Assembly: GCA_027483535.1 (NCBI GenBank)
Contig: JAIXUN010000002.1
Span: 2,170,001 to 2,234,000 of the forward strand
Origin: a bacterium
GTDB lineage: Bacteria; Armatimonadota; Fimbriimonadia; Fimbriimonadales; Fimbriimonadaceae
Direction of reading: 5' to 3'
DNA: 64,000 bases
Shown here: piece after piece, positions 1 through 64,000 of the stretch
Layout of the letters: each line of letters starts with the position of its first letter
Position numbering within the stretch: the first letter of the stretch is position 1
Made by a program: the position numbers and the translations under genes
The notes under the pieces: generated by a model
Database searches by the model: none
What the model saw: only the letters and a program-made list of their open reading frames with translations
Told to the model about the DNA's origin: nothing

Positions 1-2
1 GC

Positions 3-113
3 GGCGTGACCGAACTGCCCAAAGAAGGGCTGAAGAAGAACACCGAGGCCGAGTTCAAAGCGAAGCTCAACAATACGCCGCCGCCAATCGTGATTCGGCC
101 GCGCGAGCCGTAA
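3..113 (+). CDS. C-terminal end of a truncated protein
   Basis: The window opens inside a reading frame that runs for 36 codons to a TAA at 111-113. The visible tail is charged, then rich in proline and basic residues (it ends TPPPIVIRPREP), which looks like a disordered C-terminus. There is too little to name a family. It is the only plus-strand coding sequence before the minus-strand accessory island, together with the next small gene. Confidence 0.5.
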   Translation, partial: GVTELPKEGLKKNTEAEFKAKLNNTPPPIVIRPREP

Positions 114-272
114 GTCGCTTGAAGGTCTCCCAAGAAAGCCGCCCCTGCACGCGACCGACGTGCAGGGAAATTGCTCTAGAGCCGCGGTTGAAGAACTTTT
201 CCACCGACCCGCTGAGAATCGCGCCGTTTTCTCACTTCGATCCGTCTTGAAACATCGAGAAGGAACTCACCG

Positions 273-593
273 ATGGCTGAAATCGCAGGAAGTCTTTGGC
301 AGCACAACATGGCGCGAGTGGTGATTGTCGACGTAAGCGACGACTATCGCCTGATGCAGCCGCCCCTGCCCAGCGATCTGTATCCCATCCTTGCCGAAAC
401 CTGGCTGCCCAAGTATCGGCTCACCCAGTTCCTCCCCGAGGCCGATTTGGTGGCGGGGTATCTGTACGACTGGCACGAATCGCCCCAACAAGAAGACGAC
501 GTTTGGTACGTGGGCATGGTGCAAGAGGAACTCGCTCGATGCCTGCTAGAAGGTCATGGGCAGAACTTGCAGAAGCAGGTCGTCAACGCTTGA
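273..593 (+). CDS. Hypothetical 106-residue protein
   Basis: Small acidic soluble protein of unknown family. The start is supported by a GAGAAGGA ribosome binding site about 8 bases upstream of the ATG. It has no signal peptide and no membrane segment. The composition is ordinary for a folded protein: a Trp/Tyr-rich middle (WLPKYRLTQF, YLYDWHE) and a helical C-terminus. It sits 3 bases from the end of a minus-strand RHS remnant and converges on it, so it borders the RHS island. Function unknown; an immunity-type role is only a guess from position. Confidence 0.6.
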   Translation: MAEIAGSLWQHNMARVVIVDVSDDYRLMQPPLPSDLYPILAETWLPKYRLTQFLPEADLVAGYLYDWHESPQQEDDVWYVGMVQEELARCLLEGHGQNLQKQVVNA

Positions 594-596
594 CGG

Positions 597-836
597 CTAA
601 ACCGTCCTGGATCTCGCACCCAAACCTGTACGAGTGACCGCCGTGATGGTCGAAACGCCGCCTAGGGTCGTGCCCTCGATGTCCGCGATCCCCATCTGGC
701 CGTCGTAGCGGTAGCAGGTCCACCTCGCCGAAAAAGCGCACGTTGCGGCAGACTTACTCGTCCGCAAACCGTCTGCCCGGTAGGCATAAACGTTATGAGC
801 GTTGCGGCCCGCCTTTAACCCAATTATCCTGTTCAT
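597..836 (-). pseudogene. RHS-repeat core fragment 1
   Basis: Decayed piece of a large RHS/YD-repeat polymorphic toxin. The reading carries RHS core motifs (YRADGLRTSKS, YRYDGQMG, GLGARS) that line up with the fragments at 1366-2194 and 2640-2792, then stops abruptly. A full RHS protein is well over 1000 residues, so this 79-residue piece cannot work as a toxin carrier. It most likely arose by duplication or tip replacement at the 3' end of an rhs gene. It lies downstream, in minus-strand order, of the orphan gene at 1006-1311. Confidence 0.75.
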
Positions 837-1005
837 TTGGCTTCATAACTCCACCTTACGTGATGCTCGTCGGTCCGCTGGCTCTTGAGATTAAAAAACA
901 TTGAAAACCCTCGCGTTCATTTGGAATCTTCACTTTTCGAGTCCAAGTTAGGAGTTAGTCCCCTAAGTTTTCACCTCGAACAACACTTGTTGCATCAAAC
1001 CGTTC

Positions 1006-1311
1006 TCAAGGTTTCAGATTGCTCAACTCCTCTTTGGTCAACATAATGCTTCGGATGCTACCGTGATCATCCTGAAACAAACTCTGCAAATTTCGAAACA
1101 AAAACTCATCATCAGTTTCCTTCCAACTCAGGTGACTCACACCGTACCATTCTGCGCAGGTTAACGATTGAACGAGAGTTTCCCGAATAAAGATTAGCGT
1201 TCTGTTTGAAATCTGTGAGTTTTTAAGTGTGAACATCGCAAGTCCACTGCTGATTAACGGCTCTAATACTTCGAGATACTCAGATACACACCTTTGATAT
1301 CTTTTTAACAT
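1006..1311 (-). CDS. Orphan 101-residue protein, possible RHS immunity protein
   Basis: Small soluble protein with no recognised family, signal peptide or membrane segment. It has a mixed alpha/beta-looking sequence with a Trp-containing middle (CAEWYGVSHLSWKE) and an acidic C-terminal half. It lies just downstream, on the same strand, of an RHS tip remnant, which is the usual place for the immunity gene of an RHS toxin. Its bases look more AT-rich than those of the housekeeping genes in the window, as expected for transferred toxin-immunity cargo. The immunity role is inferred from position only. Confidence 0.5.
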   Translation of the reverse strand: MLKRYQRCVSEYLEVLEPLISSGLAMFTLKNSQISNRTLIFIRETLVQSLTCAEWYGVSHLSWKETDDEFLFRNLQSLFQDDHGSIRSIMLTKEELSNLKP

Positions 1312-1365
1312 CCGACACTCTCGTCACCTAAGGGCTCATTTCATTTCTGACAGCAATGACAAGCA

Positions 1366-2194
1366 TCAACCTTCACTTAGCTTTTGCGTAAGATTCTTTT
1401 CCATTTCGGTTGCATTACTTAACCATTTAGATGTCCTATTCTTACAAGGAGCATTAGGACGATCTCCGCACTCTGCTTTAGGTGTCACGCGCAAATCGTC
1501 CGATATCCCTTTCTCCACGGCACCTGGAGCAATCTCCAGCCTTAACAGTGTGAGCAACATCAAAAACTTAGGCATTGAGCTATTGCTTGAATAGTCTGAA
1601 AAACTCAATGGACTGTTAATGCCATAGCTGTACCAATTACGCCCAGTGAGTCGTACGTCTTCGCTAACACCGACTCAACGTCAGCTCCCAATATCTTGCC
1701 CGTCTATAGATCAGGCCAGACTCATCGTCTTACTTATGCCCCAAATTCGCGCAATATCGCAGTTTGCTGTCCGACACAACGTGCGAGCGCACGTGTCCCC
1801 AGGGATCGTAGGTTGAAGCCTCGACCACCGAGAAGGTGGAACCAGCCTCGGAAAGTGCGGCGACCATGTTTCCATGAATATCGTACAGCGCATAGGTCAA
1901 AGTGTTGCCGGAAGAAGTGGTTTTTGAGATCACTTCCACCGATCTCGCACCCAAACCGGTACGGGTCACGGCCGTGATCGTCGAAACGCCGTTCATCGTC
2001 GTTCCCTCGAGGTCCTCCACGCCCATCTGGCCGTCGTAACGGTAGCGAGTCCACGTTGCCGACGAAGCCCCCGTGGCCGCAGACTTGCTCGTTCTCATGC
2101 CGTCTACTCGGTAGGAGTAAACGTGCTCCGCGTTGTAACCCCAAAAGGGGGAGAGATTGCAGATCATGTTCCCATTTCTGCACCGATTGCACAA
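1366..2194 (-). pseudogene. RHS core end and tip, broken by a stop and a frameshift
   Basis: This is the longest RHS remnant. From 2194 downward it reads typical core motifs (YSYRVDGMRTSKS, YRYDGQMG, LYDIHGNMVAAL, YDPWGHVRS, LRYCANLGHK) and meets TAA at 1730-1732. Past that stop the same frame continues DDESGLIYRRARYWE, the conserved RHS signature, so the stop is a nonsense change, probably from CAA. The frame is then lost near 1666, and a second frame restores the next RHS motif (NWYSYGINSPLSFSDY) and runs into an 80-residue tail ending at 1366. That tail would be the variable toxin tip. At least two lesions make it a pseudogene. Confidence 0.8.
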
Positions 2195-2287
2195 GCATGT
2201 GCCTTTTCGCTCTGAATCGAGACATGTCTCGGATTTGCCAGCCTGGTCAATTCCAGACAGTCCAACAATCTTTCTGCAAAAGTTTTC

Positions 2288-2611
2288 TTAACGCAATTCC
2301 TCAAAAAGATTGTCCGTCAGCTCCTTAAACTGCTTGAAGAAATCGATGATTCCATCACACGCAACTTCAAAACGTTCCGAATCTTTTTCTCCAATCTTCT
2401 CAAAGGCTTGACTCATGTCCTCGCACATGCGATCGGCACCCTCTAGTGCAGAGTTAAGTCGCTCAATTGTGCCACGCCATTCTGCTCGATCAAACTCCGT
2501 ATCAATCGACCTGACCCGGAATCGGATGTAGTTTTCAAAGTCAGCCCTCGCTTTGTATAACTGCTCCAGTTTGGCAGCGTTGCTCTCTTTGTTAATCACC
2601 ACTCGCCTCAA
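2288..2611 (-). CDS. Orphan 107-residue helical protein
   Basis: Predicted all-helical acidic protein with heptad-like spacing (KLEQLYKARADFENYI, IIDFFKQFKELTDNLF). It is soluble and of unknown family. It lies between two RHS remnants on the same strand and overlaps the degraded end of the upstream one, so its current start may have been created by the rearrangement. The position suggests immunity or displaced cargo of an RHS cassette, but no sequence motif confirms this. An internal Met could also serve as the start. Confidence 0.5.
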   Translation of the reverse strand: MRRVVINKESNAAKLEQLYKARADFENYIRFRVRSIDTEFDRAEWRGTIERLNSALEGADRMCEDMSQAFEKIGEKDSERFEVACDGIIDFFKQFKELTDNLFEELR

Positions 2612-2639
2612 GTGTTATGTTACACGCTTTTTTCGATGT

Positions 2640-2792
2640 CCTCCTCACCCATTTCTCGCCAAAACGGGAGCAGGTCCACGTGGCCGAGGAAGCCACCGTT
2701 TCCGCAGACTTGCTCGTGCCCATCCCGTCTGAACGATAGGGATAAGTGTGCTGAGCGTTGTACCCCGCCTTGAACCCGATCATCCGGTTCAC
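2640..2792 (-). pseudogene. RHS-repeat core fragment 2
   Basis: Short RHS remnant. The reading from 2792 aligns with fragment 1 almost residue for residue at the start (MNRMIGFKAGYNAQ against MNRIIGLKAGRNAH), then keeps YRSDGMGTSKSA before similarity fades around 2670 into unrelated sequence. It repeats the same part of the RHS core as fragments 1 and 3, so the locus contains at least three copies of one core segment. It is non-coding debris in practice. Confidence 0.7.
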
Positions 2793-2969
2793 TCGCTTTC
2801 CCTATGAGCACGAATCGGCTGTCGAATACAAACAAGATTCCACGCAATGTTAAAGATACAAAGTAACGGTATGGCAGTAAATGGTTAGCTTAATAGAACC
2901 TCTCTTGACAAGTAAGAGCAGCCCTCAGAAGGCCCGCTAAAGCTCAAGAACTTGTCATAGGATAAACCA

Positions 2970-3503
2970 CTAGTCGATTTCCAACTGATACTTGAAGACA
3001 ATATTAGAAGCTCTTACGTCAAACAAACTGAATGCATATGCAAGAAGCTCTAGATCGCTTTTTGTTGCATTTGTTTTGTCGAAAAGAAGTGCTTGAGCCA
3101 TTTTGAGATGCATTTCTGCACGTCGCATCGCTTCCCAACGAAGAAATTCAACACTAGTCGCACCGAAACGTTTTATCATATTTGAGCGTCTTTCTGCGGC
3201 GTCGCCAAGGGCATCAATAATTCGCAAGGTAACTTCATGAGGAAATACAATCGTATGATCGTGAAGCAACGCAATAGCAAGATCGATCAACTTATTTGAT
3301 CGGGAAATAATTCCTTCTGGTGATAGCCAAAGGTCGCTGTGTACGGAGATCAATTCGAATAGCCCGAATGCGTCCCTGTTATGGTGCAAACAATAACCGA
3401 CTGATTGCTCGGGCTTATCGAAGAACCATTGCAACCGAGTTGCTCTGACAACTTCCTCAAAAACAGGTGGACGATCTGAACTTTGCCATACATCGCATAT
3501 CAT
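2970..3503 (-). CDS. Orphan 177-residue protein coupled to an RHS stump
   Basis: Soluble, largely helical protein without a recognised domain. Its ATG (3503-3501) overlaps the TGA of the RHS stump upstream (3502-3500) in an ATGA arrangement, so the two reading frames would be translationally coupled. The gene is visibly AT-richer than its surroundings. The Leu/Ala-rich C-terminal half (LRWEAMRRAEMHLKMAQALL) looks like stacked helices. In RHS loci such a gene is usually an immunity protein or the replaced 3' cargo. Function is not established. Confidence 0.55.
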   Translation of the reverse strand: MICDVWQSSDRPPVFEEVVRATRLQWFFDKPEQSVGYCLHHNRDAFGLFELISVHSDLWLSPEGIISRSNKLIDLAIALLHDHTIVFPHEVTLRIIDALGDAAERRSNMIKRFGATSVEFLRWEAMRRAEMHLKMAQALLFDKTNATKSDLELLAYAFSLFDVRASNIVFKYQLEID

Positions 3504-3650
3504 GAAGCACCTCTTTCGGAGAAGCTGGGACCAGCCTTAGACAGTGCGGCGACCATGTTTCTAATACTATCGTACACCGGGTAGTACCAAGCGTCGTCGG
3601 GAAACTTTGTGTTTTGAGAGCACTTCCACCAACCTTGCATCGCTCGATCA
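3500..3650 (-). pseudogene. RHS-repeat core fragment 3
   Basis: A third RHS remnant. The frame reading VYDSIRNMVAALSKAGPSF matches LYDIHGNMVAALSEAGSTF in the fragment at 1366-2194, then ends at the TGA at 3502-3500. Upstream the similarity continues at nucleotide level to about 3650, where it abuts the HEAT-like gene. It is a stump of about 50 codons with no start of its own. Confidence 0.7.
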
Positions 3651-4166
3651 AGACGCCTGCTTGCTGGCAATAACGTCGGTTAAGGGCTCGCCGTACAGTT
3701 CTTCCGCTCGCGCTGCCAGTGATGGATCAATGCTTCCCAAAGCATCGACTACCACGGCCTGTGTTCGCGGGGACCGACACGCCGGAAGAATCTCAAGAAG
3801 ACCCTGCGCGGCCGATAGTCGAACGTCCTCGCTCTCCCCGAGATTGTTAAGGTTCGAAATCAACCAGTCCCGATCACCGCACCGCACAACGGGCCAATGG
3901 CAGCAGATGTCAAAGGCGAGCCAGCGCGTAAATGAATGAGGCTCGGACTCGAAGACGGAGATCAGCCAATCTCGATGGGACCGCTCCATCGTGAACCGAA
4001 CCGCCTCCAGGGCAACAAGCCTAACCTCTGGTTGCAACTTTTGAAATGCTTGGATGATCAGATCATTGGCACCGCTCCACGACATTGCCTGAACCGAACG
4101 CAGAAAATGCACTTGGCTAGTGGTATCCAACTCCGACAAGTTCTCTCTGATAGGACTACTCCTCAT
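3648..4166 (-). CDS. HEAT-repeat-like 172-residue protein
   Basis: Soluble helical protein with repeated helix pairs of the kind seen in HEAT/PBS-lyase repeats: EVRLVALEAVRF near residue 50 and DVRLSAAQGLLEIL near residue 115, each an Arg-Leu-x-Ala core typical of the second helix. Such proteins usually act as binding scaffolds. It is the first gene of the minus-strand queue leading into the RHS remnants and abuts fragment 3. HEAT-like proteins occur among RHS/CDI immunity genes, so this is a plausible immunity protein, but that is inference. Confidence 0.6.
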   Translation of the reverse strand: MRSSPIRENLSELDTTSQVHFLRSVQAMSWSGANDLIIQAFQKLQPEVRLVALEAVRFTMERSHRDWLISVFESEPHSFTRWLAFDICCHWPVVRCGDRDWLISNLNNLGESEDVRLSAAQGLLEILPACRSPRTQAVVVDALGSIDPSLAARAEELYGEPLTDVIASKQAS

Positions 4167-4232
4167 CTAAGTGTCGCTCCGAAACAAGCTTCTTATCTGA
4201 CTGAGAGAGTCTATAAAAGGCAGACAAGCGCA

Positions 4233-4823
4233 CTACTTGAACAGGTGGCGCCGCTGCCATAACTTCCCATCTTTAAGAGCCGTAACAAGCACACTCAAAG
4301 ATCCTGTCTCGCTCTCTCCGACGGACAGATGAACGTGCGTCAAACCATTTTCGAATCCGTTCAACCTCTCGATCTTTGGGGTTGGTATCCAAGTATTGGT
4401 CAATACCAACTGGCCAGAGTTATCCAAAGCAACCTGCTCGATGCGATATCTTCCGATTGCCAGGATCGGCGAAATGTAGATGTCCCGCACTCTAGAGGGA
4501 ATCACCCACTTCTCCAAATTCCCTTCAAAAATCCCCTTCCAGGCTCCAATTCGCAAGCGGCCATCATTCCCAACCACCCACGCCTTGGACTTATCTATGT
4601 GAAAATAGCGCAGAGGCTCGGTAAATCGAGCAATGCTCGTCTTTCCGTTTTTCTTCTCGACTTGTTCAAGAATGGTCTCGGTGTTGTTTCTTCTAACGTA
4701 GATGATGAAATCCTCGGACTCCTGCATCTCCACATCTTTGAGTCGTGAGACATTGGCTCCGGGGTTGCTGCATCCCACTCCAACCGCCAGCCAAAGAACA
4801 CAACTTAATACACGGCACATCAT
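4233..4823 (-). CDS. Hypothetical lipoprotein
   Basis: Envelope lipoprotein of unknown function, about 196 residues. A start at the tandem Met (4823 or 4820) gives a short basic n-region, a hydrophobic stretch and the lipobox VGVGC, so the mature protein would begin at that Cys and be lipid-anchored. An upstream start at 4859 would add 12 residues before the signal and is less likely. The mature part looks beta-rich (DFIIYVRRNNTETILEQV, GRLRIGAWKG), like a propeller or scaffold. It is the second gene of the small-gene queue. Confidence 0.65.
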   Translation of the reverse strand: MMCRVLSCVLWLAVGVGCSNPGANVSRLKDVEMQESEDFIIYVRRNNTETILEQVEKKNGKTSIARFTEPLRYFHIDKSKAWVVGNDGRLRIGAWKGIFEGNLEKWVIPSRVRDIYISPILAIGRYRIEQVALDNSGQLVLTNTWIPTPKIERLNGFENGLTHVHLSVGESETGSLSVLVTALKDGKLWQRRHLFK

Positions 4824-4924
4824 AGTCTTTATCCGCAGAGATTGCGTCGGATCAAGCACTTAGCCATCCGGTCAATCTGATCATAATGTTCACCCGATTC
4901 TAACGACGTCGAACAACACAACAT

Positions 4925-5476
4925 TTAAGGACACATTTCTTGAGACACAACATTGACTCGGTCTTTGAGCAATTCTCGCAACGCCTTCCCAAGCCCAAAT
5001 CGCATGGGCAGTCTCTCCGCCGAGCCATCCTGAAAGACAATTTCTAGCATGTCATCAATCGAATCATTGTAGTACTCTCGTTTGCGATCACCACGGATCA
5101 ACACCACTCTATCGAGCGGATACGACCTTTGAAACCTTCGTAGGTTGAATACCAAGTGGTCTCCTCTGAGAGAAACTGATTCACGAAACCGGTTGGCAAT
5201 ACTCTGTACCAGAACAACGCAGCCAACGTCCAAAACGACCAAGACTAACCAGAGCCAAGGGGAGGGCGGATCGGCAGATAGGATTAGCGGGATTAACATC
5301 CCATTTAGCACCCCAGCAAACGGATAGACCCAAAAGCCCAACCCCGACGGCAGAGCCACCTTGGATTCTTCCCCGACTCCCATCGCACCAGATATTAACA
5401 CTTGGGTTCGCTTATCCACCGGGTGCTGAATAGACGGGTCCTTATCCTTTTCTGTATGCCAGCTCGAACTGTCCAT
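4925..5476 (-). CDS. Membrane protein with C-terminal PH-like domain
   Basis: 183 residues. Two hydrophobic segments around residues 48-67 and 73-93 form a hairpin in the membrane. They are followed by a basic beta-rich domain (SVSLRGDHLVFNLRRF, YPLDRVVLIRGDR) that resembles the bacterial PH-like domains found after a membrane hairpin. It ends 24 bases after the start region of the similarly built gene at 5501-5998. The two probably form one transcription unit. Specific function unknown. Confidence 0.6.
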   Translation of the reverse strand: MDSSSWHTEKDKDPSIQHPVDKRTQVLISGAMGVGEESKVALPSGLGFWVYPFAGVLNGMLIPLILSADPPSPWLWLVLVVLDVGCVVLVQSIANRFRESVSLRGDHLVFNLRRFQRSYPLDRVVLIRGDRKREYYNDSIDDMLEIVFQDGSAERLPMRFGLGKALRELLKDRVNVVSQEMCP

Positions 5477-5500
5477 TCTCTCAAATATTGCATAGCTTTT

Positions 5501-5998
5501 CTAATCACGAGGCCTCAAGACGGGTTTCTTTTCAAACAAGAGAGGATATGTTTTGTGAAGGTGCAAATAGAATGGATACCAAGTCTCGTCCGGGTTAGGC
5601 AAGCGCACCTTTGATTTATCAGCAAGACTTGCAAGGCCCGTCTCATCGATCCATACGATTCTCGATATTTCGAGGCTCTGCTCCGAAAACGACCCGATGT
5701 ACCAAACAATCTTCCCTTCGTGTTCGTACAGGTACCACCCACGGCGATTCTTCTTCATTCGAAGCTCGGCGTACAAAACAATCGCCGCACCAGCAGAGCA
5801 AGCAAGTGTGAACCTTTGCCATTGGTCAAGCCCGCTGGCTGCCTCGTAAAATACTGCTCCTACGAAGAGTGCCAGGATCGCTAAAGCAATTCTAAACCCA
5901 CGCCATAGCTCATTAGGATGAACTCTAATAAACGATTGAGGTTCAACTTCAGACTTTCCATCGGGAAAGTAGGTCTGCGAATAATATTCGTCTTTCAT
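5501..5998 (-). CDS. Hypothetical membrane protein, 165 residues
   Basis: A hydrophilic N-terminus is followed by two membrane segments near residues 35-53 and 62-79, then a soluble beta-rich domain (GWYLYEHEGKIVWYIG, KSKVRLPNPDETWYPF). The plan, a membrane hairpin plus a C-terminal domain, is the same as in the next gene (4925-5476), suggesting distant paralogues or partners. No catalytic motif is visible. It is a member of the minus-strand queue beside the RHS remnants. Confidence 0.55.
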   Translation of the reverse strand: MKDEYYSQTYFPDGKSEVEPQSFIRVHPNELWRGFRIALAILALFVGAVFYEAASGLDQWQRFTLACSAGAAIVLYAELRMKKNRRGWYLYEHEGKIVWYIGSFSEQSLEISRIVWIDETGLASLADKSKVRLPNPDETWYPFYLHLHKTYPLLFEKKPVLRPRD

Positions 5999-6074
5999 TA
6001 CAAATTGATCTTGGTTGTTCGCCTGACATCAGAGCCAATCATCCTGTAAGTCTTTACTGGCACGCTCTCTTCCA

Positions 6075-6437
6075 TCAACGATCATCCTCACAAGGTAGGT
6101 AATCGATCCCATCCGTAAACTCGCTTTGAAGGGCTCTAGGGTTTTCTTCGAAAAGGAACACCTCGCTTTGCTCTTTGCCGTCAGGGCGCAGCACCAATCG
6201 TGAACCGTCTCTGGACCAAGTGCCTTGTTCACGCGCCCCGCGCTTCTCGTATCGACCGTTCGCATTCACTTTAAGAACCCACTTGCCCAACTCTGTTGGG
6301 GGAGCATAGCCACTGCTCTTCCAGCACCCAACAACAGGATCGGTCCTTCCACCCAGCGAGGACACGATCAAAACAGAGGCAACAAGGATCAAAGCCGCAA
6401 GGAGCCAAAGATGATTTCTCGAGCGGGTCGTCGTCAT
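6075..6437 (-). CDS. Membrane-anchored or secreted 120-residue protein
   Basis: A short Arg-rich N-terminus and one hydrophobic segment (residues 9-28) act as signal or anchor. A small domain follows with the look of lipocalin-like or META-like stress domains (VVGCWKSSG, GRYEKRGAREQGTWS, GSRLVLRPDG). Its ATG overlaps the stop of the upstream gene in an ATGA, so the two are translationally coupled. The Trp-bearing GTW repeat pattern suggests ligand or surface binding, but no family can be named with certainty. Confidence 0.55.
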   Translation of the reverse strand: MTTTRSRNHLWLLAALILVASVLIVSSLGGRTDPVVGCWKSSGYAPPTELGKWVLKVNANGRYEKRGAREQGTWSRDGSRLVLRPDGKEQSEVFLFEENPRALQSEFTDGIDYLPCEDDR

Positions 6438-7018
6438 GGAGAAGGAGCGCCCACTTTGGAAGGTTGACCCAGTTTCGGAGGTTTCGCCCTCATCTCCGAC
6501 TCGAGCCTGTTGGCTTGCGCACGAAGCCTCACGATTCGAGGACTGATGAGGTCGACCTTTTTACAAAAGTTGTAGGTATCGTTGGCTTGCAGCCAAAACC
6601 GGAAACCAAGGGTCGGCAACTGATCGTCGATGTTAAGCAACAGAGAACCAATCTTCTTCCTCTGGTCCAGGTTAAAGGTCGGCTTTAGCCTTCGAATAAT
6701 CTCCCCACACGAAGTCCAAAACATTGGATCAGAATCAGCCTTAAGGACCTCGCACCAATCCTCGCCGGAGAAAGCCTTTCGGGCGGTTAACTCTCTGATC
6801 CAGTCGGTCTTGACCCACCACACTTCGGTTCCGTGCGACCCTTCTAAGACGAGGGATCTCAGCTCATCCACCGAGATTTTCTTGAGGTCGTAACCGTCGA
6901 TGCCGTTGATCACATGCAGGCTGTTTCTTAACCGCTGATATTCGCTCTCTTCCGGGTTGGTCTGGCCGGCAACACTTAGTCCGACCAACGCTACAATCAC
7001 AACCTTTCGAATGTCCAT
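6434..7018 (-). CDS. Secreted hypothetical protein, 194 residues
   Basis: N-terminal signal peptide (MDIRKVVIVALVGLSVAGQ), with cleavage likely after VAG. The mature protein is helical and charged, contains several Trp and Cys residues (WWVKTDW, WTSCGE) and ends in a Pro-rich tail. No recognised domain. It overlaps the next gene by 4 bases (ATGA), which marks a two-gene unit exported to the envelope. Function unknown. Confidence 0.6.
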   Translation of the reverse strand: MDIRKVVIVALVGLSVAGQTNPEESEYQRLRNSLHVINGIDGYDLKKISVDELRSLVLEGSHGTEVWWVKTDWIRELTARKAFSGEDWCEVLKADSDPMFWTSCGEIIRRLKPTFNLDQRKKIGSLLLNIDDQLPTLGFRFWLQANDTYNFCKKVDLISPRIVRLRAQANRLESEMRAKPPKLGQPSKVGAPSP

Positions 7019-7368
7019 ATCATCCTCTTACAACCCACTGCCGAAAAATGATCGTTTGTTACATCTCAACTCACTGTCTCGGCCGTATCACCACGAGAAG
7101 AAGGAATACTTCCAACGAGAAAGGACCGAAATCTAGAGCAGGGCGCAATGCATCAACATAGTACTGCAGATGTCCCGATCATGACGACTGTTTTTTGAAT
7201 GCGCACAACCTGAGTTACTCAGTGCACCTTCGAGTTTGGGCATACGCTCAGTTAAAAGCCTCTCATAAAGGTAGGAGCGACGGGGATTCTTCACAATCCG
7301 GACCGTTTGAACACCAATTTTGTAGTTTTCTCCTCATCACAGTAGAATCGTCTCCGCCAATAGGCTGC
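7019..7368. other. Gap without a recognisable gene
   Basis: About 350 bases between two minus-strand genes. Only short overlapping frames without ribosome binding sites are present. No clear terminator hairpin, promoter or repeat was recognised. The far side presumably holds the promoter of the 6434-7018 gene. Confidence 0.4.
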
Positions 7369-7884
7369 TCACCCTTCGCGAAGATTCTCAGGCATTGCGT
7401 TCTTCTCCTTTTGCAAACGTCGCTGGACCCGTGTTCTCTCAACCCGCGATCGAATTTCGTCCACCGCAACACCTCTTCCTTCCATGAACTCAATCACTTG
7501 GTCAACCGCTTTCTGCTCGGCTTCCGAGAACTGATGTCGGTTCCTCTCGAACTGCCCGATAAGAAGAATGGTTGCTAAGGAACTTTTGGGATATCGAAGA
7601 ACGGCTAGCAATACCGCAGGCAAATAGAAGAGAAAAATCGGTCCATTCAAGTAGTTCACGATGTCATACTTCTTGACGAAATACTCGGAGGTCCATGCGA
7701 AGACATTCCTTCGAGCACAAAGTTTCTTAATATTCCGCACGTCAGTTTCAAAACTGTCCGAGAACGTATACAGGGGCTGCCCCTCTGGCCAAGGGCGCAG
7801 GGCAATATTTGAAATCGAACGCAAAGCTTCGATGTATCGCAAATCAGAAGATTTAGATTCTTTTTGCATTCTGTTTCGGCCCAC
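7369..7884 (-). CDS. Hypothetical protein resembling the DUF6714 style
   Basis: Soluble protein of up to 171 residues. Its middle (LNGPIFLFYLPAVLLAVL) and C-terminal part (FSEAEQKAVDQVIEFME) recall the DUF6714 family, in which a 'YLPAFLLASL' helix is followed by 'LTPEQRxAVxxFLEF'. That match is made from memory of the pattern, not from a search. Either the GTG at 7884 or the ATG at 7869 could be the start. Proteins of this kind are often found near polymorphic toxins, which fits the neighbourhood. Confidence 0.5.
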   Translation of the reverse strand: MGRNRMQKESKSSDLRYIEALRSISNIALRPWPEGQPLYTFSDSFETDVRNIKKLCARRNVFAWTSEYFVKKYDIVNYLNGPIFLFYLPAVLLAVLRYPKSSLATILLIGQFERNRHQFSEAEQKAVDQVIEFMEGRGVAVDEIRSRVERTRVQRRLQKEKNAMPENLREG

Positions 7885-7970
7885 TCTTCCGTTCGAAACT
7901 GTCGTCGTTCATCGTTATCGTACATCGCATTAGCGGCTCGTACAGAGGCAGCACAGAGAATCTTTTCGTG

Positions 7971-8498
7971 CTAATTCTTCCCTGCAACGATCCTTTGAAT
8001 TACCAATTGCCATTCACTCACCAGCCCGAGTTTCTGGCGCTCACTAACCTCCAGAAGCAAGCTACCTTTCTCGAAAGGCGGCCCATCCGATTCCTGGGAG
8101 ATCGATACAACCGTGTCACCGGATTGCCACTCCTGCCAGGATGATGAACGGTACCTTTCGGAAAACCCCAATTTCTTCAGCTCCGACTCAAGGCTAGAAC
8201 TTTCCAATAAGAGCGCGCCTGCCTTCTTAAAAACTCGTGTTCGCCAGATCGACCGATCCAAGCTCGAATCGTTGCGTGAAATCTGTACGGCAATGCGTTG
8301 CCAAGACGATGCAAATCGGGGATCGGCTGATAGGGGCAGCCAAGATGATACAGCGAGCACAAACCCAATCGCCAAAAAGGCGATTCCGAGCGCAAGCCAG
8401 AGTTTGATCTTCACACCAAAAACCGGTCGCATCGCGTCACGTCGGTCAAGCTCTGCTCTGCTGATAAAGCCGGTCCAAGCGTTTCGCATCATCCCCAC
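7971..8498 (-). CDS. Single-pass membrane protein, 175 residues
   Basis: One strong transmembrane segment near residues 32-54 (LWLALGIAFLAIGFVLAV) separates a short basic cytoplasmic N-terminus from an exposed domain of about 115 residues rich in Ser and Glu. No motif is recognised. The first codons are uncertain, since several start codons cluster at the 5' end. It is part of the same-strand queue of small envelope genes. Confidence 0.5.
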   Translation of the reverse strand: MGMMRNAWTGFISRAELDRRDAMRPVFGVKIKLWLALGIAFLAIGFVLAVSSWLPLSADPRFASSWQRIAVQISRNDSSLDRSIWRTRVFKKAGALLLESSSLESELKKLGFSERYRSSSWQEWQSGDTVVSISQESDGPPFEKGSLLLEVSERQKLGLVSEWQLVIQRIVAGKN

Positions 8499-8622
8499 CT
8501 CAAATGATGAGCCCTGACAGGCCTACACACCAAGCCGCATCTTCGGGAAGTTCTTCCACCCTCTCTACCATCCACATCCACCCCAGCGGGGTTCAGACTC
8601 GACCCGCGTCGCGATCGAGTTA

Positions 8623-9048
8623 CTACTCATCCCAGAATTCTGCGTCACCGCAGCTTCCTCCGCGGGAACCGTGTTCTTTAAGCGTCTGCTCAAAGAACCG
8701 ACGTAGGTGCTTCTCTTTTGGCGGGAATCCGGCCAGAGTCACGAGTTCTGGCTTTCGGGTCCAGACGAACATCGAGGAAGTCAGCGTCCGGGTAACGATT
8801 CGTTTTCCGAAATCCAGGATAGCTGTGAATTCGCTATCGTCACAAAAGATAAGATCGGATTCCCAAAGTGTTTCGTTGTAAAGACGGTCTTCTCGAGTGC
8901 CCGGGAATCCAGTCTCTTCGACGTGCTTCACCTCTCCCGGAAAAGCTCGATTCAGCACGTCTAGGTCCGTTTGATTAAGAAAGCCAACGACGACCAACAA
9001 GGGCTTCTTTGCCGGTGAATCACTCTTGGTCTGATCTTGTTCAAACAT
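8623..9048 (-). CDS. Hypothetical protein, about 141 residues
   Basis: Soluble alpha/beta protein. The N-terminus reads KPLLVVVGFLNQTDLDVLNRAF, like the first beta-strand and helix of a Rossmann-like fold; IFCDD and SSMFVWTRKPELVTLAG follow. The frame is open back to a GTG at 9198, but that GTG lies inside the flgM terminator hairpin, so the ATG at 9048 is preferred. A GGGAGGAG sits about 20 bases upstream, further than usual. Function unknown. Confidence 0.45.
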   Translation of the reverse strand: MFEQDQTKSDSPAKKPLLVVVGFLNQTDLDVLNRAFPGEVKHVEETGFPGTREDRLYNETLWESDLIFCDDSEFTAILDFGKRIVTRTLTSSMFVWTRKPELVTLAGFPPKEKHLRRFFEQTLKEHGSRGGSCGDAEFWDE

Positions 9049-9182
9049 AGGCTTGGAAAAGACACTCCTCCCAGTACCAATGATAACGCTAGACCGCTCC
9101 GTGCTCGCTACGAATTGATAACTGGGACTCACGAAGCCAAGCGCCCAACAAAAAGGAGTCAAACCAGTCGCAATAAACAAAA

Positions 9183-9215
9183 AAGGGTCCGACTCCACTC
9201 TGGAGTCGGACCCTT
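9183..9215 (-). terminator. Intrinsic terminator of the flgM-like gene
   Basis: Perfect 15-bp stem with a 3-base loop (AAGGGTCCGACTCCA, loop, and its complement), followed on the minus strand by TTTTTTGTTTATTG. It lies 54 bases after the flgM-like stop and isolates that gene from the small-gene queue downstream. Confidence 0.9.
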
Positions 9216-9268
9216 GGTCATTGTGTGCCGAAAGAGGTTTCAGCCGAGTTCAGCCAGGGCTTGAAGCC

Positions 9269-9559
9269 TTAGCGCGCTCGATCTGCAATCGCGCGGCGGA
9301 TCATTCCGTCCACGATCTCTTCGGCGGAGGGTGCGTAGGTGCCGGCGGCGATGCGCGCCTTCAAAGCGGCGATCATCTCTTCTCGATCCGGCATGTTGAC
9401 AACGTCACTTGTGACGCTTTTCACAAGATCCTGTTCGCGAAGCTGCGCTTCCGCATCCAACTCCGCCGAAAGGGCGTTCGTCGGCACGGTGGAGGTCTCT
9501 GCGTTCACTGCCGCAAACCCACCCAACAACTTCTTTACTTCTTCGTCTGAAATCCTCAT
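9269..9559 (-). CDS. flgM: FlgM-like anti-sigma-28 factor
   Basis: A 96-residue protein that would hold back a FliA-type sigma factor until the flagellar hook is finished. The C-terminal third (REEMIAALKARIAAGTYAPSA, then EEIVDGMIRRAI) matches the conserved FlgM pattern 'V..LK..I..G.Y.v....IA..ml'. The N-terminal half is low in hydrophobics and probably disordered, as FlgM is. GGAG lies 8 bases before the ATG. A candidate cyclic-di-GMP riboswitch precedes it and a strong terminator follows, so it is a single-gene unit. A matching FliA/WhiG-type sigma gene lies at 25.5-26.3 kb. Confidence 0.8.
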   Translation of the reverse strand: MRISDEEVKKLLGGFAAVNAETSTVPTNALSAELDAEAQLREQDLVKSVTSDVVNMPDREEMIAALKARIAAGTYAPSAEEIVDGMIRRAIADRAR

Positions 9560-9581
9560 GGCTTACTCCTACTCGGTTCCA

Positions 9582-9701
9582 GACAGGTAACCCAGCCATC
9601 TCATCGCCCCTTGGGAACCCAACTCTCGAAAGGTTCTTCGCCGGCTTTGACATCTGTGGCTTTGCGCGATCGGGGTCGCCCCCGTCTTGCCGTTTTCTGT
9701 C
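9582..9701 (-). promoter_or_regulatory. Candidate cyclic-di-GMP-I (GEMM) riboswitch
   Basis: On the minus strand the flgM leader reads GACAG (9701-9697) ... CTGTC (9586-9582), which form a closing helix. Inside are GGCAAGAC, a CGGGG-GCGA-CCCCG hairpin with a GNRA loop, CGCAAAGCCAC, an AGCCA/TGGCT helix and finally GGGTTACC. The order and wording follow the GEMM-I consensus (GGCAAACC, GNRA hairpin, GACGCAAAGCC, GGGUUACC). It ends about 22 bases before the ATG, so control of translation start is plausible. Not confirmed by a covariance model. Confidence 0.65.
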
Positions 9702-10044
9702 ATGAGCTCTTCGCTCGATATTCTTTTCGGTCGAACCGTGCGAACTCTTTAGACCAAACCTAGAACATTTTGTGAGGTTTTTTCAGTCTCAGGTTCAAAG
9801 CGTCTCGAAACTCCAGCATACCGACGGGGACATTTCTTCGCAAGGGGTTCGCCCATCCCCAAACAAGCCACCCCAAAATTTAACGGGATCACCGATTTTA
9901 AGCGGGGCTATTTCATTCAGGAGCGGCAATGGATAGACTTCCGAACAGACAACGTCCAAACGAGTTCTTCGACGCACCCGGTTCCGGCCAATCAAGCAAA
10001 CGCGTCGACCGATGAAGACGAAGACCTCAAAGACGAGGAGTTTC
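9702..10044. other. Intergenic region between divergent flgM and hmgA
   Basis: About 340 bases without a convincing gene. It must hold the promoter of the flgM leader (minus) and of the hmgA-esterase pair (plus). No clear sigma70 hexamer pair or terminator was recognised by eye. An upstream in-frame ATG at 10012 exists but lacks a ribosome binding site. Confidence 0.4.
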
Positions 10045-11205
10045 ATGCGCTATCACCGATTAGGATCCCTTCCCAAAAAGCATCACATCCAATTCCGAAA
10101 GCCCGATGGCGGTCTTTACACGGAGCAGTTGTTCAGCACGCGAGGATTCAGCGGACCCATGTCCACGCTGTATCACATCAATCAGCCCACCGAGGTGTCT
10201 GGCTGGGAAGATCGAGGATCGGTCAAAGTCACCTATCTAGAAGACGAGCCCCTTCGACATCGCCACCTCAAGAGTCGGCCCATGGAACCTAAGGGAGACG
10301 CGATCTCGGGCCGAATCCCGCTCATGGGCAATTCGGATATGGAGTGGCATCAGGTGGTGGTTGCAGAGCCGATGAAGTCGTTCTATAAGAACGCTGACGG
10401 CGACGAGATTCTGTTCGTGCACGATGGATCAGGAGTGTTGCACTCCATGTTCGGGCGCATCACTTTTAAGCCGGGCGACTATCTGGTCATCCCCCGAGGC
10501 GTGATCTACCGGCTAGATTTCGATGCTCACCCGGTGCGCATGATCGCACTGGTCAGCTACGGTCCGGTGGAAATTCCCCGCCGATATCGCAACGAATACG
10601 GCCAAATCTTGGAACACGCTCCCTACAAAGAGCGAGACTTCCGGGCTCCTGAAGCGCTCGACACCTTCGACGAAGGGGGCGATTACGAAGTGGTCGTTCG
10701 GGCTCGCAATCGCCTCACCGCGTACAAGTTCCCTTACCACCCGTTCGATGTCGTCGGATGGGACGGTTACGTCTTCCCTTACGCGTTCAGTATTCACGAT
10801 TTTCAACCCATTACGGGCAAGCTGCACATGCCTCCGCCCATTCACCAAACGTTCCACGCGGCGGGGTTTGTGGTGTGCTCGTTCTGCCCCCGAATGTTGG
10901 ACTATCACCCAGAGGCGGTTGCCATTCCGTACGCGCACAGCAACGTGGATTCGGACGAGGTGCTGTACTACTGCAACGATAAGTTCGGATCCAGAAAGGG
11001 CATCGAAGAAGGATCCATCACGCTGCACCCGCTCGGCATTCCGCATGGACCTCAACCCGGCGCGGTCGAAGCGGCCCTGGGTCACACCAAAACCGAAGAG
11101 CTTGCGGTGATGGTAGATACCTTCCACCCGCTCAAGCTCACCGCCAACGCCTTAGAACTCGAAGACCCGGCCTATTGGCAAAGCTGGAAAACCAAACGAT
11201 CATGA
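10045..11205 (+). CDS. hmgA: Homogentisate 1,2-dioxygenase, short bacterial type
   Basis: Opens the ring of homogentisate to maleylacetoacetate in tyrosine and phenylalanine breakdown, using ferrous iron and oxygen in the cytoplasm. The 386-residue protein starts MRYHRLGSLP, as in the short bacterial HmgA group, with GAGGAG 5 bases before the ATG; an in-frame ATG at 10012 has no such site. Two cupin halves are visible: DEILFVHDGSGVLHS with PGDYLVIPRG, and YAHSNVDSDEVLYY with HPLGIPHGP, which supplies the His, Glu and His expected to bind iron. It overlaps the esterase gene by 4 bases (ATGA). No other gene of the pathway is in the window. Confidence 0.8.
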   Translation: MRYHRLGSLPKKHHIQFRKPDGGLYTEQLFSTRGFSGPMSTLYHINQPTEVSGWEDRGSVKVTYLEDEPLRHRHLKSRPMEPKGDAISGRIPLMGNSDMEWHQVVVAEPMKSFYKNADGDEILFVHDGSGVLHSMFGRITFKPGDYLVIPRGVIYRLDFDAHPVRMIALVSYGPVEIPRRYRNEYGQILEHAPYKERDFRAPEALDTFDEGGDYEVVVRARNRLTAYKFPYHPFDVVGWDGYVFPYAFSIHDFQPITGKLHMPPPIHQTFHAAGFVVCSFCPRMLDYHPEAVAIPYAHSNVDSDEVLYYCNDKFGSRKGIEEGSITLHPLGIPHGPQPGAVEAALGHTKTEELAVMVDTFHPLKLTANALELEDPAYWQSWKTKRS

Positions 11206-13220
11206 ATCTCTTTCTTTCCTTTAAAAACTCCCATCGCGCTCAGCTAGCGGCTCTAGGCAGCCTGGTTCTGGCGAGCTTCGGCGCCGCCGATCTGCGTCTC
11301 AACGAGCTCATCTCTGACCACATGGTTCTTCAGCAAGGCCAAAAGAACCCCATCTTCGGATGGGAAACGCCAGGCACCGACGTAACTGTCACGGTCACCC
11401 GAGGTGATTCCAAGAAGCCCCTTTTCCAAGGCACCGTCAAGGCTGCTGGAGATGGCAAGTGGAGCTTTTCGCTGCCTGCCATGAAGCCCGGCGCGCCGCT
11501 CACCATCAGCATCAAGGGCACCTCCGAAACGATGGTGTCAGATGTTCTGGTCGGCGAAGTTTGGGTGTGTAGCGGTCAGTCCAACATGGAATGGAGCGTC
11601 AATGCGGCGCAAGACCCCGGCAAGGAACTCGCCGAATCGGATCCTAACGTTCGCATGTTCACCGTGCCCAAGCGCGCCATCGGTATGCCGCAGTCTTCCA
11701 TTCCGGGCGGCAAATGGGTGCCGAGTTCCCCTCAAACAGCCGGATCGTTCTCGGCGGTTGGCTTTAGCTTCGCCAAGCATCTGTACGCCAAGCTCAAAGT
11801 GCCTATCGGAATGATCCACACCAGTTGGGGCGGCACCCCGGCCGAGGCATGGACCGATATCGAGTGGATGGCGAAGGACCCGATTACCAAGCCGATGATC
11901 GACCGAGCCCAAGGCGCACTCGATCCAAACGGATCCGCCGCTACTAACTATCGAAAGTCTCTGTTGGATTGGCAGAAGGCAAATATCCCGCTGCAAGATC
12001 AAATCATGCCCGCGGCAAGACCATGGTCGGCGCCCAATTGGGACGATTCCACCTGGACCAAGGTGAAGCTTCCCCACTTCTTTGAAGACGGATTTGATGG
12101 CACCGCTTGGTACCGAATCACGGTAGACCTCACCGCCGACCAAGCCGCCAAGATCCAAACCCTGGAACTCCCCGGTATCGACGATCTTGATCGCACCTGG
12201 GTGAACGGTGTGGAGGTGGGTCGAACCGATAGCGACACCCCCAACTCTTGGATGACACCTCGATCCTACAAGGTCGGCTCTGCGCTCAAGGCGGGCAAAA
12301 ACGTTGTCGCCGTTCGGGCGCTGGATTATCAGCAAGGCGGAGGCATCACGGGCGAGGGTCAAGCCGCGCTGAGAGGCGGCGGAGTCACCGTAGCCCTCGA
12401 CGGCGAATGGCGATTCTCGGTCGAACAGCCGCTCGGCAAGCCCGTCCCCAACAATCGCCCTCGCGAGCCGTGGGGACCTACCAACCCCAACTTCCCGCAG
12501 TCGCTCATGAATGGCATGATACGGCCGTTGCTTCCTTACGGAATCAAGGGCGCCATTTGGTACCAAGGCGAATCCAACGCGGGTAGGGCGTATCAGTACA
12601 AGACCCTCTTCCCGATGATGATTCAGAACTGGCGAGCGCTTTGGGGTCAGGGAGACTTCCCCTTCCACTTTGTTCAGCTAGCGAACTATATGGACTATAC
12701 GCCCACCAAGTTCGACGACGCCTGGCCCGAACTACGAGAAGCCCAAAGGCTCACGCTCTCCCTTCCAAGAACGGGAATGGCGGTGATCATGGACGTGGGT
12801 AACCCCAACGACATTCACCCGCGAGACAAGCGCACCGTCGGCGACCGTTTGGCGCGATTAGCCCTGCACCAAGATTACGGCATGAAGTCGATCGTCCACG
12901 AGGGTCCGGCTTTCGTGAAAACCGAATCGAGAGGCGCGGAGATGGTGGTGCGGTTCCGATCCGCCAAGGGTCTGCAAACCAACGACTATCGTCTCCCCCG
13001 AGGCTTCACCATTCTTGGTGAAGATGGCAAGTGGCGAGTCGGCGATGCCCGAATCGAAGGCGAAACGGTCGTAGTTTCTCACCCAGAGATCAAGGCTCCA
13101 AAGGCGGTTCGCTACGCTTGGTACAACCACCTTCCGGTGAACTTGGTCAATGCGGAAGGTCTCCCGGCGGTGCCATTCAAGTCAGACGATCTGCCCTGGA
13201 TCACCCTAAACAACCGATAA
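11202..13220 (+). CDS. Sialate O-acetylesterase-like SGNH hydrolase
   Basis: Secreted carbohydrate esterase of 672 residues of the family that removes acetyl groups from sialic acid and other acetylated sugars. A signal peptide (to about residue 30, ending FGAAD) is followed by a beta domain. Next come the catalytic block GQSNMEW with its nucleophilic Ser, a jelly-roll insert of about 150 residues (AWYRITVDL, NVVAVRALDY), WYQGESNAG, and DIHPRDK with the catalytic His. The start at 11202 uses the ATGA overlap with hmgA; the in-frame codon at 11175 lies inside hmgA and would spoil the signal peptide. The true substrate in this organism may be a plant or exopolysaccharide sugar. Confidence 0.85.
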   Translation: MNLFLSFKNSHRAQLAALGSLVLASFGAADLRLNELISDHMVLQQGQKNPIFGWETPGTDVTVTVTRGDSKKPLFQGTVKAAGDGKWSFSLPAMKPGAPLTISIKGTSETMVSDVLVGEVWVCSGQSNMEWSVNAAQDPGKELAESDPNVRMFTVPKRAIGMPQSSIPGGKWVPSSPQTAGSFSAVGFSFAKHLYAKLKVPIGMIHTSWGGTPAEAWTDIEWMAKDPITKPMIDRAQGALDPNGSAATNYRKSLLDWQKANIPLQDQIMPAARPWSAPNWDDSTWTKVKLPHFFEDGFDGTAWYRITVDLTADQAAKIQTLELPGIDDLDRTWVNGVEVGRTDSDTPNSWMTPRSYKVGSALKAGKNVVAVRALDYQQGGGITGEGQAALRGGGVTVALDGEWRFSVEQPLGKPVPNNRPREPWGPTNPNFPQSLMNGMIRPLLPYGIKGAIWYQGESNAGRAYQYKTLFPMMIQNWRALWGQGDFPFHFVQLANYMDYTPTKFDDAWPELREAQRLTLSLPRTGMAVIMDVGNPNDIHPRDKRTVGDRLARLALHQDYGMKSIVHEGPAFVKTESRGAEMVVRFRSAKGLQTNDYRLPRGFTILGEDGKWRVGDARIEGETVVVSHPEIKAPKAVRYAWYNHLPVNLVNAEGLPAVPFKSDDLPWITLNNR

Positions 13221-13231
13221 GGGTCTAGCAA

Positions 13232-14368
13232 CTAGCGCCGAGCAAGAGGGAGCATAGTCTCCATCATCTGCTCGGCGCACTTGTCCCAATCAAACCTTGC
13301 GGCTCGGGCTTTGCCCGCCTGAATCCAAGATTCTCGCTCGCCCATTCGAGCAAGACCTGTCTCTATTCCGGTCACGATCGCGCCCGCTGAGGTCGGATCG
13401 AAGTAGACGGGCACATCTCCGCCCACCTCGGGAACCGCGCCACCGTTGGAACAAACCACGGGCACGCCGATGGAAAGCGCCTCCAGAACGGGCAATCCGA
13501 ACCCTTCTGTGATGCTGGGGAGAACGAACAGTTCGGCCTCGCGGAAAAGAGGGGGCACATATTCATCCGGCACGTATCCGGTGAGCGCCACGCGATCTTT
13601 GGATTGCATGCCCTCGACCTTTTCGAGGATTTGATCGAACAGCCACCCTTTTCCACCCGCGACCACCAGGCCAAGATCGCCGTTCGGGGTGCCGACCGGG
13701 TGAGCCTTGCAAAACATGTCCCAGGCTTCCAACAGACGCAACAGATTCTTGCGGGGCTCCAGGGTGCTCAGCGCAAGGACGTATCGCTGAAACGGAACCT
13801 TCTCCGCACGGTACGCCTGCCAACCTTCAGGCGCGGAATCGGCAAAGGGCTGAGGCGGTCCAAATGGAAGCGGAATGATCGGTCCGGTCCTACCGACCAG
13901 GTCCCGAAAGCATTGCGCGGTGTACTCGCTATTGCAGAACAAGACTTCGGCGAACTGGGTCACCTGCCGAAACATCGCATCGTGAATCTGCTTGTCCTCT
14001 TTGGTGTACATCTCGGGATATTGCAAAGAGAACGTATCGTGAACAACGGTGCTTCGCGGAACCCAAGGAAGGCGAGGAACGGGTCCAGTAAGGCTCATGT
14101 AAAGGTCTGCTCCCTTCAGCAGAGGCTCGAGATCGCGCCCGATCCACTTCCAAAGCCGGGTCTTGTCCCAAGACTTCACCACTCGGCCGGAGGACATGTG
14201 ACCAAGAACCTCGTTCACATCGTGTTCCGGTCTCACAATGACGGTGTAATCGTGCTCGGGATAGCCCCGAGTGATCGCCTCTAGGAGACATTCGACGGTG
14301 CGCACAACGCCTGCTCGCCGAGCGTTTGGCCCAGTTTGAAGCGCGGTTGCCTCTAGAACGATCCGCAT
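13232..14368 (-). CDS. Family 4 glycosyltransferase
   Basis: Retaining GT-B glycosyltransferase of 378 residues, cytoplasmic, using a nucleotide sugar to extend a polysaccharide or glycolipid. Visible features are the N-terminal beta strand MRIVLEATAL, the hinge VLALSTLEPRKNLLRLLEAW, the donor-site block LVVAGGKGWLFDQI and the C-terminal acidic motif LPSITEGFGLPVLEALSIG, the EX7E signature of GT4. The ATG at 14368 has GGAACGAG just upstream; an earlier in-frame codon adds 15 unlikely residues. It ends 12 bases from the convergent esterase gene. Acceptor unknown. Confidence 0.85.
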   Translation of the reverse strand: MRIVLEATALQTGPNARRAGVVRTVECLLEAITRGYPEHDYTVIVRPEHDVNEVLGHMSSGRVVKSWDKTRLWKWIGRDLEPLLKGADLYMSLTGPVPRLPWVPRSTVVHDTFSLQYPEMYTKEDKQIHDAMFRQVTQFAEVLFCNSEYTAQCFRDLVGRTGPIIPLPFGPPQPFADSAPEGWQAYRAEKVPFQRYVLALSTLEPRKNLLRLLEAWDMFCKAHPVGTPNGDLGLVVAGGKGWLFDQILEKVEGMQSKDRVALTGYVPDEYVPPLFREAELFVLPSITEGFGLPVLEALSIGVPVVCSNGGAVPEVGGDVPVYFDPTSAGAIVTGIETGLARMGERESWIQAGKARAARFDWDKCAEQMMETMLPLARR

Positions 14369-14425
14369 ACTCGTTCCATTGTGGCTGTTTTCGCAACTCG
14401 CCTTAGTTTCCAAGGCGGCAGCGAC

Positions 14426-14836
14426 CTACAGGATAAGGTGGTTGATCAGCTCGTCGTGACCGAAATAGAAGTGCTGGGATCGCTCGCCCTGACGCATCCA
14501 AACCAGCGCTTGAGGCATTCCCTTCAGTACAAATTCGGCGACCTCTTGCCCAGCTCTTGCATCCAGTTCGCCCATGTCGTCGCGAGTGACGATGAGGTGG
14601 AGCAGGTCCTCTTCCCCTTCAAACTGGTAGCGGTAATCGCCGACCGTCCCGCTGAACTGATTCGGCTCGAGTCCAATGGAAAGGAGCGCGTAATCGTCCG
14701 AAGGTCGATCGAGTGAGGGATCGAAAACCGGGAGCTTGATGGTTACGTTCTGATGAACGCACTCCAAAATTCGCTCCATCACCTCTTTTCGACGGGCAGC
14801 TTCGGTGTCGGTCGGCGAGATGATGACGTGGTTCAT
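14426..14836 (-). CDS. Hypothetical protein, 136 residues
   Basis: Soluble acidic protein of unknown family. It has two likely alpha/beta halves: IISPTDTEAARRKEVMERIL, then SGTVGDYRYQFEGEEDLLHL and AEFVLKGMPQALVWMRQGE. No signal peptide, metal or nucleotide motif. It lies between the nitroreductase and the glycosyltransferase on the same strand, with gaps of about 57 bases on each side, so co-transcription is possible but not forced. Confidence 0.6.
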   Translation of the reverse strand: MNHVIISPTDTEAARRKEVMERILECVHQNVTIKLPVFDPSLDRPSDDYALLSIGLEPNQFSGTVGDYRYQFEGEEDLLHLIVTRDDMGELDARAGQEVAEFVLKGMPQALVWMRQGERSQHFYFGHDELINHLIL

Positions 14837-14844
14837 GGCTGAAT

Positions 14845-14880
14845 GTTACCGAGCCGCCTGTCTCCAAACGACTCGGTAAC
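14845..14880. repeat. Inverted repeat between two minus-strand genes
   Basis: Perfect 9-bp arms GTTACCGAG and CTCGGTAAC around an 18-base loop, just after the nitroreductase gene. There is no T-run on either strand, so it may be a factor-dependent terminator or a protein site. Confidence 0.4.
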
Positions 14881-14893
14881 TTCTACGCAACGA

Positions 14894-15886
14894 TCAGCGC
14901 GGCACTCCCGCATGTCGGCGAGTTTCCGTCACCGCGACTTCGCGCAACGGTCGACGAGGAGTGGTCGCACAGGGCTTTCCAATTCCGAATCTTAGGATGA
15001 CCACGGGGGTGGCTGTGCCTAGCCGGAAGTGCATGCGAGCCGCGTCCGCAATCTCCGGAACTTGGCACATGCTGTTCAGGAATCCGTACGCGAGTTTGCG
15101 TCCGGTTGCTTCCAGAGCGTATCGCTCCATCGTCATGCCCGCTCTCATCCAAGAAACCGGGTTGTCCTCGGTTACCGCGATCGCGGCGAACGTGTTGGAC
15201 GTCGAGATTCGTTGCTCGTCGAGCTCGTTCACTACCGAAGCTTTGAGAGATGCCCCGGCCATGAGTCGACCGAGCCAGTGCGGAGCCGGGGGATACCCCA
15301 TTACTTCATGAGTGATCCCGTCGTGGTGGCGGTTCTCTTCTCCCGCGTTGTAGCGCAGCCAGCCTTCCAGTTCAGCCCGATACTTCGGGTCTTCTAGTTG
15401 AATTTCGTTTGCTTGTTCGCTCAGCATGAGCAAGCGCCTTTTGGCGGATGGTCCGGTCAACCAAGCCACTTCCACGCCTTTTTCAACAGGCAGACGCTCG
15501 AGATAGCGGCAATCAGCGTCGGACAGTTGTCCGACAAAGGGCTTTCGATTCGTATGCCTCACTTCTATGGCGTGGTAGGCGTCGGAATCCACCCGCTCGG
15601 CACGCTCGAACGAAACTCTTGCGGCGGCCCCGCTACCGTCCTGAGGCATGAACTCGATCACGGCTCGATACCCTTCGTAGGCGGCAGCGATCCTCATGTT
15701 TTCCAGAGCGCAACCCACCGAAGCGTAGAGCTCACGCGCCATTGGATCGCTGACAACCAGTTGTCGGGAGTGATCGGCGTACACGTTAACGGTGTGATCT
15801 TCGATCACGAATCGCCAAGGTTGGCTGTTGTGAGAAGAGGGTGCTCGGACGCCTTTGTCAAGAATACGAAGAATCAGTTCATCCAT
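14894..15886 (-). CDS. Acg-type nitroreductase family protein
   Basis: 330-residue FMN-binding oxidoreductase-like protein of the Acg branch. The N-terminal motif APSSHNSQPWRF is diagnostic: Ser-His-Asn-Ser-Gln-Pro binds the flavin phosphate in nitroreductases. The double-domain length, the RHTNRKPF block near residue 110 and TMERYALEATGRKLAYGFL toward the end fit Acg proteins, which often hold FMN without strong turnover and are thought to store or trap flavin. GGAGG lies 9 bases before the ATG. The true substrate is unknown. Confidence 0.75.
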   Translation of the reverse strand: MDELILRILDKGVRAPSSHNSQPWRFVIEDHTVNVYADHSRQLVVSDPMARELYASVGCALENMRIAAAYEGYRAVIEFMPQDGSGAAARVSFERAERVDSDAYHAIEVRHTNRKPFVGQLSDADCRYLERLPVEKGVEVAWLTGPSAKRRLLMLSEQANEIQLEDPKYRAELEGWLRYNAGEENRHHDGITHEVMGYPPAPHWLGRLMAGASLKASVVNELDEQRISTSNTFAAIAVTEDNPVSWMRAGMTMERYALEATGRKLAYGFLNSMCQVPEIADAARMHFRLGTATPVVILRFGIGKPCATTPRRPLREVAVTETRRHAGVPR

Positions 15887-16104
15887 CGAACGACCTCCGG
15901 AGGTGGAAAACGCTTCTTTTGGCTTCTATCGCCACCGAGGGGCGTTTTGCACACCGGTTATCTTTATGATCCGCTAGGATCTGCCTTCCCACTCGCCCCC
16001 ATTTCTGTGGACAAAGAAAGGGTCACCAAAAATCAGCCTTCTCGTGGTGCCGAACCCGCCGTGCGAACGTTTCGAGGCAAACGTCGGTAATCTCCTTAAG
16101 AGCG

Positions 16105-17253
16105 ATGCGACTACTCAACCCGATTGCGCCTACCACCTTTCTGGTCCGCAATCTGGGCAAAACCATTCCGCTTGTCAGCGTCATCATCTTGGCGGTGATG
16201 CTGGTCCAGTCCATCATCGCGCTCATCAACTCGATTCCGTTCAGCATCCGAACGATCTACCGGTACACGGATGCGATGCTCGGGGTCTCTCCAAGGGGAG
16301 ATACTTCGCAGACGCCGTTCTTGGTGAAGGACCTCGTTGAAAACAGCCCCGTACCGATCGACCGGGCCATGTTCTGCCGAGCTTCGGCAACGCAGGTGAA
16401 GTCCATTGTGGGCAAGTGGCCGTTCGTCACCATCGGCCTGAAGCCAGACGATTTGCAGTACTACCTAAAGCGCCAGGGATCGACCAAGTTAGAAGGCAGA
16501 CTCCCGAAGGTGGGCGCACCCGAAGCAGTGATCTCCCGTCCCGTCGCAACGAACCTCCAACTCAAGCTCGGCGACGTTCTAATGGGGCCCGAAGTGGATG
16601 GAATGTACTCGCCGATGGAAGTGAAGATCGTTGGCATCGCCGAGACCGATCGGTGGGTGATGGTCAACGACATCGACTATCAAAAAGCCAACCACTTCCC
16701 GCCCATCGATTTAGCCATCATCTGCGCAAAGAACCGGGCAGATCAGGACAAATTAGACGCGTGGGCCCAGGAGCGAGTCAAAGGGAAACGAGCCCAAGTT
16801 TTTGCCTATCGCGAAGTTGAAAAAGACGCTCAGACGATGTTTGAGATCCTGTATCAGATTCTCAACGCCGTGATCGCGATCCTCACCATCGTCATCACGC
16901 TCATGGTGGGCATGCTCATGAACATCTACCAATCTCAGCGATTGGTGGAATTTGGCCTCTTGCAAGCGATCGGTCACACCAAGCGGACCTTGGTGAAGCG
17001 GGTCCTTTCCGAAGCGTGTCTGGTGATTATCATCGGATGGATTCTCGGACTTGGCGCTGCCCAGGGCTTACTTCGAGTTCTCAAGCGGATCCTCATGGAA
17101 CCAAGGGCCTTTGCGCTCGACCTCAACGATCCACTGTCGTTTGCCTACACCGTTCCGATCCCCATCTGCATCCTGGTGGTTTCTTTCGCCACCATCATGA
17201 TTCGGTTCAAGAAGTTCGACCCGGTTGCGGTTGTTGAGAGGAGGATCGTTTGA
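16105..17253 (+). CDS. ABC transporter permease, FtsX/MacB type
   Basis: 382-residue inner-membrane subunit of an FtsX-like ABC exporter. The first membrane segment is at residues 17-38, a periplasmic domain of about 200 residues follows, and three membrane segments lie at about 250-275, 300-320 and 350-372, the usual FtsX plan of 1+3. The cytoplasmic loop has QSQRLVEFGLLQAIGHTK, a typical coupling region. Its stop overlaps the ATPase gene by 4 bases. No MacA-type adaptor is next to it, so it could act like LolCDE or as a mechanotransmitter. Cargo unknown. Confidence 0.85.
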   Translation: MRLLNPIAPTTFLVRNLGKTIPLVSVIILAVMLVQSIIALINSIPFSIRTIYRYTDAMLGVSPRGDTSQTPFLVKDLVENSPVPIDRAMFCRASATQVKSIVGKWPFVTIGLKPDDLQYYLKRQGSTKLEGRLPKVGAPEAVISRPVATNLQLKLGDVLMGPEVDGMYSPMEVKIVGIAETDRWVMVNDIDYQKANHFPPIDLAIICAKNRADQDKLDAWAQERVKGKRAQVFAYREVEKDAQTMFEILYQILNAVIAILTIVITLMVGMLMNIYQSQRLVEFGLLQAIGHTKRTLVKRVLSEACLVIIIGWILGLGAAQGLLRVLKRILMEPRAFALDLNDPLSFAYTVPIPICILVVSFATIMIRFKKFDPVAVVERRIV

Positions 17254-17909
17254 TCGAGGCTGCGGGATTATCGCTGGTGTACTCCGACCACGGTCGAGAG
17301 GTGTACGCCTGCAAAGACGTTTCCCTTCGGATCGAAACCTCAGAGTTTCTGGGCATCCTTGGCCCGTCTGGAAGCGGAAAATCTTCTTTGCTGTATCTGC
17401 TCAGCGGTCTCAAAGACCCTTCCCACGGAAAGGTACTGTACAACGGCGCGCCCATTCATGACCTCAGCGATGAGGAGCGGAGCCAGTTAAGGCGTCGCGA
17501 GTTTGGGTTTGTCTTCCAGCAGCCTTACCTCCTTGGTTACATGACGGCGCTTGAGAACGTACTGAGCGTGGCGCCGGACAAAGCGGATCAGCTCAAGGAT
17601 CGAGCGATCGATCTTCTGGACGCGTTAGGACTCGCCGAGAAAGCGGATCGGTTGCCCCACACCCTGAGCGGGGGCGAGCGTCAGCGAGTGTGCATCGCCC
17701 GTGCCCTTGTAACTGATCCGAAGGTGATCTTCGCCGACGAGCCCACCGCCGCTCTCGACCACAAAAACGGCGTCAACGTTATGGAGATTCTTAACCGTCA
17801 CCGAGGAAACGGAGCGCTCGTGATGGTCACCCACGACCCTTCGATGCTTGAACACGCAAATCGGATCGTGAGAATTCAAGACGGCGAATTGGTTGTTGAA
17901 ACCGGCTAA
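17250..17909 (+). CDS. ABC transporter ATPase, LolD/MacB type
   Basis: 219-residue nucleotide-binding subunit that powers the FtsX-type permease encoded just before it. The Walker A motif GPSGSGKSS is at 38-46, the Q-loop is in FVFQQPYLLGYMTALEN, the signature is LSGGERQRV, Walker B is VIFADEP, and the switch His is in MVTHDPS. The start is TTG within TTGA, overlapping the permease stop, with GAGAGGAGG just upstream, so the two are translationally coupled. Confidence 0.9.
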   Translation: MIEAAGLSLVYSDHGREVYACKDVSLRIETSEFLGILGPSGSGKSSLLYLLSGLKDPSHGKVLYNGAPIHDLSDEERSQLRRREFGFVFQQPYLLGYMTALENVLSVAPDKADQLKDRAIDLLDALGLAEKADRLPHTLSGGERQRVCIARALVTDPKVIFADEPTAALDHKNGVNVMEILNRHRGNGALVMVTHDPSMLEHANRIVRIQDGELVVETG

Positions 17910-17992
17910 TGTCTTTTCCGCCTTTTTGAGCGCAAATTTATCAGGGCCATACCGGTCTTTCGCCTCACACTTTGAGAGGACTTTGCAATTCC

Positions 17993-18022
17993 TTGACAGG
18001 GTTTTCTTAGGAACGGTATCTT
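17993..18022 (+). promoter_or_regulatory. Sigma70-like promoter of speD
   Basis: TTGACA at 17993-17998 and TATCTT at 18017-18022 are separated by 18 bases. Transcription would start near 18029 and give a leader of about 227 bases before speD. Confidence 0.6.
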
Positions 18023-18028
18023 TTTAAA

Positions 18029-18255
18029 TTGCGTCACGGGTAACCGTGGTGGCTTTTGTGGGTTCATCCTCCAAAAGGAGAAAACCTGTCGGCGAAACAG
18101 AGATGCGAACAACGCAACGTACGAGTGGGGTCGGCCCGATCCGACCAACCGTGGCGAGTTCCAATCCGCACTCCTCATCGTCGCATCGTCTCGTCGGGTT
18201 TCTCGCGCAAGAGCTGTCTTGTGTCTGCGCACGGTTAGAAATGAGGTTCATGTGA
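18029..18255 (+). ncRNA. Structured 5' leader of speD
   Basis: Between the promoter and speD lies a run of compact hairpins: CACGG-GTAA-CCGTG (18035-18048), GGTT/AACC around CTCC-AAAA-GGAG (18061-18086), CTGT/ACAG (18086-18100), TGCG-AACAA-CGCA (18104-18116) and GGTCGG-CCCGAT-CCGACC (18129-18146). No known riboswitch class was recognised. An overlapping frame (18046-18255) ends exactly one base before the speD start codon, so leader translation is an alternative reading. Confidence 0.5.
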
Positions 18256-18858
18256 TTGGCAACAACAACTTTTTTGGTTATTAGTTCTGTCGTCGGCGCC
18301 GCCATTGCGGTCCGCTCCACCGGTAACTGGTTCGATGCTCTGAAGAGCAAGTTCCAGAAGAAGGCTCCTATGCAAGCCGCTGCTCCTGTTTTGGAGCGCA
18401 ACGAAGGTTGGGTTTTCGTCCACTGTGACGACCCCGAGGCTTTCGGAGAGTGGCTAGGTAAGGACGAAGAGGGACTTCCCACTCGTCCGGGCGAAGAACC
18501 TTCCCTTGGCTCTCACCTTCTCATCGAGATGTTCGGCTGCAAAGGCGAACTCCTTGAAAAAGAGAATCACGTCGGTCAGGCGATGATGGACGCAGCAACC
18601 GACTCTAAGGCAACCATCGTGGCGGATTCCTTCCACGAGTTCAAGCCCTACGGAGTTTCGGGTGCGGTGATCATCCAAGAGTCGCACTACACGATCCACA
18701 CGTGGCCAGAGCACGGCTACGCGGCAGTGGACCTGTTCTACTGTGGTGGCACCGTTCTTGTCCACCGAGCGGTCGAGACTCTTCGCGAGCGGTTCCAACC
18801 GGAGCGAATCAAGTTCCTCGTCGTTCGACGTGGCGTTGAATCCGAAGTCAGCCGATAA
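18256..18858 (+). CDS. speD: S-adenosylmethionine decarboxylase with N-terminal extension
   Basis: Makes decarboxylated S-adenosylmethionine, the aminopropyl donor for spermidine-type polyamines. It is a self-cleaving pyruvoyl enzyme: the motif QESHYTIHTWPEHGY gives cleavage between Glu142 and Ser143, with His148 and Cys163 at the same offsets (+5 and +20) as Ser63, His68 and Cys83 in the Thermotoga enzyme. The catalytic domain begins at about residue 85 (GSHLLIEMFGC). The first 84 residues are extra and include a hydrophobic start (FLVISSVVGAAIAV) and WVFVHCDDPEAFGEWL. The TTG start at 18256 directly follows a leader stop. speE lies 3.7 kb downstream. Confidence 0.85.
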   Translation: MATTTFLVISSVVGAAIAVRSTGNWFDALKSKFQKKAPMQAAAPVLERNEGWVFVHCDDPEAFGEWLGKDEEGLPTRPGEEPSLGSHLLIEMFGCKGELLEKENHVGQAMMDAATDSKATIVADSFHEFKPYGVSGAVIIQESHYTIHTWPEHGYAAVDLFYCGGTVLVHRAVETLRERFQPERIKFLVVRRGVESEVSR

Positions 18859-18880
18859 GGTTCTCGACTTCATCGCAAAA

Positions 18881-18919
18881 GAAAAGCGGACTCCACTTCG
18901 GAGTCCGCTTTTCTTTTTT
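18881..18919 (+). terminator. Intrinsic terminator of speD
   Basis: 14-bp stem GAAAAGCGGACTCC with its complement, loop ACTTC, followed by TTTTTT. It lies 22 bases after the speD stop. The facing pseudopilin gene ends 25 bases further on. Confidence 0.9.
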
Positions 18920-18943
18920 CGTTCACGGGTTCGAGTTGCGAGT

Positions 18944-19660
18944 CTAGTGGTCGTGATGAATCTCTTCCGACCGTCGATCCACGTTGTGGGCACCCGGAAG
19001 CGGCGACTTCACGGTTTGCTCCCACCGAGAGAACTTCGCGTGCCCGTCCAGGTAATCAAAGTTGGCGCCTCCTACCCAGGGTCGTTGCTCAAGCCGAGTG
19101 AGGAACCAATCTTCTAGCTCTCCACCTTCTTCATGCGCACCGACATAGAGCGAGAGATCGTTCCAATCTGGCGTTGCCGGATCGTCGTGGGCAGATTCCG
19201 GCCAGGGGTGATAGTCCGGATCGGCCGCGTTCAGGGCGCGAAGGCTCACGATGATTTGACCGGAAGGATCAGACGTTGAAGTAAGAGAGGCGCCGTGCGA
19301 AAACAGGCCGTTGATCGAATAATCCGATTGAGGCAAAACCAACTCGCCCTCTTCGTTCTCAACCGCAATTCGCTGGTAGGCAGGGGTTCGAAAAACATCG
19401 TTGCTCTTCACATAGGGGAAGAGAGGCACATACCAGAGGTACCCCGACTCGTGGTCGGTGACCATGCTGTGGTCGTCCCAATCGTTGGCGTAAAGCATGA
19501 TCGACTTTCCGATCTGGCTCAAGTTCGAAAGGTCTGCCGTCTTCTTTGCCGCCGCCTTTGCCTGAGCAAACACCGGGAACAAGATGGCAGCCAAGATCGC
19601 GATGATCGCGATGACGACCAGCAGTTCGATAAGCGTGAAGGCTGTTTTTGAGCGATACAT
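18944..19660 (-). CDS. Type II/IV pseudopilin-like protein
   Basis: 238-residue protein with a class III prepilin signal: the basic leader MYRSKTA, cleavage before [12 protein letters not shown] with Glu at +5, and a hydrophobic helix to about residue 33. Residue -1 is Ala instead of the usual Gly. The C-terminal [14 protein letters not shown] is the His/Asp-Gly signature of the large pseudopilin families that abound in Planctomycetes, Verrucomicrobia and Armatimonadota. It would be processed by prepilin peptidase and assembled at the inner membrane or secreted. It stands alone, converging on speD. Confidence 0.85.
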
Positions 19661-19846
19661 AAGATCAAACCAAACGTGGCTACCCCAGGTCCGTATAGGT
19701 ACTACGCAACTTAACTTTACCGGTTCAGAGAAAGTTCTGATCGATCTGGAACGTTGAACCCAAGAAAGATCGCATTTTTATGGTTCTGTTAAGAAACGAA
19801 ATTTCAGGACGCCGCCGTCAGTCCCGAAACCATATGCTCTTACACG

Positions 19847-22462
19847 ATGATTCCAGCCCTCCTTCTGACTGCGTTTGCCCCGGCAGCGCAGGATGTTTTC
19901 ATGGCCCCGGCTGGCGAGGCCGTTGCGAAGGTAGTTCCAGGAGGAGTAACCGTCCTCCCGAACGGGCGCCTACTGACCCCTCAGGGAAGCCGAATGTGGA
20001 CGAACGACGACCTTTGGAAGGTCGTTCTATCCCCCGATCGTAAAACCATCGTCGCATTCGATGATCGCGCCCTGAACATCTTTACGGGTGAAACAAATCG
20101 GCCCGCGAAGACTGTCCCCATGAAGGCGATCTCGCCCTGCGGCGCCTTCTCACCCGATGGAAAACTGTTCCTTGCAGGTGGTGGAGATTCTGGAACCGTC
20201 TTCCTCTTGGAAACCCAAAACTGGACCGAAGTTGGCAAGTTTGAACTGAACTCCGACGGCGTCGCCGATGCTTATCCCAACGACATCGCTTTTCTTCCGA
20301 ACGGGAAATCTGCCATCGTCCTGGACGTCGCCACCCAGAAGATCGTCACGCTCGATATCGCCTCGATGAAGGTAGCTTCAAGGGTCAACGCCGGACGACA
20401 GCCTTACGCCCTGGCTCTTTCTGCTGACGGTAAGCAGTTGTTCGTTGCGAATATTGGAATCTTCAACTATTCGGTCATTCCTCCGGCAAGGAACAAACAG
20501 TCCACGCCGGGTCTGAAGAAACCACCGTTTGGGTTTCCGAGCAAGGAAGCCGAAGTGGGTGTCGAGGCGGAGGACCGGTTCGTGCCCGGACTCGGAGACG
20601 CCCGCTCCCCAGATGGTCACTCCGTTTTCAAGTACGTTCTCGGCGGAGAGAAGCCCAAGTTTGTTGCTGGAGTGAAGACGGGAATCCTCATTCATGCCCC
20701 CGCTGATGGTGGAAAAGCCGTCGGAGGCAGCTCGCCGAACGCACTCCTCTTGGAAGGCAATCGACTGTGGGTTTCTAATGCGAACAACGACACTGTCCAA
20801 GCGTTTGACCTTAATCTGAAGCCGCTTACCTCAGTGAAGTTAGTGCCTCAGCCCAAGCTGAAAATGGTGCGCGGCGTGATTCCCAGCGCGATGACGCTCA
20901 GCCGAGACAAAGGCACCCTTTATGTTGCGGCGAGTGGCTTAAACGCGGTTGCTGGAATCGACTTGAAGACCCTACAGGTGAAGGGCTACTTCCCCACCGG
21001 ATGGTTCCCGACCTCGTTGCAAACGGGGGCGGATGGCAAGCTTTTCGTCGGAACCCAAAAGGGACTCGGACGGGGACCGCGAGGACCCGAGCGCCCCAAA
21101 ACCGATGAGCGCATCGGTCTTTCCGAGATGCCCGGAATGGTCCACGCCACGTTTGCACCTGCGTCTCCCGACAAGTGGTCAGCCGCGACCCAAACCGTGC
21201 TCAAGAACAACGGTCTATTGCCCACCAAGCAGGTGGTGAACTTCCCGCCGCAAATCAAGCACGTCGTCTTCATCACGAAAGAGAACCACACCTTCGACGG
21301 CATCTTCGGAGCCCTTGGCAGAGGTCGGGGAGAACCCGACTACGCCGAATACGGCCAGAAAGGTTGGATTCGAGAGAAGGGCAAAGAGGAGCGTGTTCCG
21401 ATCATGCCCAACCACATCAAGTTGGCAAACGAGTTCGGGATCAGCGACAACTTCTACATGGAGCCGCAAGCCAGTGGCGATGGCCACCGATGGCTGGTTG
21501 GCGTTTATCCGAGTCTCTGGACGACCCGAGTCTTCTATGCCGGATGGCGATTCAAGCCAACCGATAACGCCAAAGGTCGATTAGCCAGCATGGGATCGGA
21601 TGGAAGCCAGGTTCCCGAGGACTATCTGGAGAACGGATCCATATGGGAGCATCTGCACCGCAACGGAATCAACTTCCGAAACTACGGTGAAGGTTATGAG
21701 CTGCCCGGATCGCTCGAACTCCCGCCGAACAGTCGAACGGGAACGAACTACCTCGTCAACCACCCCATGCCGAAGGTGCTGTACGACAACACCGACTTCA
21801 ACTTCCCGGCTTACAACAACAACATCCCGGATATCGCCCGAGCCGACTGGTTCAAGGAAGACATCCAAAAGATGTTCCGAAGCAAGGGCAAGCCGCTGCC
21901 TCGATTCCTGAACATCGCAATCTGTAACGACCACGGTGCATCGCCGAACGCCAGCCGAGGCTTCCCCTACACCGCAAGCTACATGGCCGATAACGACCTA
22001 GCCCTCGGCCGAATAGTGGAGTACCTGTCTAGAACCCCAGAGTGGAAGAACATGGCGATCTTTGTCACCCAGGACGACTCCGGCGGTGACAACGACCACA
22101 TCGACCGCCACCGAAGCTTCGTGCTGGCAATCAGCCCATACGCCAAACGCGGCTACGTGAGCACTCGGCACACGAGCATCATGTCGATCATCCGGTCCAT
22201 TTACGGCATCTTCGGTCTCGGTCCGAACAACATGTTCGATGCCGTGGCGACCCCGCTGGACGACATGTTCACCAGCAAGCCGGACTTCACTCCGTACACG
22301 CACCTTCCGAGCGATCTGCGAGTGTTCGACCCGGCAAAGACCTTCGATCCCAGCGACCCTGACTTCAAGAAGCGTCGCGGCGAACGACCTGAGGTGCCGA
22401 TGGACGACCCGAAGTTTGTCGACTCCTTGCGCAAGCAACCGATAAAACCCGGCAAATCGTAA
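19847..22462 (+). CDS. YncE-like beta-propeller fused to phosphoesterase
   Basis: 871-residue exported two-domain protein. A signal peptide (to about residue 14) leads into a seven-bladed propeller of the YncE type, with repeats such as DLWKVVLSPDRKTIVAFDD and LTLSRDKGTLYVAASGLNAV. From about residue 475 a phosphoesterase of the phospholipase C/acid phosphatase group begins with HVVFITKENHTFDGIFGALG and continues to FVTQDDSGGDNDHIDRHRS, supplying the metal-binding Asp, His and nucleophile region. Fusions of this order are known as bifunctional YncE/alkaline phosphatase proteins. It probably releases phosphate from organic esters in the periplasm. Confidence 0.85.
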   Translation: MIPALLLTAFAPAAQDVFMAPAGEAVAKVVPGGVTVLPNGRLLTPQGSRMWTNDDLWKVVLSPDRKTIVAFDDRALNIFTGETNRPAKTVPMKAISPCGAFSPDGKLFLAGGGDSGTVFLLETQNWTEVGKFELNSDGVADAYPNDIAFLPNGKSAIVLDVATQKIVTLDIASMKVASRVNAGRQPYALALSADGKQLFVANIGIFNYSVIPPARNKQSTPGLKKPPFGFPSKEAEVGVEAEDRFVPGLGDARSPDGHSVFKYVLGGEKPKFVAGVKTGILIHAPADGGKAVGGSSPNALLLEGNRLWVSNANNDTVQAFDLNLKPLTSVKLVPQPKLKMVRGVIPSAMTLSRDKGTLYVAASGLNAVAGIDLKTLQVKGYFPTGWFPTSLQTGADGKLFVGTQKGLGRGPRGPERPKTDERIGLSEMPGMVHATFAPASPDKWSAATQTVLKNNGLLPTKQVVNFPPQIKHVVFITKENHTFDGIFGALGRGRGEPDYAEYGQKGWIREKGKEERVPIMPNHIKLANEFGISDNFYMEPQASGDGHRWLVGVYPSLWTTRVFYAGWRFKPTDNAKGRLASMGSDGSQVPEDYLENGSIWEHLHRNGINFRNYGEGYELPGSLELPPNSRTGTNYLVNHPMPKVLYDNTDFNFPAYNNNIPDIARADWFKEDIQKMFRSKGKPLPRFLNIAICNDHGASPNASRGFPYTASYMADNDLALGRIVEYLSRTPEWKNMAIFVTQDDSGGDNDHIDRHRSFVLAISPYAKRGYVSTRHTSIMSIIRSIYGIFGLGPNNMFDAVATPLDDMFTSKPDFTPYTHLPSDLRVFDPAKTFDPSDPDFKKRRGERPEVPMDDPKFVDSLRKQPIKPGKS

Positions 22463-22482
22463 GGGCCCCTCGTCCCTCAATC

Positions 22483-22523
22483 AACGCCCTCCTGACACTC
22501 CTATCGGGAATCAGGGGGGCGTT
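22483..22523 (+). promoter_or_regulatory. Hairpin covering the speE ribosome binding site
   Basis: 13-bp stem, AACGCCCTCCTGA with TCAGGGGGGCGTT (one G-T pair), around a 15-base loop. The GGGGGG that serves as the Shine-Dalgarno of speE lies in the 3' arm, 6 bases before the ATG. It could terminate the upstream gene, but no T-run follows, so control of speE translation is the better reading. Confidence 0.55.
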
Positions 22524-22525
22524 CT

Positions 22526-23476
22526 ATGTCAAACTTACCAACGCCAATGTCCAGCGACGCAACCGGAATTTTCATCAACGAGACCCACACCAGTGCCGCC
22601 ATTTGGCAGTACCGCGTGGGCAAGATGATCCTGGAAGGGAAAACCCAATATCAGACCTATCAAATCTGCGAAGTCCCGCGATTTGGAAAGTCTCTCTTCC
22701 TTGATTACAACATCCAGACCTCGATCCTGGACGAATACGTTTTTCACGAGTGCATGAGCCAACCCGCCATGACGCTGCACCCCAACCCAAAATCGGTAGT
22801 TGTGTGCGGCGGTGGCGAAGGCGCAACCCTTCGCGAAGCTCTGAAGCACAACACGGTTGAGAAGGCCATCATGGTCGACATCGACGAGGAACTTGTGGAC
22901 ATGGTTAAGGTTCACATGCCAGAGTGGCACCAAGGCGCGTTTGAGGACCCTCGAACCACCCTTCTCCACACGGACGCACGAGCGTGGCTGGAAGAGCACA
23001 AGGGCGCCAATTTTGACGTCATTCTGAGCGACCTGCCCAATCCTCACGAGGACGGTCCTGGTCAATTCCTGTTCACCAAGGAGTACTTCCAAATCGCAGC
23101 CGATGCGATGAGCGAAGATGGCGTTTTCGCTATGCAGGCGGGCTCGGCAAACGAGAACTATCCCGAGTGCATGGTCTCTTGCATCGAGACGCTGGAGAGC
23201 ATGAAGGAAGTCTTCCCGTACGTGGCGGGTTACTTCGGAATCGTCAGCACGTTCTTCCAACCATGGGGATTCGTCTTGGCTTCGAAGAAATATGATCCAA
23301 TGGCCCTAACAGCCGAAGAGATCGAGAACCGATTCCTCAAGCGAGGCGTCAAGAATAGGTATTACACAGGAAGATTCCACCATGCTTGCTTCACGCTTCC
23401 GGAATATCTTTTGGAAGCTCAAAAGCAGCACGGACGCATTCTCACCGATGCGGAACCCTTTGTCTGGACCGCTTGA
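22526..23476 (+). CDS. speE: Polyamine aminopropyltransferase (spermidine synthase family)
   Basis: Transfers the aminopropyl group made by SpeD to a polyamine acceptor in the cytoplasm. The fold is a Rossmann methyltransferase-like domain: GGGEGATLREALKH is the cofactor loop, MVDIDEELV binds the ribose, and LSDLPNP is the active-site Asp loop (usually D-x-x-D-P). The wording GGGEGATLRE and PEWHQGAF is closest to Thermus-type SpeE, which prefers agmatine over putrescine, so the acceptor here may be agmatine. 316 residues is a little longer than usual. The chosen ATG has GGGGGG upstream; a Met at 22547 has none. Confidence 0.85.
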   Translation: MSNLPTPMSSDATGIFINETHTSAAIWQYRVGKMILEGKTQYQTYQICEVPRFGKSLFLDYNIQTSILDEYVFHECMSQPAMTLHPNPKSVVVCGGGEGATLREALKHNTVEKAIMVDIDEELVDMVKVHMPEWHQGAFEDPRTTLLHTDARAWLEEHKGANFDVILSDLPNPHEDGPGQFLFTKEYFQIAADAMSEDGVFAMQAGSANENYPECMVSCIETLESMKEVFPYVAGYFGIVSTFFQPWGFVLASKKYDPMALTAEEIENRFLKRGVKNRYYTGRFHHACFTLPEYLLEAQKQHGRILTDAEPFVWTA

Positions 23477-23550
23477 TCGCCAACAATTGCGTTAAACCAC
23501 GAATTCTTTGCAGTTCTTGTTAAACGTAGTCAAGACGAACAATGTTGGGA

Positions 23551-23577
23551 TTGTCCCGAGGAAACCCCTTGGGACAA
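23551..23577 (+). other. Hairpin in the leader of a small gene
   Basis: 11-bp stem TTGTCCCGAGG with CCTTGGGACAA (one G-T pair) and loop AAACC. It stands 45 bases before the next gene with no T-run, so it is more likely a leader structure than a terminator of speE. Confidence 0.45.
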
Positions 23578-23621
23578 ACTCAAGAAAGACGAAGCAAAGA
23601 AGCTTCCATGGATGAACAAAG

Positions 23622-23924
23622 ATGTTTAGAAGACTTTATTGGGTTAGCGAATCGGTAGACCTTGACGGCAAATCTCGCGTTTTGGGCGTGTACACCTCCA
23701 TTCCAGATCTCGTCCGGTACGGCATGCGAACACCCGGATCAGGCGAACTCCGCCTAACGCTCACGCAGTTGGACTCCGAGAGAGAGACCCTCGGCACTTG
23801 GACCTCTTCCAACTTCGATTCCTTAGAAGAGGCGATGCAGCCTTATGTGCGCACAGAAGAATTCACCCCAGATCAGGTGAAGTCCCTGCTTGAGGCACTT
23901 GATCGAACAAGCGTCACCGCCTAA
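23622..23924 (+). CDS. Hypothetical protein, 100 residues
   Basis: Small soluble protein with a beta-rich first half (RLYWVSESVDLDGKSRVLGV, ELRLTLTQLDSERETLGTW) and a helical end (SLEEAMQPYV, PDQVKSLLEAL). It is an unrecognised family that looks like a compact ligand-binding or toxin-related fold, but nothing proves it. No strong ribosome binding site precedes the ATG. It is bounded by a leader hairpin and a strong terminator, which supports it being a transcribed unit. Confidence 0.6.
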   Translation: MFRRLYWVSESVDLDGKSRVLGVYTSIPDLVRYGMRTPGSGELRLTLTQLDSERETLGTWTSSNFDSLEEAMQPYVRTEEFTPDQVKSLLEALDRTSVTA

Positions 23925-23934
23925 CCACAGGCAA

Positions 23935-23973
23935 ACAAAAAAGACCTCGCTCAAGTTGAGCGAGGTCTTTTTT
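23935..23973. terminator. Bidirectional terminator
   Basis: Nearly perfect palindrome: AAGACCTCGCTCAA, a single central G, then TTGAGCGAGGTCTT, flanked by A-run and T-run. It can stop both the 100-residue plus-strand gene and the convergent lipoprotein gene. Confidence 0.9.
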
Positions 23974-23989
23974 CGTCTTTCCCCTCTCC

Positions 23990-25009
23990 TTACGGAGTGG
24001 TGGGGTTCGTGTCTTCTGCGGTCTTCGGCTTGGGGCTTACGTCTTCTGCCTTCAGGTTCTTAACCGCGGTCTCCCAGAGAGACTTGAGATCGCTTCGCCC
24101 GATGGAGACGTTGGCCGTCTTGAGCTTGGCGAGCAACTTCGAGTTGAGGTCCACGCCTTCGGCACCCTTCTTCAGGGCAAGCTGTCGGCGAACTCGCTCC
24201 TTCATCACGTCGTCGATCGAAACTTTCTCAGCAGCGGTCTTCTTCATGATGTAGAACTTGAGTCGCTGGTTACCCTCTTGAACCCAAGTCGTCGCTTGGT
24301 TCTCTGCGGTGGAGTCGACCAGCTTCTTCAGCGCTTCGGGGAACTGATCGTAGGTGTTGACCGGGAACATTCCTCGGCTCTCGCGGGCTCGTGGAGCTTT
24401 GCTGTAGCGCATGGCAACCGTTGCAAAGGTTTGGCCCGCCGCTAGTTCGCTGTCGACCGTTTGCTGCTCTTTCGGGCTATCAACCGCGACCCAGAGGAGA
24501 TCGGCGGTTCGAGGCTTCTCAAAGAGGTTAGGGTTCTTCTTGATGAAGGTATCTACCTGAGCGTCCGAAATCTTGACGCCCTTGGTGATCAGTCGGAACT
24601 GACAAAGGTCGATGACGACCTCGTTCTTAATCTGTTGGAGCGTGAGTCCCTGCTCTTTCTGAAGTTTCACAAGGTAGCCCTTGTTCAACTTCTCGCGGAA
24701 AGCCAACTCGGCCTCGATCTCCGGAGTGCCAGGGAAAACGCCTTCGTCTCGAGCCAACTGTTGCAGAGCCTTTCGGTTGACGAGGTCACGCAGTGCTTGG
24801 AAGGAGAGCGGCTCGGCAACTTGGGTATCGATCAAACCTTGGTTGGTCCGAATCCGGACCGTGTTCTTTCGCTCAAGGTAGGCAATATAGTCGTCCTTCG
24901 AGACCGCTTCGCCGTTGACCGTCACAAAGTTGTCGCTCTTGCCGCAACCCACGATTGCGGTGGTTGTAAGCGTGAGCAAAGCAAGACCTTTCCAATTCAA
25001 TTTCAGCAT
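23990..25009 (-). CDS. SurA/PrsA-like foldase lipoprotein
   Basis: 339-residue envelope protein. A signal with the lipobox AIVGC anchors it by lipid at the Cys near residue 22. A SurA-type N-terminal helical domain follows (VTVNGEAVSKDDYIAYLERK, ALRDLVNRKALQQLARDEG), then a parvulin-like PPIC region (RTADLLWVAVDSPKEQQTV, FATVAMRYSKAPRARESRGM) and a charged Pro/Thr tail. The likely role is folding or chaperoning of exported and outer-membrane proteins. Some parvulin active-site residues look altered, so it may be mainly a chaperone. Confidence 0.8.
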   Translation of the reverse strand: MLKLNWKGLALLTLTTTAIVGCGKSDNFVTVNGEAVSKDDYIAYLERKNTVRIRTNQGLIDTQVAEPLSFQALRDLVNRKALQQLARDEGVFPGTPEIEAELAFREKLNKGYLVKLQKEQGLTLQQIKNEVVIDLCQFRLITKGVKISDAQVDTFIKKNPNLFEKPRTADLLWVAVDSPKEQQTVDSELAAGQTFATVAMRYSKAPRARESRGMFPVNTYDQFPEALKKLVDSTAENQATTWVQEGNQRLKFYIMKKTAAEKVSIDDVMKERVRRQLALKKGAEGVDLNSKLLAKLKTANVSIGRSDLKSLWETAVKNLKAEDVSPKPKTAEDTNPTTP

Positions 25010-25180
25010 TCTGATTGATTCCTTTTCCCAGTAAAACTACCTGTATAGGATGGTACCCACACGTGCCTACCGCCCTATACATTTGCCCAGTTTGGGCATT
25101 CCAGCCTTTTCCAACAATGAAACGGCAAAGTCCGTGCCATTTCTGAATAATGCTGGGAGAAATCTTGGACAAATCCGGGT

Positions 25181-25441
25181 TTAGACCGCGATATCCAAGT
25201 GGAAACCGTCGAGGTTTTCCTCCTCGCCTTCTTCCTTTGGAGGGGGAATTACGCCCGATGAAGAGTCTTCAACATGAAGCTCGATGCGATCCTCATGACC
25301 GGTGCCACCCTCAGAAGGTTCCTGATCCTGACCATGTTTCCCCGGGTGCGATCCACGGTCGGACTGCCGCTGTACGCGGAACGGGTGATTCTGTTCATAA
25401 CCGGCCGATAAAGTCGCCCGGATTCTTTCGACACCGTCCAT
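25181..25441 (-). CDS. Small hydrophilic protein behind the sigma factor gene
   Basis: 86 residues, very polar, with a Gly/Gln/Glu/His-rich middle and the end NLDGFHLDIAV. No domain is recognised. The ATG at 25441 has GGAGGAG 5 bases upstream, one of the best ribosome binding sites in the window, which argues strongly for translation. It starts about 97 bases after the FliA-type sigma gene on the same strand, so the two may be co-transcribed. Function unknown; a link to motility is possible only by position. Confidence 0.6.
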   Translation of the reverse strand: MDGVERIRATLSAGYEQNHPFRVQRQSDRGSHPGKHGQDQEPSEGGTGHEDRIELHVEDSSSGVIPPPKEEGEEENLDGFHLDIAV

Positions 25442-25537
25442 ATCTCCTCCACTTTGGTTCTTCCGCAAGGAGCACCAAAGTTGAGACCGTAAATTTTCAG
25501 GGCGGCCCTGAAAAATCAGGGGCTGGCGGTGCGATTG

Positions 25538-26317
25538 TTATCGGACGCCGATTCCGCCTTCTGCTTTCATAAAGTTGCGCAGGCGATTCATTGCCTGGGT
25601 GTGTAATTGATAGACCCGGCTTTCGCTAACGCCCAATACTTTGCCAATTTCTTTAAACGTAAGACCCTCAAAGTAGTAGAGAGCAACCACAAGTCGCTCT
25701 CGCTCAGGAAGGTTTTCAACACCTGCGGTGAGGATCCGCCGAATTTCTCGACCCTCTACTTCCCCACCCGTGTTGCTGGTCTCGTCTACCAGGAGTTCCA
25801 CGAAGTGAACCGTATCGTCGCCGTCGCCGCCGCCGAGAATGTCGTCTAGCGAGTAAACGTTGGTGCGTCCCATCCGGACCAGAAGTTCACTGACTTCTTC
25901 CCGAGAAATGCCCATGCGCTCGGCAAGTTCGATATCAGAAGCGGGCCGACCGAATTCGGTCTCCAACGCCATCATGGTGCGGTCGAGGGCTTTCAGCTTT
26001 TCGCGGATGGATCGGGGGACCCAATCTTCATCGCGCAACATTTCCAAGATCGCGCCTCGAATGAGCGCAATCGCGTAGGTTTCAAACTTTACGTCGCGAG
26101 TGGGATCGAACTGATCGACCGATTTGACAAGGCCAATGACTCCCGCGCTGACAAGATCCTCGCGATCCATGCCGCCAGGCAGACTGGTGACCAAGCGCCC
26201 AGCCGTGATCTTCACCAAGTAAGAGAAATGGTTAATGATCTCGACCCTCGCCGATGGATCTCCATGAACCTTAAAGTCCACCCAAGCCTTTTGCAAACGA
26301 TCTTGCGATAATGCCAT
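25538..26317 (-). CDS. fliA: FliA/WhiG-type alternative sigma factor
   Basis: About 259 residues. RNA polymerase sigma factor of the sigma-28 group, which in most bacteria reads late flagellar and chemotaxis genes. Region 2 (DREDLVSAGVIGLVKSVDQF, VKFETYAIALIRGAI), a region 3 (GRPASDIELAERMGISREEV) and region 4 (LPERERLVVALYYFEGLTFK, then EIGKVLGVSESRVYQLHTQA) are complete and spaced as in FliA. The start at the internal Met (26317) gives the usual FliA length; a codon at 26338 adds seven residues. FlgM at 9.3-9.6 kb is its expected inhibitor. No flagellar structural gene is nearby. Confidence 0.8.
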   Translation of the reverse strand: MALSQDRLQKAWVDFKVHGDPSARVEIINHFSYLVKITAGRLVTSLPGGMDREDLVSAGVIGLVKSVDQFDPTRDVKFETYAIALIRGAILEMLRDEDWVPRSIREKLKALDRTMMALETEFGRPASDIELAERMGISREEVSELLVRMGRTNVYSLDDILGGGDGDDTVHFVELLVDETSNTGGEVEGREIRRILTAGVENLPERERLVVALYYFEGLTFKEIGKVLGVSESRVYQLHTQAMNRLRNFMKAEGGIGVR

Positions 26318-26405
26318 GCCGAATCCGTCCCCACACACGGTTACCCGTGCCCATGCATTTTATCAGGTTCCAGGCGATTCCTTTCGGGCCCACTACACGT
26401 TCCGG

Positions 26406-26675
26406 CTATGCTGCTTGCAAATCAGCCCCTGATTCTTCCGATTTCGTCGTGGATTCCGTCTTTTCGGAATCTCGCTTTGGAGCCGCGGTAATCACCGTCC
26501 CCTCTCCAATAAGCATCACCCACAACGATCCGCAGATCAGACCCAATACCCAAGCGACAGCTGCACGCTGTAGACACAAAAGCGGATCGACGCTACCAAA
26601 GATGCCCGCGGCTAGTGCGACAATTCCGGCCACACCGGCGAAAATCTTCGGCATACTTTCCCCTTTGCTTTTCAT
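26406..26675 (-). CDS. Small membrane protein
   Basis: 89 residues with two hydrophobic segments (KIFAGVAGIVALAAGIFG and AAVAWVLGLICGSLWVML) joined by a short Cys-containing turn, then a polar Lys/Glu/Ser-rich tail. The ATG at 26675 has GGGGGA 7 bases upstream. No known family. It sits upstream of the sigma factor gene on the same strand, about 90 bases away. Confidence 0.6.
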   Translation of the reverse strand: MKSKGESMPKIFAGVAGIVALAAGIFGSVDPLLCLQRAAVAWVLGLICGSLWVMLIGEGTVITAAPKRDSEKTESTTKSEESGADLQAA

Positions 26676-26743
26676 AGTGGGTCCCCCAGGCAATTTCTCT
26701 AGGGCAAACCTAAACCTTTTTGGTCGATTTTTTCCTTACGAAC

Positions 26744-27553
26744 CTAGAACCGAATGCGAAGTCCGTCGAAAGCGAGCCGAACTTCGATGCCCGTCTCTCG
26801 ATTGAACCCTTCTGCCAGGTCCTTCTCCACAACGTCGTGATCGTAATCGTGGCTCAGGTGCGTAAGGAACGCCCTTTTAGGTTGTAGTTCCCTAATTGCC
26901 GCCAAGGCACCCTCGAAATTAAAGTGGTTTCGGTGGGGTTGATATCGCACCGCGTCGATCACCAGGCATTCGAGGTCTTGAAGCTTTTCCTTCGCCGGCT
27001 CGGGAATACGACTCACGTCGGTGATATACGCGAAGTCGTTGACGCGCAAACCAATCACGGGCGTCGAGCCGTGCTCCACCACGAATGTGTGAACGGTTAA
27101 ACCCGCAACCTCCAGAACGTCCGGACAATCACGAAGATCGAACCGGGGAACGAAGATCCCTTCGGGAAACTCCCCAAAAGCGTAGGTGTAGATCCGACGA
27201 ATATCTTCTTGATGCCGAGGGAGCGTGTAAACAGGCATCGCCTTGCCCGTTCGGAACATCAGTGACCGGGTGTCGTCCATTCCCATCACGTGATCGGCGT
27301 GGGTGTGGGTGATGAGGATCGCCTCCACGTCGAGAATGCCCTCGCGAGTGAGTTGAAGGCGCATCTCTGGCGTGCAATCCACCAAAAGGTTGCCGTCTGG
27401 CCCCTGCAACAGAACGCTGCTTCTCATCCTGTGGTTTTTGGGATTCGCCAAAAACTCGGGCGGATACTCCACCCCGAGCATCGGCACACCGTTGGAGGTA
27501 CCAGAGCCAAGGATGACTGCGACCCCTCCCCTTGGATGCGAAGAGGCAGTCAC
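26744..27553 (-). CDS. PhnP-like metallo-beta-lactamase-fold hydrolase
   Basis: 269-residue cytoplasmic metal hydrolase. The N-terminus VILGSGTSNGVPMLG and the dinuclear metal motif THTHADHVMGMDD are characteristic of the PhnP group, cyclic phosphodiesterases that act on cyclic ribose phosphates or related small molecules. Later metal ligands are VEHGSTPVIGLRV, YITDVSR and THLSHDYDHD. No other phosphonate-lyase gene is near, so it may serve another phosphodiester. The GTG start is 4 bases after the stop of the upstream gene, suggesting one transcript. Confidence 0.8.
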   Translation of the reverse strand: MTASSHPRGGVAVILGSGTSNGVPMLGVEYPPEFLANPKNHRMRSSVLLQGPDGNLLVDCTPEMRLQLTREGILDVEAILITHTHADHVMGMDDTRSLMFRTGKAMPVYTLPRHQEDIRRIYTYAFGEFPEGIFVPRFDLRDCPDVLEVAGLTVHTFVVEHGSTPVIGLRVNDFAYITDVSRIPEPAKEKLQDLECLVIDAVRYQPHRNHFNFEGALAAIRELQPKRAFLTHLSHDYDHDVVEKDLAEGFNRETGIEVRLAFDGLRIRF

Positions 27554-27557
27554 GGGC

Positions 27558-28166
27558 TTAAATCTCGTTCGCGCGCTTCAGAATTTCCAAAGCCACGTAC
27601 GCGCTGGAAATCTCGGTGTACTGAGAGATTCGCTCGATGCAGCGAGCGAAGTTTCGCTCCGCAAGATCGTCGTAAGTGGTCTGCTCTCGGCGAACACCTG
27701 CGACAATCTCAACCGCTTCTTCAAAGAACCGTGCGCGGTTTTGCGGAAGGGTTCGGTTAGGAACCGAGGCGTATCGCCGGCTAAGTTGCTCGTAGATGCC
27801 GTCCCAGCTGTTCTTGGAAGCAAGCTCGGCTCGCTCCTTGGCCATTTGGGCTTCTTGCATGCGGCGCCGTTCGGCGTCGCGACGCTTGACGAGTTCGTAA
27901 TCCTCCGTCGTGGTTCCGTCGATGACGCGCATCTTCACGGGCTTCTGCAGCGCCTGAGACATGACCGTCTCGACCGATCGGATCGTCATTGGGACGCGGA
28001 GGTGCCCACCGAGTTCCACTTCGCTGCTGGGTACACCCACCACCAAAACGTTTTCATCGAGGGCCACAGGCACGGCCAGTTTCAGCGCGGTCCATACACC
28101 TACGCCACTTACGCCCTCCATCATCTTAGGAAGAGCCTGTTTCCAAACGTCAGCCAACTGCTCCAT
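27558..28166 (-). CDS. Protein with DnaA-domain-I-like N-terminus
   Basis: 202 residues. Residues 5-85 follow the pattern of DnaA domain I: a Trp-containing first helix (LADVWKQALPKM), a second Trp (VGVWTALKLAVPVAL), the strand ENVLVVGVPS and a helix ending in KPVKMRVIDG. The AAA+ and DNA-binding parts of DnaA are absent. Instead there is a charged helix (RRDAERRRMQEAQMAKERAE), likely a coiled coil, and a C-terminal helical domain. It could bind DnaA-domain-I partners or DnaB. The assignment is from pattern only. Confidence 0.6.
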   Translation of the reverse strand: MEQLADVWKQALPKMMEGVSGVGVWTALKLAVPVALDENVLVVGVPSSEVELGGHLRVPMTIRSVETVMSQALQKPVKMRVIDGTTTEDYELVKRRDAERRRMQEAQMAKERAELASKNSWDGIYEQLSRRYASVPNRTLPQNRARFFEEAVEIVAGVRREQTTYDDLAERNFARCIERISQYTEISSAYVALEILKRANEI

Positions 28167-28267
28167 GCGTCCGAATTATAGCCGTTGGCAGTTCCTAGGA
28201 ACATCACTAGGGTAGACGAGACATTTTCGAAAGATAATTCTCCCCAAATTCTTAACAAACGGGGCGG

Positions 28268-30244
28268 TCAGTTAGACGATTTCCATTTCAACCACCAGGG
28301 AGCGCTATTCGGCCGCACGGGATTGCGAGGAGCAACAAGCTGTAAGGCGATCGGCTTGCGGACGGTTCTCCTCCACCTCCGTCCTTTTTGCCCAAGGTCT
28401 CTACACAGAAACGGACAGGTGATCGCATAACGAATACTGTCTGCTACCCCACTCCAATCAAGATCACCCCTGAAGAAGACTTCACGGCGACTCAAAAAGT
28501 CGATAATCACCACCGGAGAATGGGCGTGCGTTGAATTGATCGGTCGCATCTCAATCAAGTAGGCCGCCGAGATTCCTTTGGTCGCACTTAACTCGCCGGA
28601 CAGATAATCGACAAGATCCTGGGGAACCCTTGGCTGCCTGATATCGAGTGAGCGCGGTCCGCTGGAAAAGAGTTCATTCACGGCGATGAAATGCTCTCGC
28701 TCAGCAATGAACGCTTCGTAAATGGGTCCAGCTTCCGGGAGGCGATCCTCGCTTTCATAGTGATAGAAGAGCAGGGTCGCGGCGTAGTGCCTGTAATGTT
28801 CGGACGTGATAAGGCGTTCTAGGACCGTGCCATAGAGCGCCTTATCGGCGTTCCAAGCAAGATTCACGGCTAAAAATTGGTGAAATGGATTGGGCGAGTC
28901 TCGCAGTTCAGCAATGCGACGGTGTAGTTCGCCGCGACCGAATGCGATTTCCGTTGCCCTTAGTCGAGCCCGATATTCCCGCCAACGTTTTCCGGTTACA
29001 GTCGAATCCAGATCCACCCTTTCAGTAGGATCAATGGGACTTCCCGGAGGGTTCTCCAAGTATTCCGGCGCATAGGGGTGCGAACTCTCCGCAAGATTCT
29101 TCTGCACGACTTTTTCTAAGCGCGCCCTTAACTCAGTTCGGGCTGCATCCTCGAAGAAGAAGTCGATCGCCGGAGCATTCAATTGATCCAGATCTTCTCT
29201 CACCCACTTTTCGCAGTCTGCGAGTGAAGTTGGAATATCCTCGACCCCTGCTCTCTTTAACCTGTCGGTGAGCGATGGGTGGCTATCGTAGGGATGGGTT
29301 TTCTCGTTCAAATCCCTGAGAAGATCCCCGCCGATGGCCTCTTTGTTTTCACGGCGAATTGTTTCGAGCAGGTGATCGAAGCCCGGCCAATCCTGCCCTA
29401 ATTCTTTGATTTGGTCACCTCGCATTAGCTTCTCGATGCTAGGACCATACGCGTACAAGCGCATCATCAAAGATTGAAAGACCTGCATTCCAACACGTTC
29501 AAGACACGCTCGGTCGGCCTCACGCTCATGATTCAACCGAACGGCATGAAGCAGAACTTGGTATCTCACGTTCAGGTACTCGGCGAATGGTTTGAACAAG
29601 TAGCGAAGCCAGGTTTCTGAAATCGCAACCATTAAACGGTCAAATACCGCCAATGCCTGACTGAGCTTGTGAACCTTTTCGTAGTGAGAGCCTTTGAAGT
29701 GTCCGACTTCGTGGGCAATAGCCGCCTCAACTTCCTTTTCGTCAAGTATTTCAAGCAGTGGCAAGCCCAGCACAAGATAATTGCTGAACTCTCTTGAAAA
29801 GATCGATCTGCGAGCACCATCGGCCTCGGCCGTCCACCTTGTCACGATCCGTATCGAATCAAAACGTACGCCGCCTTGCTCGGTGCAGATCGATTCAACG
29901 AGGTCAAAGAGCTTCGGGGACGCCTCGCGCCTCAGATCAACATATTCCTCCGACCGATCACGCTTGCAAAGCAGATAGATCAGGTACCCCAAGACAAACG
30001 CGAAGAAAAGCCCAACAAAGCCGAGTAAGCCTCCCCCCTTCACGAAGAAAAAGGCGGTGAGTCCCGCAAGGGCCGCTACGATCGCAACCGCCATACCGAA
30101 ACCGAAGAAGGCTACCAAGCGAAAGGTTCGAACCTTTCGAAAGTACAAACTAGGATCCTCACTATAGAGCTGCTCGTTTTCTAAAATTTCCTTGAGATAC
30201 TTCTCGCGGTCCTTTTTGTACGCTTCAAAATTCTGAAGAGCCAT
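28268..30244 (-). CDS. M48-family membrane metalloprotease, copy 1
   Basis: 658-residue membrane zinc protease. Two membrane segments at about 43-67 and 70-93 precede the catalytic domain. HEVGH at 178-182 binds zinc and the third ligand lies in NHEREADRACL, which fits HtpX/Ste24-type M48 enzymes that cut misfolded membrane proteins. The remaining 350 residues (PYDSHPSLTDRLKRAGVED, later ALYGTVLERLITSEHYRHY) are an extra, mostly helical domain not found in HtpX. The same plan recurs in the next gene, and both HExxH motifs fall at residue 178. Confidence 0.85.
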   Translation of the reverse strand: MALQNFEAYKKDREKYLKEILENEQLYSEDPSLYFRKVRTFRLVAFFGFGMAVAIVAALAGLTAFFFVKGGGLLGFVGLFFAFVLGYLIYLLCKRDRSEEYVDLRREASPKLFDLVESICTEQGGVRFDSIRIVTRWTAEADGARRSIFSREFSNYLVLGLPLLEILDEKEVEAAIAHEVGHFKGSHYEKVHKLSQALAVFDRLMVAISETWLRYLFKPFAEYLNVRYQVLLHAVRLNHEREADRACLERVGMQVFQSLMMRLYAYGPSIEKLMRGDQIKELGQDWPGFDHLLETIRRENKEAIGGDLLRDLNEKTHPYDSHPSLTDRLKRAGVEDIPTSLADCEKWVREDLDQLNAPAIDFFFEDAARTELRARLEKVVQKNLAESSHPYAPEYLENPPGSPIDPTERVDLDSTVTGKRWREYRARLRATEIAFGRGELHRRIAELRDSPNPFHQFLAVNLAWNADKALYGTVLERLITSEHYRHYAATLLFYHYESEDRLPEAGPIYEAFIAEREHFIAVNELFSSGPRSLDIRQPRVPQDLVDYLSGELSATKGISAAYLIEMRPINSTHAHSPVVIIDFLSRREVFFRGDLDWSGVADSIRYAITCPFLCRDLGQKGRRWRRTVRKPIALQLVAPRNPVRPNSAPWWLKWKSSN

Positions 30245-30297
30245 CCCTAGGCAGAATCTACACGATTGAGCAGACTTCCGTATTGTCTCGCAGATGA

Positions 30298-30326
30298 GGC
30301 GAGGTCCAACGACCGGTGACCTCGCC
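30298..30326. repeat. Inverted repeat between the two M48 genes
   Basis: Perfect 9-bp arms GGCGAGGTC and GACCTCGCC with an 11-base loop, in the 100-base gap. It lacks a T-run. It could be a weak terminator of copy 2 or an RNA-processing site. Confidence 0.4.
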
Positions 30327-30347
30327 CAATATCTCAGAAAGAACAGG

Positions 30348-32321
30348 TTAGGCTTTGCCGCGCTTCCAGAAAGGCTTCTTCTCCTTCTTCTTCCGAACAG
30401 GGTCGCGATACGGAATCAAAGCCCGAACGCGCGGATCGGACATGGTCTTCCGCCACTTGTCCCCTTCTTTGCAAAGACTGAATACGGGCGTGGGACACTG
30501 AGTGTGCTGAACGATCCAGCTAATAAGTTCAGAGTAATCGTCGCCGCCGTGCCAGAAAGCCTCCTTTTTGCTGAGGAAATCGACCAGGAAAATCGTCTCG
30601 AAGGGGAGGCTCGTTCCCTTCGGCTTAGCCTCAACCACGTAGAGAGCAGAAATCCAAGCCTGCTCTTCTAGATAAGCTGCCATGTAGTCTTCCAGGTCCT
30701 TCGAAATCGAAGGCGCGCGCAGTTCCATGGCCTTGGGACCGCGTGCGAACACACCGTGAAAGTCGCTTGTTCTCCCTCTACGAAGTTCAAGAAACTCATA
30801 GACCGCCTTCCCTTCGTCTAGCCGCTCAAGATGCTCCAAGAGGTTGAAGAGAAGATAGGCTGCGTAGTTCTCGTAAGGCACGGATGTGGCAAGCGAAACC
30901 ACCCCGCGCTCATACAGATCTTTGTCGATGGGCCAAAGTAGCTGAATCGCGACGAATCGGTGGAACGGATTCTCGGAATTGACAAGCTCCTCCAATCGCC
31001 TCCGGTACTCCGATCGACCATAAACACGATCGGTCGCGTAAAGCTTCCTCATGTAGTCAACAGTTTTCGCACCCGAAGCATCCACGTTGAGGTCGATCTC
31101 CACTTCTGGCGGAATTGCCAGAGAGTCGTCGTCTTTGGTTGCCTTTTCGACCTTTCCAGTGATCTCCTCCCAATCCTTCCGCACTTTTTCTTCAAAGTGA
31201 GAGCGAACGCGGGTTTTGCCTTCTTCCGTAAACCAGGCCTCGATGGCGGGCTCAAAGGGAGCGTCGAGCGTTTCGTCCACCCAATCGCGTGCTTCCGCTT
31301 CCGTCACGGGTAATGAAACGATCCCGGCTTTCTTGAAGCGATCTGCGATCGCGGGGTGCGAGTCCACCGGACGCGTTTTTCGGTCAAGGCTCTTGAGAAG
31401 ATCTTGGGCGACCGCGTTGCGATCGATCTCCTTCGACCTTTCTACTAGACCCGCAAAGCCCGGCCATCCCATCCGGACGATCTCAACCGATCGACCGTAG
31501 CGCAACCAGTAGTACCAGGATCCAAAAATCTCTAACTTGATCCCGGTGAACTTGAAGACTTCCGGACCGACCTGACCGACTTCCGCCGAGTCCGCCTCGA
31601 ATTCTTGCTCTCGTTTCACCGCCAATAGCAGCACGTCGAACCAATCTTCAAACAGTTCCGCTGTCGAGCGAAGAATGCTTCCGATCCAGGAGTTACTGAG
31701 TGAGTAAGCGGCGCGCTCCAGAGTCGCCTGGGCGTGATACAGCCGGATCGACTTCTCCCCGTGCGCCCCACGAAAGTGCCCGAGTTCGTGAGCGATGACG
31801 CCTTCAATCTCTTTCGCAGAGAAAAGCTCGAGCAACGGCAAACCAACGCACAGATAACGCTCCGACCTCCCGGTCAAGAAATTCTTGATTCGAGTTTGAG
31901 CTGAGGCATTGAGGGAATCATCGATCCGAACACCATCGAACGCCACTCCTCCCATCTGCTTGGCGAGGGTCTCTAGGACGGCGAACAACCTCGGGGCCTC
32001 GGCAGGAGTGACAGCCAAGCCTTTCTCAACTTCCGGCTTTGCGAACGGTGCCCGAAGGAGTTGAAACAGGACATATCCAATCACCGCAAGCCAAAAGAAG
32101 TTCGTTCGCCCACGGGTGATGCTCCGCAAGACAATAAGCCCAAAGACGGTGGCAACCAGTAAGACAATGAGGGTGTAAACGACGTAAACCGTCAGCCGAA
32201 CGAGGTTCGCCTTTCGGAAGTAAGCATCCGGGTCGCGACGGAAGAGCTCCTCGTATTCCAGGATCTTCCCAAGATACTTTTCCCGTCGCTCTCGGTACTC
32301 CTCAAAGGTCCGTCGACTCAT
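30348..32321 (-). CDS. M48-family membrane metalloprotease, copy 2
   Basis: 657-residue paralogue of the downstream gene. It has the same N-terminus (FEEYRERREKYLGKILEYEE), two membrane segments near 42-66 and 75-90, HELGH at 178-182 and the ligand motif REQEFEADSAE. The long C-terminal domain (PVDSHPAIADRFKKAGIVS, DKDLYERGVVSLATSVPYE) aligns with copy 1. It ends in a basic Lys-rich tail that copy 1 lacks. Same strand, 103 bases apart, so probably one operon or a tandem duplication that has since diverged. Confidence 0.85.
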   Translation of the reverse strand: MSRRTFEEYRERREKYLGKILEYEELFRRDPDAYFRKANLVRLTVYVVYTLIVLLVATVFGLIVLRSITRGRTNFFWLAVIGYVLFQLLRAPFAKPEVEKGLAVTPAEAPRLFAVLETLAKQMGGVAFDGVRIDDSLNASAQTRIKNFLTGRSERYLCVGLPLLELFSAKEIEGVIAHELGHFRGAHGEKSIRLYHAQATLERAAYSLSNSWIGSILRSTAELFEDWFDVLLLAVKREQEFEADSAEVGQVGPEVFKFTGIKLEIFGSWYYWLRYGRSVEIVRMGWPGFAGLVERSKEIDRNAVAQDLLKSLDRKTRPVDSHPAIADRFKKAGIVSLPVTEAEARDWVDETLDAPFEPAIEAWFTEEGKTRVRSHFEEKVRKDWEEITGKVEKATKDDDSLAIPPEVEIDLNVDASGAKTVDYMRKLYATDRVYGRSEYRRRLEELVNSENPFHRFVAIQLLWPIDKDLYERGVVSLATSVPYENYAAYLLFNLLEHLERLDEGKAVYEFLELRRGRTSDFHGVFARGPKAMELRAPSISKDLEDYMAAYLEEQAWISALYVVEAKPKGTSLPFETIFLVDFLSKKEAFWHGGDDYSELISWIVQHTQCPTPVFSLCKEGDKWRKTMSDPRVRALIPYRDPVRKKKEKKPFWKRGKA

Positions 32322-32417
32322 CGCCTACGTGAATCTACACGACACCGGCTGCGCGGTGAACCTGCAAAGAAGTGCGAGAAGAAGAAACGACGAGTGCTGC
32401 AACAAAATGGATTCACA

Positions 32418-32441
32418 AATAGTAGACAAAGATATACTATT
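32418..32441 (+). promoter_or_regulatory. Candidate operator upstream of nrdR
   Basis: Inverted repeat AATAGTA-N10-TACTATT. Its right arm overlaps TATACT (32433-32438), a good -10 hexamer, with no clear -35. It stands about 210 bases before nrdR. Self-regulation by NrdR is possible, but the arms do not match the classical NrdR box well. Confidence 0.4.
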
Positions 32442-32460
32442 CATTCACAAGACCTCCAAC

Positions 32461-32503
32461 AAGCCCTCAGCCCGGCGAAAGGGCCTCGCCGAGCTGAGGG
32501 CTT
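32461..32503 (+). other. Long hairpin in the nrdR leader
   Basis: 11-bp stem AAGCCCTCAGC with its exact complement, enclosing an inner CGGCG/CGCCG hairpin. There is no T-run on the plus strand. It lies within the presumed 5' untranslated region of nrdR and may be a regulatory structure. Confidence 0.45.
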
Positions 32504-32651
32504 GAACCTAGAGACGGTGGGAGACGAATAACCTGTGGAAAACGATGCGCGTAAAGTGTGCGAATCTCGTGGCAAAAAAAAGTCTGTCATTCCACCCATT
32601 GTGGTTCCATACTATCTAAGCCCCAAGATGTTGGGGTTTATTCCGAAAACC

Positions 32652-33155
32652 ATGCAGTGTCCTTATTGCGGTTGCAACGATCAAAAGGTGCTAGATTCCC
32701 GTCCTGGCACGGACGGAGAGAGCATCCGGCGACGTCGCGAGTGCCTTCAATGCGGACGCAGATTCACTACTCACGAGCGTGCAGAGAGGCAACGATTGTT
32801 CGTGGTGAAGCGTGGTGGAGGTCGTGAAGAGTTCAGCCGGGACAAGGTCTTCGATTCCATGCGCATTGCGACGCGGAAGCGACCTGTTTCGGTGGACACC
32901 CTTCAAGAGGCAGCGCTTCGCATTGAGTACGGCCTGAGCAAGGCTTACGAAGACGAGGTGACCTCGGATGAGATCGGGAATTGGGTGATGCGCGAACTGG
33001 CGTCGATAGACACCGTCGCTTACGTCCGATTCGCATCGGTCTATCAAGAATTCGAAACCGTAAAGGATTTCGCCGAAATGGTCGAGCGCGTTCAAAGGGA
33101 GGAGGCGCTGGCACCTTTTCGTCACTTGCAAACAACTCTTATTGAGGAAGCCTGA
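32652..33155 (+). CDS. nrdR: Transcriptional repressor NrdR
   Basis: 167-residue nucleotide-sensing repressor of ribonucleotide reductase genes. The N-terminal zinc ribbon has Cys3-x2-Cys6 and Cys31-x2-Cys34 (MQCPYCGC ... ECLQCGRRF). The ATP-cone follows (FVVKRGGGREEFSRDKVFDS), binding ATP/dATP to set DNA binding. The Met at 32652 is the true start; an open frame to 32535 would add 39 unrelated residues. It is placed 78 bases before nrdJ, its obvious target. Confidence 0.9.
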   Translation: MQCPYCGCNDQKVLDSRPGTDGESIRRRRECLQCGRRFTTHERAERQRLFVVKRGGGREEFSRDKVFDSMRIATRKRPVSVDTLQEAALRIEYGLSKAYEDEVTSDEIGNWVMRELASIDTVAYVRFASVYQEFETVKDFAEMVERVQREEALAPFRHLQTTLIEEA

Positions 33156-33233
33156 GCCGATTCGTAGGAGCCGCCAACCCGCCCTGGGAAGCAGGTCGGA
33201 ATGAACACGTACTAAAGCAGGAAGCAGCCGCAC

Positions 33234-36200
33234 ATGAAAATCAACCGCTATTTCACAAAGGAAGGCAAGAACCCGTACGAGTCGATCACGTTCGAACCTC
33301 GCAAGAGCGAGATTCGCAACCCGGATGGCTCGACGGTTTTCCTTATGGAGAACGTCATGGTTCCCTCTCACTGGAGCCAAGTCGCCACCGACATCCTTGC
33401 GCAGAAGTATTTCCGCAAGGCGGGTCTCACGCCCGGAAAGATCAACGGTGCTGAATACAGCCCGGACAACGCAGCGTTTTTGACGCCCGCCGCCGAGCAC
33501 GAATCGGACTCGCGCCAAGTTTTCCACCGACTAGCAGGATGCTGGCGACACTGGGGCGAGAAATTCGGCTACTTCAACACCGCAGCCGATGCCCAGGCGT
33601 TCTATGACGAGCTTGTCTACATGCTCGCGAAGCAAATTTCTGCACCGAACTCTCCGCAGTGGTTCAACACGGGCCTGCACTTCGCTTACGGCATCACGGG
33701 CAACGCCCAGGGTCACTACTATGTCGATCCGAAGTCGGGCAAGTTGGAGCGATCCCAAAACGCCTACGAGCGACCTCAGCCTCACGCATGCTTTATCTTG
33801 AGCGTGAAGGATGATCTGGTCAACGAGGGCGGCATCATGGATCTCTGGACCCGAGAAGCACGCATCTTCAAGTACGGCAGCGGCGTCGGAACGAACTTCT
33901 CTTCTATCCGCGGTGAGAACGAGCCACTCAGCGGCGGTGGCAAGTCCAGCGGACTCATGAGCTTCCTCCGAGTTGGAGACCGATCGGCAGGCGCCATCAA
34001 GTCGGGCGGCACTACTCGACGAGCCGCCAAAATGGTCTGTCTCGATATCGACCACCCGGATATCGAAACCTTCATCAACTGGAAGGTTCGGGAAGAGCAA
34101 AAGGTCGCCAGCCTTGTCACCGGTTCCAAGCTGAACCAGCGACACCTGAACACCATCATGAAGGCGGTTCACGAGGGCTCTAATGAGGGCATCGATGGCA
34201 ACCCGCGCACCAACAAGCAACTTTGGCAAGCCATTGCCGAGGCAAAGCTAGACGAAGTTCCGTTGAACTACATCCAACGAGCGATTCAGTTCGCTCAACA
34301 GGGTTACAACGGCATCGAGTTCGCCACCTTCGACACGGGCTACGAGAGCGAGGCCTACCTCACCGTCAGCGGTCAAAACTCCAACAACTCGGTTCGAGTC
34401 ACCACCGACTTCTTCAAAGCGGTTGAGCGAAACGATAAGTGGGAGCTGAAGCGAAGAACCGACGGTAAGGTCGCCAAGACCCTCCAAGCCAAAGACCTTT
34501 GGGACGATATCTGCGAAGCGGCTTGGAACTCCGCCGACCCCGGTCTTCAATACGACTCCACCATCAACGAGTGGCACACCTGTCCAGCGAGCGGTCGCAT
34601 CAACGCGTCCAACCCTTGCTCGGAATACATGTTCCTGGATGACACCGCCTGCAACCTGGCGAGCATCAACCTGGCAACGCTGTACAACCGAGAGACCCGA
34701 ACCTTCGACATCAAGGGTTACGTCCACGCGATTCAAATCTGGACGATGGTTCTTGAGATCAGCGTTCTGATGGCGCAGTTCCCCTCCAAGGAGATCGCCC
34801 AACTCAGCTACGACTATCGAACGCTCGGTTTGGGTTACGCCAACCTCGGCGCGCTTCTCATGCAAATGGGTATCGCGTACGACAGCCCAGAGGGCTTCGC
34901 CATTGCAGGCGCGCTCACCTCGGTTCTCGGCGGTGAGAGTTATGCCACCAGCGCGGAGATGGCGGGCGAGCACGGTCCGTTCCCCGGTCATGGCCCGAAC
35001 AAGGACAACATGCTCCGAGTCATTCGCAACCACCGACGCGCGGCATACAACGCCTCGCCCAAGGAGTACGAAGGACTCAGCGTCTACCCGGTCGGAATCG
35101 ATCAACTTCTCTGCCCCGGCGAGATGCTGCATGCGGCACACCTTGCCTGGGATCGCGCTCTGGAACTCGGTTCTAAGAACGGTTTCCGAAACGCCCAGGT
35201 AACAGTTCTCGCCCCCACGGGCACGATCGGTCTGATCATGGACTGCGACACCACGGGTATCGAGCCAGACTTCGCCCTCGTCAAGTTCAAGAAGCTCTCC
35301 GGTGGCGGCTACTTTAAGATCATCAACCAATCGGTGATCCCTGCTCTGGAAGCGCTCGGATACACCCAGGCGCAGACGGACAACATCATCGGCTATGCGC
35401 TCGGGCACAAAACGCTCAAGGGTGCGCCGTACATCAACCACAACTCGCTTGCCGCAAAGGGCTTCGGTCCAGAGCAGATCGAGACGATCGAAAAGAGTCT
35501 GGAGAGTGCGTTCGAAATCGGATTCGTCTTCAACAAGTACACGCTTGGCGAAGAGTTCTGCAAGAACGTCCTTGGCTTCTCCGAGGATCAACTCAACGAC
35601 TGGTCTTTCAACATGTTGAAGGAACTCGGTTTTGACAAGGAGCAGATCGAAGCCGCCAACGAATATGTTTGCGGAACCATGACGATCGAAGGCGCTCCTG
35701 ATCTGAAGCCAGAGCACCTAGCCGTATTCGACTGCGCGAACAAATGCGGTCGAAAGGGCACCCGGTTCATCAGCGCCGAGGGTCACATCCGCATGATGGC
35801 GGCGGCTCAGCCGTTCCTCTCCGGTGCGATCTCGAAGACCATCAACCTCCCCGCAGAGGCGACGGTCAAGGATGTTGCCGATGCCTACTGGCTTTCTTGG
35901 ACGCTTGCTCTGAAGGCGAACGCTCTCTATCGAGATGGTTCGAAGCTGAGCCAGCCGTTGAACTCGTCTTCCGACGATGCCGCTGCAGCGATCCTCGAGG
36001 CGAGCATGGAAGGTGGCGACCTTCTGGAAGAACCCGCCCAAACCGAGCTGTTCTCCTCGGAGATCGATCGCCAAGAGCAGATCGAGCGAGTCGCAACGAA
36101 GCTCGTCTACCGCTACATCAGCAAGAGACGCCTGATGCCGGGTCGACGACGTGGTTACACCCAAAAGGCCCGCGTAGGCGGTCACAAGGTGTATCTGCGA

Positions 36201-37004
36201 ACGGGTGAGTTCGAAGACGGGACGTTGGGCGAAATCTTCGTAGACATGCACCGAGAAGGCGCCGCCTTCCGATCTTTGATGAACTGCTTCGCAATCGCGG
36301 TCTCGCTGGGTCTGCAGTACGGTGTGCCTCTCGAAGAGTTCGTGGAAGCGTTCGTCTTCACCCGATTCGAGCCGAACGGTTCGGTCATGGGTCACGACAA
36401 CATCAAGATGTCCACCTCGGTCATCGACTACATCTTCCGAGAACTGGCGCTCAGCTACCTGGGTCGAACCGACCTCGTTCAGGTGAAGCCAGAGGATCTT
36501 CGATCCGACACGGTTGGTCGTCCGAGCCAAATGCCGGACTTCGACGAGGAAGAAGAGCAAGGCGACATTGAAGATGGTGTGGTGCCTGGCATGGCAAACC
36601 GCGAGCACACGTCGAAGGGCTTCGAGCCGTATCGACAAGACCAGAGCCCCCTTCCTTTTGAAGGGAACCCGCAAGCGCTCGGTTCGCCAACCGATGTTCT
36701 CGGTCGCAACCAAGCAACCTCTACCCCGGTGTACGAGGAGCGAATGGTGAGCGGAAACGGCTCCAATGGTCGGGCCCTGCTGGAGGTAGAAACTAAAGGC
36801 GATCTTTACCCATCTCGGGCGGTCAAGGTCGCAGCACCTGTGGTTGTCGGAAATGTCGCGGCAGAGATTGCTGAGAAGCGCCGAGTCGCCCGGTTGAAGG
36901 GTTATGAAGGCGATCCTTGCAGCAACTGTGCAGCGTTCACGTTGGTTCGAAACGGCGTTTGCATGAAGTGCGACACCTGTGGCGAAACCACCGGTTGCAG
37001 CTAA
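33234..37004 (+). CDS. nrdJ: Vitamin B12-dependent ribonucleotide reductase, class II
   Basis: Makes deoxyribonucleotides from ribonucleotides with adenosylcobalamin in place of the oxygen-dependent radical subunit. 1256 residues, the long NrdJ form. Core signatures are [33 protein letters not shown] (active-site loop), [20 protein letters not shown] and [20 protein letters not shown]. The extreme C-terminus carries CSNC and [13 protein letters not shown], the Cys-rich tail that re-reduces the active site and may bind zinc. It is preceded by nrdR and closed by a strong terminator. No class I subunit is in the window. Confidence 0.95.
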
Positions 37005-37030
37005 GCCTTCTGCGAACGGAACCCACGTTC

Positions 37031-37067
37031 AGGGGCTCTCGGTAATCACCGAGAGCCCCTTCTTTTT
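37031..37067 (+). terminator. Intrinsic terminator of nrdJ
   Basis: 13-bp stem AGGGGCTCTCGGT with its complement, loop AATC, then TCTTTTT. It begins 27 bases after the nrdJ stop. Confidence 0.9.
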
Positions 37068-37123
37068 ACACCCTGGTGATTCAACCAAGGTCCCAGGTGC
37101 AATCGTGATAAACTTGCATCGGG

Positions 37124-37855
37124 ATGAGGAAGATTTATGGGGCAGTCTGCCTCGGGATACTGGTAACCCAGGCCCTGGGTCAAGGCAACGCGGAAGGGTG
37201 GAAAAAAGAGGCCGAAGCGGATATTCGGAAGCTCCGCGAAGCACGACTTCTGCAGGTGGTGGACCGGCTCCTCACGCTCGCCGGACCGTTCCCACTTCCC
37301 ATTCGACTCCAAGACGCTCAAGGCAACAAAATCGGCGAAGTCGTTGTGGTCACGGGCAACCGAGAAGATCTTCTCAAAATGACCTCCCCGACGGCTCCGA
37401 TCGTTCCTCTCATCGGCACCCTTCCTTCGGGCGGCGAAAACCCTAATCGTCCGGTATCCGAATCAAATTTGCCTCGAAACCCTCTTCTCAAAGACTCCTA
37501 CAAGGCGGTCATGGAACTGGTCGGTCCGGAGCAAGACCGTTTGAAAGCAATGCAGAAAGAGCGCATGTTCCAGCTTTTCTTCTTTGCCGGAGACGAATCG
37601 CAGGACAACCTCAAGAAACTAGGAGGCTATCGTTCCATTCGGCTTGGCTGGTTTGAAGAAGTCCTCGGCTCCGGTTCCCAGAGCCCTCTGCTCATCGCGT
37701 CGCCCAACCTAGACGTCCTCAACGAACTCCGATGGTTCGGTTCGGATTGTCTGCTCGGAATGGGCATCCTGGACGGTCAGGTGCCAGGAAGCGCCGACAC
37801 CTTTGTTTCCGGGCTCATGCGAGTCTTGGGCTTCGCAAGGAGCGGTGACAAGTGA
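37124..37855 (+). CDS. Secreted protein, first gene of a coupled trio
   Basis: 243 residues with a signal peptide (MRKIYGAVCLGILVTQALGQ, cleavage after LGQ or near). The mature part is alpha/beta with a long helix (EGWKKEAEADIRKLREARLL) and hydrophobic strands (GEVVVVTGNREDLL, QLFFFAGDESQ). No known domain. Its stop overlaps the GTG of the TPR gene (GTGA), so the products are made together and probably act together in the periplasm. Confidence 0.65.
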   Translation: MRKIYGAVCLGILVTQALGQGNAEGWKKEAEADIRKLREARLLQVVDRLLTLAGPFPLPIRLQDAQGNKIGEVVVVTGNREDLLKMTSPTAPIVPLIGTLPSGGENPNRPVSESNLPRNPLLKDSYKAVMELVGPEQDRLKAMQKERMFQLFFFAGDESQDNLKKLGGYRSIRLGWFEEVLGSGSQSPLLIASPNLDVLNELRWFGSDCLLGMGILDGQVPGSADTFVSGLMRVLGFARSGDK

Positions 37856-39582
37856 AGTACGCCGCACTCCTTGCGTTGCTGATCATCGGCGGAGCGAACG
37901 CCTCTGCACAAACCAAGCTATCCGGTCCCGAAAAGCTTGTTTCGTTCGCCGCCCGAGCTATTGGGGAGAACCGAGACCTCGCTAAGGCAAGAGCCTACTT
38001 GCAAGACGCTCTCGCCCTGGACCCGAACTATTACCCGGCCATGTACAACCTTGGCGTTGCGTACATGCTTGACGAGGATTGGTCGAACGCCAAGAAGTGG
38101 CTTACCGCCTTCACCGAATACGCGAGAAGCCACCCGAACGCGCCACGCGCTCGTGAAGAGCTCGCCATGGTTCAGCGCCTGGAAGAGAACGATCAAAATC
38201 CGGATGCGCGCCGCAACCGACAGTATTTGTCCTGCGTCTATCGAGCCAGAATCCTAGCCTCATACTCGCACCTCATCGACGCGTTCGGACTTATCGCCAA
38301 AGCGATGGAAATCGACGGGCAGCGGTATGAAGCGTACGCCGTGGCCGGGGCCGTGTGCGCTCAAGCCTCCGCTGTCACTCAAGCTCGGGCGCTCCTAGAC
38401 GCAGCGATCGAAAAAGCACCCGCCGATGTTGTTCTCAATCTTCGTATTCAGCGGTTTGCCCTAGACGACATGGAACTGGAGATCGGTTTCCGTGAGAAAG
38501 CTCGGGCCCGCCTGAAGAATGGGCAGCTTGAAGAGGCGCTCAAGCAAATCGACAACCTCGCGAAGTACGGCAAACCCGACCCGGCGGTCTTAAACGACCA
38601 AGCGAGTGTCCTCATCAGCATGTCGCGATTCCAAGAAGCGCGTGACATCTTGAAAGGGCTCACCACGGTCAACCCACCTTCGGAAGCCGCTCGGGCAAGG
38701 GAGTTGCTCGCCGAGACCGACGTGCTTGAGCGATACACCAAGCTCTACACCTCAACAAGCCTCGCTCATCCGGACACCGCCACGATCCAAAAAGAGATCG
38801 ACACCCTCGCCGCAGGCAAACCTAACAAAGAAAAGACCGAGAAAATCGACGAGCTCAAGGCGAAGGCTCAAAGTCTTTCCAAGCAACCTCGCGCGCTCAT
38901 CGCTGCGACAGTTGCTTTGCAATCGGAAGATCTTGACGTCGCCACGGTGGCGCTGCAAATTGCAGAAGCGGCTGGAAAAAGCCCGGTCCTTTCGTATCGC
39001 AAAGGCCTTCTGGCTCTTAAGCGAGGCAAGCTATCCGACGCCGTTAAGGAATTCGGTGAGTGCCAAGCCTATCTGCTCGAGCGTTCCTTCAAGGACCGCG
39101 CCCAGGTTGCAGAAGCTTGCCTGATGGCAAAGGTCCCGACCTCTGCCTGGGAAATTTTCCAAGCCTCCCTCGACGTTTTTGAAAAGAAAACCGCTTCCTT
39201 CGATCTTGAGAATGCCGCAAGCTTTGCCGCCTTCGGTCTTGAAGCAGGATTGCTGGAAGGTGACTTCAAATCCGTGGAAACGCTCGGCAAGAAACTAGAC
39301 GGGTTTTTGGAAGACCCTCGCCCGCAGTACTTCGTGGGTCGAGCCCTGCTTGGCCAGAACAAAGCCGGAGACGCAGTTGGCTGGCTCGAACGGGCCATCG
39401 ATTCCAAAGAATTCAAACTCAACGGCCAAAAGCTCTTTCCAAAAGGACTCGCCCATGAATGGCTGGCGAAGGCCCTGATGGCAAACAAGAAACCGAAGGA
39501 TGCCGCAAAGGCGGCAGCCGAAGCAAAGGCCCTTGGGTCCACCGATCCAGAGATTCTGCAGCTAGCCGGAGGACAACTCTAA
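37852..39582 (+). CDS. Exported TPR-repeat protein
   Basis: 576 residues. A short signal (KYAALLALLIIGGANASAQ) is followed by tetratricopeptide repeats from about residue 35 (ARAYLQDALALDPNYYPAMY, then NLGVAYMLDEDWSNAKKWL), repeated through GQLEEALKQIDNLAKYGKPD, GKLSDAVKEFGECQAYLLE and NKAGDAVGWLERAIDSKEF. TPR arrays are scaffolds for protein complexes. The GTG start lies in the stop of the preceding gene and the stop TAA shares its last base with the ATG of the next gene (TAATG). Partner proteins are presumably the two coupled products. Confidence 0.8.
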   Translation: MKYAALLALLIIGGANASAQTKLSGPEKLVSFAARAIGENRDLAKARAYLQDALALDPNYYPAMYNLGVAYMLDEDWSNAKKWLTAFTEYARSHPNAPRAREELAMVQRLEENDQNPDARRNRQYLSCVYRARILASYSHLIDAFGLIAKAMEIDGQRYEAYAVAGAVCAQASAVTQARALLDAAIEKAPADVVLNLRIQRFALDDMELEIGFREKARARLKNGQLEEALKQIDNLAKYGKPDPAVLNDQASVLISMSRFQEARDILKGLTTVNPPSEAARARELLAETDVLERYTKLYTSTSLAHPDTATIQKEIDTLAAGKPNKEKTEKIDELKAKAQSLSKQPRALIAATVALQSEDLDVATVALQIAEAAGKSPVLSYRKGLLALKRGKLSDAVKEFGECQAYLLERSFKDRAQVAEACLMAKVPTSAWEIFQASLDVFEKKTASFDLENAASFAAFGLEAGLLEGDFKSVETLGKKLDGFLEDPRPQYFVGRALLGQNKAGDAVGWLERAIDSKEFKLNGQKLFPKGLAHEWLAKALMANKKPKDAAKAAAEAKALGSTDPEILQLAGGQL

Positions 39583-41165
39583 TGATCGCTTTCATTGCGC
39601 ACCTGGCCCTCCTTGGAGGCACAACGCCCCTGCCCACACTCCCAGCCCATCCCGTTGGCATGCGCGCTCAGCAGTCCACTTCGGTCAGCGTCGTTCTTTC
39701 CGCACATGAAATGACGATTACCGTTGTTGGAGACCAGTGGACGGCGGAGCACCGTGGACCGGAATCCGTCACGATGAAGATCGGGAGCAAGGTGCCGATG
39801 GAGCCGAACGATATCGGCGATCTCATCGCCGGATTGGTGCTTTCGATCGCAAAGGGGAAGGATGAACTCTTCCCGGTTGAAAACCGAGCGATCACGCTGA
39901 ACTCGAATGCCCTTGAGCGCCTCAAGCCTTTGATCACCGAAGCGCTCTTTCCGGTCGTGAAAGAGCGGGTGAAACGGACTACGGAGCACCCCGGCTTGGT
40001 CGCGTACGGCGAGAAGCTTCGAAAGGCGATTGTCGCCGACGGCCTTGCCTTGATCAAGCAGTTAGACGAGCGGTTCGCACCCAAACCGGTCGAGCCTCCC
40101 GTTGTTGACAATAATGCAAATCAAGGCAACTCTGGAACCACCGTCAACACGGGCGGAGACGCGGGTTCAAACACCAACACCACCCCTCCTTCTCCACCTA
40201 AACCGCTTGAACCCGCTCTGCCTCCGATGCCAGAACCTTCTGGGCCACAACCGCCCGGAATCAGCCTGGGAGCGATCACCAAGACCATGTCCAAGGGTTC
40301 GGTGTTTCTGCAGCTACACAACTGGGTTCAAGATCCTTTCCTGACTTTCGACCCGTACGGAAAAGGGAAACCGCCGGAAATGACAACCCTCTCCACGCGG
40401 GTTGCCGAACTGTTTCCTCAGTTCGACTTTGATCGGCCCCGCAACGTCCCGAACTACAACTTTCGTGTGAATCCCTTCCTTTGGATCAAGGTTCATAAAG
40501 GGGCCAATGTCGAATGGTACGGAGCCGCGAAACCGAAACTCGCGGCGGCAAACCCGTATTCCGGGTTCCTACCGTTCGAACCGGAAGTCGCGGGCAAGAA
40601 GAACTCCCCCGCCTTCGATAAAGCCCTGGATCTTTACTTCCAAGCAGGAGACCTTGCCGGAGCAACCAAGGCGTTCTTGGCGATTCCCGGCCCGGCCGTC
40701 GCCGGGGTGGCGAGCCCACCCGCCGGGGCTCTTTTCAATGCGGCCCTCCTTCAGGCTTCGGCTCAGAATTTCACTTACGCTTCCAAGCTGTTCACTCGCG
40801 TAGTAGAAGTAGCTCCGAATACAGCCGTCGCGAAACGAGCCGGGGAGTTCAAGGCAATTCAAGAAGGTCTAGCAAAGCTCGCGGCGACCACGGAAGGCAC
40901 TCAATACCGAATCTACTACGAAAATATAGACACCGCTATTGTATTAGCTCAGAAGGGGTATTACAGAACCGCTCTCACGCTATGCTCTGATGCGAGCGCT
41001 ATTCTTCAGGATCGAGGGGAGGCTTACTTGGTGGGCTCGTGGATTGGATTGCTAGCAGGCAATCGAAGACAAGCTACCGAGCTTTTCCAAGAGTGCTACG
41101 GCTTTGCCACGCAAAAGCAGCAGAATTTGCTCAAGCCTCTTCTGCGCGAAATCACCAATCAGTAA
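39582..41165 (+). CDS. Exported protein with Pro-rich linker and C-terminal helical repeats
   Basis: 527 residues. The ATG at 39582 (TAATG overlap) starts a signal-like stretch MIAFIAHLALLGG; a frame open to 39459 lies inside the TPR gene. Residues 40-170 form a soluble domain. Residues 185-225 are a Pro/Asn/Gly linker, a spacer typical of envelope proteins. The C-terminal half has TPR-like helices (ALDLYFQAGDLAGATKAFLA, KGYYRTALTLCSDAS). Third member of the coupled trio. Family unknown. Confidence 0.65.
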   Translation: MIAFIAHLALLGGTTPLPTLPAHPVGMRAQQSTSVSVVLSAHEMTITVVGDQWTAEHRGPESVTMKIGSKVPMEPNDIGDLIAGLVLSIAKGKDELFPVENRAITLNSNALERLKPLITEALFPVVKERVKRTTEHPGLVAYGEKLRKAIVADGLALIKQLDERFAPKPVEPPVVDNNANQGNSGTTVNTGGDAGSNTNTTPPSPPKPLEPALPPMPEPSGPQPPGISLGAITKTMSKGSVFLQLHNWVQDPFLTFDPYGKGKPPEMTTLSTRVAELFPQFDFDRPRNVPNYNFRVNPFLWIKVHKGANVEWYGAAKPKLAAANPYSGFLPFEPEVAGKKNSPAFDKALDLYFQAGDLAGATKAFLAIPGPAVAGVASPPAGALFNAALLQASAQNFTYASKLFTRVVEVAPNTAVAKRAGEFKAIQEGLAKLAATTEGTQYRIYYENIDTAIVLAQKGYYRTALTLCSDASAILQDRGEAYLVGSWIGLLAGNRRQATELFQECYGFATQKQQNLLKPLLREITNQ

Positions 41166-41170
41166 CAAGC

Positions 41171-41200
41171 AGCCCTACCTGATCGGTAGGGCTACTTTTA
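41171..41200 (+). terminator. Terminator of the secreted/TPR trio
   Basis: 9-bp stem AGCCCTACC/GGTAGGGCT with loop TGATC, followed by ACTTTTA. It ends the plus-strand operon just before the convergent fasciclin gene. Confidence 0.75.
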
Positions 41201-41205
41201 CAGCT

Positions 41206-41733
41206 TTAGCCCTCGCAGCGAGAAGACTGGGCCTCTTCGGAGTGGTCCTTCTTCGGAGGAAGCAACACGGCATCGATGACGTGGATCACGCCGTTATCGG
41301 CGAGAACGTCGGTCTTCAGAATGTTTGAATTGTTCACCTTGAGCTGGCCTCGGTTTCGGATCGTGACCGTAGCTCCGTTGACGGTTTTCACCTTCGTGCC
41401 ATCCTTCAATCGACCGACTCGCGCAGCCAGAACTTCGCTTGGCAGAACGTGGTAGGTGAGAATCGCCTTCAATGTGTCCCGATTTTCAGGCTTCAGAAGG
41501 TCTTGAACCGTGTGTCCGAGCTTAGCAAAAGCCTCATCGGTCGGGGCGAAAACGGTGAAAGGTCCATTGCTTTTCAGCACGGAAGTGAGTCCGGCAGCCT
41601 TAACCGCCGTAAGAAGAGTCTTGAACTGGCCCGCGCGTTCGGCGGTGTGAACGATATCTTGGGCAAGGGCTTGGCCCGCAAGCATAGCGGACGCGACGAC
41701 GAGCAATACCGATTTTCGGAGTTGAATTTTCAT
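41206..41733 (-). CDS. Secreted fasciclin-domain protein
   Basis: 175 residues: a signal peptide ending near QALAQ, then one fasciclin (FAS1) domain with both conserved blocks, GPFTVFAPTDEAFAKL (H1) and NGVIHVIDAVLLPP (H2), joined by YHVLPSEVLAARVG. FAS1 domains mediate adhesion between cells or to matrix. Single-domain bacterial versions are common and of unsettled role. It stands alone on the minus strand, facing the terminator of the trio. Confidence 0.9.
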   Translation of the reverse strand: MKIQLRKSVLLVVASAMLAGQALAQDIVHTAERAGQFKTLLTAVKAAGLTSVLKSNGPFTVFAPTDEAFAKLGHTVQDLLKPENRDTLKAILTYHVLPSEVLAARVGRLKDGTKVKTVNGATVTIRNRGQLKVNNSNILKTDVLADNGVIHVIDAVLLPPKKDHSEEAQSSRCEG

Positions 41734-41903
41734 GTCTGGATTTCCCGGATTTAAGAAGCGTGTTCTCTTGGCGACGCAACCGCAAAGAGCCTTCTTTTAT
41801 CCTTCGTTGATTAATTGCTTTTCAGCAACACAGGCAGTTACAACTCCACCCGAGTAGCTCGTTACCAAAAACTCGTTCGGTTCCGAACGTTTCGTGAAAA
41901 TCG

Positions 41904-43127
41904 TTAAAAGTCCACTCGGTTACAAGGCATACCCAGTTTGCAAAGACGATCTAGAAGCTCCACCGCATGCTCATGCCCTCGAGTCTCCACCGTGCAAAAA
42001 ACTTCGACGTTCGAAAAGTTGGCGTGGCTAAAAGCCCGCTCGTGAGTGATCTGTTTCACACTCGCTCCTGCTTCGGCGATTGCGGATGCGAGTTTTGCCA
42101 GACCACCGGGTCGATCACTGATGATGGCTCGGAACTGCACCAATCGACCATCTGCCACCAGACCGTTATCGATCACTCGACCCAAAACCGCCGGGTCGAT
42201 GTTTCCACCGCAAAGCACCAGAACCACGTTCTTTCCTTCCAGTCCGTGCAGTTTGTTTTCTAGGAACGCCGCCAAAGGAGCCGCCCCGGCCCCTTCGACA
42301 ACCCCTTTCTCCAACTCTAAGAGTCGGAGAATGGCAAGGGCAAGGGATCGCTCCGAGACTTCGACCGTCTCATCCACGACATCTTTAGCGAGTGCAAAAG
42401 CGTTCGGCCCCACCATCGGCACGGCAAGACCGTCCCCCAGAGTTGGCTCCATGGAAATCTTAACCGCCTCACCCGCCTCTAAGGCCGCTTTATACGAGGC
42501 CGCATGTTCGGGCTCAACACCAATGATCCGGGTGCTGGGGCGCATTGTCTTCACCGCCAATCCTAAGCCCGCGATAAGACCTGCCCCACCGATCGGCACC
42601 ACGATCGCGTCGACAGTCGGCACCTGGTCGAGAATCTCTAACCCGACAGTTCCCGCCCCTGCAATCACGTCTTTCCCGTCGAATCCATGGATGTAGGCAA
42701 GACCTTCCGTTTCCACAAAACGATCCGCTTCTTCTTTCGCCTCGGCGATGTTGCGACCGCTCAGAACAACTTTTGCGCCGAACTGCTTACACCGCTCCTG
42801 CTTCACAAGCGGGGCGACGGTCGGCATCACAACGGTTACCGGAATGCCCAAATCTCGACCGTGGTACGCCAACGCCAAAGCGTGGTTCCCCGCACTCGCG
42901 GCGACCACTCCATTTCTCTTCTGTTCCTCGTCGAGCAGGAGGAGTGCATTACGGGCTCCACGTTCTTTAAAAGATCCGGTCCGCTGCAGATACTCCAGCT
43001 TCGTGAAGATGCGACATCCGCAGAGGTCGGAGAGCAATGGAGAATCGTCGCACGGCGTGTGGTCGATTCCGCCTGCGATTCGGTGCTTTGCCGCTACGAT
43101 ATCTTGGAAAGTGGGCGTCGTTGCCAC
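41904..43127 (-). CDS. ilvA: Threonine ammonia-lyase with C-terminal ACT domain
   Basis: 407-residue pyridoxal-phosphate enzyme that deaminates threonine to 2-oxobutanoate, the first step toward isoleucine. The cofactor Lys54 is in TGSFKERGARN, the substrate loop ASAGNHALALAYHG and the phosphate loop PIGGAGLIAGLG are present, and the C-terminal 75 residues (FRAIISDRPGGLAKLASAIA) form one ACT domain. This short single-ACT form can be the biosynthetic or the catabolic enzyme; no other isoleucine gene is near to decide. Confidence 0.85.
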   Translation of the reverse strand: MATTPTFQDIVAAKHRIAGGIDHTPCDDSPLLSDLCGCRIFTKLEYLQRTGSFKERGARNALLLLDEEQKRNGVVAASAGNHALALAYHGRDLGIPVTVVMPTVAPLVKQERCKQFGAKVVLSGRNIAEAKEEADRFVETEGLAYIHGFDGKDVIAGAGTVGLEILDQVPTVDAIVVPIGGAGLIAGLGLAVKTMRPSTRIIGVEPEHAASYKAALEAGEAVKISMEPTLGDGLAVPMVGPNAFALAKDVVDETVEVSERSLALAILRLLELEKGVVEGAGAAPLAAFLENKLHGLEGKNVVLVLCGGNIDPAVLGRVIDNGLVADGRLVQFRAIISDRPGGLAKLASAIAEAGASVKQITHERAFSHANFSNVEVFCTVETRGHEHAVELLDRLCKLGMPCNRVDF

Positions 43128-43197
43128 GCGCCTAGTTTAGCCACTTTATGTCCCTTTCTCCCACTAGTCTGCCTAACACCGCTATGCTGAGGTTGCG

Positions 43198-45579
43198 ATG
43201 ATGGAACGTGTCTATTTAAGCGAAGAGCCATTCCCGATGGACTTACGACAGGCTCCGTACAACCGGGGAAAGTGGGACGCGCACTGGATCAGTTGCCAAG
43301 AAGGATTCAACCCATCGCAACCGCTCATCGCCACCTACCGCCTCAAATTCACGATCTCCGAGCCAATGGAGGTTGTCGTCCACGTAACCGCCGACGAAAG
43401 GTATCGGCTGAGGTTGGATGGTCAAGTTGTTGCTCGCGGAAGCGAACGCGGGGATGCTGACAACTGGTATTACGAGTCCTTTAAGCTCCAACTCCCTCCC
43501 GGCACCCACGTTCTCGCCGCAACCGTTTGGTCGTTTAGAGACCGAGCGCCCTATGCCCAAATGACGGTCGGACACGGCTTCCTCTTGGGCGTGGAAGACA
43601 AGAATTACCGGAGCATCTTGGGCACCGGATTTGCCCCTTGGGAAGTCTCGGTATGGAAGGGATTCTCATTCAATCCCCGGCACGGAGCGTTCGCCGTTGG
43701 TGACCGTATTGTCCTGGATGCGAACAAGCAGGACTTGTCCGTAGAGCGTGGTGAGGGCCCTAACTGGGTTGCCGCTATCAAGGCCGAAACTGCGGTTCGG
43801 TGGGATGCCAACGACGTAGGTCCGAGGCATCGCTTGCGCGCCGCCACCCTTCCCCCAATGTGGAAAGCTGAGTGGCACGCGGCGAAAGTTCGACACGTTT
43901 CCCTTCTCCAGCCAAACTATCCGACCGTACCAATCTTCGAGAAAGACAACCTCCGCGAATGGGTCGCTAAGTTCCAACAAGGCTTAAACGGCGGGGGCGT
44001 GATCATCCCGCCTAACACGAATCTTCGCGTCATCATCGACCTCGACCTATACGCTTGTGTCTACCCAAGACTTCGGTTGCACGGCGGAGCCGGCGCGCGC
44101 ATCAAGGTCGGATTCTTAGAAGGTCTGTTTGAGAAAGCCGGGCCTTGGGAAAAAGGAAATCGAAACGAGATCGAAGGCAAGTGGATGCGTGCCATGTGGA
44201 CCGATCAACCCGCCCTTCACGACACCCTTATCCTAAACGGGGCCGTAACCGAATTCGAACCCCTTTGGTGGAATGCAGGCAGATATGTAGAGGTTGTGAT
44301 TGAAAACCTACACGAATCACTGTACATTAACGAGTTCAAATTCATCGAATCGCGATATCCGCTCACGCCGGGATCGGTTCCCTTCGCAAGTGCCAACAAC
44401 GAGCTCAACAAGATTCAGCAACTCGGCATTCGAACACTCATGATGTGCTCGCACGAGACGTTCATGGACTGCCCGTACTTCGAGCAACTCCAATACATCG
44501 GCGACACTCGCATTCAGGCCCTCGTCACCATGATCCTCGCCGAAGACGATCGGCTGGTGCGAAAAGCCCTCCAAATGCTGGACTGGTCCCGAACACCGAA
44601 CACCGGATTCACCCAGTCGAGATACCCGAGCAACAGCCGACAGATCATTCCTCCGTTTGGACTCTGGTTGGTGGGCATGGTGTACGACTACGGTCTCTGG
44701 CGAGGCGACCGGGCGTTCCTCAAATCGCTTCTCCCTGGATGCCGTTCCGTAATCGATGCGTTTGAAATGAACGTTGTCACGGAAGGCGAACACCGGGGTT
44801 GGGTCGCCGCTCCCGAAGGATGGAATTTCGTCGACTGGGTACAAGACTGGAAAACGGGCGTTCCTCCCGGAGGCGAACCTGGCGAACTCAACACGGCTCT
44901 CAACCTTCAGGTGCTGCTGGCCATGCAGTGGTACGGCGATCTGTGTCGCTGGCTCGGCTTTACCGATCCCTATCAGAGTCGTCGAGACGAACTCCGGCAG
45001 GTTGTGAAGCCCTATCTTGAGAAAGACGGTCCAAAGGAAACCACGTCTTCGCTGCACACCCTCTGCCTCGCGGCTCTGGACCGGGAATTGATCAAGAGCG
45101 TGAAACCGAACCGCCTCGATCGCGACCTATCCGGTCGTCAGGTACCCACCATTTACTTCATGCACTACCTGTTCGAAGCTCTCGCCGCGAAGGGCAGGGC
45201 GGATGACATTGTCCGGTACCTCAACCCCATTTGGACCGACCAGTTGCGCATGGGTATGACAACGTTAGTCGAGAAGCCCGAACCCTCCCGATCCGACTGC
45301 CATGCTTGGTCGGCCCACCCGGTCTACCACTTAGTCGCCAACGTTGCCGGACTGCGTCCGAAGTCCTTCGGTGGCGAAGAGTTCCTGCTCGACCCGCAGA
45401 TTCCGTTCGATGACGAAGTCTTGGTTTACGCCTACTCTAAATTCGGCAAGATCCAAGTCAAGATCGCGCGCTCTGGCAACGAATACATCCTCGACGTTGA
45501 GAAGCCCTACGAGGTCAAACTTTTCTGGCGCAAAACGGAGAGGCAGCTAACCCACGGCCCGCAGCAAATCCGAGCCTAA
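43198..45579 (+). CDS. Alpha-L-rhamnosidase-like protein (GH78 type)
   Basis: 793 residues, no signal peptide. The N-terminal part has two beta-sandwich regions (ATYRLKFTISEPMEVVVHVT, LDLYACVYPRLRLHGGAGAR). A six-hairpin catalytic barrel begins near residue 390; its signature CSHETFMDCPYFEQLQYIGD carries the acidic residues used by GH78 enzymes. FMHYLFEALA and SDCHAWSAHPVYHLVANVAG follow as in that family, with a C-terminal beta domain. It probably removes rhamnose from plant or exopolysaccharide material. It overlaps the porin gene tail to tail by 4 bases. Confidence 0.8.
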   Translation: MMERVYLSEEPFPMDLRQAPYNRGKWDAHWISCQEGFNPSQPLIATYRLKFTISEPMEVVVHVTADERYRLRLDGQVVARGSERGDADNWYYESFKLQLPPGTHVLAATVWSFRDRAPYAQMTVGHGFLLGVEDKNYRSILGTGFAPWEVSVWKGFSFNPRHGAFAVGDRIVLDANKQDLSVERGEGPNWVAAIKAETAVRWDANDVGPRHRLRAATLPPMWKAEWHAAKVRHVSLLQPNYPTVPIFEKDNLREWVAKFQQGLNGGGVIIPPNTNLRVIIDLDLYACVYPRLRLHGGAGARIKVGFLEGLFEKAGPWEKGNRNEIEGKWMRAMWTDQPALHDTLILNGAVTEFEPLWWNAGRYVEVVIENLHESLYINEFKFIESRYPLTPGSVPFASANNELNKIQQLGIRTLMMCSHETFMDCPYFEQLQYIGDTRIQALVTMILAEDDRLVRKALQMLDWSRTPNTGFTQSRYPSNSRQIIPPFGLWLVGMVYDYGLWRGDRAFLKSLLPGCRSVIDAFEMNVVTEGEHRGWVAAPEGWNFVDWVQDWKTGVPPGGEPGELNTALNLQVLLAMQWYGDLCRWLGFTDPYQSRRDELRQVVKPYLEKDGPKETTSSLHTLCLAALDRELIKSVKPNRLDRDLSGRQVPTIYFMHYLFEALAAKGRADDIVRYLNPIWTDQLRMGMTTLVEKPEPSRSDCHAWSAHPVYHLVANVAGLRPKSFGGEEFLLDPQIPFDDEVLVYAYSKFGKIQVKIARSGNEYILDVEKPYEVKLFWRKTERQLTHGPQQIRA

Positions 45580-46898
45580 AACCGGTACTGGGCACGAAAC
45601 GTGGACAAACCGTACTGCGTCTGCCCGAGCGTTTGGCGCAGACCGTCGGCGACCCACTCGTGGGTGATGGAGTATCGGAGATTTGGATTGACGTCTAGCA
45701 CCCAGCCAAGCCCCCAAAGACTGATAGCATCGGCGACTCCCGCTCGGTCACGGTCGAACATCTCATATCGAAGTACGGCGTAGTGCCCTTTGCGAAGGTT
45801 CAGATCGAAGGAGCCATGGTAACCCGTAAACCGAGTTCCCGCCGCGAATCGCGCATGGTTGATTGAGTTTGCGGTCACAACCGGGTTCCGATCCGTTCCG
45901 GTCATTGCTTCGGTTCGGACAACGAACCGCGATTTCGGATCGCTATAGGTTAAGTCAACGTACTGGAACTCGCGTTTAACGTTGGGAAGGGTGACGCTCC
46001 CGGTGGTGAACTCAGGTCGATTTGTGAACAGCGCCGAGACCCCTCCGGACCAGTGACCGTTTGTAAATCGGGCTCCGCCAACGATCCCCACTTCGCTATC
46101 CCCACCCGCCGGATTGTTGACCTGCTCAAAGTCATTGACGTTGAGCGCATTCCATGGACCCGCGTAAACGAAGTTCTTCGTATCTCCCGAATGAACGAGC
46201 AAGCCCCTTCCCCGCTCTCCACCAAAGAACGCCTGTTCGTACTGGGATCGCTCTGGCCATAGACGGGTTGGCGACGGATAAGAAATTTCGTAGCCCAAGG
46301 GTGCGTTTTGCTGCCCAAACGTGAAAGAGACTCCGTTGGGAGTGAAGAATCCGTTCGGGCGATACTGGATCAAGGCATCACGCACTTGTGCCGTTGTTTG
46401 GTTGATTCCCGAGCCCATCTCAAGGCTCACTCGTCCGAGCGTCTTTTCGTTTGCGAGATGGTTGAAGTTCCACCGCACTCGCCGACTTCGAAACGCGTCG
46501 TTGGGACCGTTTAACTGGTCGGTGTTGGTGTACTGATACTGCTGGAACCCGCTAAAGAAGGTTTTGCCAATGTATGACTCGTTAAGAGTGATCGGAAAGG
46601 TTCCGTTAAGCGCGTAACCCGTTTTCGGTGCCGCTGTTGGGGGCACCTTCGACTCCTCTAGACGCTTCAAGCTGGCTCGAATCTCTGCCAACTCTTGAGT
46701 GAGCTTTTTAAGGAGTTCAATCGCTTCATCCGAACCGTCGAGAACCCCCGACTTGAGCAGGTCACCAATCTGGCCCGAAACGACCTCGGCTCGCTTTCGC
46801 AGATCCGGGACCGAAACCTCTTTCCCTGCCTGGGCGTGCGCGACTCCAATTGACAGAAGGAGGGCAGCCGGAACGAGAGAGAGAAAGTGTTTGCTCAT
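45576..46898 (-). CDS. Outer-membrane porin
   Basis: 440 residues. A signal peptide (to VAHAQ), a coiled-coil segment at about 28-90 (AEVVSGQIGDLLKSG, EIRASLKRLEESK) and then a beta-barrel of alternating strands (RVSLEMGSGINQTTAQVRDA, YAVLRYEMFDRDRAGVADAI) ending with Phe (FRAQYRF), the signal for outer-membrane insertion. The plan fits OprO/OprP-like phosphate-selective porins, though the lysine ladder cannot be judged here. It supports a diderm envelope. Confidence 0.85.
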   Translation of the reverse strand: MSKHFLSLVPAALLLSIGVAHAQAGKEVSVPDLRKRAEVVSGQIGDLLKSGVLDGSDEAIELLKKLTQELAEIRASLKRLEESKVPPTAAPKTGYALNGTFPITLNESYIGKTFFSGFQQYQYTNTDQLNGPNDAFRSRRVRWNFNHLANEKTLGRVSLEMGSGINQTTAQVRDALIQYRPNGFFTPNGVSFTFGQQNAPLGYEISYPSPTRLWPERSQYEQAFFGGERGRGLLVHSGDTKNFVYAGPWNALNVNDFEQVNNPAGGDSEVGIVGGARFTNGHWSGGVSALFTNRPEFTTGSVTLPNVKREFQYVDLTYSDPKSRFVVRTEAMTGTDRNPVVTANSINHARFAAGTRFTGYHGSFDLNLRKGHYAVLRYEMFDRDRAGVADAISLWGLGWVLDVNPNLRYSITHEWVADGLRQTLGQTQYGLSTFRAQYRF

Positions 46899-46973
46899 GA
46901 CCTAGTAATTGCTTCGGGAAGCAGGTTCGATTATCCCACCTTCTTAACATTGGATCACCGAAAAGCACAAACA

Positions 46974-47007
46974 AAACGGGGTCGAAGCACTTGCTTCGAC
47001 CCCGTTT
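46974..47007 (-). terminator. Terminator of clpC
   Basis: Stem AAACGGGGTCGAAGC with its complement and a tight ACTT loop. On the minus strand it is followed by TTTTGTTTGTG. It lies 36 bases after the clpC stop. Confidence 0.85.
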
Positions 47008-47043
47008 CTATCAACGCCCGCCTAGCGGGTCGCTTGACACCCT

Positions 47044-49548
47044 TTAGTTGGTGACCAGTTCCATTTCGGACTTGGTTTCACCCTCGCCCGGCTCTTTCTT
47101 TCGGAAGACGATCTTCTCGTCTTCTTCCAGATCGGCGACGATGGCGTCGCCCGCCGTAAAGGTTCCCAGCAACAACTCTTCGCTGAGCGGATCTTCGATG
47201 TATCGCTGAACCGCACGTCGCAGAGGTCGGGCACCCAGGTTCGGGTCGTAACCCTTCTCCACCAGGAGCGCCTTGACTGCCTCGCTGAGGTCGATCGTGA
47301 TCCCCGCCGCCTTTGCCTGTTCGTTCACACGGGTGAGGTACAGGTCGGCAATGGTGAGAATCTCTTCCTTCTTCAGGTGTTGGAACACGATGGTCTCGTC
47401 CACACGGTTCAAGAATTCCGGTCGGAACAGCTTTCGCATCTCCTCCATCATCTTGTTCTTCATCGATTCGTAAACCTTCGGATCCGAGTGATCGGGTCGA
47501 GTGTCTCGGAAGCCGAGACCCTTGTCCAATTCGATCGGTCGAACACCGACGTTTGACGTCATGATGATGATCGTGTTTCGGAAGTCCACGGTTCGACCCT
47601 GACTGTCGGTCAGTTGACCGTCTTCCAGAACCTGCAGGAGCAAGTTGAACACTTCCGGGTGAGCCTTCTCGATCTCATCGAGCAGGACCACACAGTAAGG
47701 GTTTCGCCGCACCGCTTCGGTGAGCTGACCGCCCTCATCGTATCCAACGTATCCTGGAGGGGCACCGACCAATCGGGAGATCGAGAACCGTTCCATGTAC
47801 TCGGACATGTCGATTCGGACCATGTTGGAATCCTTATCGTACAAGTAGCTCGCAAGAGCCTTTGCCAACTCGGTTTTTCCAACGCCCGTCGGACCGAGGA
47901 AGATGAAACTTCCCATGGGTCGCTTCGGATCCTTCAAGCCGCTTCTCGAACGTCGAATGGCGCGCGATACTGCCTTGACGGCATCTTCTTGACCGATGAT
48001 GCGCTTGTGAAGATCGTCTTCCATCCGGAGGAGCTTTTGGCTCTCCGTTTCCACGAGCTTCATCACCGGAATACCGGTCCAAGATTGGACAATCTGAGCG
48101 ATTTCGGTTTCAGAAACTACCGGTTCAATCTTTTCCCGGCTGTTCCACTCTTCTTCGCGATCGCGAACGCTCTGTCCAAGCTCCTCAAGCTCCTTCTCCA
48201 TCTGCTCCAGACGGTCCGGCTCTTGATTCCGCTTTCGAAGATGCTCGACATCGGTCTGCATCTTGTTCAACTTCACTCGATCCGCACGCACGTCTGCAGG
48301 AGGAAGGCTTTGTTGAAGCCTCACTCGCGACGCCGCTTCATCGATCAGGTCGATAGCCTTGTCTGGCAATGACCGGTCGCTGATGTATCGGTTGGAAAGT
48401 TGAACTGCCGAAAGGATGGCCTCATCGGTGATCTCGACGTGGTGGTGCGCTTCATATCTTTCGCGCAGACCCTTCATGATCTCGATAGCCTCATCCTCAC
48501 TCGGCTCTTTGACCTTTACCGCTTGGAATCGTCGTTCCAGAGCCGCATCCTTTTCGATGTACTTTCGGAACTCGTCTTGCGTGGTGGCACCAATGCACTG
48601 CAGTTCGCCACGAGCAAGAGCGGGCTTCATGATGTTGGAAGCGTCGATGGCGCCCTCGGCGGCACCGGCTCCAACCAACGTGTGAAGCTCATCGATGAAG
48701 AGAATGACTTGGCCATCCGCCTTGCGGACTTCCTCCATCACCTTCTTCATGCGCTCTTCGAATTCGCCGCGGTATTTCGTTCCCGCAACCAATCCGGCAA
48801 GATCCAAAGCGATTAGTCGCTTGTCTTTCAGCAGATCCGGAATGTCTCCGGAGACGATGCGCAGGGCCATGCCCTCGGCAATGGCGGTTTTGCCCACGCC
48901 CGGATCGCCGATGAGACACGGGTTATTCTTCGTGCGTCGGCAAAGGATCTGCATCACGCGCTCGATCTCAGACTGCCGACCCACAACGGGATCGAGCTTT
49001 CCTTCTCGAGCAAGTTCGGTAAGGTCACGTCCGAACTCATCAAGCGTTTGAGTCTTGGCATTCGAAGTTTCCTTCTGAGATCGGCTGCTGCCGGAAGGAC
49101 TCTTCGTCTGCGTTTCATTGTCTTGGAGAGCCATTACCTCTCGGCGTGCCTTTTCTAGTTCGACACCGAGCTTGGCAAGGACCCGACCCGCCAGCCCATC
49201 GCCTTCGCGAATAAGACCGAGCAGGAGGTGCTCCGTTCCAATGTAGTTGTTGTTAAGATTCCGCGCCTCATCGTAAGCCAAGTCGATGACTCGCTTGGCA
49301 CGAGGCGTCAACGTCATGTCCTGATTGGGCCGAGCGTCCCCACGAGGAAGCTGCTTTTCAACTTCTCCTCGAATGCGAGTGAGACTGACGCCCAACTTTT
49401 CGAGCACACGAGCGGCGACGCTGTCGGACTCTCGTACGAGACCCAGAAGGAGATGCTCCGTGGAGACGTATCCCTCACCGAACTTCTGAGCTTCTTCCTG
49501 CGCGTAGAAAACAACTTTCCGCGCTCTTTCTGTAAAGCGTTGCCACAT
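47044..49548 (-). CDS. clpC: ClpC-type AAA+ unfoldase
   Basis: 834-residue ring ATPase that unfolds proteins for ClpP or rescues aggregates. Two Clp N-domains come first (residues 1-145: [17 protein letters not shown] and [17 protein letters not shown]). The first ATPase has GDPGVGKTA, with [15 protein letters not shown]; a short middle coiled coil ([20 protein letters not shown]) follows; the second ATPase has GPTGVGKTE and ends with the conserved C-terminal domain. The middle domain is short, as in ClpC and unlike ClpB. No ctsR or mcsAB gene is adjacent. GC-rich terminator downstream. Confidence 0.9.
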
Positions 49549-50099
49549 AGTCTTTTTCTTCGTTACCTTCGGTGAGAACTTATCGCTCTCACCGCTCTAC
49601 ATACGCCCAATCGACGTCCGTTATTCGATCGCCGCTGTGCTGCCGTTTTTTGGAATCCTCTTAATATTTGGGTCCGAGGGTTCCCGACATAGCTTAGACG
49701 GTGGAAGGGCGTTTTCCGAATCGACGAATGTAGTGAAGTTTACCGTCAGCCCCGTTTTATCACCGGGCGTCTGTTCATCTTCCTTCTATTCGCCTTCCTT
49801 ATCCGCCCAACCGATTCGATTTTTAATCGAATCGACCGTTTGTCTTTGGTTGGACACTCGCCGAGACCGGTTCGTTCCTGAGCAGGACCATTCGCCCTGC
49901 ACGGACCGCAGCCCTTCGCCGCGAGTCATCCTTCAACTCATACTACGAATATCGGCGGCTGATGGTCTTTGTGGTAGGTCGCGATGATTCAAGACTCTAA
50001 AGGAGTCAGTCAAGCAGCGGGGAACGCGATGATCTTGAGCGGTCCGTTCGACTCAACCTCCTCGTAGAGATACCGGCAGAACGCCTTCTAGCGGTTACA
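49549..50099. other. Long divergent intergenic region
   Basis: About 550 bases between clpC (minus) and the MCE gene (plus). A short frame at 49637-49987 has no homology-like features or ribosome binding site and is not called. One clear palindrome is listed separately. No CIRCE element was found in the clpC promoter area. Confidence 0.5.
49812..49834. repeat. Perfect inverted repeat in the clpC/MCE gap
   Basis: 9-bp arms CGATTCGAT and ATCGAATCG around TTTTA. It may be a regulator site or the hairpin of a small RNA; no T-run follows immediately. Confidence 0.45.
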
Positions 50100-51560
50100 A
50101 TGTCCGATATGAACGCAGCGGCGCGAGTTGGGGCCCTGGTGGTGGTGTTTGGAGGGCTCACATACGGAGCGCTCTCCTTTCTCGGCAAAGGAATGTTTGG
50201 GGCAAAGACCACGCCGCTGAGCATTGAAATGGAAGACGCCACGGGCGTTACCTCAGGAACCCGGCTGCTGATGGCAGGCGTGACCGTGGGAACGGTCTCG
50301 AAGATCGAGCTCAAATCGCCCACCGTTGCTCGACTCCTGATCGACGTTAAGAACGATATTCCGCGCGGCACCGTCGCCGTTCTTCCCTCTTCGCTCACTG
50401 GGCTCGGCGATACCTACATCAATCTGATTCCGCCCACAAACGCCTCCGGAGTCTTGGCAGCGGGAGAGGTGATCCCGGGGCGCAAGGCAAAAGCTCTGGA
50501 CAGTTTCCTACCGAACGGCGAAGAAGCCGTCGAAGAAATGGTCGCCACGATGAAGGCCTTCCGGAAACTGATGGAAGACGGCGAGTTGATCGGCGGTGTG
50601 AAATCGCTGATGGCCAGCATGGACAAAACCATGGCTGAGTTCGGAAAAACCGCCGCCGGGGTGAACGGCCTGATGATGGACAATCGCCTTGCCATCAAGA
50701 AATCCATGACCGAGGCGGCCGAAATGATGACCGACGTGAGCGCCATGACCAAGGAAATGGCGACCTACGTGAAATCTGGCAAGTTCCAAGGCAATGTCGA
50801 CGCCATGATGACCACCCTGAATTCGACCGCTAAGAAGGCGGACGACATGGTGGCTTCCATGAACGCCATCATCGGCGACCCCGCCTTCCAAGAGAACATC
50901 AAGACAAGCACCAAGAACGTTGCCCTCATGACCGACAGCGGCGTGAAGATGGCGGGCTCGGGCGAGAAAATGGCCGTGTCCGGAGAGAAGATCGCCGCCA
51001 ACATGGAAGTGATCACCGCCGACGGAAAGGAAATCTCCAAGCGAACGATCGAACTCATGGATCGCCTGAACGAGGTGATGAAGAAGGCGAGCGAGATCGA
51101 GGATCAGGTGAAAGGAGCCATCGACAAGGTGGGTGGAACGCTCAGCAAAGGAGCACCGAACCCGATTGCGGGCATGACTTCTCGGATGGACATCATGCGA
51201 GAGACCCGGCCGGACTACTTCCGCACCGACTTCACCTTCAACATTCCTCAAAAGGATGGTTTCCTAAGCCTCGGTATCTTCGACGCCTTCTACAGCAACC
51301 GTTTGACCGCCCAACTGGGCAAACCCCTTGACAGTAACTGGGGTTTGCGTTACGGGGTATTTGCATCTAGACCCGGTCTTGGGGTAGATTATCGGATTGG
51401 TTCGACTTGGTCCTGGCGAGGTGACTTCTGGGATATCAACGACCCTCGGTTTGACTTCCGATTCAGCCATAACTTCGGCAAAGGGGTCTTAGGCTGGGTG
51501 GGCATGGACCGCGTATTCCAACAGAATGCGCCAACGATCGGAATCGGCATTGTGAAGTAA
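50100..51560 (+). CDS. MCE-domain (MlaD-like) lipid-transport protein
   Basis: 486 residues. A membrane anchor at about 7-27 is followed by an MCE domain at about 38-115 (LSIEMEDATGVTSGTRLLMA, GLGDTYINLIP), the ring-forming unit of phospholipid carriers such as MlaD. Residues 130-365 are a long helical, Met-rich stretch (KSLMASMDKTMAEFGKTAAG), likely a tube or coiled coil crossing the periplasm. Residues 370-486 are aromatic beta strands (YFRTDFTFNI, GLRYGVFASRPGLGVDYRIG) that resemble an outer-membrane barrel. No MlaE/F permease or ATPase gene is next to it. rplI follows 52 bases later. Confidence 0.8.
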   Translation: MSDMNAAARVGALVVVFGGLTYGALSFLGKGMFGAKTTPLSIEMEDATGVTSGTRLLMAGVTVGTVSKIELKSPTVARLLIDVKNDIPRGTVAVLPSSLTGLGDTYINLIPPTNASGVLAAGEVIPGRKAKALDSFLPNGEEAVEEMVATMKAFRKLMEDGELIGGVKSLMASMDKTMAEFGKTAAGVNGLMMDNRLAIKKSMTEAAEMMTDVSAMTKEMATYVKSGKFQGNVDAMMTTLNSTAKKADDMVASMNAIIGDPAFQENIKTSTKNVALMTDSGVKMAGSGEKMAVSGEKIAANMEVITADGKEISKRTIELMDRLNEVMKKASEIEDQVKGAIDKVGGTLSKGAPNPIAGMTSRMDIMRETRPDYFRTDFTFNIPQKDGFLSLGIFDAFYSNRLTAQLGKPLDSNWGLRYGVFASRPGLGVDYRIGSTWSWRGDFWDINDPRFDFRFSHNFGKGVLGWVGMDRVFQQNAPTIGIGIVK

Positions 51561-51612
51561 CTTTGCGCGCCGCCAGGATCGAACAACTGAGACGAAGCGA
51601 AGGTTTGTAACG

Positions 51613-52110
51613 ATGAAAGTGATTCTCAACCAGACGGTTCCGAAGGTCGGCAAGGCCGGTACGGTCGTGACCGTTGCCGATGGATTTGCCCGGAACTACC
51701 TGTTCCCTCGCGGATTGGCGATCCTCGCCGATAAGACCCAGATCGCCGCACTCGATCGGCGACTTGCTCGAGTTGCTGAAAAGTCGGCCGGTGAAAAGGC
51801 GGACGCTGAAGCACTCAAGGTCAAGCTGGATGGCACCGTCCTCAAGATCGAGGGCAAGCTCGGTGCAGACGGTCAACGACTGTTCGGTGCAATCACCGCG
51901 CAAAACGTTGCCGACGCACTCAAGGCTGCAACCGGCGTCGAACTCCAGAAGAAGCAAGTAGCGCTCGTTGAGCCGATCAAGCGACTCGGAACGTTCGATG
52001 TCGAACTGGACCTTCACCTTTCGGTAGATGCCAACATCCAAGTCGTCGTGTTCGACCCGAACGCGATCGTCGAGGAAGAGGCAACCGAAGACGAAGAAGA
52101 GTCTTACTAA
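51613..52110 (+). CDS. rplI: 50S ribosomal protein L9
   Basis: 165 residues. The N-terminal domain MKVILNQTVPKVGKAGTVVT ... DGFARNYLFPRGLA is the diagnostic L9 signature that binds 23S rRNA; a connecting helix (DRRLARVAEKSAGEKADAEA) and the C-terminal domain follow. The C-terminal tail is longer and more acidic (EEEATEDEEESY) than usual. The normal rpsF-ssb-rpsR neighbours are absent, so it is separated from its usual operon. GAGACGAAGCGAAGG precedes the start. Confidence 0.95.
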   Translation: MKVILNQTVPKVGKAGTVVTVADGFARNYLFPRGLAILADKTQIAALDRRLARVAEKSAGEKADAEALKVKLDGTVLKIEGKLGADGQRLFGAITAQNVADALKAATGVELQKKQVALVEPIKRLGTFDVELDLHLSVDANIQVVVFDPNAIVEEEATEDEEESY

Positions 52111-52128
52111 GACTTTTTACGAACGTTG

Positions 52129-52160
52129 AAAGAGCCGAGCGAACCGCTCGGCTCTTTTTT
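52129..52160 (+). terminator. Intrinsic terminator of rplI
   Basis: 13-bp stem AAAGAGCCGAGCG with its complement, loop AAC, ending in a run of T. It lies 18 bases after the rplI stop. Confidence 0.9.
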
Positions 52161-52204
52161 GTTTGCGGAACATCTGCAAGAAACTATCCGTAGACCCCCG
52201 AGAG

Positions 52205-52933
52205 ATGCCCGTCACCGAGTGGACCGGAGTGAGCGACACCTTGGAGGCCGCCAAAATTGTTGGTCCAAGGCTAAAGAAGATTCGCGAGAATCGGGGATTG
52301 ACCATTCGCGACCTTGCCGAAAGGGCGAAGATCAGCAAGAACACCGTTCTTAGAATCGAGCAAGGGCTCCCCATCAGCGAGGCCAACCTCACCCGGTTGT
52401 GCGACTGCTTGCAGACCATTCTCCCAAACCTGCTGATCCCGGAGAAGAAAGACGATTCCAAGGTTCGCGTGCACCGATACGCCGAAGAACAATGGCGAAT
52501 CGCCTTCCGCCGCAAGAACGCCCCGAAGACGATTCAGGATTTCGACGTCGTCGAGGATTCCGAAGAGCGACAGCGCCTCTCTCGCCTTCGCTACGTGTCT
52601 GGCTTTGCCATCAGCCATGAATGTCTTTTGGAAGGCGGAAACATTCAGTCCGCGCTTATGGAAGTTCACGGTGACCAAGAGATTCCGGGTTTCCGGCATT
52701 CGGGCGAGGAGTTTGTTTACTGCTTACAAGGCAAACTGCGCTTGACGGTTGGAAAAGAATCGTTCATTCTGAACCCCGGAGACGGCGCAAGCTTCTGGTC
52801 GCGCTATCGACACCGGTACGAATCCGAGATGCCCGCGGATTCCCCAACCCCCACCCGAATCCTCATGGTTTGGTTCGAAGCCACCGAGGAACCCCAGGCT
52901 AGATCGCACGACGACGAGTGCGAAACGGACTAA
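52205..52933 (+). CDS. XRE-type regulator with C-terminal cupin
   Basis: 242 residues. The helix-turn-helix at about 20-75 (LKKIRENRGLTIRDLAERAK, SKNTVLRIEQG) binds DNA. The cupin at about 145-225 (FRHSGEEFVYCLQGKLRLTV, LNPGDGASFWSRYRHRYE) senses a small ligand. The plan matches regulators of amino-acid, polyamine or metabolite use such as PuuR. The ATG at 52205 is preferred; a TTG at 52163 lies right behind the rplI terminator. Target genes are not obvious. Confidence 0.8.
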   Translation: MPVTEWTGVSDTLEAAKIVGPRLKKIRENRGLTIRDLAERAKISKNTVLRIEQGLPISEANLTRLCDCLQTILPNLLIPEKKDDSKVRVHRYAEEQWRIAFRRKNAPKTIQDFDVVEDSEERQRLSRLRYVSGFAISHECLLEGGNIQSALMEVHGDQEIPGFRHSGEEFVYCLQGKLRLTVGKESFILNPGDGASFWSRYRHRYESEMPADSPTPTRILMVWFEATEEPQARSHDDECETD

Positions 52934-53056
52934 GTTGGGACAAATCCATCTCTCCGTCCCAACTTCAATTTAGTTTCACCTGCAGGATGGAAACATCAGT
53001 GCCGGGCTGATTGTATACCTACTTTGTATTCGCGCCTCGGCGCTGAGGATTATCGA

Positions 53057-54688
53057 ATGAACAATCTAACTTCTCGCTATCGCTTCCCTCTCATTGCAAT
53101 CGCCGCGCTTGCTTCGGCCTTTGCAGGAGCTCAAACGGTTCTGCCCCATCTTGGAAACGGAGGAATTGCCAACGACGCCAATAACGCAGGCGCTATCGTA
53201 GGGCTCGTCACTGAAGTCGAGACCTTTAAAGTGCGCCCGGCAGTTTGGAACAACGACGTTCTGAGCACCCTGCCCATCGGCAGTTTTGGCGGCGGATATG
53301 CATCGGCTGTCAGTGAGAACGGAATTGTTGGTGGAGTTCTCTTGCCTGAGGAAGGACATATCAGCCGGGCCGCTCTTTGGCAAAACGGTCAACTTCAAAT
53401 TCTTCCCGACTTTGGATTTGGTAGCGCCGTCAATGATGTCAACAACGCCGGAACCGCGGTTGGCTGGGTGATGACCGACGAAACCACCAAGCGCGCAGCG
53501 GTTTGGAAGAATGGCGAAGTCTCTCTTCTGCCTCTTCTAGACGGTCCCGAGACCAACTCGTTCGCAACCTCCATCAACGAGGCGGGCAAGATTGTTGGAC
53601 AAACGTACAACCCGACCAATACCGACAAGACCGCCGTTTCCTGGCTCAACGATGAGATTTCACCGGTCGTGACAGGCTTCTTGGAGTCTCGCAGCTTCGG
53701 AATCAGCAACTCTGGAACCATCAGCGTCACTGGCTACGATGCCGTTACCGGAAGCCTGAAGCTGGTTATTGTTGATGCAAATGCCAACCAAACGGTGTTG
53801 GGTTCGTTCGAGAATCAGTTCTCTGCCTTTGTCGCCCGGGTCAATACGGGGAACCAAGCCGTAGGTTGGGCCTATCGAACGGGTGAGGATGTCTTTACCC
53901 AGTTGCGACCGGTGGTTTGGACCAATGCCCAACCATCCGAACTCCCCACGACCGAAACTCGATTCGTCGGGCTTGCCCAGGGCCTCAACGACAATGGCGT
54001 TGCGGTTGGATATCAGTGGGATCTTCGCACCGGTGAGAGCCTGCCTGTTCGATGGGATATTCCGAGAGTCGATGGCACGGGCGCAAACGAAGGGACGACC
54101 GAAGAGCCAACGTTGACTCTGACCCCGCTGGCCGCCTTCCCGGGTGAGCAGGTAACCCTCTCTGCCCGAGTCGCCGAGCCTGCGAACCGAAGTCAACAGC
54201 CAAACCGAAGCCGAGCTCGACGATCCGTCCGATTCGTGGTCGACGGTCGAACCGTTGGAACGGCCCAAACGGATGCAAACGGGAACGCAAGCATGATGTA
54301 CACCGTGCCGAAGGACCGCGCAGCAGGTGGCAGCGACTTCATGGCATCGCTTGGTGGCAGCAAGTACATTCAGGCTCCGTTCGAGGTGAAGGAGATCGCA
54401 ACCTCCATGCAGGCTCGAAACGCGAGCGTACGACCTGGTCGTGCGGTAACCCTCACCGCGACGCTAAGCAGCTCGCGACGATCGCAGTCGATGGCTCGGC
54501 AGAACGTCACGTTCAACATGAACGGTCAAACCGTGACCGCTCAAACCAACAGTCGAGGCGTTGCAACTGTTCGCTGGACCGCTCCGCGAAACGCTACCCC
54601 TGGATCCAGCATGAGCTTCACGGCCCAGTTTGCTGGAAACAAGAACCATAGCTCTTCGCAAGCAACCGGCTCTGTTCGAATCCAGTAA
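53057..54688 (+). CDS. Secreted HAF-repeat protein with Ig-like domains
   Basis: 543 residues. The signal peptide ends at FAGAQ. Residues 20-340 contain HAF-type propeller repeats, each with a G-x-A-x-x-I/V-N-x-x-G core (ANDANNAGAIVGLV, AVNDVNNAGTAVGWV, SINEAGKIVGQTY, GLNDNGVAVGYQW). Two bacterial Ig-like domains of about 90 residues follow (TLTPLAAFPGEQVTLSARV, ASVRPGRAVTLTATLSS). Such proteins are surface or secreted. The ATG at 53057 has GAGG 10 bases upstream; an earlier in-frame codon at 53024 lacks one. A sister gene lies at 54954. Confidence 0.8.
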   Translation: MNNLTSRYRFPLIAIAALASAFAGAQTVLPHLGNGGIANDANNAGAIVGLVTEVETFKVRPAVWNNDVLSTLPIGSFGGGYASAVSENGIVGGVLLPEEGHISRAALWQNGQLQILPDFGFGSAVNDVNNAGTAVGWVMTDETTKRAAVWKNGEVSLLPLLDGPETNSFATSINEAGKIVGQTYNPTNTDKTAVSWLNDEISPVVTGFLESRSFGISNSGTISVTGYDAVTGSLKLVIVDANANQTVLGSFENQFSAFVARVNTGNQAVGWAYRTGEDVFTQLRPVVWTNAQPSELPTTETRFVGLAQGLNDNGVAVGYQWDLRTGESLPVRWDIPRVDGTGANEGTTEEPTLTLTPLAAFPGEQVTLSARVAEPANRSQQPNRSRARRSVRFVVDGRTVGTAQTDANGNASMMYTVPKDRAAGGSDFMASLGGSKYIQAPFEVKEIATSMQARNASVRPGRAVTLTATLSSSRRSQSMARQNVTFNMNGQTVTAQTNSRGVATVRWTAPRNATPGSSMSFTAQFAGNKNHSSSQATGSVRIQ

Positions 54689-54709
54689 GTCTTCCCTCTC
54701 CTAATCCCC

Positions 54710-54754
54710 AAGCCACGGCCCGGTCGGACTCTGTCCGCCGGGCTTTTTATTGTC
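54710..54754 (+). terminator. Terminator, first copy of a 45-bp repeat
   Basis: Hairpin GCCCGGTCGGAC-TCT-GTCCGCCGGGC (one bulged C, one G-T pair) followed by TTTTTATT, 22 bases after the HAF-Ig gene. The 45 bases recur at 61063-61107 in the same orientation with only two differences. Confidence 0.85.
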
Positions 54755-54953
54755 CCCTTCAGCCGGAATCATCTCGAAAGCGTTCGCTCACAGCGCTGTA
54801 CCGACTTCGTTAGCACTGCGCCGTGGAGCCAGTGATAAAGAGCATTTGCACGTTTAGAGGATGTTCTCGCAGGTTTACGGCACTTTGTGTATCAGAGGGT
54901 GATCGCATCGAATCCTGACACTGACGCCCAAAACTGTGGAGGCGTACACCATC

Positions 54954-55958
54954 ATGGAAAACAAGTGCATTCTAGCCATCGCTCTTCTTGGAGCCCTCTC
55001 CCCTGTCGCCAAAGCCCAATCCTACACGGCGTCGGAGGTCAGTCCTAGCGGATTTACCCTCGCGATCGCCGGTGGAACCGTGTTCGGCTACTCCGGGGCC
55101 CCGGCTCACGCAGCCCGGTGGGATTCTCTAGGTCACACCGATCTTCACCCGGCGGGCTATGCCTCGTCCTACGTGCGCGGTGCAAGGGGGAGCTACGCGG
55201 TTGGAAACGCAGACCGGACACCAATGGTATGGCGAGGAAATTCGGCCACTCCCCTTCCCGTGCCGTTTGCCTTCTACAACGGACTTGCGTACGACACCGA
55301 CGGAACCAGCGCAGTCGGCGTGGCCTATGAAGGTGATCCAGAACGTACGGTAGGCGCTGGACACGCACTGCTCTGGAACCTCAACTCTGGCTCCGTTGAG
55401 GATCTTGGAAAAAACGTTACCGTTTCCGCAGTCGGTGGGGGAGTTCAGGTCGGTTATCAACTCGGATCAAAGGGCACTACCGCCGCAATGTGGAGGGGGA
55501 CGGCCAAGTCCGTTGTTAACCTTCACGTTCGATCTCAAAATGTATCGGTAGCATCAGGAACGGACGGATTACGCCAGGTGGGATATGTCGGGCTCGACGT
55601 AAGGGTTCGAAACGAAGCGAAGCCTCGAGACATTCGGTTCTATAGCGCCGTGGTTTGGACAGGCAGTGCAGCGTCAGTTGAGTTTCTCCCGAGTCCCTAC
55701 CGACACTCCTTCGCGACTACTGTTCTAGGAGACACCGTCGTCGGATATGGCAACACGACGAACGCCATCGGTAACCCGATTCACAGCCATGCGATCGCGT
55801 GGGTGGGCACTTCCAACAGTCCAGTGGATCTACACGCCTTGCTTCCAGCAAATATGCTCACAAGCCGGGCAACGGATGTTGATGAAAATGGAAACATCAC
55901 GGGTTACGGAGTGGATACGGCTGGTGTAGCCCACTCCTTCATTTGGAAGCGGAATTAA
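54954..55958 (+). CDS. Secreted HAF-repeat protein
   Basis: 334 residues. A signal peptide (ENKCILAIALLGALSPVAKA) is followed by propeller repeats like those of the preceding HAF gene but without the Ig-like domains (AVGNADRTPMVWRG, GYQLGSKGTTAAMWRGT, RATDVDENGNITGYG). It is probably a beta-propeller on the cell surface or secreted. The ATG at 54954 has GGAGG 10 bases before it; a GTG at 54936 overlaps that site and is rejected. It lies inside the segment bounded by the 45-bp repeats. Confidence 0.8.
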   Translation: MENKCILAIALLGALSPVAKAQSYTASEVSPSGFTLAIAGGTVFGYSGAPAHAARWDSLGHTDLHPAGYASSYVRGARGSYAVGNADRTPMVWRGNSATPLPVPFAFYNGLAYDTDGTSAVGVAYEGDPERTVGAGHALLWNLNSGSVEDLGKNVTVSAVGGGVQVGYQLGSKGTTAAMWRGTAKSVVNLHVRSQNVSVASGTDGLRQVGYVGLDVRVRNEAKPRDIRFYSAVVWTGSAASVEFLPSPYRHSFATTVLGDTVVGYGNTTNAIGNPIHSHAIAWVGTSNSPVDLHALLPANMLTSRATDVDENGNITGYGVDTAGVAHSFIWKRN

Positions 55959-55972
55959 TCCCTAAGTCGCAT

Positions 55973-56013
55973 GACCCGCCCGAGTTTGGAAACTCGGGCG
56001 GGTCTGTTTTTTT
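55973..56013 (+). terminator. Terminator of the second HAF gene
   Basis: 14-bp stem GACCCGCCCGAGTT with its complement, loop TGGA, followed by TGTTTTTTT. It separates the HAF gene from the convergent subtilisin gene. Confidence 0.9.
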
Positions 56014-56054
56014 ACGATATTGATCCTATGGAAAATGAGAGGGCAGCTTGTTGA

Positions 56055-57260
56055 TTACCGCCGTTTGCCAAGCCAGGCCCCGCTCACGAACGAGGAAAAG
56101 TTAAGCCCTCTTCCCAGCATGCGACGAAATCCCGGGTTGTAACCATCGATATCAAAACCCGAGCTGTTCAGCCCCGCCTCGATCGTTGAGGGAGAAAAGA
56201 CTCCCGTCCTGCTGCGAAAGAACTCGGCAACGGCCGCAGATACCCATGGTGCGGCGAAGGAAGTGCCAGACCAACTAGCTGCAGCCCCGTTCCAATCAGT
56301 ACTGACAATTTCGACCGAAGGTGCACTCACAACCACGCTTCGATCATAAGAGCTAAACGGAGCCTTGACCCAACCGGCGCCTACACCGGCTACTCCGATC
56401 GTGCCACCGTAGGCGGCCGGATAAAGTTCTCCTTCAGCAGCGTCATTCCCAGCAGCCGCAACGACCAGCAGTTTTCTTGCTGAGCACCACTCGAGAACGT
56501 CTCCCAAGGCTGGAACACGATCGGAGGCTCCGAGACTAACATTGGCGACAGCCGCTCCGGAGGTCACGGCAAAGGTAAGCCCCTTGATAAGGGTCCATGA
56601 AGTTGCGTTCCCATCGCTGTCCGCGACTCGGCATATGATAAATCGGCTCTGCGGACTCACTTGATCGATGATGCCCGCGACCATGGAACCGTGACCCGTA
56701 CGGGCATCGTAGACTCCATCATTGTTCGAGTCGTGCCCCCGGGGCATGTCGAAGGGCGGTAAACCGGGCTCGACCGCGTTGATCCAGCCGTCTACTTTGG
56801 CAAGTAAACCCGGTGCATTGTTTGAGATCCCTGTATCGAGGATGGCCACCCGCACACGTCTCCCTGGGGTGGAGACTAGCCGACCTGCCCAACCCATCTG
56901 CCGAAGGTAGACCGCGTTATAGCCAAGGCTGGTCACCCGATCTCCGACCGCTGGAAGAGTTGAGCCCTTTTGAGTATTGACCTGTTTCGTCTTTTCAGGG
57001 GTTTGAAAACCCTTGTTGTCTTCCGCCCAAACCACTCGTGGATCTGCGTTAAGAAGATCTTGCAGAAGTTGTGTGGATACATCCGATCCGGTCTCGAACA
57101 ATGCAAACGGGCCGCCGACGGTTTGGTCTTGAAGAGTCAGACCGTAAGCGGTAGCAATTTCCTGCGCAGCCACGCCATCAACTAGGCGGCACACCAACTG
57201 CCCGGCGTAGGAGTGCAGCGAGAATGCGGCAAAAAGGGCAGCGACGGCAAGTTTTTTCAT
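56055..57260 (-). CDS. Secreted S8 subtilisin-like protease
   Basis: 401 residues, the last gene of the ECF-CHAT operon. A signal peptide (KKLAVAALFAAFSLHSYAGQ) and a short propeptide of about 75 residues precede the catalytic domain. The triad is complete: Asp142 in VAILDTGIS, His190 in GHGSMVAG, Ser334 in SGTSFAAP, with the oxyanion Asn272 in AAAGND. The ATG at 57260 overlaps the CHAT stop in ATGA; a longer frame starts inside the CHAT gene and is rejected. It would act outside the cytoplasm, while the CHAT protease is cytoplasmic. Confidence 0.9.
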   Translation of the reverse strand: MKKLAVAALFAAFSLHSYAGQLVCRLVDGVAAQEIATAYGLTLQDQTVGGPFALFETGSDVSTQLLQDLLNADPRVVWAEDNKGFQTPEKTKQVNTQKGSTLPAVGDRVTSLGYNAVYLRQMGWAGRLVSTPGRRVRVAILDTGISNNAPGLLAKVDGWINAVEPGLPPFDMPRGHDSNNDGVYDARTGHGSMVAGIIDQVSPQSRFIICRVADSDGNATSWTLIKGLTFAVTSGAAVANVSLGASDRVPALGDVLEWCSARKLLVVAAAGNDAAEGELYPAAYGGTIGVAGVGAGWVKAPFSSYDRSVVVSAPSVEIVSTDWNGAAASWSGTSFAAPWVSAAVAEFFRSRTGVFSPSTIEAGLNSSGFDIDGYNPGFRRMLGRGLNFSSFVSGAWLGKRR

Positions 57261-59815
57261 TCCGATTTTCCGGCATAGGCGGATACTCCGCCCCAATAGT
57301 AAGGATGTGCTTTCCAATCCCGTGTGATACATCGTGCTTCAAAAAGTGCGCCAAGAAGACCTTGCCCACTGACAAAGCGCTGATAAAAGCAAGAAAAAAG
57401 CAATTTCGCCGCTTCGTCATCCAAGGGCCATAAGCTTCCGATCGCCATTCCAGCTCCCTTTGCTAGAAAGGCTCGGACCAGCCCATCTGGCTCCATGCGT
57501 TGCCCCGAACCCACGGAACCCGTTTCGCAAGCCGAAAGGGTCGCAAGTTCCACTGAACAAGGAGCGGCTGCGATTTCATAAGCGAACACTTTTCCATCGG
57601 GAAAAGAGAAGGATGACATTGCCGAACAGCCTTCCTCGTGAACGGCATGCCCTACAACATGGATCGCCGTGATTTCACCAGAAAGGGATTTTCTAGCCTC
57701 CGCTGCCGAGGTCACTACATCGCAGCCTCCTAAGAGTTCGCGGATGATGGCAACTTCTCCCTCAGCATTGGGAAGGTCGGGCGCGGGGCCGTACCAGATA
57801 AGGTTTCGACCCGTCATAGAAGGTTCTCGACCTTTCAATGCGGGGTGGAAACTTACACGGCATTCTCCCTCCACACCAAGGCAAGCTCTTAGGGCCGTCC
57901 AAGGCAACTGCCAGGTGAGTTTATCTGGACAAACGAGCGGCGATTCTCGCACCAGAAGAGATTGAAAAGGCTCAGCAATCTCTCGCAGTGACTTTAGAGT
58001 TTCTTCTGAGGCAGCATTCTTGTCGGCCAGTGGCGCAAGCAGATCAAAGCGGAGCCACTGAAGCTTTTCTTTGAGTTGCTTGGAAGTTAGGCCTGTCCTG
58101 CTAAAACTATCTCCCTCGAGGCAGAGCGTATCCCCGGTTGTTTCCAGAATAAGTGGTGCCGAAGAGTGTCCCAAATGCGTCCCGGCAGATGCCGATTTGA
58201 TGTTCAAAAGAATCGACGAGGCCTCCTCGTGTATTTCCCGTAACGAAGATGCGCGCGTAACTTTCCGCGAGCCTTCCGAAATGTGCCGAGACTCTTCGAG
58301 AGGGATCGAGCTTCGCAACTCTTCTAGGCGCTCTCGTATCTCGGGTTCGAGGGAGGTACGAGCAACGATCTGGTCCAGCAGTGTGACGCTCCGGAGATCA
58401 ACAAGTGCCTGAGAGAGCTCTTGAATTCGCATTTGAGTCGGATGTTCGAGCAGCCAGTCAAAGTATTCCTGGAGCGCGCCGGATTTATCCGCGAGGTAGT
58501 TTTGGCGAGCAACGATACTGGACAGACTCAACCTCTTGGTTTGGATAGACCGAAACATTTTTCGGTACCAAACGCCCGGATTTTTTGAATGGCTCGATAT
58601 TAAATGGAGTGCCTTCCATTCGAGATCGACATAGCCTCCAGATCGCGCCAGCTTTAAAGCGGCAAGGGCCCTTTCGCGACTTGCTCGCGCAAGGGACAAA
58701 TGAATGGAGAGAGCATGGAAGGTCCCATAGCTCGTGGCATCATCCAGAATCGACTTGAGATCCCCGTCTCCGCTCAGACTCGCCGACTTTGCTAGAGCTT
58801 GAGCAGTCCACCCTCTTGCCCCCGACTGTTGGAAGAAATCTGCGGCCCGAGCGTAAGAACGGGACGCTTCTGGCAACGAGCCCATCGCCTCTTGAGCTTC
58901 TGCGATCCCAAATGCTAAGTGACCACGGTGAACGGGCAACTTGACGCCTTTCTCTGCTAAAACGTACGCACTTATAGCGTTCTGCCAAAGGTTGAGTTTG
59001 AGAAAAGAGTCTCCTAGATATTCGCGAGCACGAGATTGATCGACTTTAGAAAGGTTGCCGGAATCAAGAAGGCTCAAGAGGATTCCATGCGCAGTTTCCG
59101 GTTGCTGAGTGAGGTTGTGGGCGAGCGCTTGATTGATTTTTGCGAGATCGGCAAGGTAGTCGGCCCCAAGCGCTTTGGCGCCGGCTACAACCTCGGTAGC
59201 AGCCGAAAGCGCTGCTCTTGGATTGCCAGAGAACAACTGTGCAGAAGAGAGCCCGAGCTTTGCGGATTGCGCTTCAATCTCAAATCCACCCTCTAGTAAA
59301 GGGTCAACCACCTTTTTGAAGACCTGTATCGCCTCTTGAAAACGATCTTGGTACAAAAACGCGTTCGCGAGATTGAACATTGCTCGAGCTGCCAGCCCTG
59401 GGTGTCCAAGCCGTGCGAGGTTTCGATTGAGCCTCTTTGCAAGTGATTCTGCCTCCCCTATTTCGCCTGATCGGGCGAGCGAATCAATGGCTCCAACGGC
59501 AAATGATTGGCGATCGACAGGGTTCTTTGCTCGCCGCGCCGCTTCCAAAAATGCCTTCGAACTAGCCGACCAGTTTCCGCAGAGCCGCTCGTAGATGCCA
59601 CCCGCACGGTAAGCCCATTCGGAGTCTTCTGCAAGATCCACCCACTGCTCCCAGTCTGCACCCAAGCGAACAGCTCGATTAGCCGATGATCCGTGGTACT
59701 TGAGCATCCGCTCAAAAAATGCTTTACCCGACCCATTAGGCGCGGAAGAAACGTTCCGAGAGGCGCCTTGCTCCAACTGAGATACAAACTCAGACGCCGT
59801 CAACTTCAACCTCAA
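57257..59815 (-). CDS. TPR-CHAT caspase-like protease
   Basis: 852 residues, no signal peptide. The first 500 residues are helical repeats of TPR type (AGGIYERLCGNWSASSKAFL, AMFNLANAFLYQDRFQEAIQ, AYVLAEKGVKLP). The C-terminal CHAT domain (about 600-852) holds the caspase-like dyad His723 in HVVGHAVH and Cys763 in LSACETGSV, plus GMAIGSLWPLDDEAAKLLF. The architecture matches TPR-CHAT proteases such as Csx29 of type III-E CRISPR. The start overlaps the anti-sigma gene by 26 bases and the end overlaps the subtilisin gene by 4. The likely role is a signal-gated cytoplasmic protease. The substrate is unknown; the anti-sigma factor is the first candidate. Confidence 0.85.
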   Translation of the reverse strand: MRLKLTASEFVSQLEQGASRNVSSAPNGSGKAFFERMLKYHGSSANRAVRLGADWEQWVDLAEDSEWAYRAGGIYERLCGNWSASSKAFLEAARRAKNPVDRQSFAVGAIDSLARSGEIGEAESLAKRLNRNLARLGHPGLAARAMFNLANAFLYQDRFQEAIQVFKKVVDPLLEGGFEIEAQSAKLGLSSAQLFSGNPRAALSAATEVVAGAKALGADYLADLAKINQALAHNLTQQPETAHGILLSLLDSGNLSKVDQSRAREYLGDSFLKLNLWQNAISAYVLAEKGVKLPVHRGHLAFGIAEAQEAMGSLPEASRSYARAADFFQQSGARGWTAQALAKSASLSGDGDLKSILDDATSYGTFHALSIHLSLARASRERALAALKLARSGGYVDLEWKALHLISSHSKNPGVWYRKMFRSIQTKRLSLSSIVARQNYLADKSGALQEYFDWLLEHPTQMRIQELSQALVDLRSVTLLDQIVARTSLEPEIRERLEELRSSIPLEESRHISEGSRKVTRASSLREIHEEASSILLNIKSASAGTHLGHSSAPLILETTGDTLCLEGDSFSRTGLTSKQLKEKLQWLRFDLLAPLADKNAASEETLKSLREIAEPFQSLLVRESPLVCPDKLTWQLPWTALRACLGVEGECRVSFHPALKGREPSMTGRNLIWYGPAPDLPNAEGEVAIIRELLGGCDVVTSAAEARKSLSGEITAIHVVGHAVHEEGCSAMSSFSFPDGKVFAYEIAAAPCSVELATLSACETGSVGSGQRMEPDGLVRAFLAKGAGMAIGSLWPLDDEAAKLLFSCFYQRFVSGQGLLGALFEARCITRDWKAHPYYWGGVSAYAGKSE

Positions 59816-60329
59816 TGGGACTAGGAATTAGAAACTCCGCACCATTGGTCTCGAGGACGAGTTCTGAAACTGCTATATCTGATATTGGGACAAGAACCCT
59901 TCCACGATCGTCGGTTTCAAACCTTTCTCCTGCATGGAAGATGGTTCCTTGACGACCGTTCAAGGAAAGGAAAACGTCCCAACCCGTAGTAGTTGGCGAA
60001 TACATTGCCCGAACCTGCAAGTCACCCTGGCCAAAAAGCACTTGAGCAGGAACACGTTCCGTGCGAGCCCCAAGCGCGCTCAATCTCGGAGAAACCAGCT
60101 TCAACCTGCTTCTATTAGGTTGAGCAATGGCGATTGCGGATTCGACAAGCGACTGAGGAGGCTGCTCGAAAGGGTAACTGGAGGCTTCCTTCATGATCAG
60201 GATTTGATCATAGGCAACCCTGCACCGTTCGCAAGAAACTAGATGGTCCCGAGTTTCCTTTGTCGCTCGCCCGTCGGCGAGTTCCACCAACAAGTCCCAC
60301 TGCTTCTTTACGTGCCCGTCCATTCCCAA
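59790..60329 (-). CDS. Soluble zinc-binding anti-sigma factor
   Basis: 179 residues. The zinc anti-sigma motif is complete: His29-x3-Cys33-x2-Cys36 (DHLVSCERC), in a helical N-terminal domain that clasps region 2/4 of the partner ECF sigma. Unlike most such proteins it has no transmembrane helix. The C-terminal 90 residues are beta-rich (DVFLSLNGRQGTIFHAGERF, SELVLETNGAEFLIPSPIEV), like a carboxypeptidase-regulatory or sensor domain. It follows the sigma gene by 35 bases and overlaps the CHAT gene. A Met at residue 3 is an alternative start. Confidence 0.85.
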   Translation of the reverse strand: MGMDGHVKKQWDLLVELADGRATKETRDHLVSCERCRVAYDQILIMKEASSYPFEQPPQSLVESAIAIAQPNRSRLKLVSPRLSALGARTERVPAQVLFGQGDLQVRAMYSPTTTGWDVFLSLNGRQGTIFHAGERFETDDRGRVLVPISDIAVSELVLETNGAEFLIPSPIEVEVDGV

Positions 60330-60364
60330 TTACACAGAGTCGTCTTGTTGAAATAAAGATACAT

Positions 60365-60934
60365 CTACGGAAGAAAAATGCTTTGATCCAGAAGGCTTCG
60401 GAGCTTGAACAGACAGCGAGCCCTTGTCGGCCCCAGGGACCCTATCGGTATTGCCAGTTGAGAGGCAATTGCTTCGTAGCTCCAACCATCTTGGAGATAC
60501 AGCAAACTAAGCAACTTGGCGCACTTTCCCCCGAGCCTCTGGAGCCCCTCACGGAGGTAATGAGCCTGACTTGCCGCAATCGCCTCTTTCTCCGCGAGGG
60601 CGTCCTCCGAGAGCATGAGCTCTTCCACGGTCCCTTCAAAATCATCCACCGAAGCATGGTGCTTCGAAGTTCGGATGATCCTTCTTGCTTGGTTCGCCGC
60701 AGTCACCGCCAACCACTTGGGAAGGGCCTGGCCGGAGTTGATCCGATCAAGATTCTCGTAGAGCGCCTTGAACGTAGCCTGGAACACATCCGCACAGTCG
60801 TCTTGGTTAAGGCGGTGTCGCCTGGCAACAGAATAGACCAGCGGACTGAACCGTTCGACAAGTTGCGCCCATGCCCGTTGGTCTTTGTTTGCGCACTTTG
60901 CGAGCAATCGGCTCAAGTCCTCGTTGCCTACCAC
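60365..60934 (-). CDS. ECF sigma factor
   Basis: 189 residues. Sigma region 2 (LVERFSPLVYSVARRHRL, DDCADVFQATFKALYENLDR) and region 4 (LYLQDGWSYEAIASQLAIPI, GPTRARCLFKLRSLL) are complete; regions 1.1 and 3 are missing, as in ECF sigmas. The ending IGSLGPTRARCL belongs to a distinctive ECF wording. The GTG start at 60934 has AGGTG 5 bases upstream, inside a hairpin. First gene of a four-gene operon with its anti-sigma, a TPR-CHAT protease and a subtilisin. It probably drives its own operon or genes elsewhere; no target promoter is identified. Confidence 0.9.
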   Translation of the reverse strand: MVGNEDLSRLLAKCANKDQRAWAQLVERFSPLVYSVARRHRLNQDDCADVFQATFKALYENLDRINSGQALPKWLAVTAANQARRIIRTSKHHASVDDFEGTVEELMLSEDALAEKEAIAASQAHYLREGLQRLGGKCAKLLSLLYLQDGWSYEAIASQLAIPIGSLGPTRARCLFKLRSLLDQSIFLP

Positions 60935-60940
60935 GCTATC

Positions 60941-60975
60941 ACCTGCAAGTCTGCAGGTTACCGCCCGCTAGGCGG
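60941..60975 (-). promoter_or_regulatory. Paired hairpins in the ECF sigma leader
   Basis: Two adjacent hairpins: ACCTGCA-AGTC-TGCAGGT (60941-60958) and CCGCC-CGCTA-GGCGG (60961-60975). On the minus-strand RNA the first pairs the AGGT of the sigma gene's Shine-Dalgarno, so folding could hold down sigma translation. Confidence 0.5.
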
Positions 60976-61062
60976 CCATTCAAGCTACAGCCCGTTTGGA
61001 CGCCAAGCGACAGAACTTGAAGATGAGGTCGGAAACAACAACCGCTCAGTATTTTCCCCCTC

Positions 61063-61107
61063 AAGCCATGGCCCGGTCGGACTCTGTCCGCCGGGCTTTT
61101 TCTTGTC
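61063..61107 (+). repeat. Second copy of the 45-bp terminator repeat
   Basis: 43 of 45 bases match 54710-54754, including the GC-rich hairpin and the T-run. There is no plus-strand gene between the ECF sigma start and this point for it to terminate, so it is an orphan terminator and probably a relic of a duplication or insertion. Confidence 0.85.
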
Positions 61108-61338
61108 TAAGCACTCGGTAGAGGGTGGGGTACTTGGAATCCTAATCACAGAAAAATCTGGGGACATCGTGATCCCCGTTACGAAGCAAAGAGTGTTAGC
61201 CCCCCAGGATGAATGGTGAGATGAATCCACCGACACCTGAGCCGCGAAGTCTTAAGGATTTCGCCGTACCCTTCTCGCCATCGACCCCGCTTTCTTAACG
61301 ATAGTTCTGGGTCTTAACGCATTTCCAGGAAACACAAC

Positions 61339-62085
61339 ATGAAACACTCTCCTCTCACCCTCACCGCCATAGCCTTTGGTGGAATCTTCGTTCTAGCCAC
61401 CGCCGCAATCGCTCAACGCGAAAGCGCGCTGGCTCCTGCCAAACCCTCGGTATCGGTTGCCCTTGCCAATCTGGAGCCAGGGAATCAATGGCATTACGAA
61501 TACTCCTGGCCGAACGGCAAAACCCACGAGTTCGTGCTGCACACGTCAAAGAAGATCGATACCCCTACGGGAACCGTCTTTGAACTGAAGAATTTCAGCA
61601 ACACGCTGAAGGGTCAGCTCATCATCAGCTACGAGTACTTGGAGGCTCGAAATGCCGGGATCTTCGAGGCATCCAACGCCACCTTCAACAACACGAAACC
61701 CGGGTTCAAACTCTCCACCAAGGGAGCCATGCTGCCGAACGAACTGAGCCCCGGTACAACCTGGCGCTACAACTCGCTGGATGGGAGTGGTATGGACACA
61801 GGCAACGCAAGCGCCAGAACGGCGTCTTCCTTTGTGGGCAAGGTCCTCCCGTCCAAGGTTGTAAACACTCCGCTGGGAAAAAAGCAGGCAACGGTTATTC
61901 AGGTGTTCGAAAAGGTCCAATGGATGGAAACCACTAAGCGCACTTACTACGTGCCGGGTTTGGGCAAGGTCCGAGAGGAGCTCTTCGATGCAAAGGGGAA
62001 TCTCCTGCAGAAGCTCGAGCTGAAGAAGTTCACCAAGGGCGCGAAAGAGATCATCGCTCCGTTGACCGTTGACTCGGGCGGCTAA
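61339..62085 (+). CDS. Secreted beta-rich hypothetical protein
   Basis: 248 residues with a signal peptide (to about AIAQ). The mature part has paired strands (GNQWHYEYSWPNGKTHEFVL, GQLIISYEYLEARNAGIF) and the motif KRTYYVPGLGKVREELFD, which recalls DUF3108/TapB-like periplasmic proteins. No catalytic residues are visible. It is preceded by a 400-base gap with no other gene and overlaps the convergent MerR gene by 4 bases. Confidence 0.65.
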   Translation: MKHSPLTLTAIAFGGIFVLATAAIAQRESALAPAKPSVSVALANLEPGNQWHYEYSWPNGKTHEFVLHTSKKIDTPTGTVFELKNFSNTLKGQLIISYEYLEARNAGIFEASNATFNNTKPGFKLSTKGAMLPNELSPGTTWRYNSLDGSGMDTGNASARTASSFVGKVLPSKVVNTPLGKKQATVIQVFEKVQWMETTKRTYYVPGLGKVREELFDAKGNLLQKLELKKFTKGAKEIIAPLTVDSGG

Positions 62086-62528
62086 TCCGCTTTAGAATTG
62101 GCGGCCGACCCCGTTATGGGGTCGGCCTTCAGCTTGGTCAAATGCGCATAAAGGTGCGGAGGAGCGTCACCGACTTCACCACTTTTTAACCAATCTAACT
62201 TTGCTTGAAGATATTTCTGGATAGTCTGTAACTCAGCAACCTTCTGTTCTATCTGCAACAGTTTCTCTCCGACTATCCTTTGCTTGAGTTCTTGGGTGAG
62301 TTCGCCAGCCTGATGCGCTTGAAGCCCAACCTGAATTTCGGCGAGGGTAAATCCGAGTGCTCGACCAACTTGAATCCCTTCGGCAATCTCCAAATCGTCT
62401 TTGGAATAGTAGCGATACCTGCTGGATTCATCGCGCTTCGGTTTAAGCAAGCCTTTCGACTCGTAAAACCGAATCGTATCGATAGACCATCCTGTAGTCG
62501 CCGAAAACTCACCGATCTTCATCCGCAT
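62082..62528 (-). CDS. MerR-family regulator
   Basis: 148 residues. The N-terminal winged helix (KIGEFSATTGWSIDTIRFYE ... SSRYRYYSKDDL) is clear MerR; a dimerising antiparallel coiled coil (EKLLQIEQKVAELQTIQKYL) follows. It has no Cys, so it is not a metal sensor of the ZntR/CueR kind. It more likely responds to a small organic molecule. It is divergent from the dehydrogenase gene and its ATG lies 2 bases from the -35 box of that gene's promoter. The last dozen residues are encoded by a hairpin (62103-62127). Confidence 0.85.
   Translation of the reverse strand: MRMKIGEFSATTGWSIDTIRFYESKGLLKPKRDESSRYRYYSKDDLEIAEGIQVGRALGFTLAEIQVGLQAHQAGELTQELKQRIVGEKLLQIEQKVAELQTIQKYLQAKLDWLKSGEVGDAPPHLYAHLTKLKADPITGSAANSKAD
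62103..62127 (+). terminator. Hairpin at the convergent gene ends
   Basis: Perfect 10-bp stem GGCCGACCCC/GGGGTCGGCC with loop GTTAT, 17 bases after the plus-strand stop and inside the MerR reading frame. Only TTC follows, so termination is likely weak or factor-dependent. Confidence 0.5.
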
Positions 62529-62529
62529 C

Positions 62530-62561
62530 TTGACTCTAGAGTATAGTCCAGAGATTATGAT
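62530..62561 (+). promoter_or_regulatory. MerR-type promoter/operator of the dehydrogenase gene
   Basis: TTGACT (62530-62535) and TATGAT (62556-62561) are separated by 20 bases, the over-long spacer that MerR activators untwist. Between them lies an imperfect dyad, CTCTAGAG-TATA-GTCCAGAG, with 6 of 8 positions paired. Confidence 0.6.
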
Positions 62562-62570
62562 GCTGGATTG

Positions 62571-63407
62571 ATGAAGTCAATCCTAATCACCGGAACCAGT
62601 TCCGGCATTGGTCGAGCAACCGCCCTAACTTTTGCTGAACATGGCTTTCGAGTTTTTGCAGGCGCTCGCAAGTCGGATCAGGCACCCGTCCATCCCAACA
62701 TCGTTCCGATACTGCTAGACGTCACAGACCACCACTCCATTGAAGAGGCTTATCAGGAGATCTACCCTCGCACCAAGGGTCAGCTGCACGCGTTGGTAAA
62801 CAATGCCGGTACCAACCTGAACGGAGCCTTCGAGTACACCTCACTTGAAGATGCAAAGGCACTTTTCGACCTGAACTACTGGGGACCGGTTCAGCTCTCA
62901 ACTACATTCCTGCCGCTCATCCGTAACGCGACGAGTGCCAGTTGGAGCGGAAAGATTCTCACCATCGGCTCGATTGGCTCGGTGGCGGCCGTTCCCTGGA
63001 TGGCGCATTATCATGGAACGAAGTTTGGAATTCTCGGAACGATGGAAGCGCTCCGGCACGAGACACATTCTCTAGGGATCAAAGTTTCGGTTGTGCTGCC
63101 GGGTGGCGTAAAGACGAACTTCCAAGAGAAGACGGCGATTAGCTTGGATCGAGCCCGAAAAATGATGCCGACAGATGCCCCGCCATCCTACCGAAAAAGC
63201 TTCGATAAGTTTGCTCGAATCATTGAGGCCTCTAGCGAGCGTGGATCCGATCCAGAACTCATTGCACGTACGATTCTCAAGACGGTTAACTCCGAAAATC
63301 CCAGGTTCAAAGTTGTTGTGGGTGCTGATGCGCGCCTCATCCACGCGCTTAAGCGTTGCCTACCAGAATCCGCCTTTCTGGCGATCTACCGAAAGCTATT
63401 TGCCTAG
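62571..63407 (+). CDS. Short-chain dehydrogenase/reductase
   Basis: 278 residues, NAD(P)-dependent oxidoreductase of the classical SDR family. The cofactor loop is TGTSSGIGRATA, NNAG is present (VNNAGTNLNGAF), and the catalytic Ser, Tyr and Lys fall in IGSIGSVAAVPWMAHYHGTK (Tyr-x3-Lys as YHGTK). The ATG at 62571 is chosen; upstream codons on the minus side of the promoter are not usable. It is probably switched on by the divergent MerR regulator through the 20-base-spacer promoter. Substrate unknown. Confidence 0.85.
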   Translation: MKSILITGTSSGIGRATALTFAEHGFRVFAGARKSDQAPVHPNIVPILLDVTDHHSIEEAYQEIYPRTKGQLHALVNNAGTNLNGAFEYTSLEDAKALFDLNYWGPVQLSTTFLPLIRNATSASWSGKILTIGSIGSVAAVPWMAHYHGTKFGILGTMEALRHETHSLGIKVSVVLPGGVKTNFQEKTAISLDRARKMMPTDAPPSYRKSFDKFARIIEASSERGSDPELIARTILKTVNSENPRFKVVVGADARLIHALKRCLPESAFLAIYRKLFA

Positions 63408-63480
63408 GATGATAACTGCTAGACACTCACGGGCTAACACGAGAGAGGTCCAACCCAAATGGGACCATCGCGGACAAAAT

Positions 63481-63990
63481 TCAGTTTTCGGTCATGTCGG
63501 TCTCGTTGGGTTCGCTGCGAGAGGAGGGGCTCCATAAACCTATCCACAAGACGGTGAGAACCACCAGTATAAAGCCCAGGAACGGAATCCAAAGCAGGGC
63601 AAAGACTTGGTCATTGAAAGCTTTGTACATCGAGATCATTGAGACAAGAATCCATACCGACATCGCGATGACCGTAGTTTTCATTCCGGGCAGGCTATTC
63701 TCGCTGTCTAGTTGCCCTTTAAATCTCAACTTGTCTTTGTTGTAAGTCCCCGTAGAACTAATTATTCGCCTTGCGCGATACCCATAGAAGCCTATTGCCG
63801 CAACCAATGGTCCGTAAGCAAAAGCGTACGCATATGGCAAGTCCTTGCCCGGCAAGAGGTTGAACAGCCATGCAAGGAAGAGATAGTACAGAGAATAGGC
63901 AAACGCGCAGCCGAAGAATGCCTGTACCTTTACCGCCATAGGAACTTCGCCTTCTGCGGACGACAACCTATTGCCCGACTGTTGCTTCAA
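63481..63990 (-). CDS. Membrane protein at the window edge
   Basis: Up to 169 residues with about four membrane segments (SLYYLFLAWLFNLL, YAFAYGPLVAAIGFYGYRA, TTVIAMSVWILVSMISM, LLWIPFLGFILVVLTVLWI). The frame is still open at the window end, so the true start may lie outside; the ATG at 63939 or the TTG at 63990 are possible. No family is recognised. Confidence 0.55.
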   Translation of the reverse strand: MKQQSGNRLSSAEGEVPMAVKVQAFFGCAFAYSLYYLFLAWLFNLLPGKDLPYAYAFAYGPLVAAIGFYGYRARRIISSTGTYNKDKLRFKGQLDSENSLPGMKTTVIAMSVWILVSMISMYKAFNDQVFALLWIPFLGFILVVLTVLWIGLWSPSSRSEPNETDMTEN

Positions 63991-64000
63991 CGCAGCTTCA

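Follow-up and report, generated by a model that had tools for sequence, protein, structure and literature searches.

Can a TPR-CHAT protease gate an ECF sigma factor without a CRISPR effector, and what would such a switch turn on? The question is raised by four minus-strand genes at positions 56,055-60,934 of the window (the whole 64,000-nucleotide stretch of DNA analysed here), which encode an ECF sigma factor, a soluble anti-sigma-like protein, a TPR-CHAT protein and a secreted subtilisin. In the protease arm of type III-E CRISPR, Csx29 cuts Csx30, the inhibitor of CASP-sigma (PMC10028731), and a first-pass annotation of the locus had suggested that it encodes a CRISPR-free relative of that arm, possibly serving defence.

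Organisation of the locus and identity of its products

All four reading frames were found where the first-pass annotation had placed them, with the spacing that it had described. The ECF sigma gene (60,365-60,934, minus strand; 189 aa) is separated by a 35-base gap from the gene for the anti-sigma-like protein (59,790-60,329, minus strand; 179 aa), which overlaps the TPR-CHAT gene (57,257-59,815, minus strand; 852 aa) by 26 bases, provided that a TTG start is used. The TPR-CHAT gene in turn shares four bases (ATGA) with the gene for an S8 (subtilisin-like) protease (56,055-57,260, minus strand), whose start is the ATG at 57,260 and whose open reading frame (425 aa) extends upstream of this real start.

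The sigma factor matched Sigma70_r2 in Pfam (1.9e-10) and sigma70-ECF in NCBIfam (2.3e-20 over residues 21-181), and has the ECF arrangement of sigma2 and sigma4 without sigma3, with the segment SLGPTRARC in region 4. Its best solved relative was SigW (8.9e-16), and it is 40-53% identical to its orthologues. The S8 protease matched Peptidase_S8 in Pfam (9.8e-27) and combines a signal peptide, called by reading the sequence, and a propeptide-like N-terminal region with the Asp/His/Ser triad D142/H190/S334, which is invariant in alignment A4; triad and secretion signal together identify it as an S8 subtilase.

The CHAT protein matched the CHAT domain in Pfam (4.8e-25) along with TPR repeats, the TPR solenoid spanning residues ~30-485 and the CHAT domain residues ~550-850. 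Five residues (H719, H723, C763, W796 and D800) were invariant in the 36 members of alignment A6, and His723 and Cys763 constitute the dyad; this dyad, the S8 triad and the zinc motif of the anti-sigma-like protein were each read directly in the sequence, as they had been in the first pass. In the AF2 model (pLDDT 87.8, pTM 0.84), the solenoid is followed by a caspase-like domain. The best solved matches of this model were Csx29/TPR-CHAT of Craspase (8eey_B at 6.5e-16 in Foldseek; 8eey at Z 26.6 in VIA), separases, gingipain R and DdvA of Myxococcus xanthus, whose entries 8rot and 8rw5 were reached by both fold and profile searches. The protein thus has the TPR-CHAT fold with a His/Cys dyad that is a feature of the Csx29 arm, and the resemblance proposed earlier to the Csx29-Csx30-sigma module holds for the CHAT fold; for the inhibitor, profile and fold searches listed no Csx30 chain. 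The Csx29 segment aligned with the invariant D800 region is WKVRS. An argument for Arg specificity from an S1 pocket containing D800 was dropped, equivalence of this residue with the separase S1 acid not having been confirmed.

Elsewhere in the window, an 834-aa protein with two AAA-type regions (47,044-49,548, minus strand) matched the PDC-M37B/DolB and AAA models of PADLOC and is probably a Clp-like ATPase rather than a defence protein, while the mad1 match to a MerR-family regulator (62,082-62,528, minus strand) spans its HTH only.

Conservation of the module across genomes

Named relatives put the window's genome close to Fimbriimonas, within the Armatimonadota. When 61 related genomes were searched with the protein, 14 full-length CHAT matches were recovered, the window's own among them; across 291 Armatimonadota genomes, a profile search found 58 with a CHAT match at E ≤ 1e-30. 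We read the neighbourhoods of 57 CHAT loci across the Armatimonadota, a set dominated by one family, with neighbours called from mechanical open reading frames and profile hits rather than from annotation. The order sigma-anti-CHAT-S8 on one strand was present in 40 of these loci, at CHAT identities of 19-43% to the window's protein, while the sigma gene was divergent in two further loci and four had the order sigma-CHAT-anti-S8 (type B), including a second locus of the window's own genome. Among the other 11, five are cut by a contig edge and three lack S8. The genes that flank the module are not conserved among the loci read, and since the order nevertheless holds in 40 of 57 diverged loci, the linkage goes beyond chance; the four-gene neighbourhood, which the first-pass annotation had left to be sought in other genomes, is therefore conserved in relatives. 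One locus (L042) has tandem S8 genes 3' of CHAT, at 4,599-5,780 and 5,994-7,214.

In the type B loci, which are paralogous to type A, the gene between CHAT and S8 encodes a protein truly related to the type A anti protein, so that all four parts have stayed together despite reordering. The window's genome has exactly two genes of each kind, CHAT and anti-family, with one such pair in each of two loci. The second module copy (L044; contig C4, 652,000-668,000) is diverged, occupies positions 5,955-10,982 of that locus and has a secreted beta-helix-like gene upstream in divergent orientation.

The four genes could simply form a conserved, co-regulated operon whose products act separately, the CHAT protein being mainly a TPR scaffold and the sigma factor being controlled in another way. 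The genus-level group L134, L142 and L144, which keeps sigma-anti-CHAT without an adjoining S8, is compatible with such independence, and offers a natural way to ask whether S8 is an output and nothing more. However, the anti and CHAT genes are almost never parted, even where the order has changed, and both the CHAT dyad and an arginine of the anti protein (Arg89) are invariant across phylum-level distances, and we consider separate action of the products very improbable.

For other phyla, the sigma profile was run on the genomes behind distant CHAT matches. The acidobacterial locus L227 has the full sigma-anti-CHAT-S8 order; an Acidimicrobiales genome has sigma-anti on one contig and CHAT-S8 at the edge of another (L223, L064), which we infer to join; and Lentzea and Kutzneria have sigma genes with an anti-family open reading frame and/or CHAT or S8 nearby. 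The contig JADZEW010000021.1 (L056), titled Methanoregulaceae archaeon SJ84, carries the same locus as contig C21 of genome G030, a member of the window's bacterial family, and is probably a mislabelled bin.

The first-pass annotation had named the Csx29 arm as precedent for this set of parts. That precedent stands, but a closer one that it did not name is provided by the ECF54 sigma factors, found mainly in Actinobacteria, which have CHAT and subtilase neighbours and for which proteolytic control without an anti-sigma factor has been proposed (PMC8999054); the likeness is one of gene context, with CHAT and subtilase genes lying around that of an ECF sigma factor. Applied to the present module, that proposal, which was made from CHAT, subtilase and carboxypeptidase neighbours (PMC8999054), would have CHAT degrade or trim the sigma factor itself to keep the system off, with the small protein as an adaptor, and it is favoured by the occurrence in Actinobacteria of related sigma factors whose neighbours include CHAT and/or S8. 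Against it, the S8 protease has a signal peptide and so should not meet the sigma factor, and an anti-family open reading frame with the invariant Arg, which the proposal leaves out of account, adjoins the sigma gene in most loci, the actinobacterial ones included. Whereas ECF54 was described without an anti-sigma factor, no gene accompanies CHAT more constantly in the module than the anti-sigma-like one, and a related small open reading frame also lies beside the sigma genes of the actinobacterial relatives. Direct proteolysis of the sigma factor by CHAT seems to us improbable.

An anti-sigma-like protein with one invariant arginine

The first-pass annotation had described the second protein as a zinc anti-sigma factor without a membrane helix, and it is indeed soluble, with no such helix in its sequence or model. 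Its residues 5-70 matched the ASD of RsiW in a profile search (E 2.4e-4), and the AF2 model (pLDDT 90.4) comprises four helices (residues 5-18, 24-32, 34-50 and 59-69; ASD, residues 5-69), a flexible loop and a C-terminal beta domain. Helical bundle and RsiW match together mark it as a putative class I (ASD) anti-sigma protein, and searches against solved structures gave nothing better than E 0.085 in Foldseek or Z 6.5 in VIA. The H-x3-C-x2-C motif of the ZAS subclass is present as HLVSCERC (60,222-60,245, minus strand; read from the sequence) but is missing from several orthologues whose gene persists, and zinc binding is therefore not the conserved feature. Several members have a degenerate zinc motif and a partly degenerate ASD, and the proteins from Actinobacteria are short, so that not all of the family may bind a sigma factor.

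What is conserved is Arg89 (codon at 60,063-60,065, minus strand), the sole invariant residue in 51 of 51 aligned anti proteins, an alignment in which identity between members is low and the next best columns reach 86%. It sits in the loop formed by residues 83-94, between the helical ASD and the beta domain, and the lowest-confidence stretch of the model (residues 81-90, mean pLDDT 60) lies in or beside this loop. The commonest context of the residue is [AG]-[AV]-R, and the same Arg is kept in the actinobacterial and acidobacterial members inspected, which were outside the set that defined it. An invariant residue in a flexible loop is as expected of a cleavage or docking site, and a structural role is less likely. 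The position fits cleavage by CHAT, and we regard Arg89 as the candidate cleavage site (P1) on the basis of the alignment and model. Cleavage after Arg is favoured because the structural matches of the CHAT protein include separase and gingipain R, which are Arg-specific clan-CD proteases; separase cuts after Arg. By analogy with Craspase, on the other hand, an invariant Arg is not needed and could be a docking residue, since Csx29 orthologues cut Csx30 at non-conserved sites and without a strict P1 requirement (PMC11106740).

A docking role is central to a further explanation, in which the anti protein is a bound pseudosubstrate inhibitor of CHAT, with Arg89 in the active site, in the manner of securin; the CHAT substrate would lie elsewhere, and the sigma factor would be controlled by competition or by a zinc or redox change in the anti protein. 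The invariant loop Arg suits pseudosubstrate docking as well as it suits cleavage, the CHAT fold is near that of separase, itself held by securin, and, in the many members that have it, the zinc motif could respond to redox, which is a frequent property of soluble ZAS proteins (PMC7406223). However, the zinc motif has been lost repeatedly and Arg89 never, and the match of the helical ASD to RsiW makes sigma binding the simplest role of the anti protein. We judge pseudosubstrate inhibition to be rather unlikely.

A promoter-like motif and the predicted regulon

The sigma gene is accompanied by a divergent upstream gene for the same small secreted protein in 12 loci, and a DUF4382-type lipoprotein is encoded in or beside the operon in six. 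The upstream regions of these secreted neighbours share a bipartite promoter-like motif, TGTATYW-N17-CTCTT, whose two elements have a fixed 24-base offset; it was first seen by eye, and a PWM was then built from 15 secreted-gene promoter sites and applied elsewhere. The two best PWM matches in the window (18.8 and 18.1 bits; next 11.5) both lie in the module operon, and the exact pattern has two matches in the window, against a shuffle mean of 0.04. The 18.1-bit match, TGTATCT-N17-CTCTG (60,334-60,363, minus strand), is a predicted sigma-dependent promoter in the gap that separates the sigma gene from that of the anti protein, a position that is repeated in ~20 other loci. The 18.8-bit copy (59,757-59,786, minus strand) lies 4 bases past the anti-sigma stop and may be due to chance, as it falls within the 5' part of the CHAT frame and has no conserved counterpart in relatives.

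At a threshold of ≥12 bits, the coding strand of the sigma-anti junction carried the motif in 24 of 52 loci (22 when two training junctions are subtracted), whereas the opposite strand and the sigma strand upstream of sigma each gave 0/52 (Fisher 7e-9). The remaining 28 loci have no junction site at this threshold and the type B loci lack the motif; some promoters used by the sigma factor may escape the strict pattern. In the 61 family genomes, the strict motif occurred ~15-16 times, seven of these in module loci, and is thus rare genome-wide and concentrated in module loci. Because the motif stands at the sigma-anti junction and never on the coding strand 5' of sigma, the sigma factor probably drives the anti-sigma, CHAT and S8 genes together with adjacent secreted genes, which agrees with the earlier prediction that its regulon includes the exported protease. 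We rejected autoregulation of the sigma gene, as 0/52 loci had a motif upstream on its strand, and with no copy of the module motif there the gene is probably transcribed from a separate (housekeeping) promoter. A TATA-like GTGATACACT near the sigma start proved to be the divergent TGTATCAC element read from the other strand, and a type B promoter, TGTTA-N19-CCCTT, seen by eye in three of four loci, was not established by a pattern scan.

Genes that follow non-core motif matches mostly encode signal-peptide proteins, with three glycosyltransferases in addition, and the motif-bearing genes and recurrent non-core neighbours taken together are mostly those of secreted proteins, with lipoproteins and glycosyltransferases among them. 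Signal peptides were found in 6 of 12 non-training motif genes versus 24%, a marginal difference (p 0.045) from hand-entered counts. The third-ranked match in the window (11.5 bits; 54,888-54,917, plus strand) is a weaker copy 5' of a convergent neighbour, which encodes a secreted HAF-repeat-like protein (54,936-55,958, plus strand) and is a possible regulon member; its homologue in L126 has a 17.9-bit motif in front and lies beside the module there, and the homologue in L112 also adjoins its module. A seven-locus cluster of 'secreted propeller' neighbours was partly a single-linkage artefact, the true homologues being those of the window, L112 and L126 only. In L140, L143 and L147, the gene that diverges from sigma is glycosyltransferase-like and has the motif in front, a hint that the output in that lineage includes surface polysaccharide. 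Across whole genomes of the genus, the motif was not clearly more frequent than a reversed-pattern control, and we therefore claim no large regulon; in the window's own genome, the third exact match is apparently within a coding region and a search for the small secreted partner did not find it.

Secretion or defence

The predicted output, made up of anti-CHAT-S8 and a few secreted proteins, leads us to read the function as secretion or surface biology rather than defence, while keeping the mechanism suggested in the first pass. If infection activated CHAT, the module could be an anti-phage defence or death switch free of CRISPR; this reading would draw on the fold-level similarity of the CHAT protein to Csx29 and to DdvA, which is the anti-sigma factor belonging to a CBASS-CRISPR island (PMC12288465). 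However, the recurrent neighbours and motif-bearing genes encode secreted proteins, lipoproteins and glycosyltransferases rather than the content of a defence island, and the predicted regulon, which is small, contained no recognisable nuclease or other effector. Among the core proteins, PADLOC had no model for CHAT or the anti protein and matched S8 only as a generic subtilase/IetS and sigma only weakly as AAA-Csx3. The RAMP family (PF03787) was absent from the genome, with control genomes positive, and no Cas gene was recognised beside the operon, in line with the earlier statement that the module lacks Cas proteins. A role in defence is thus poorly matched by the surroundings of the module, and we give it a low probability.

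A probable protease-gated sigma switch and its relatives

On balance, we think it probable that the module is a self-contained, protease-gated sigma switch, in which CHAT would cut the anti protein after Arg89 and the freed sigma factor would drive the production of secreted proteins. In the sequence of events that we infer, the helical N-terminal domain of the anti protein would hold the sigma factor until the TPR part of the CHAT protein sensed some cytoplasmic cue, whereupon the CHAT domain would cut the loop between the sigma-binding and beta domains and release the sigma factor. This would then recognise TGTATYW-N17-CTCTT in front of the anti-CHAT-S8 unit, whose expression would reset the switch and lead to export of the subtilisin, and would also fire the promoters of neighbouring genes for secreted or surface proteins.

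Such a switch would share with Csx29-Csx30-CASP-sigma a TPR-CHAT dyad protease, an inhibitor protein of an ECF sigma factor and positive autoregulation of the locus. The CRISPR arm has Cas7-11 and an RNA guide, whereas no CRISPR effector was found here; its inhibitor is Csx30, cut at non-conserved sites, whereas the putative inhibitor of the module is a small protein with an RsiW-like ASD, no Csx30 match and an invariant Arg as the candidate site; and, unlike the CRISPR arm, the module has secreted proteins, including a subtilisin, as its predicted output. In Myxococcus xanthus, DdvS, which controls the CBASS-CRISPR island (PMC12288465), is likewise an ECF sigma factor under an anti-sigma factor with a TPR-CHAT-like fold, but DdvA is one transmembrane protein (ASD, helix and TPR-CHAT-like part), whereas the module has separate, soluble anti and CHAT proteins. 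RsiW-SigW and the RseA-type protease-gated pairs have an ASD-type anti-sigma factor in common with the module, whose sigma factor is closest to SigW among solved structures, but they depend on regulated intramembrane proteolysis, in contrast to the soluble anti protein and the CHAT protease encoded in one operon here. The separase-securin/cohesin system has a TPR-like solenoid with a clan-CD protease domain, as the module does, but is eukaryotic and acts on unrelated substrates.

CHAT proteins are common in bacteria and few have a known substrate. Here there is a candidate substrate that can be named, with one candidate residue for cleavage in it, along with a promoter as readout and a small regulon suited to reporters, and the chain from protease to gene expression is therefore testable in vitro with few proteins. 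The anti-family genes beside actinobacterial sigma genes suggest that in ECF54-like systems described without an anti-sigma factor such a protein may have been overlooked. More broadly, and tentatively, these loci may represent a widespread, undescribed class of CHAT-gated ECF switches in at least three phyla, which would cut a soluble anti-sigma factor after an invariant Arg to turn on secreted proteins, and which could be the CRISPR-free kind from which the Csx29-Csx30-CASP-sigma arm was recruited. The module also supplies a possible background, outside CRISPR, to the protease arm of the type III-E systems.
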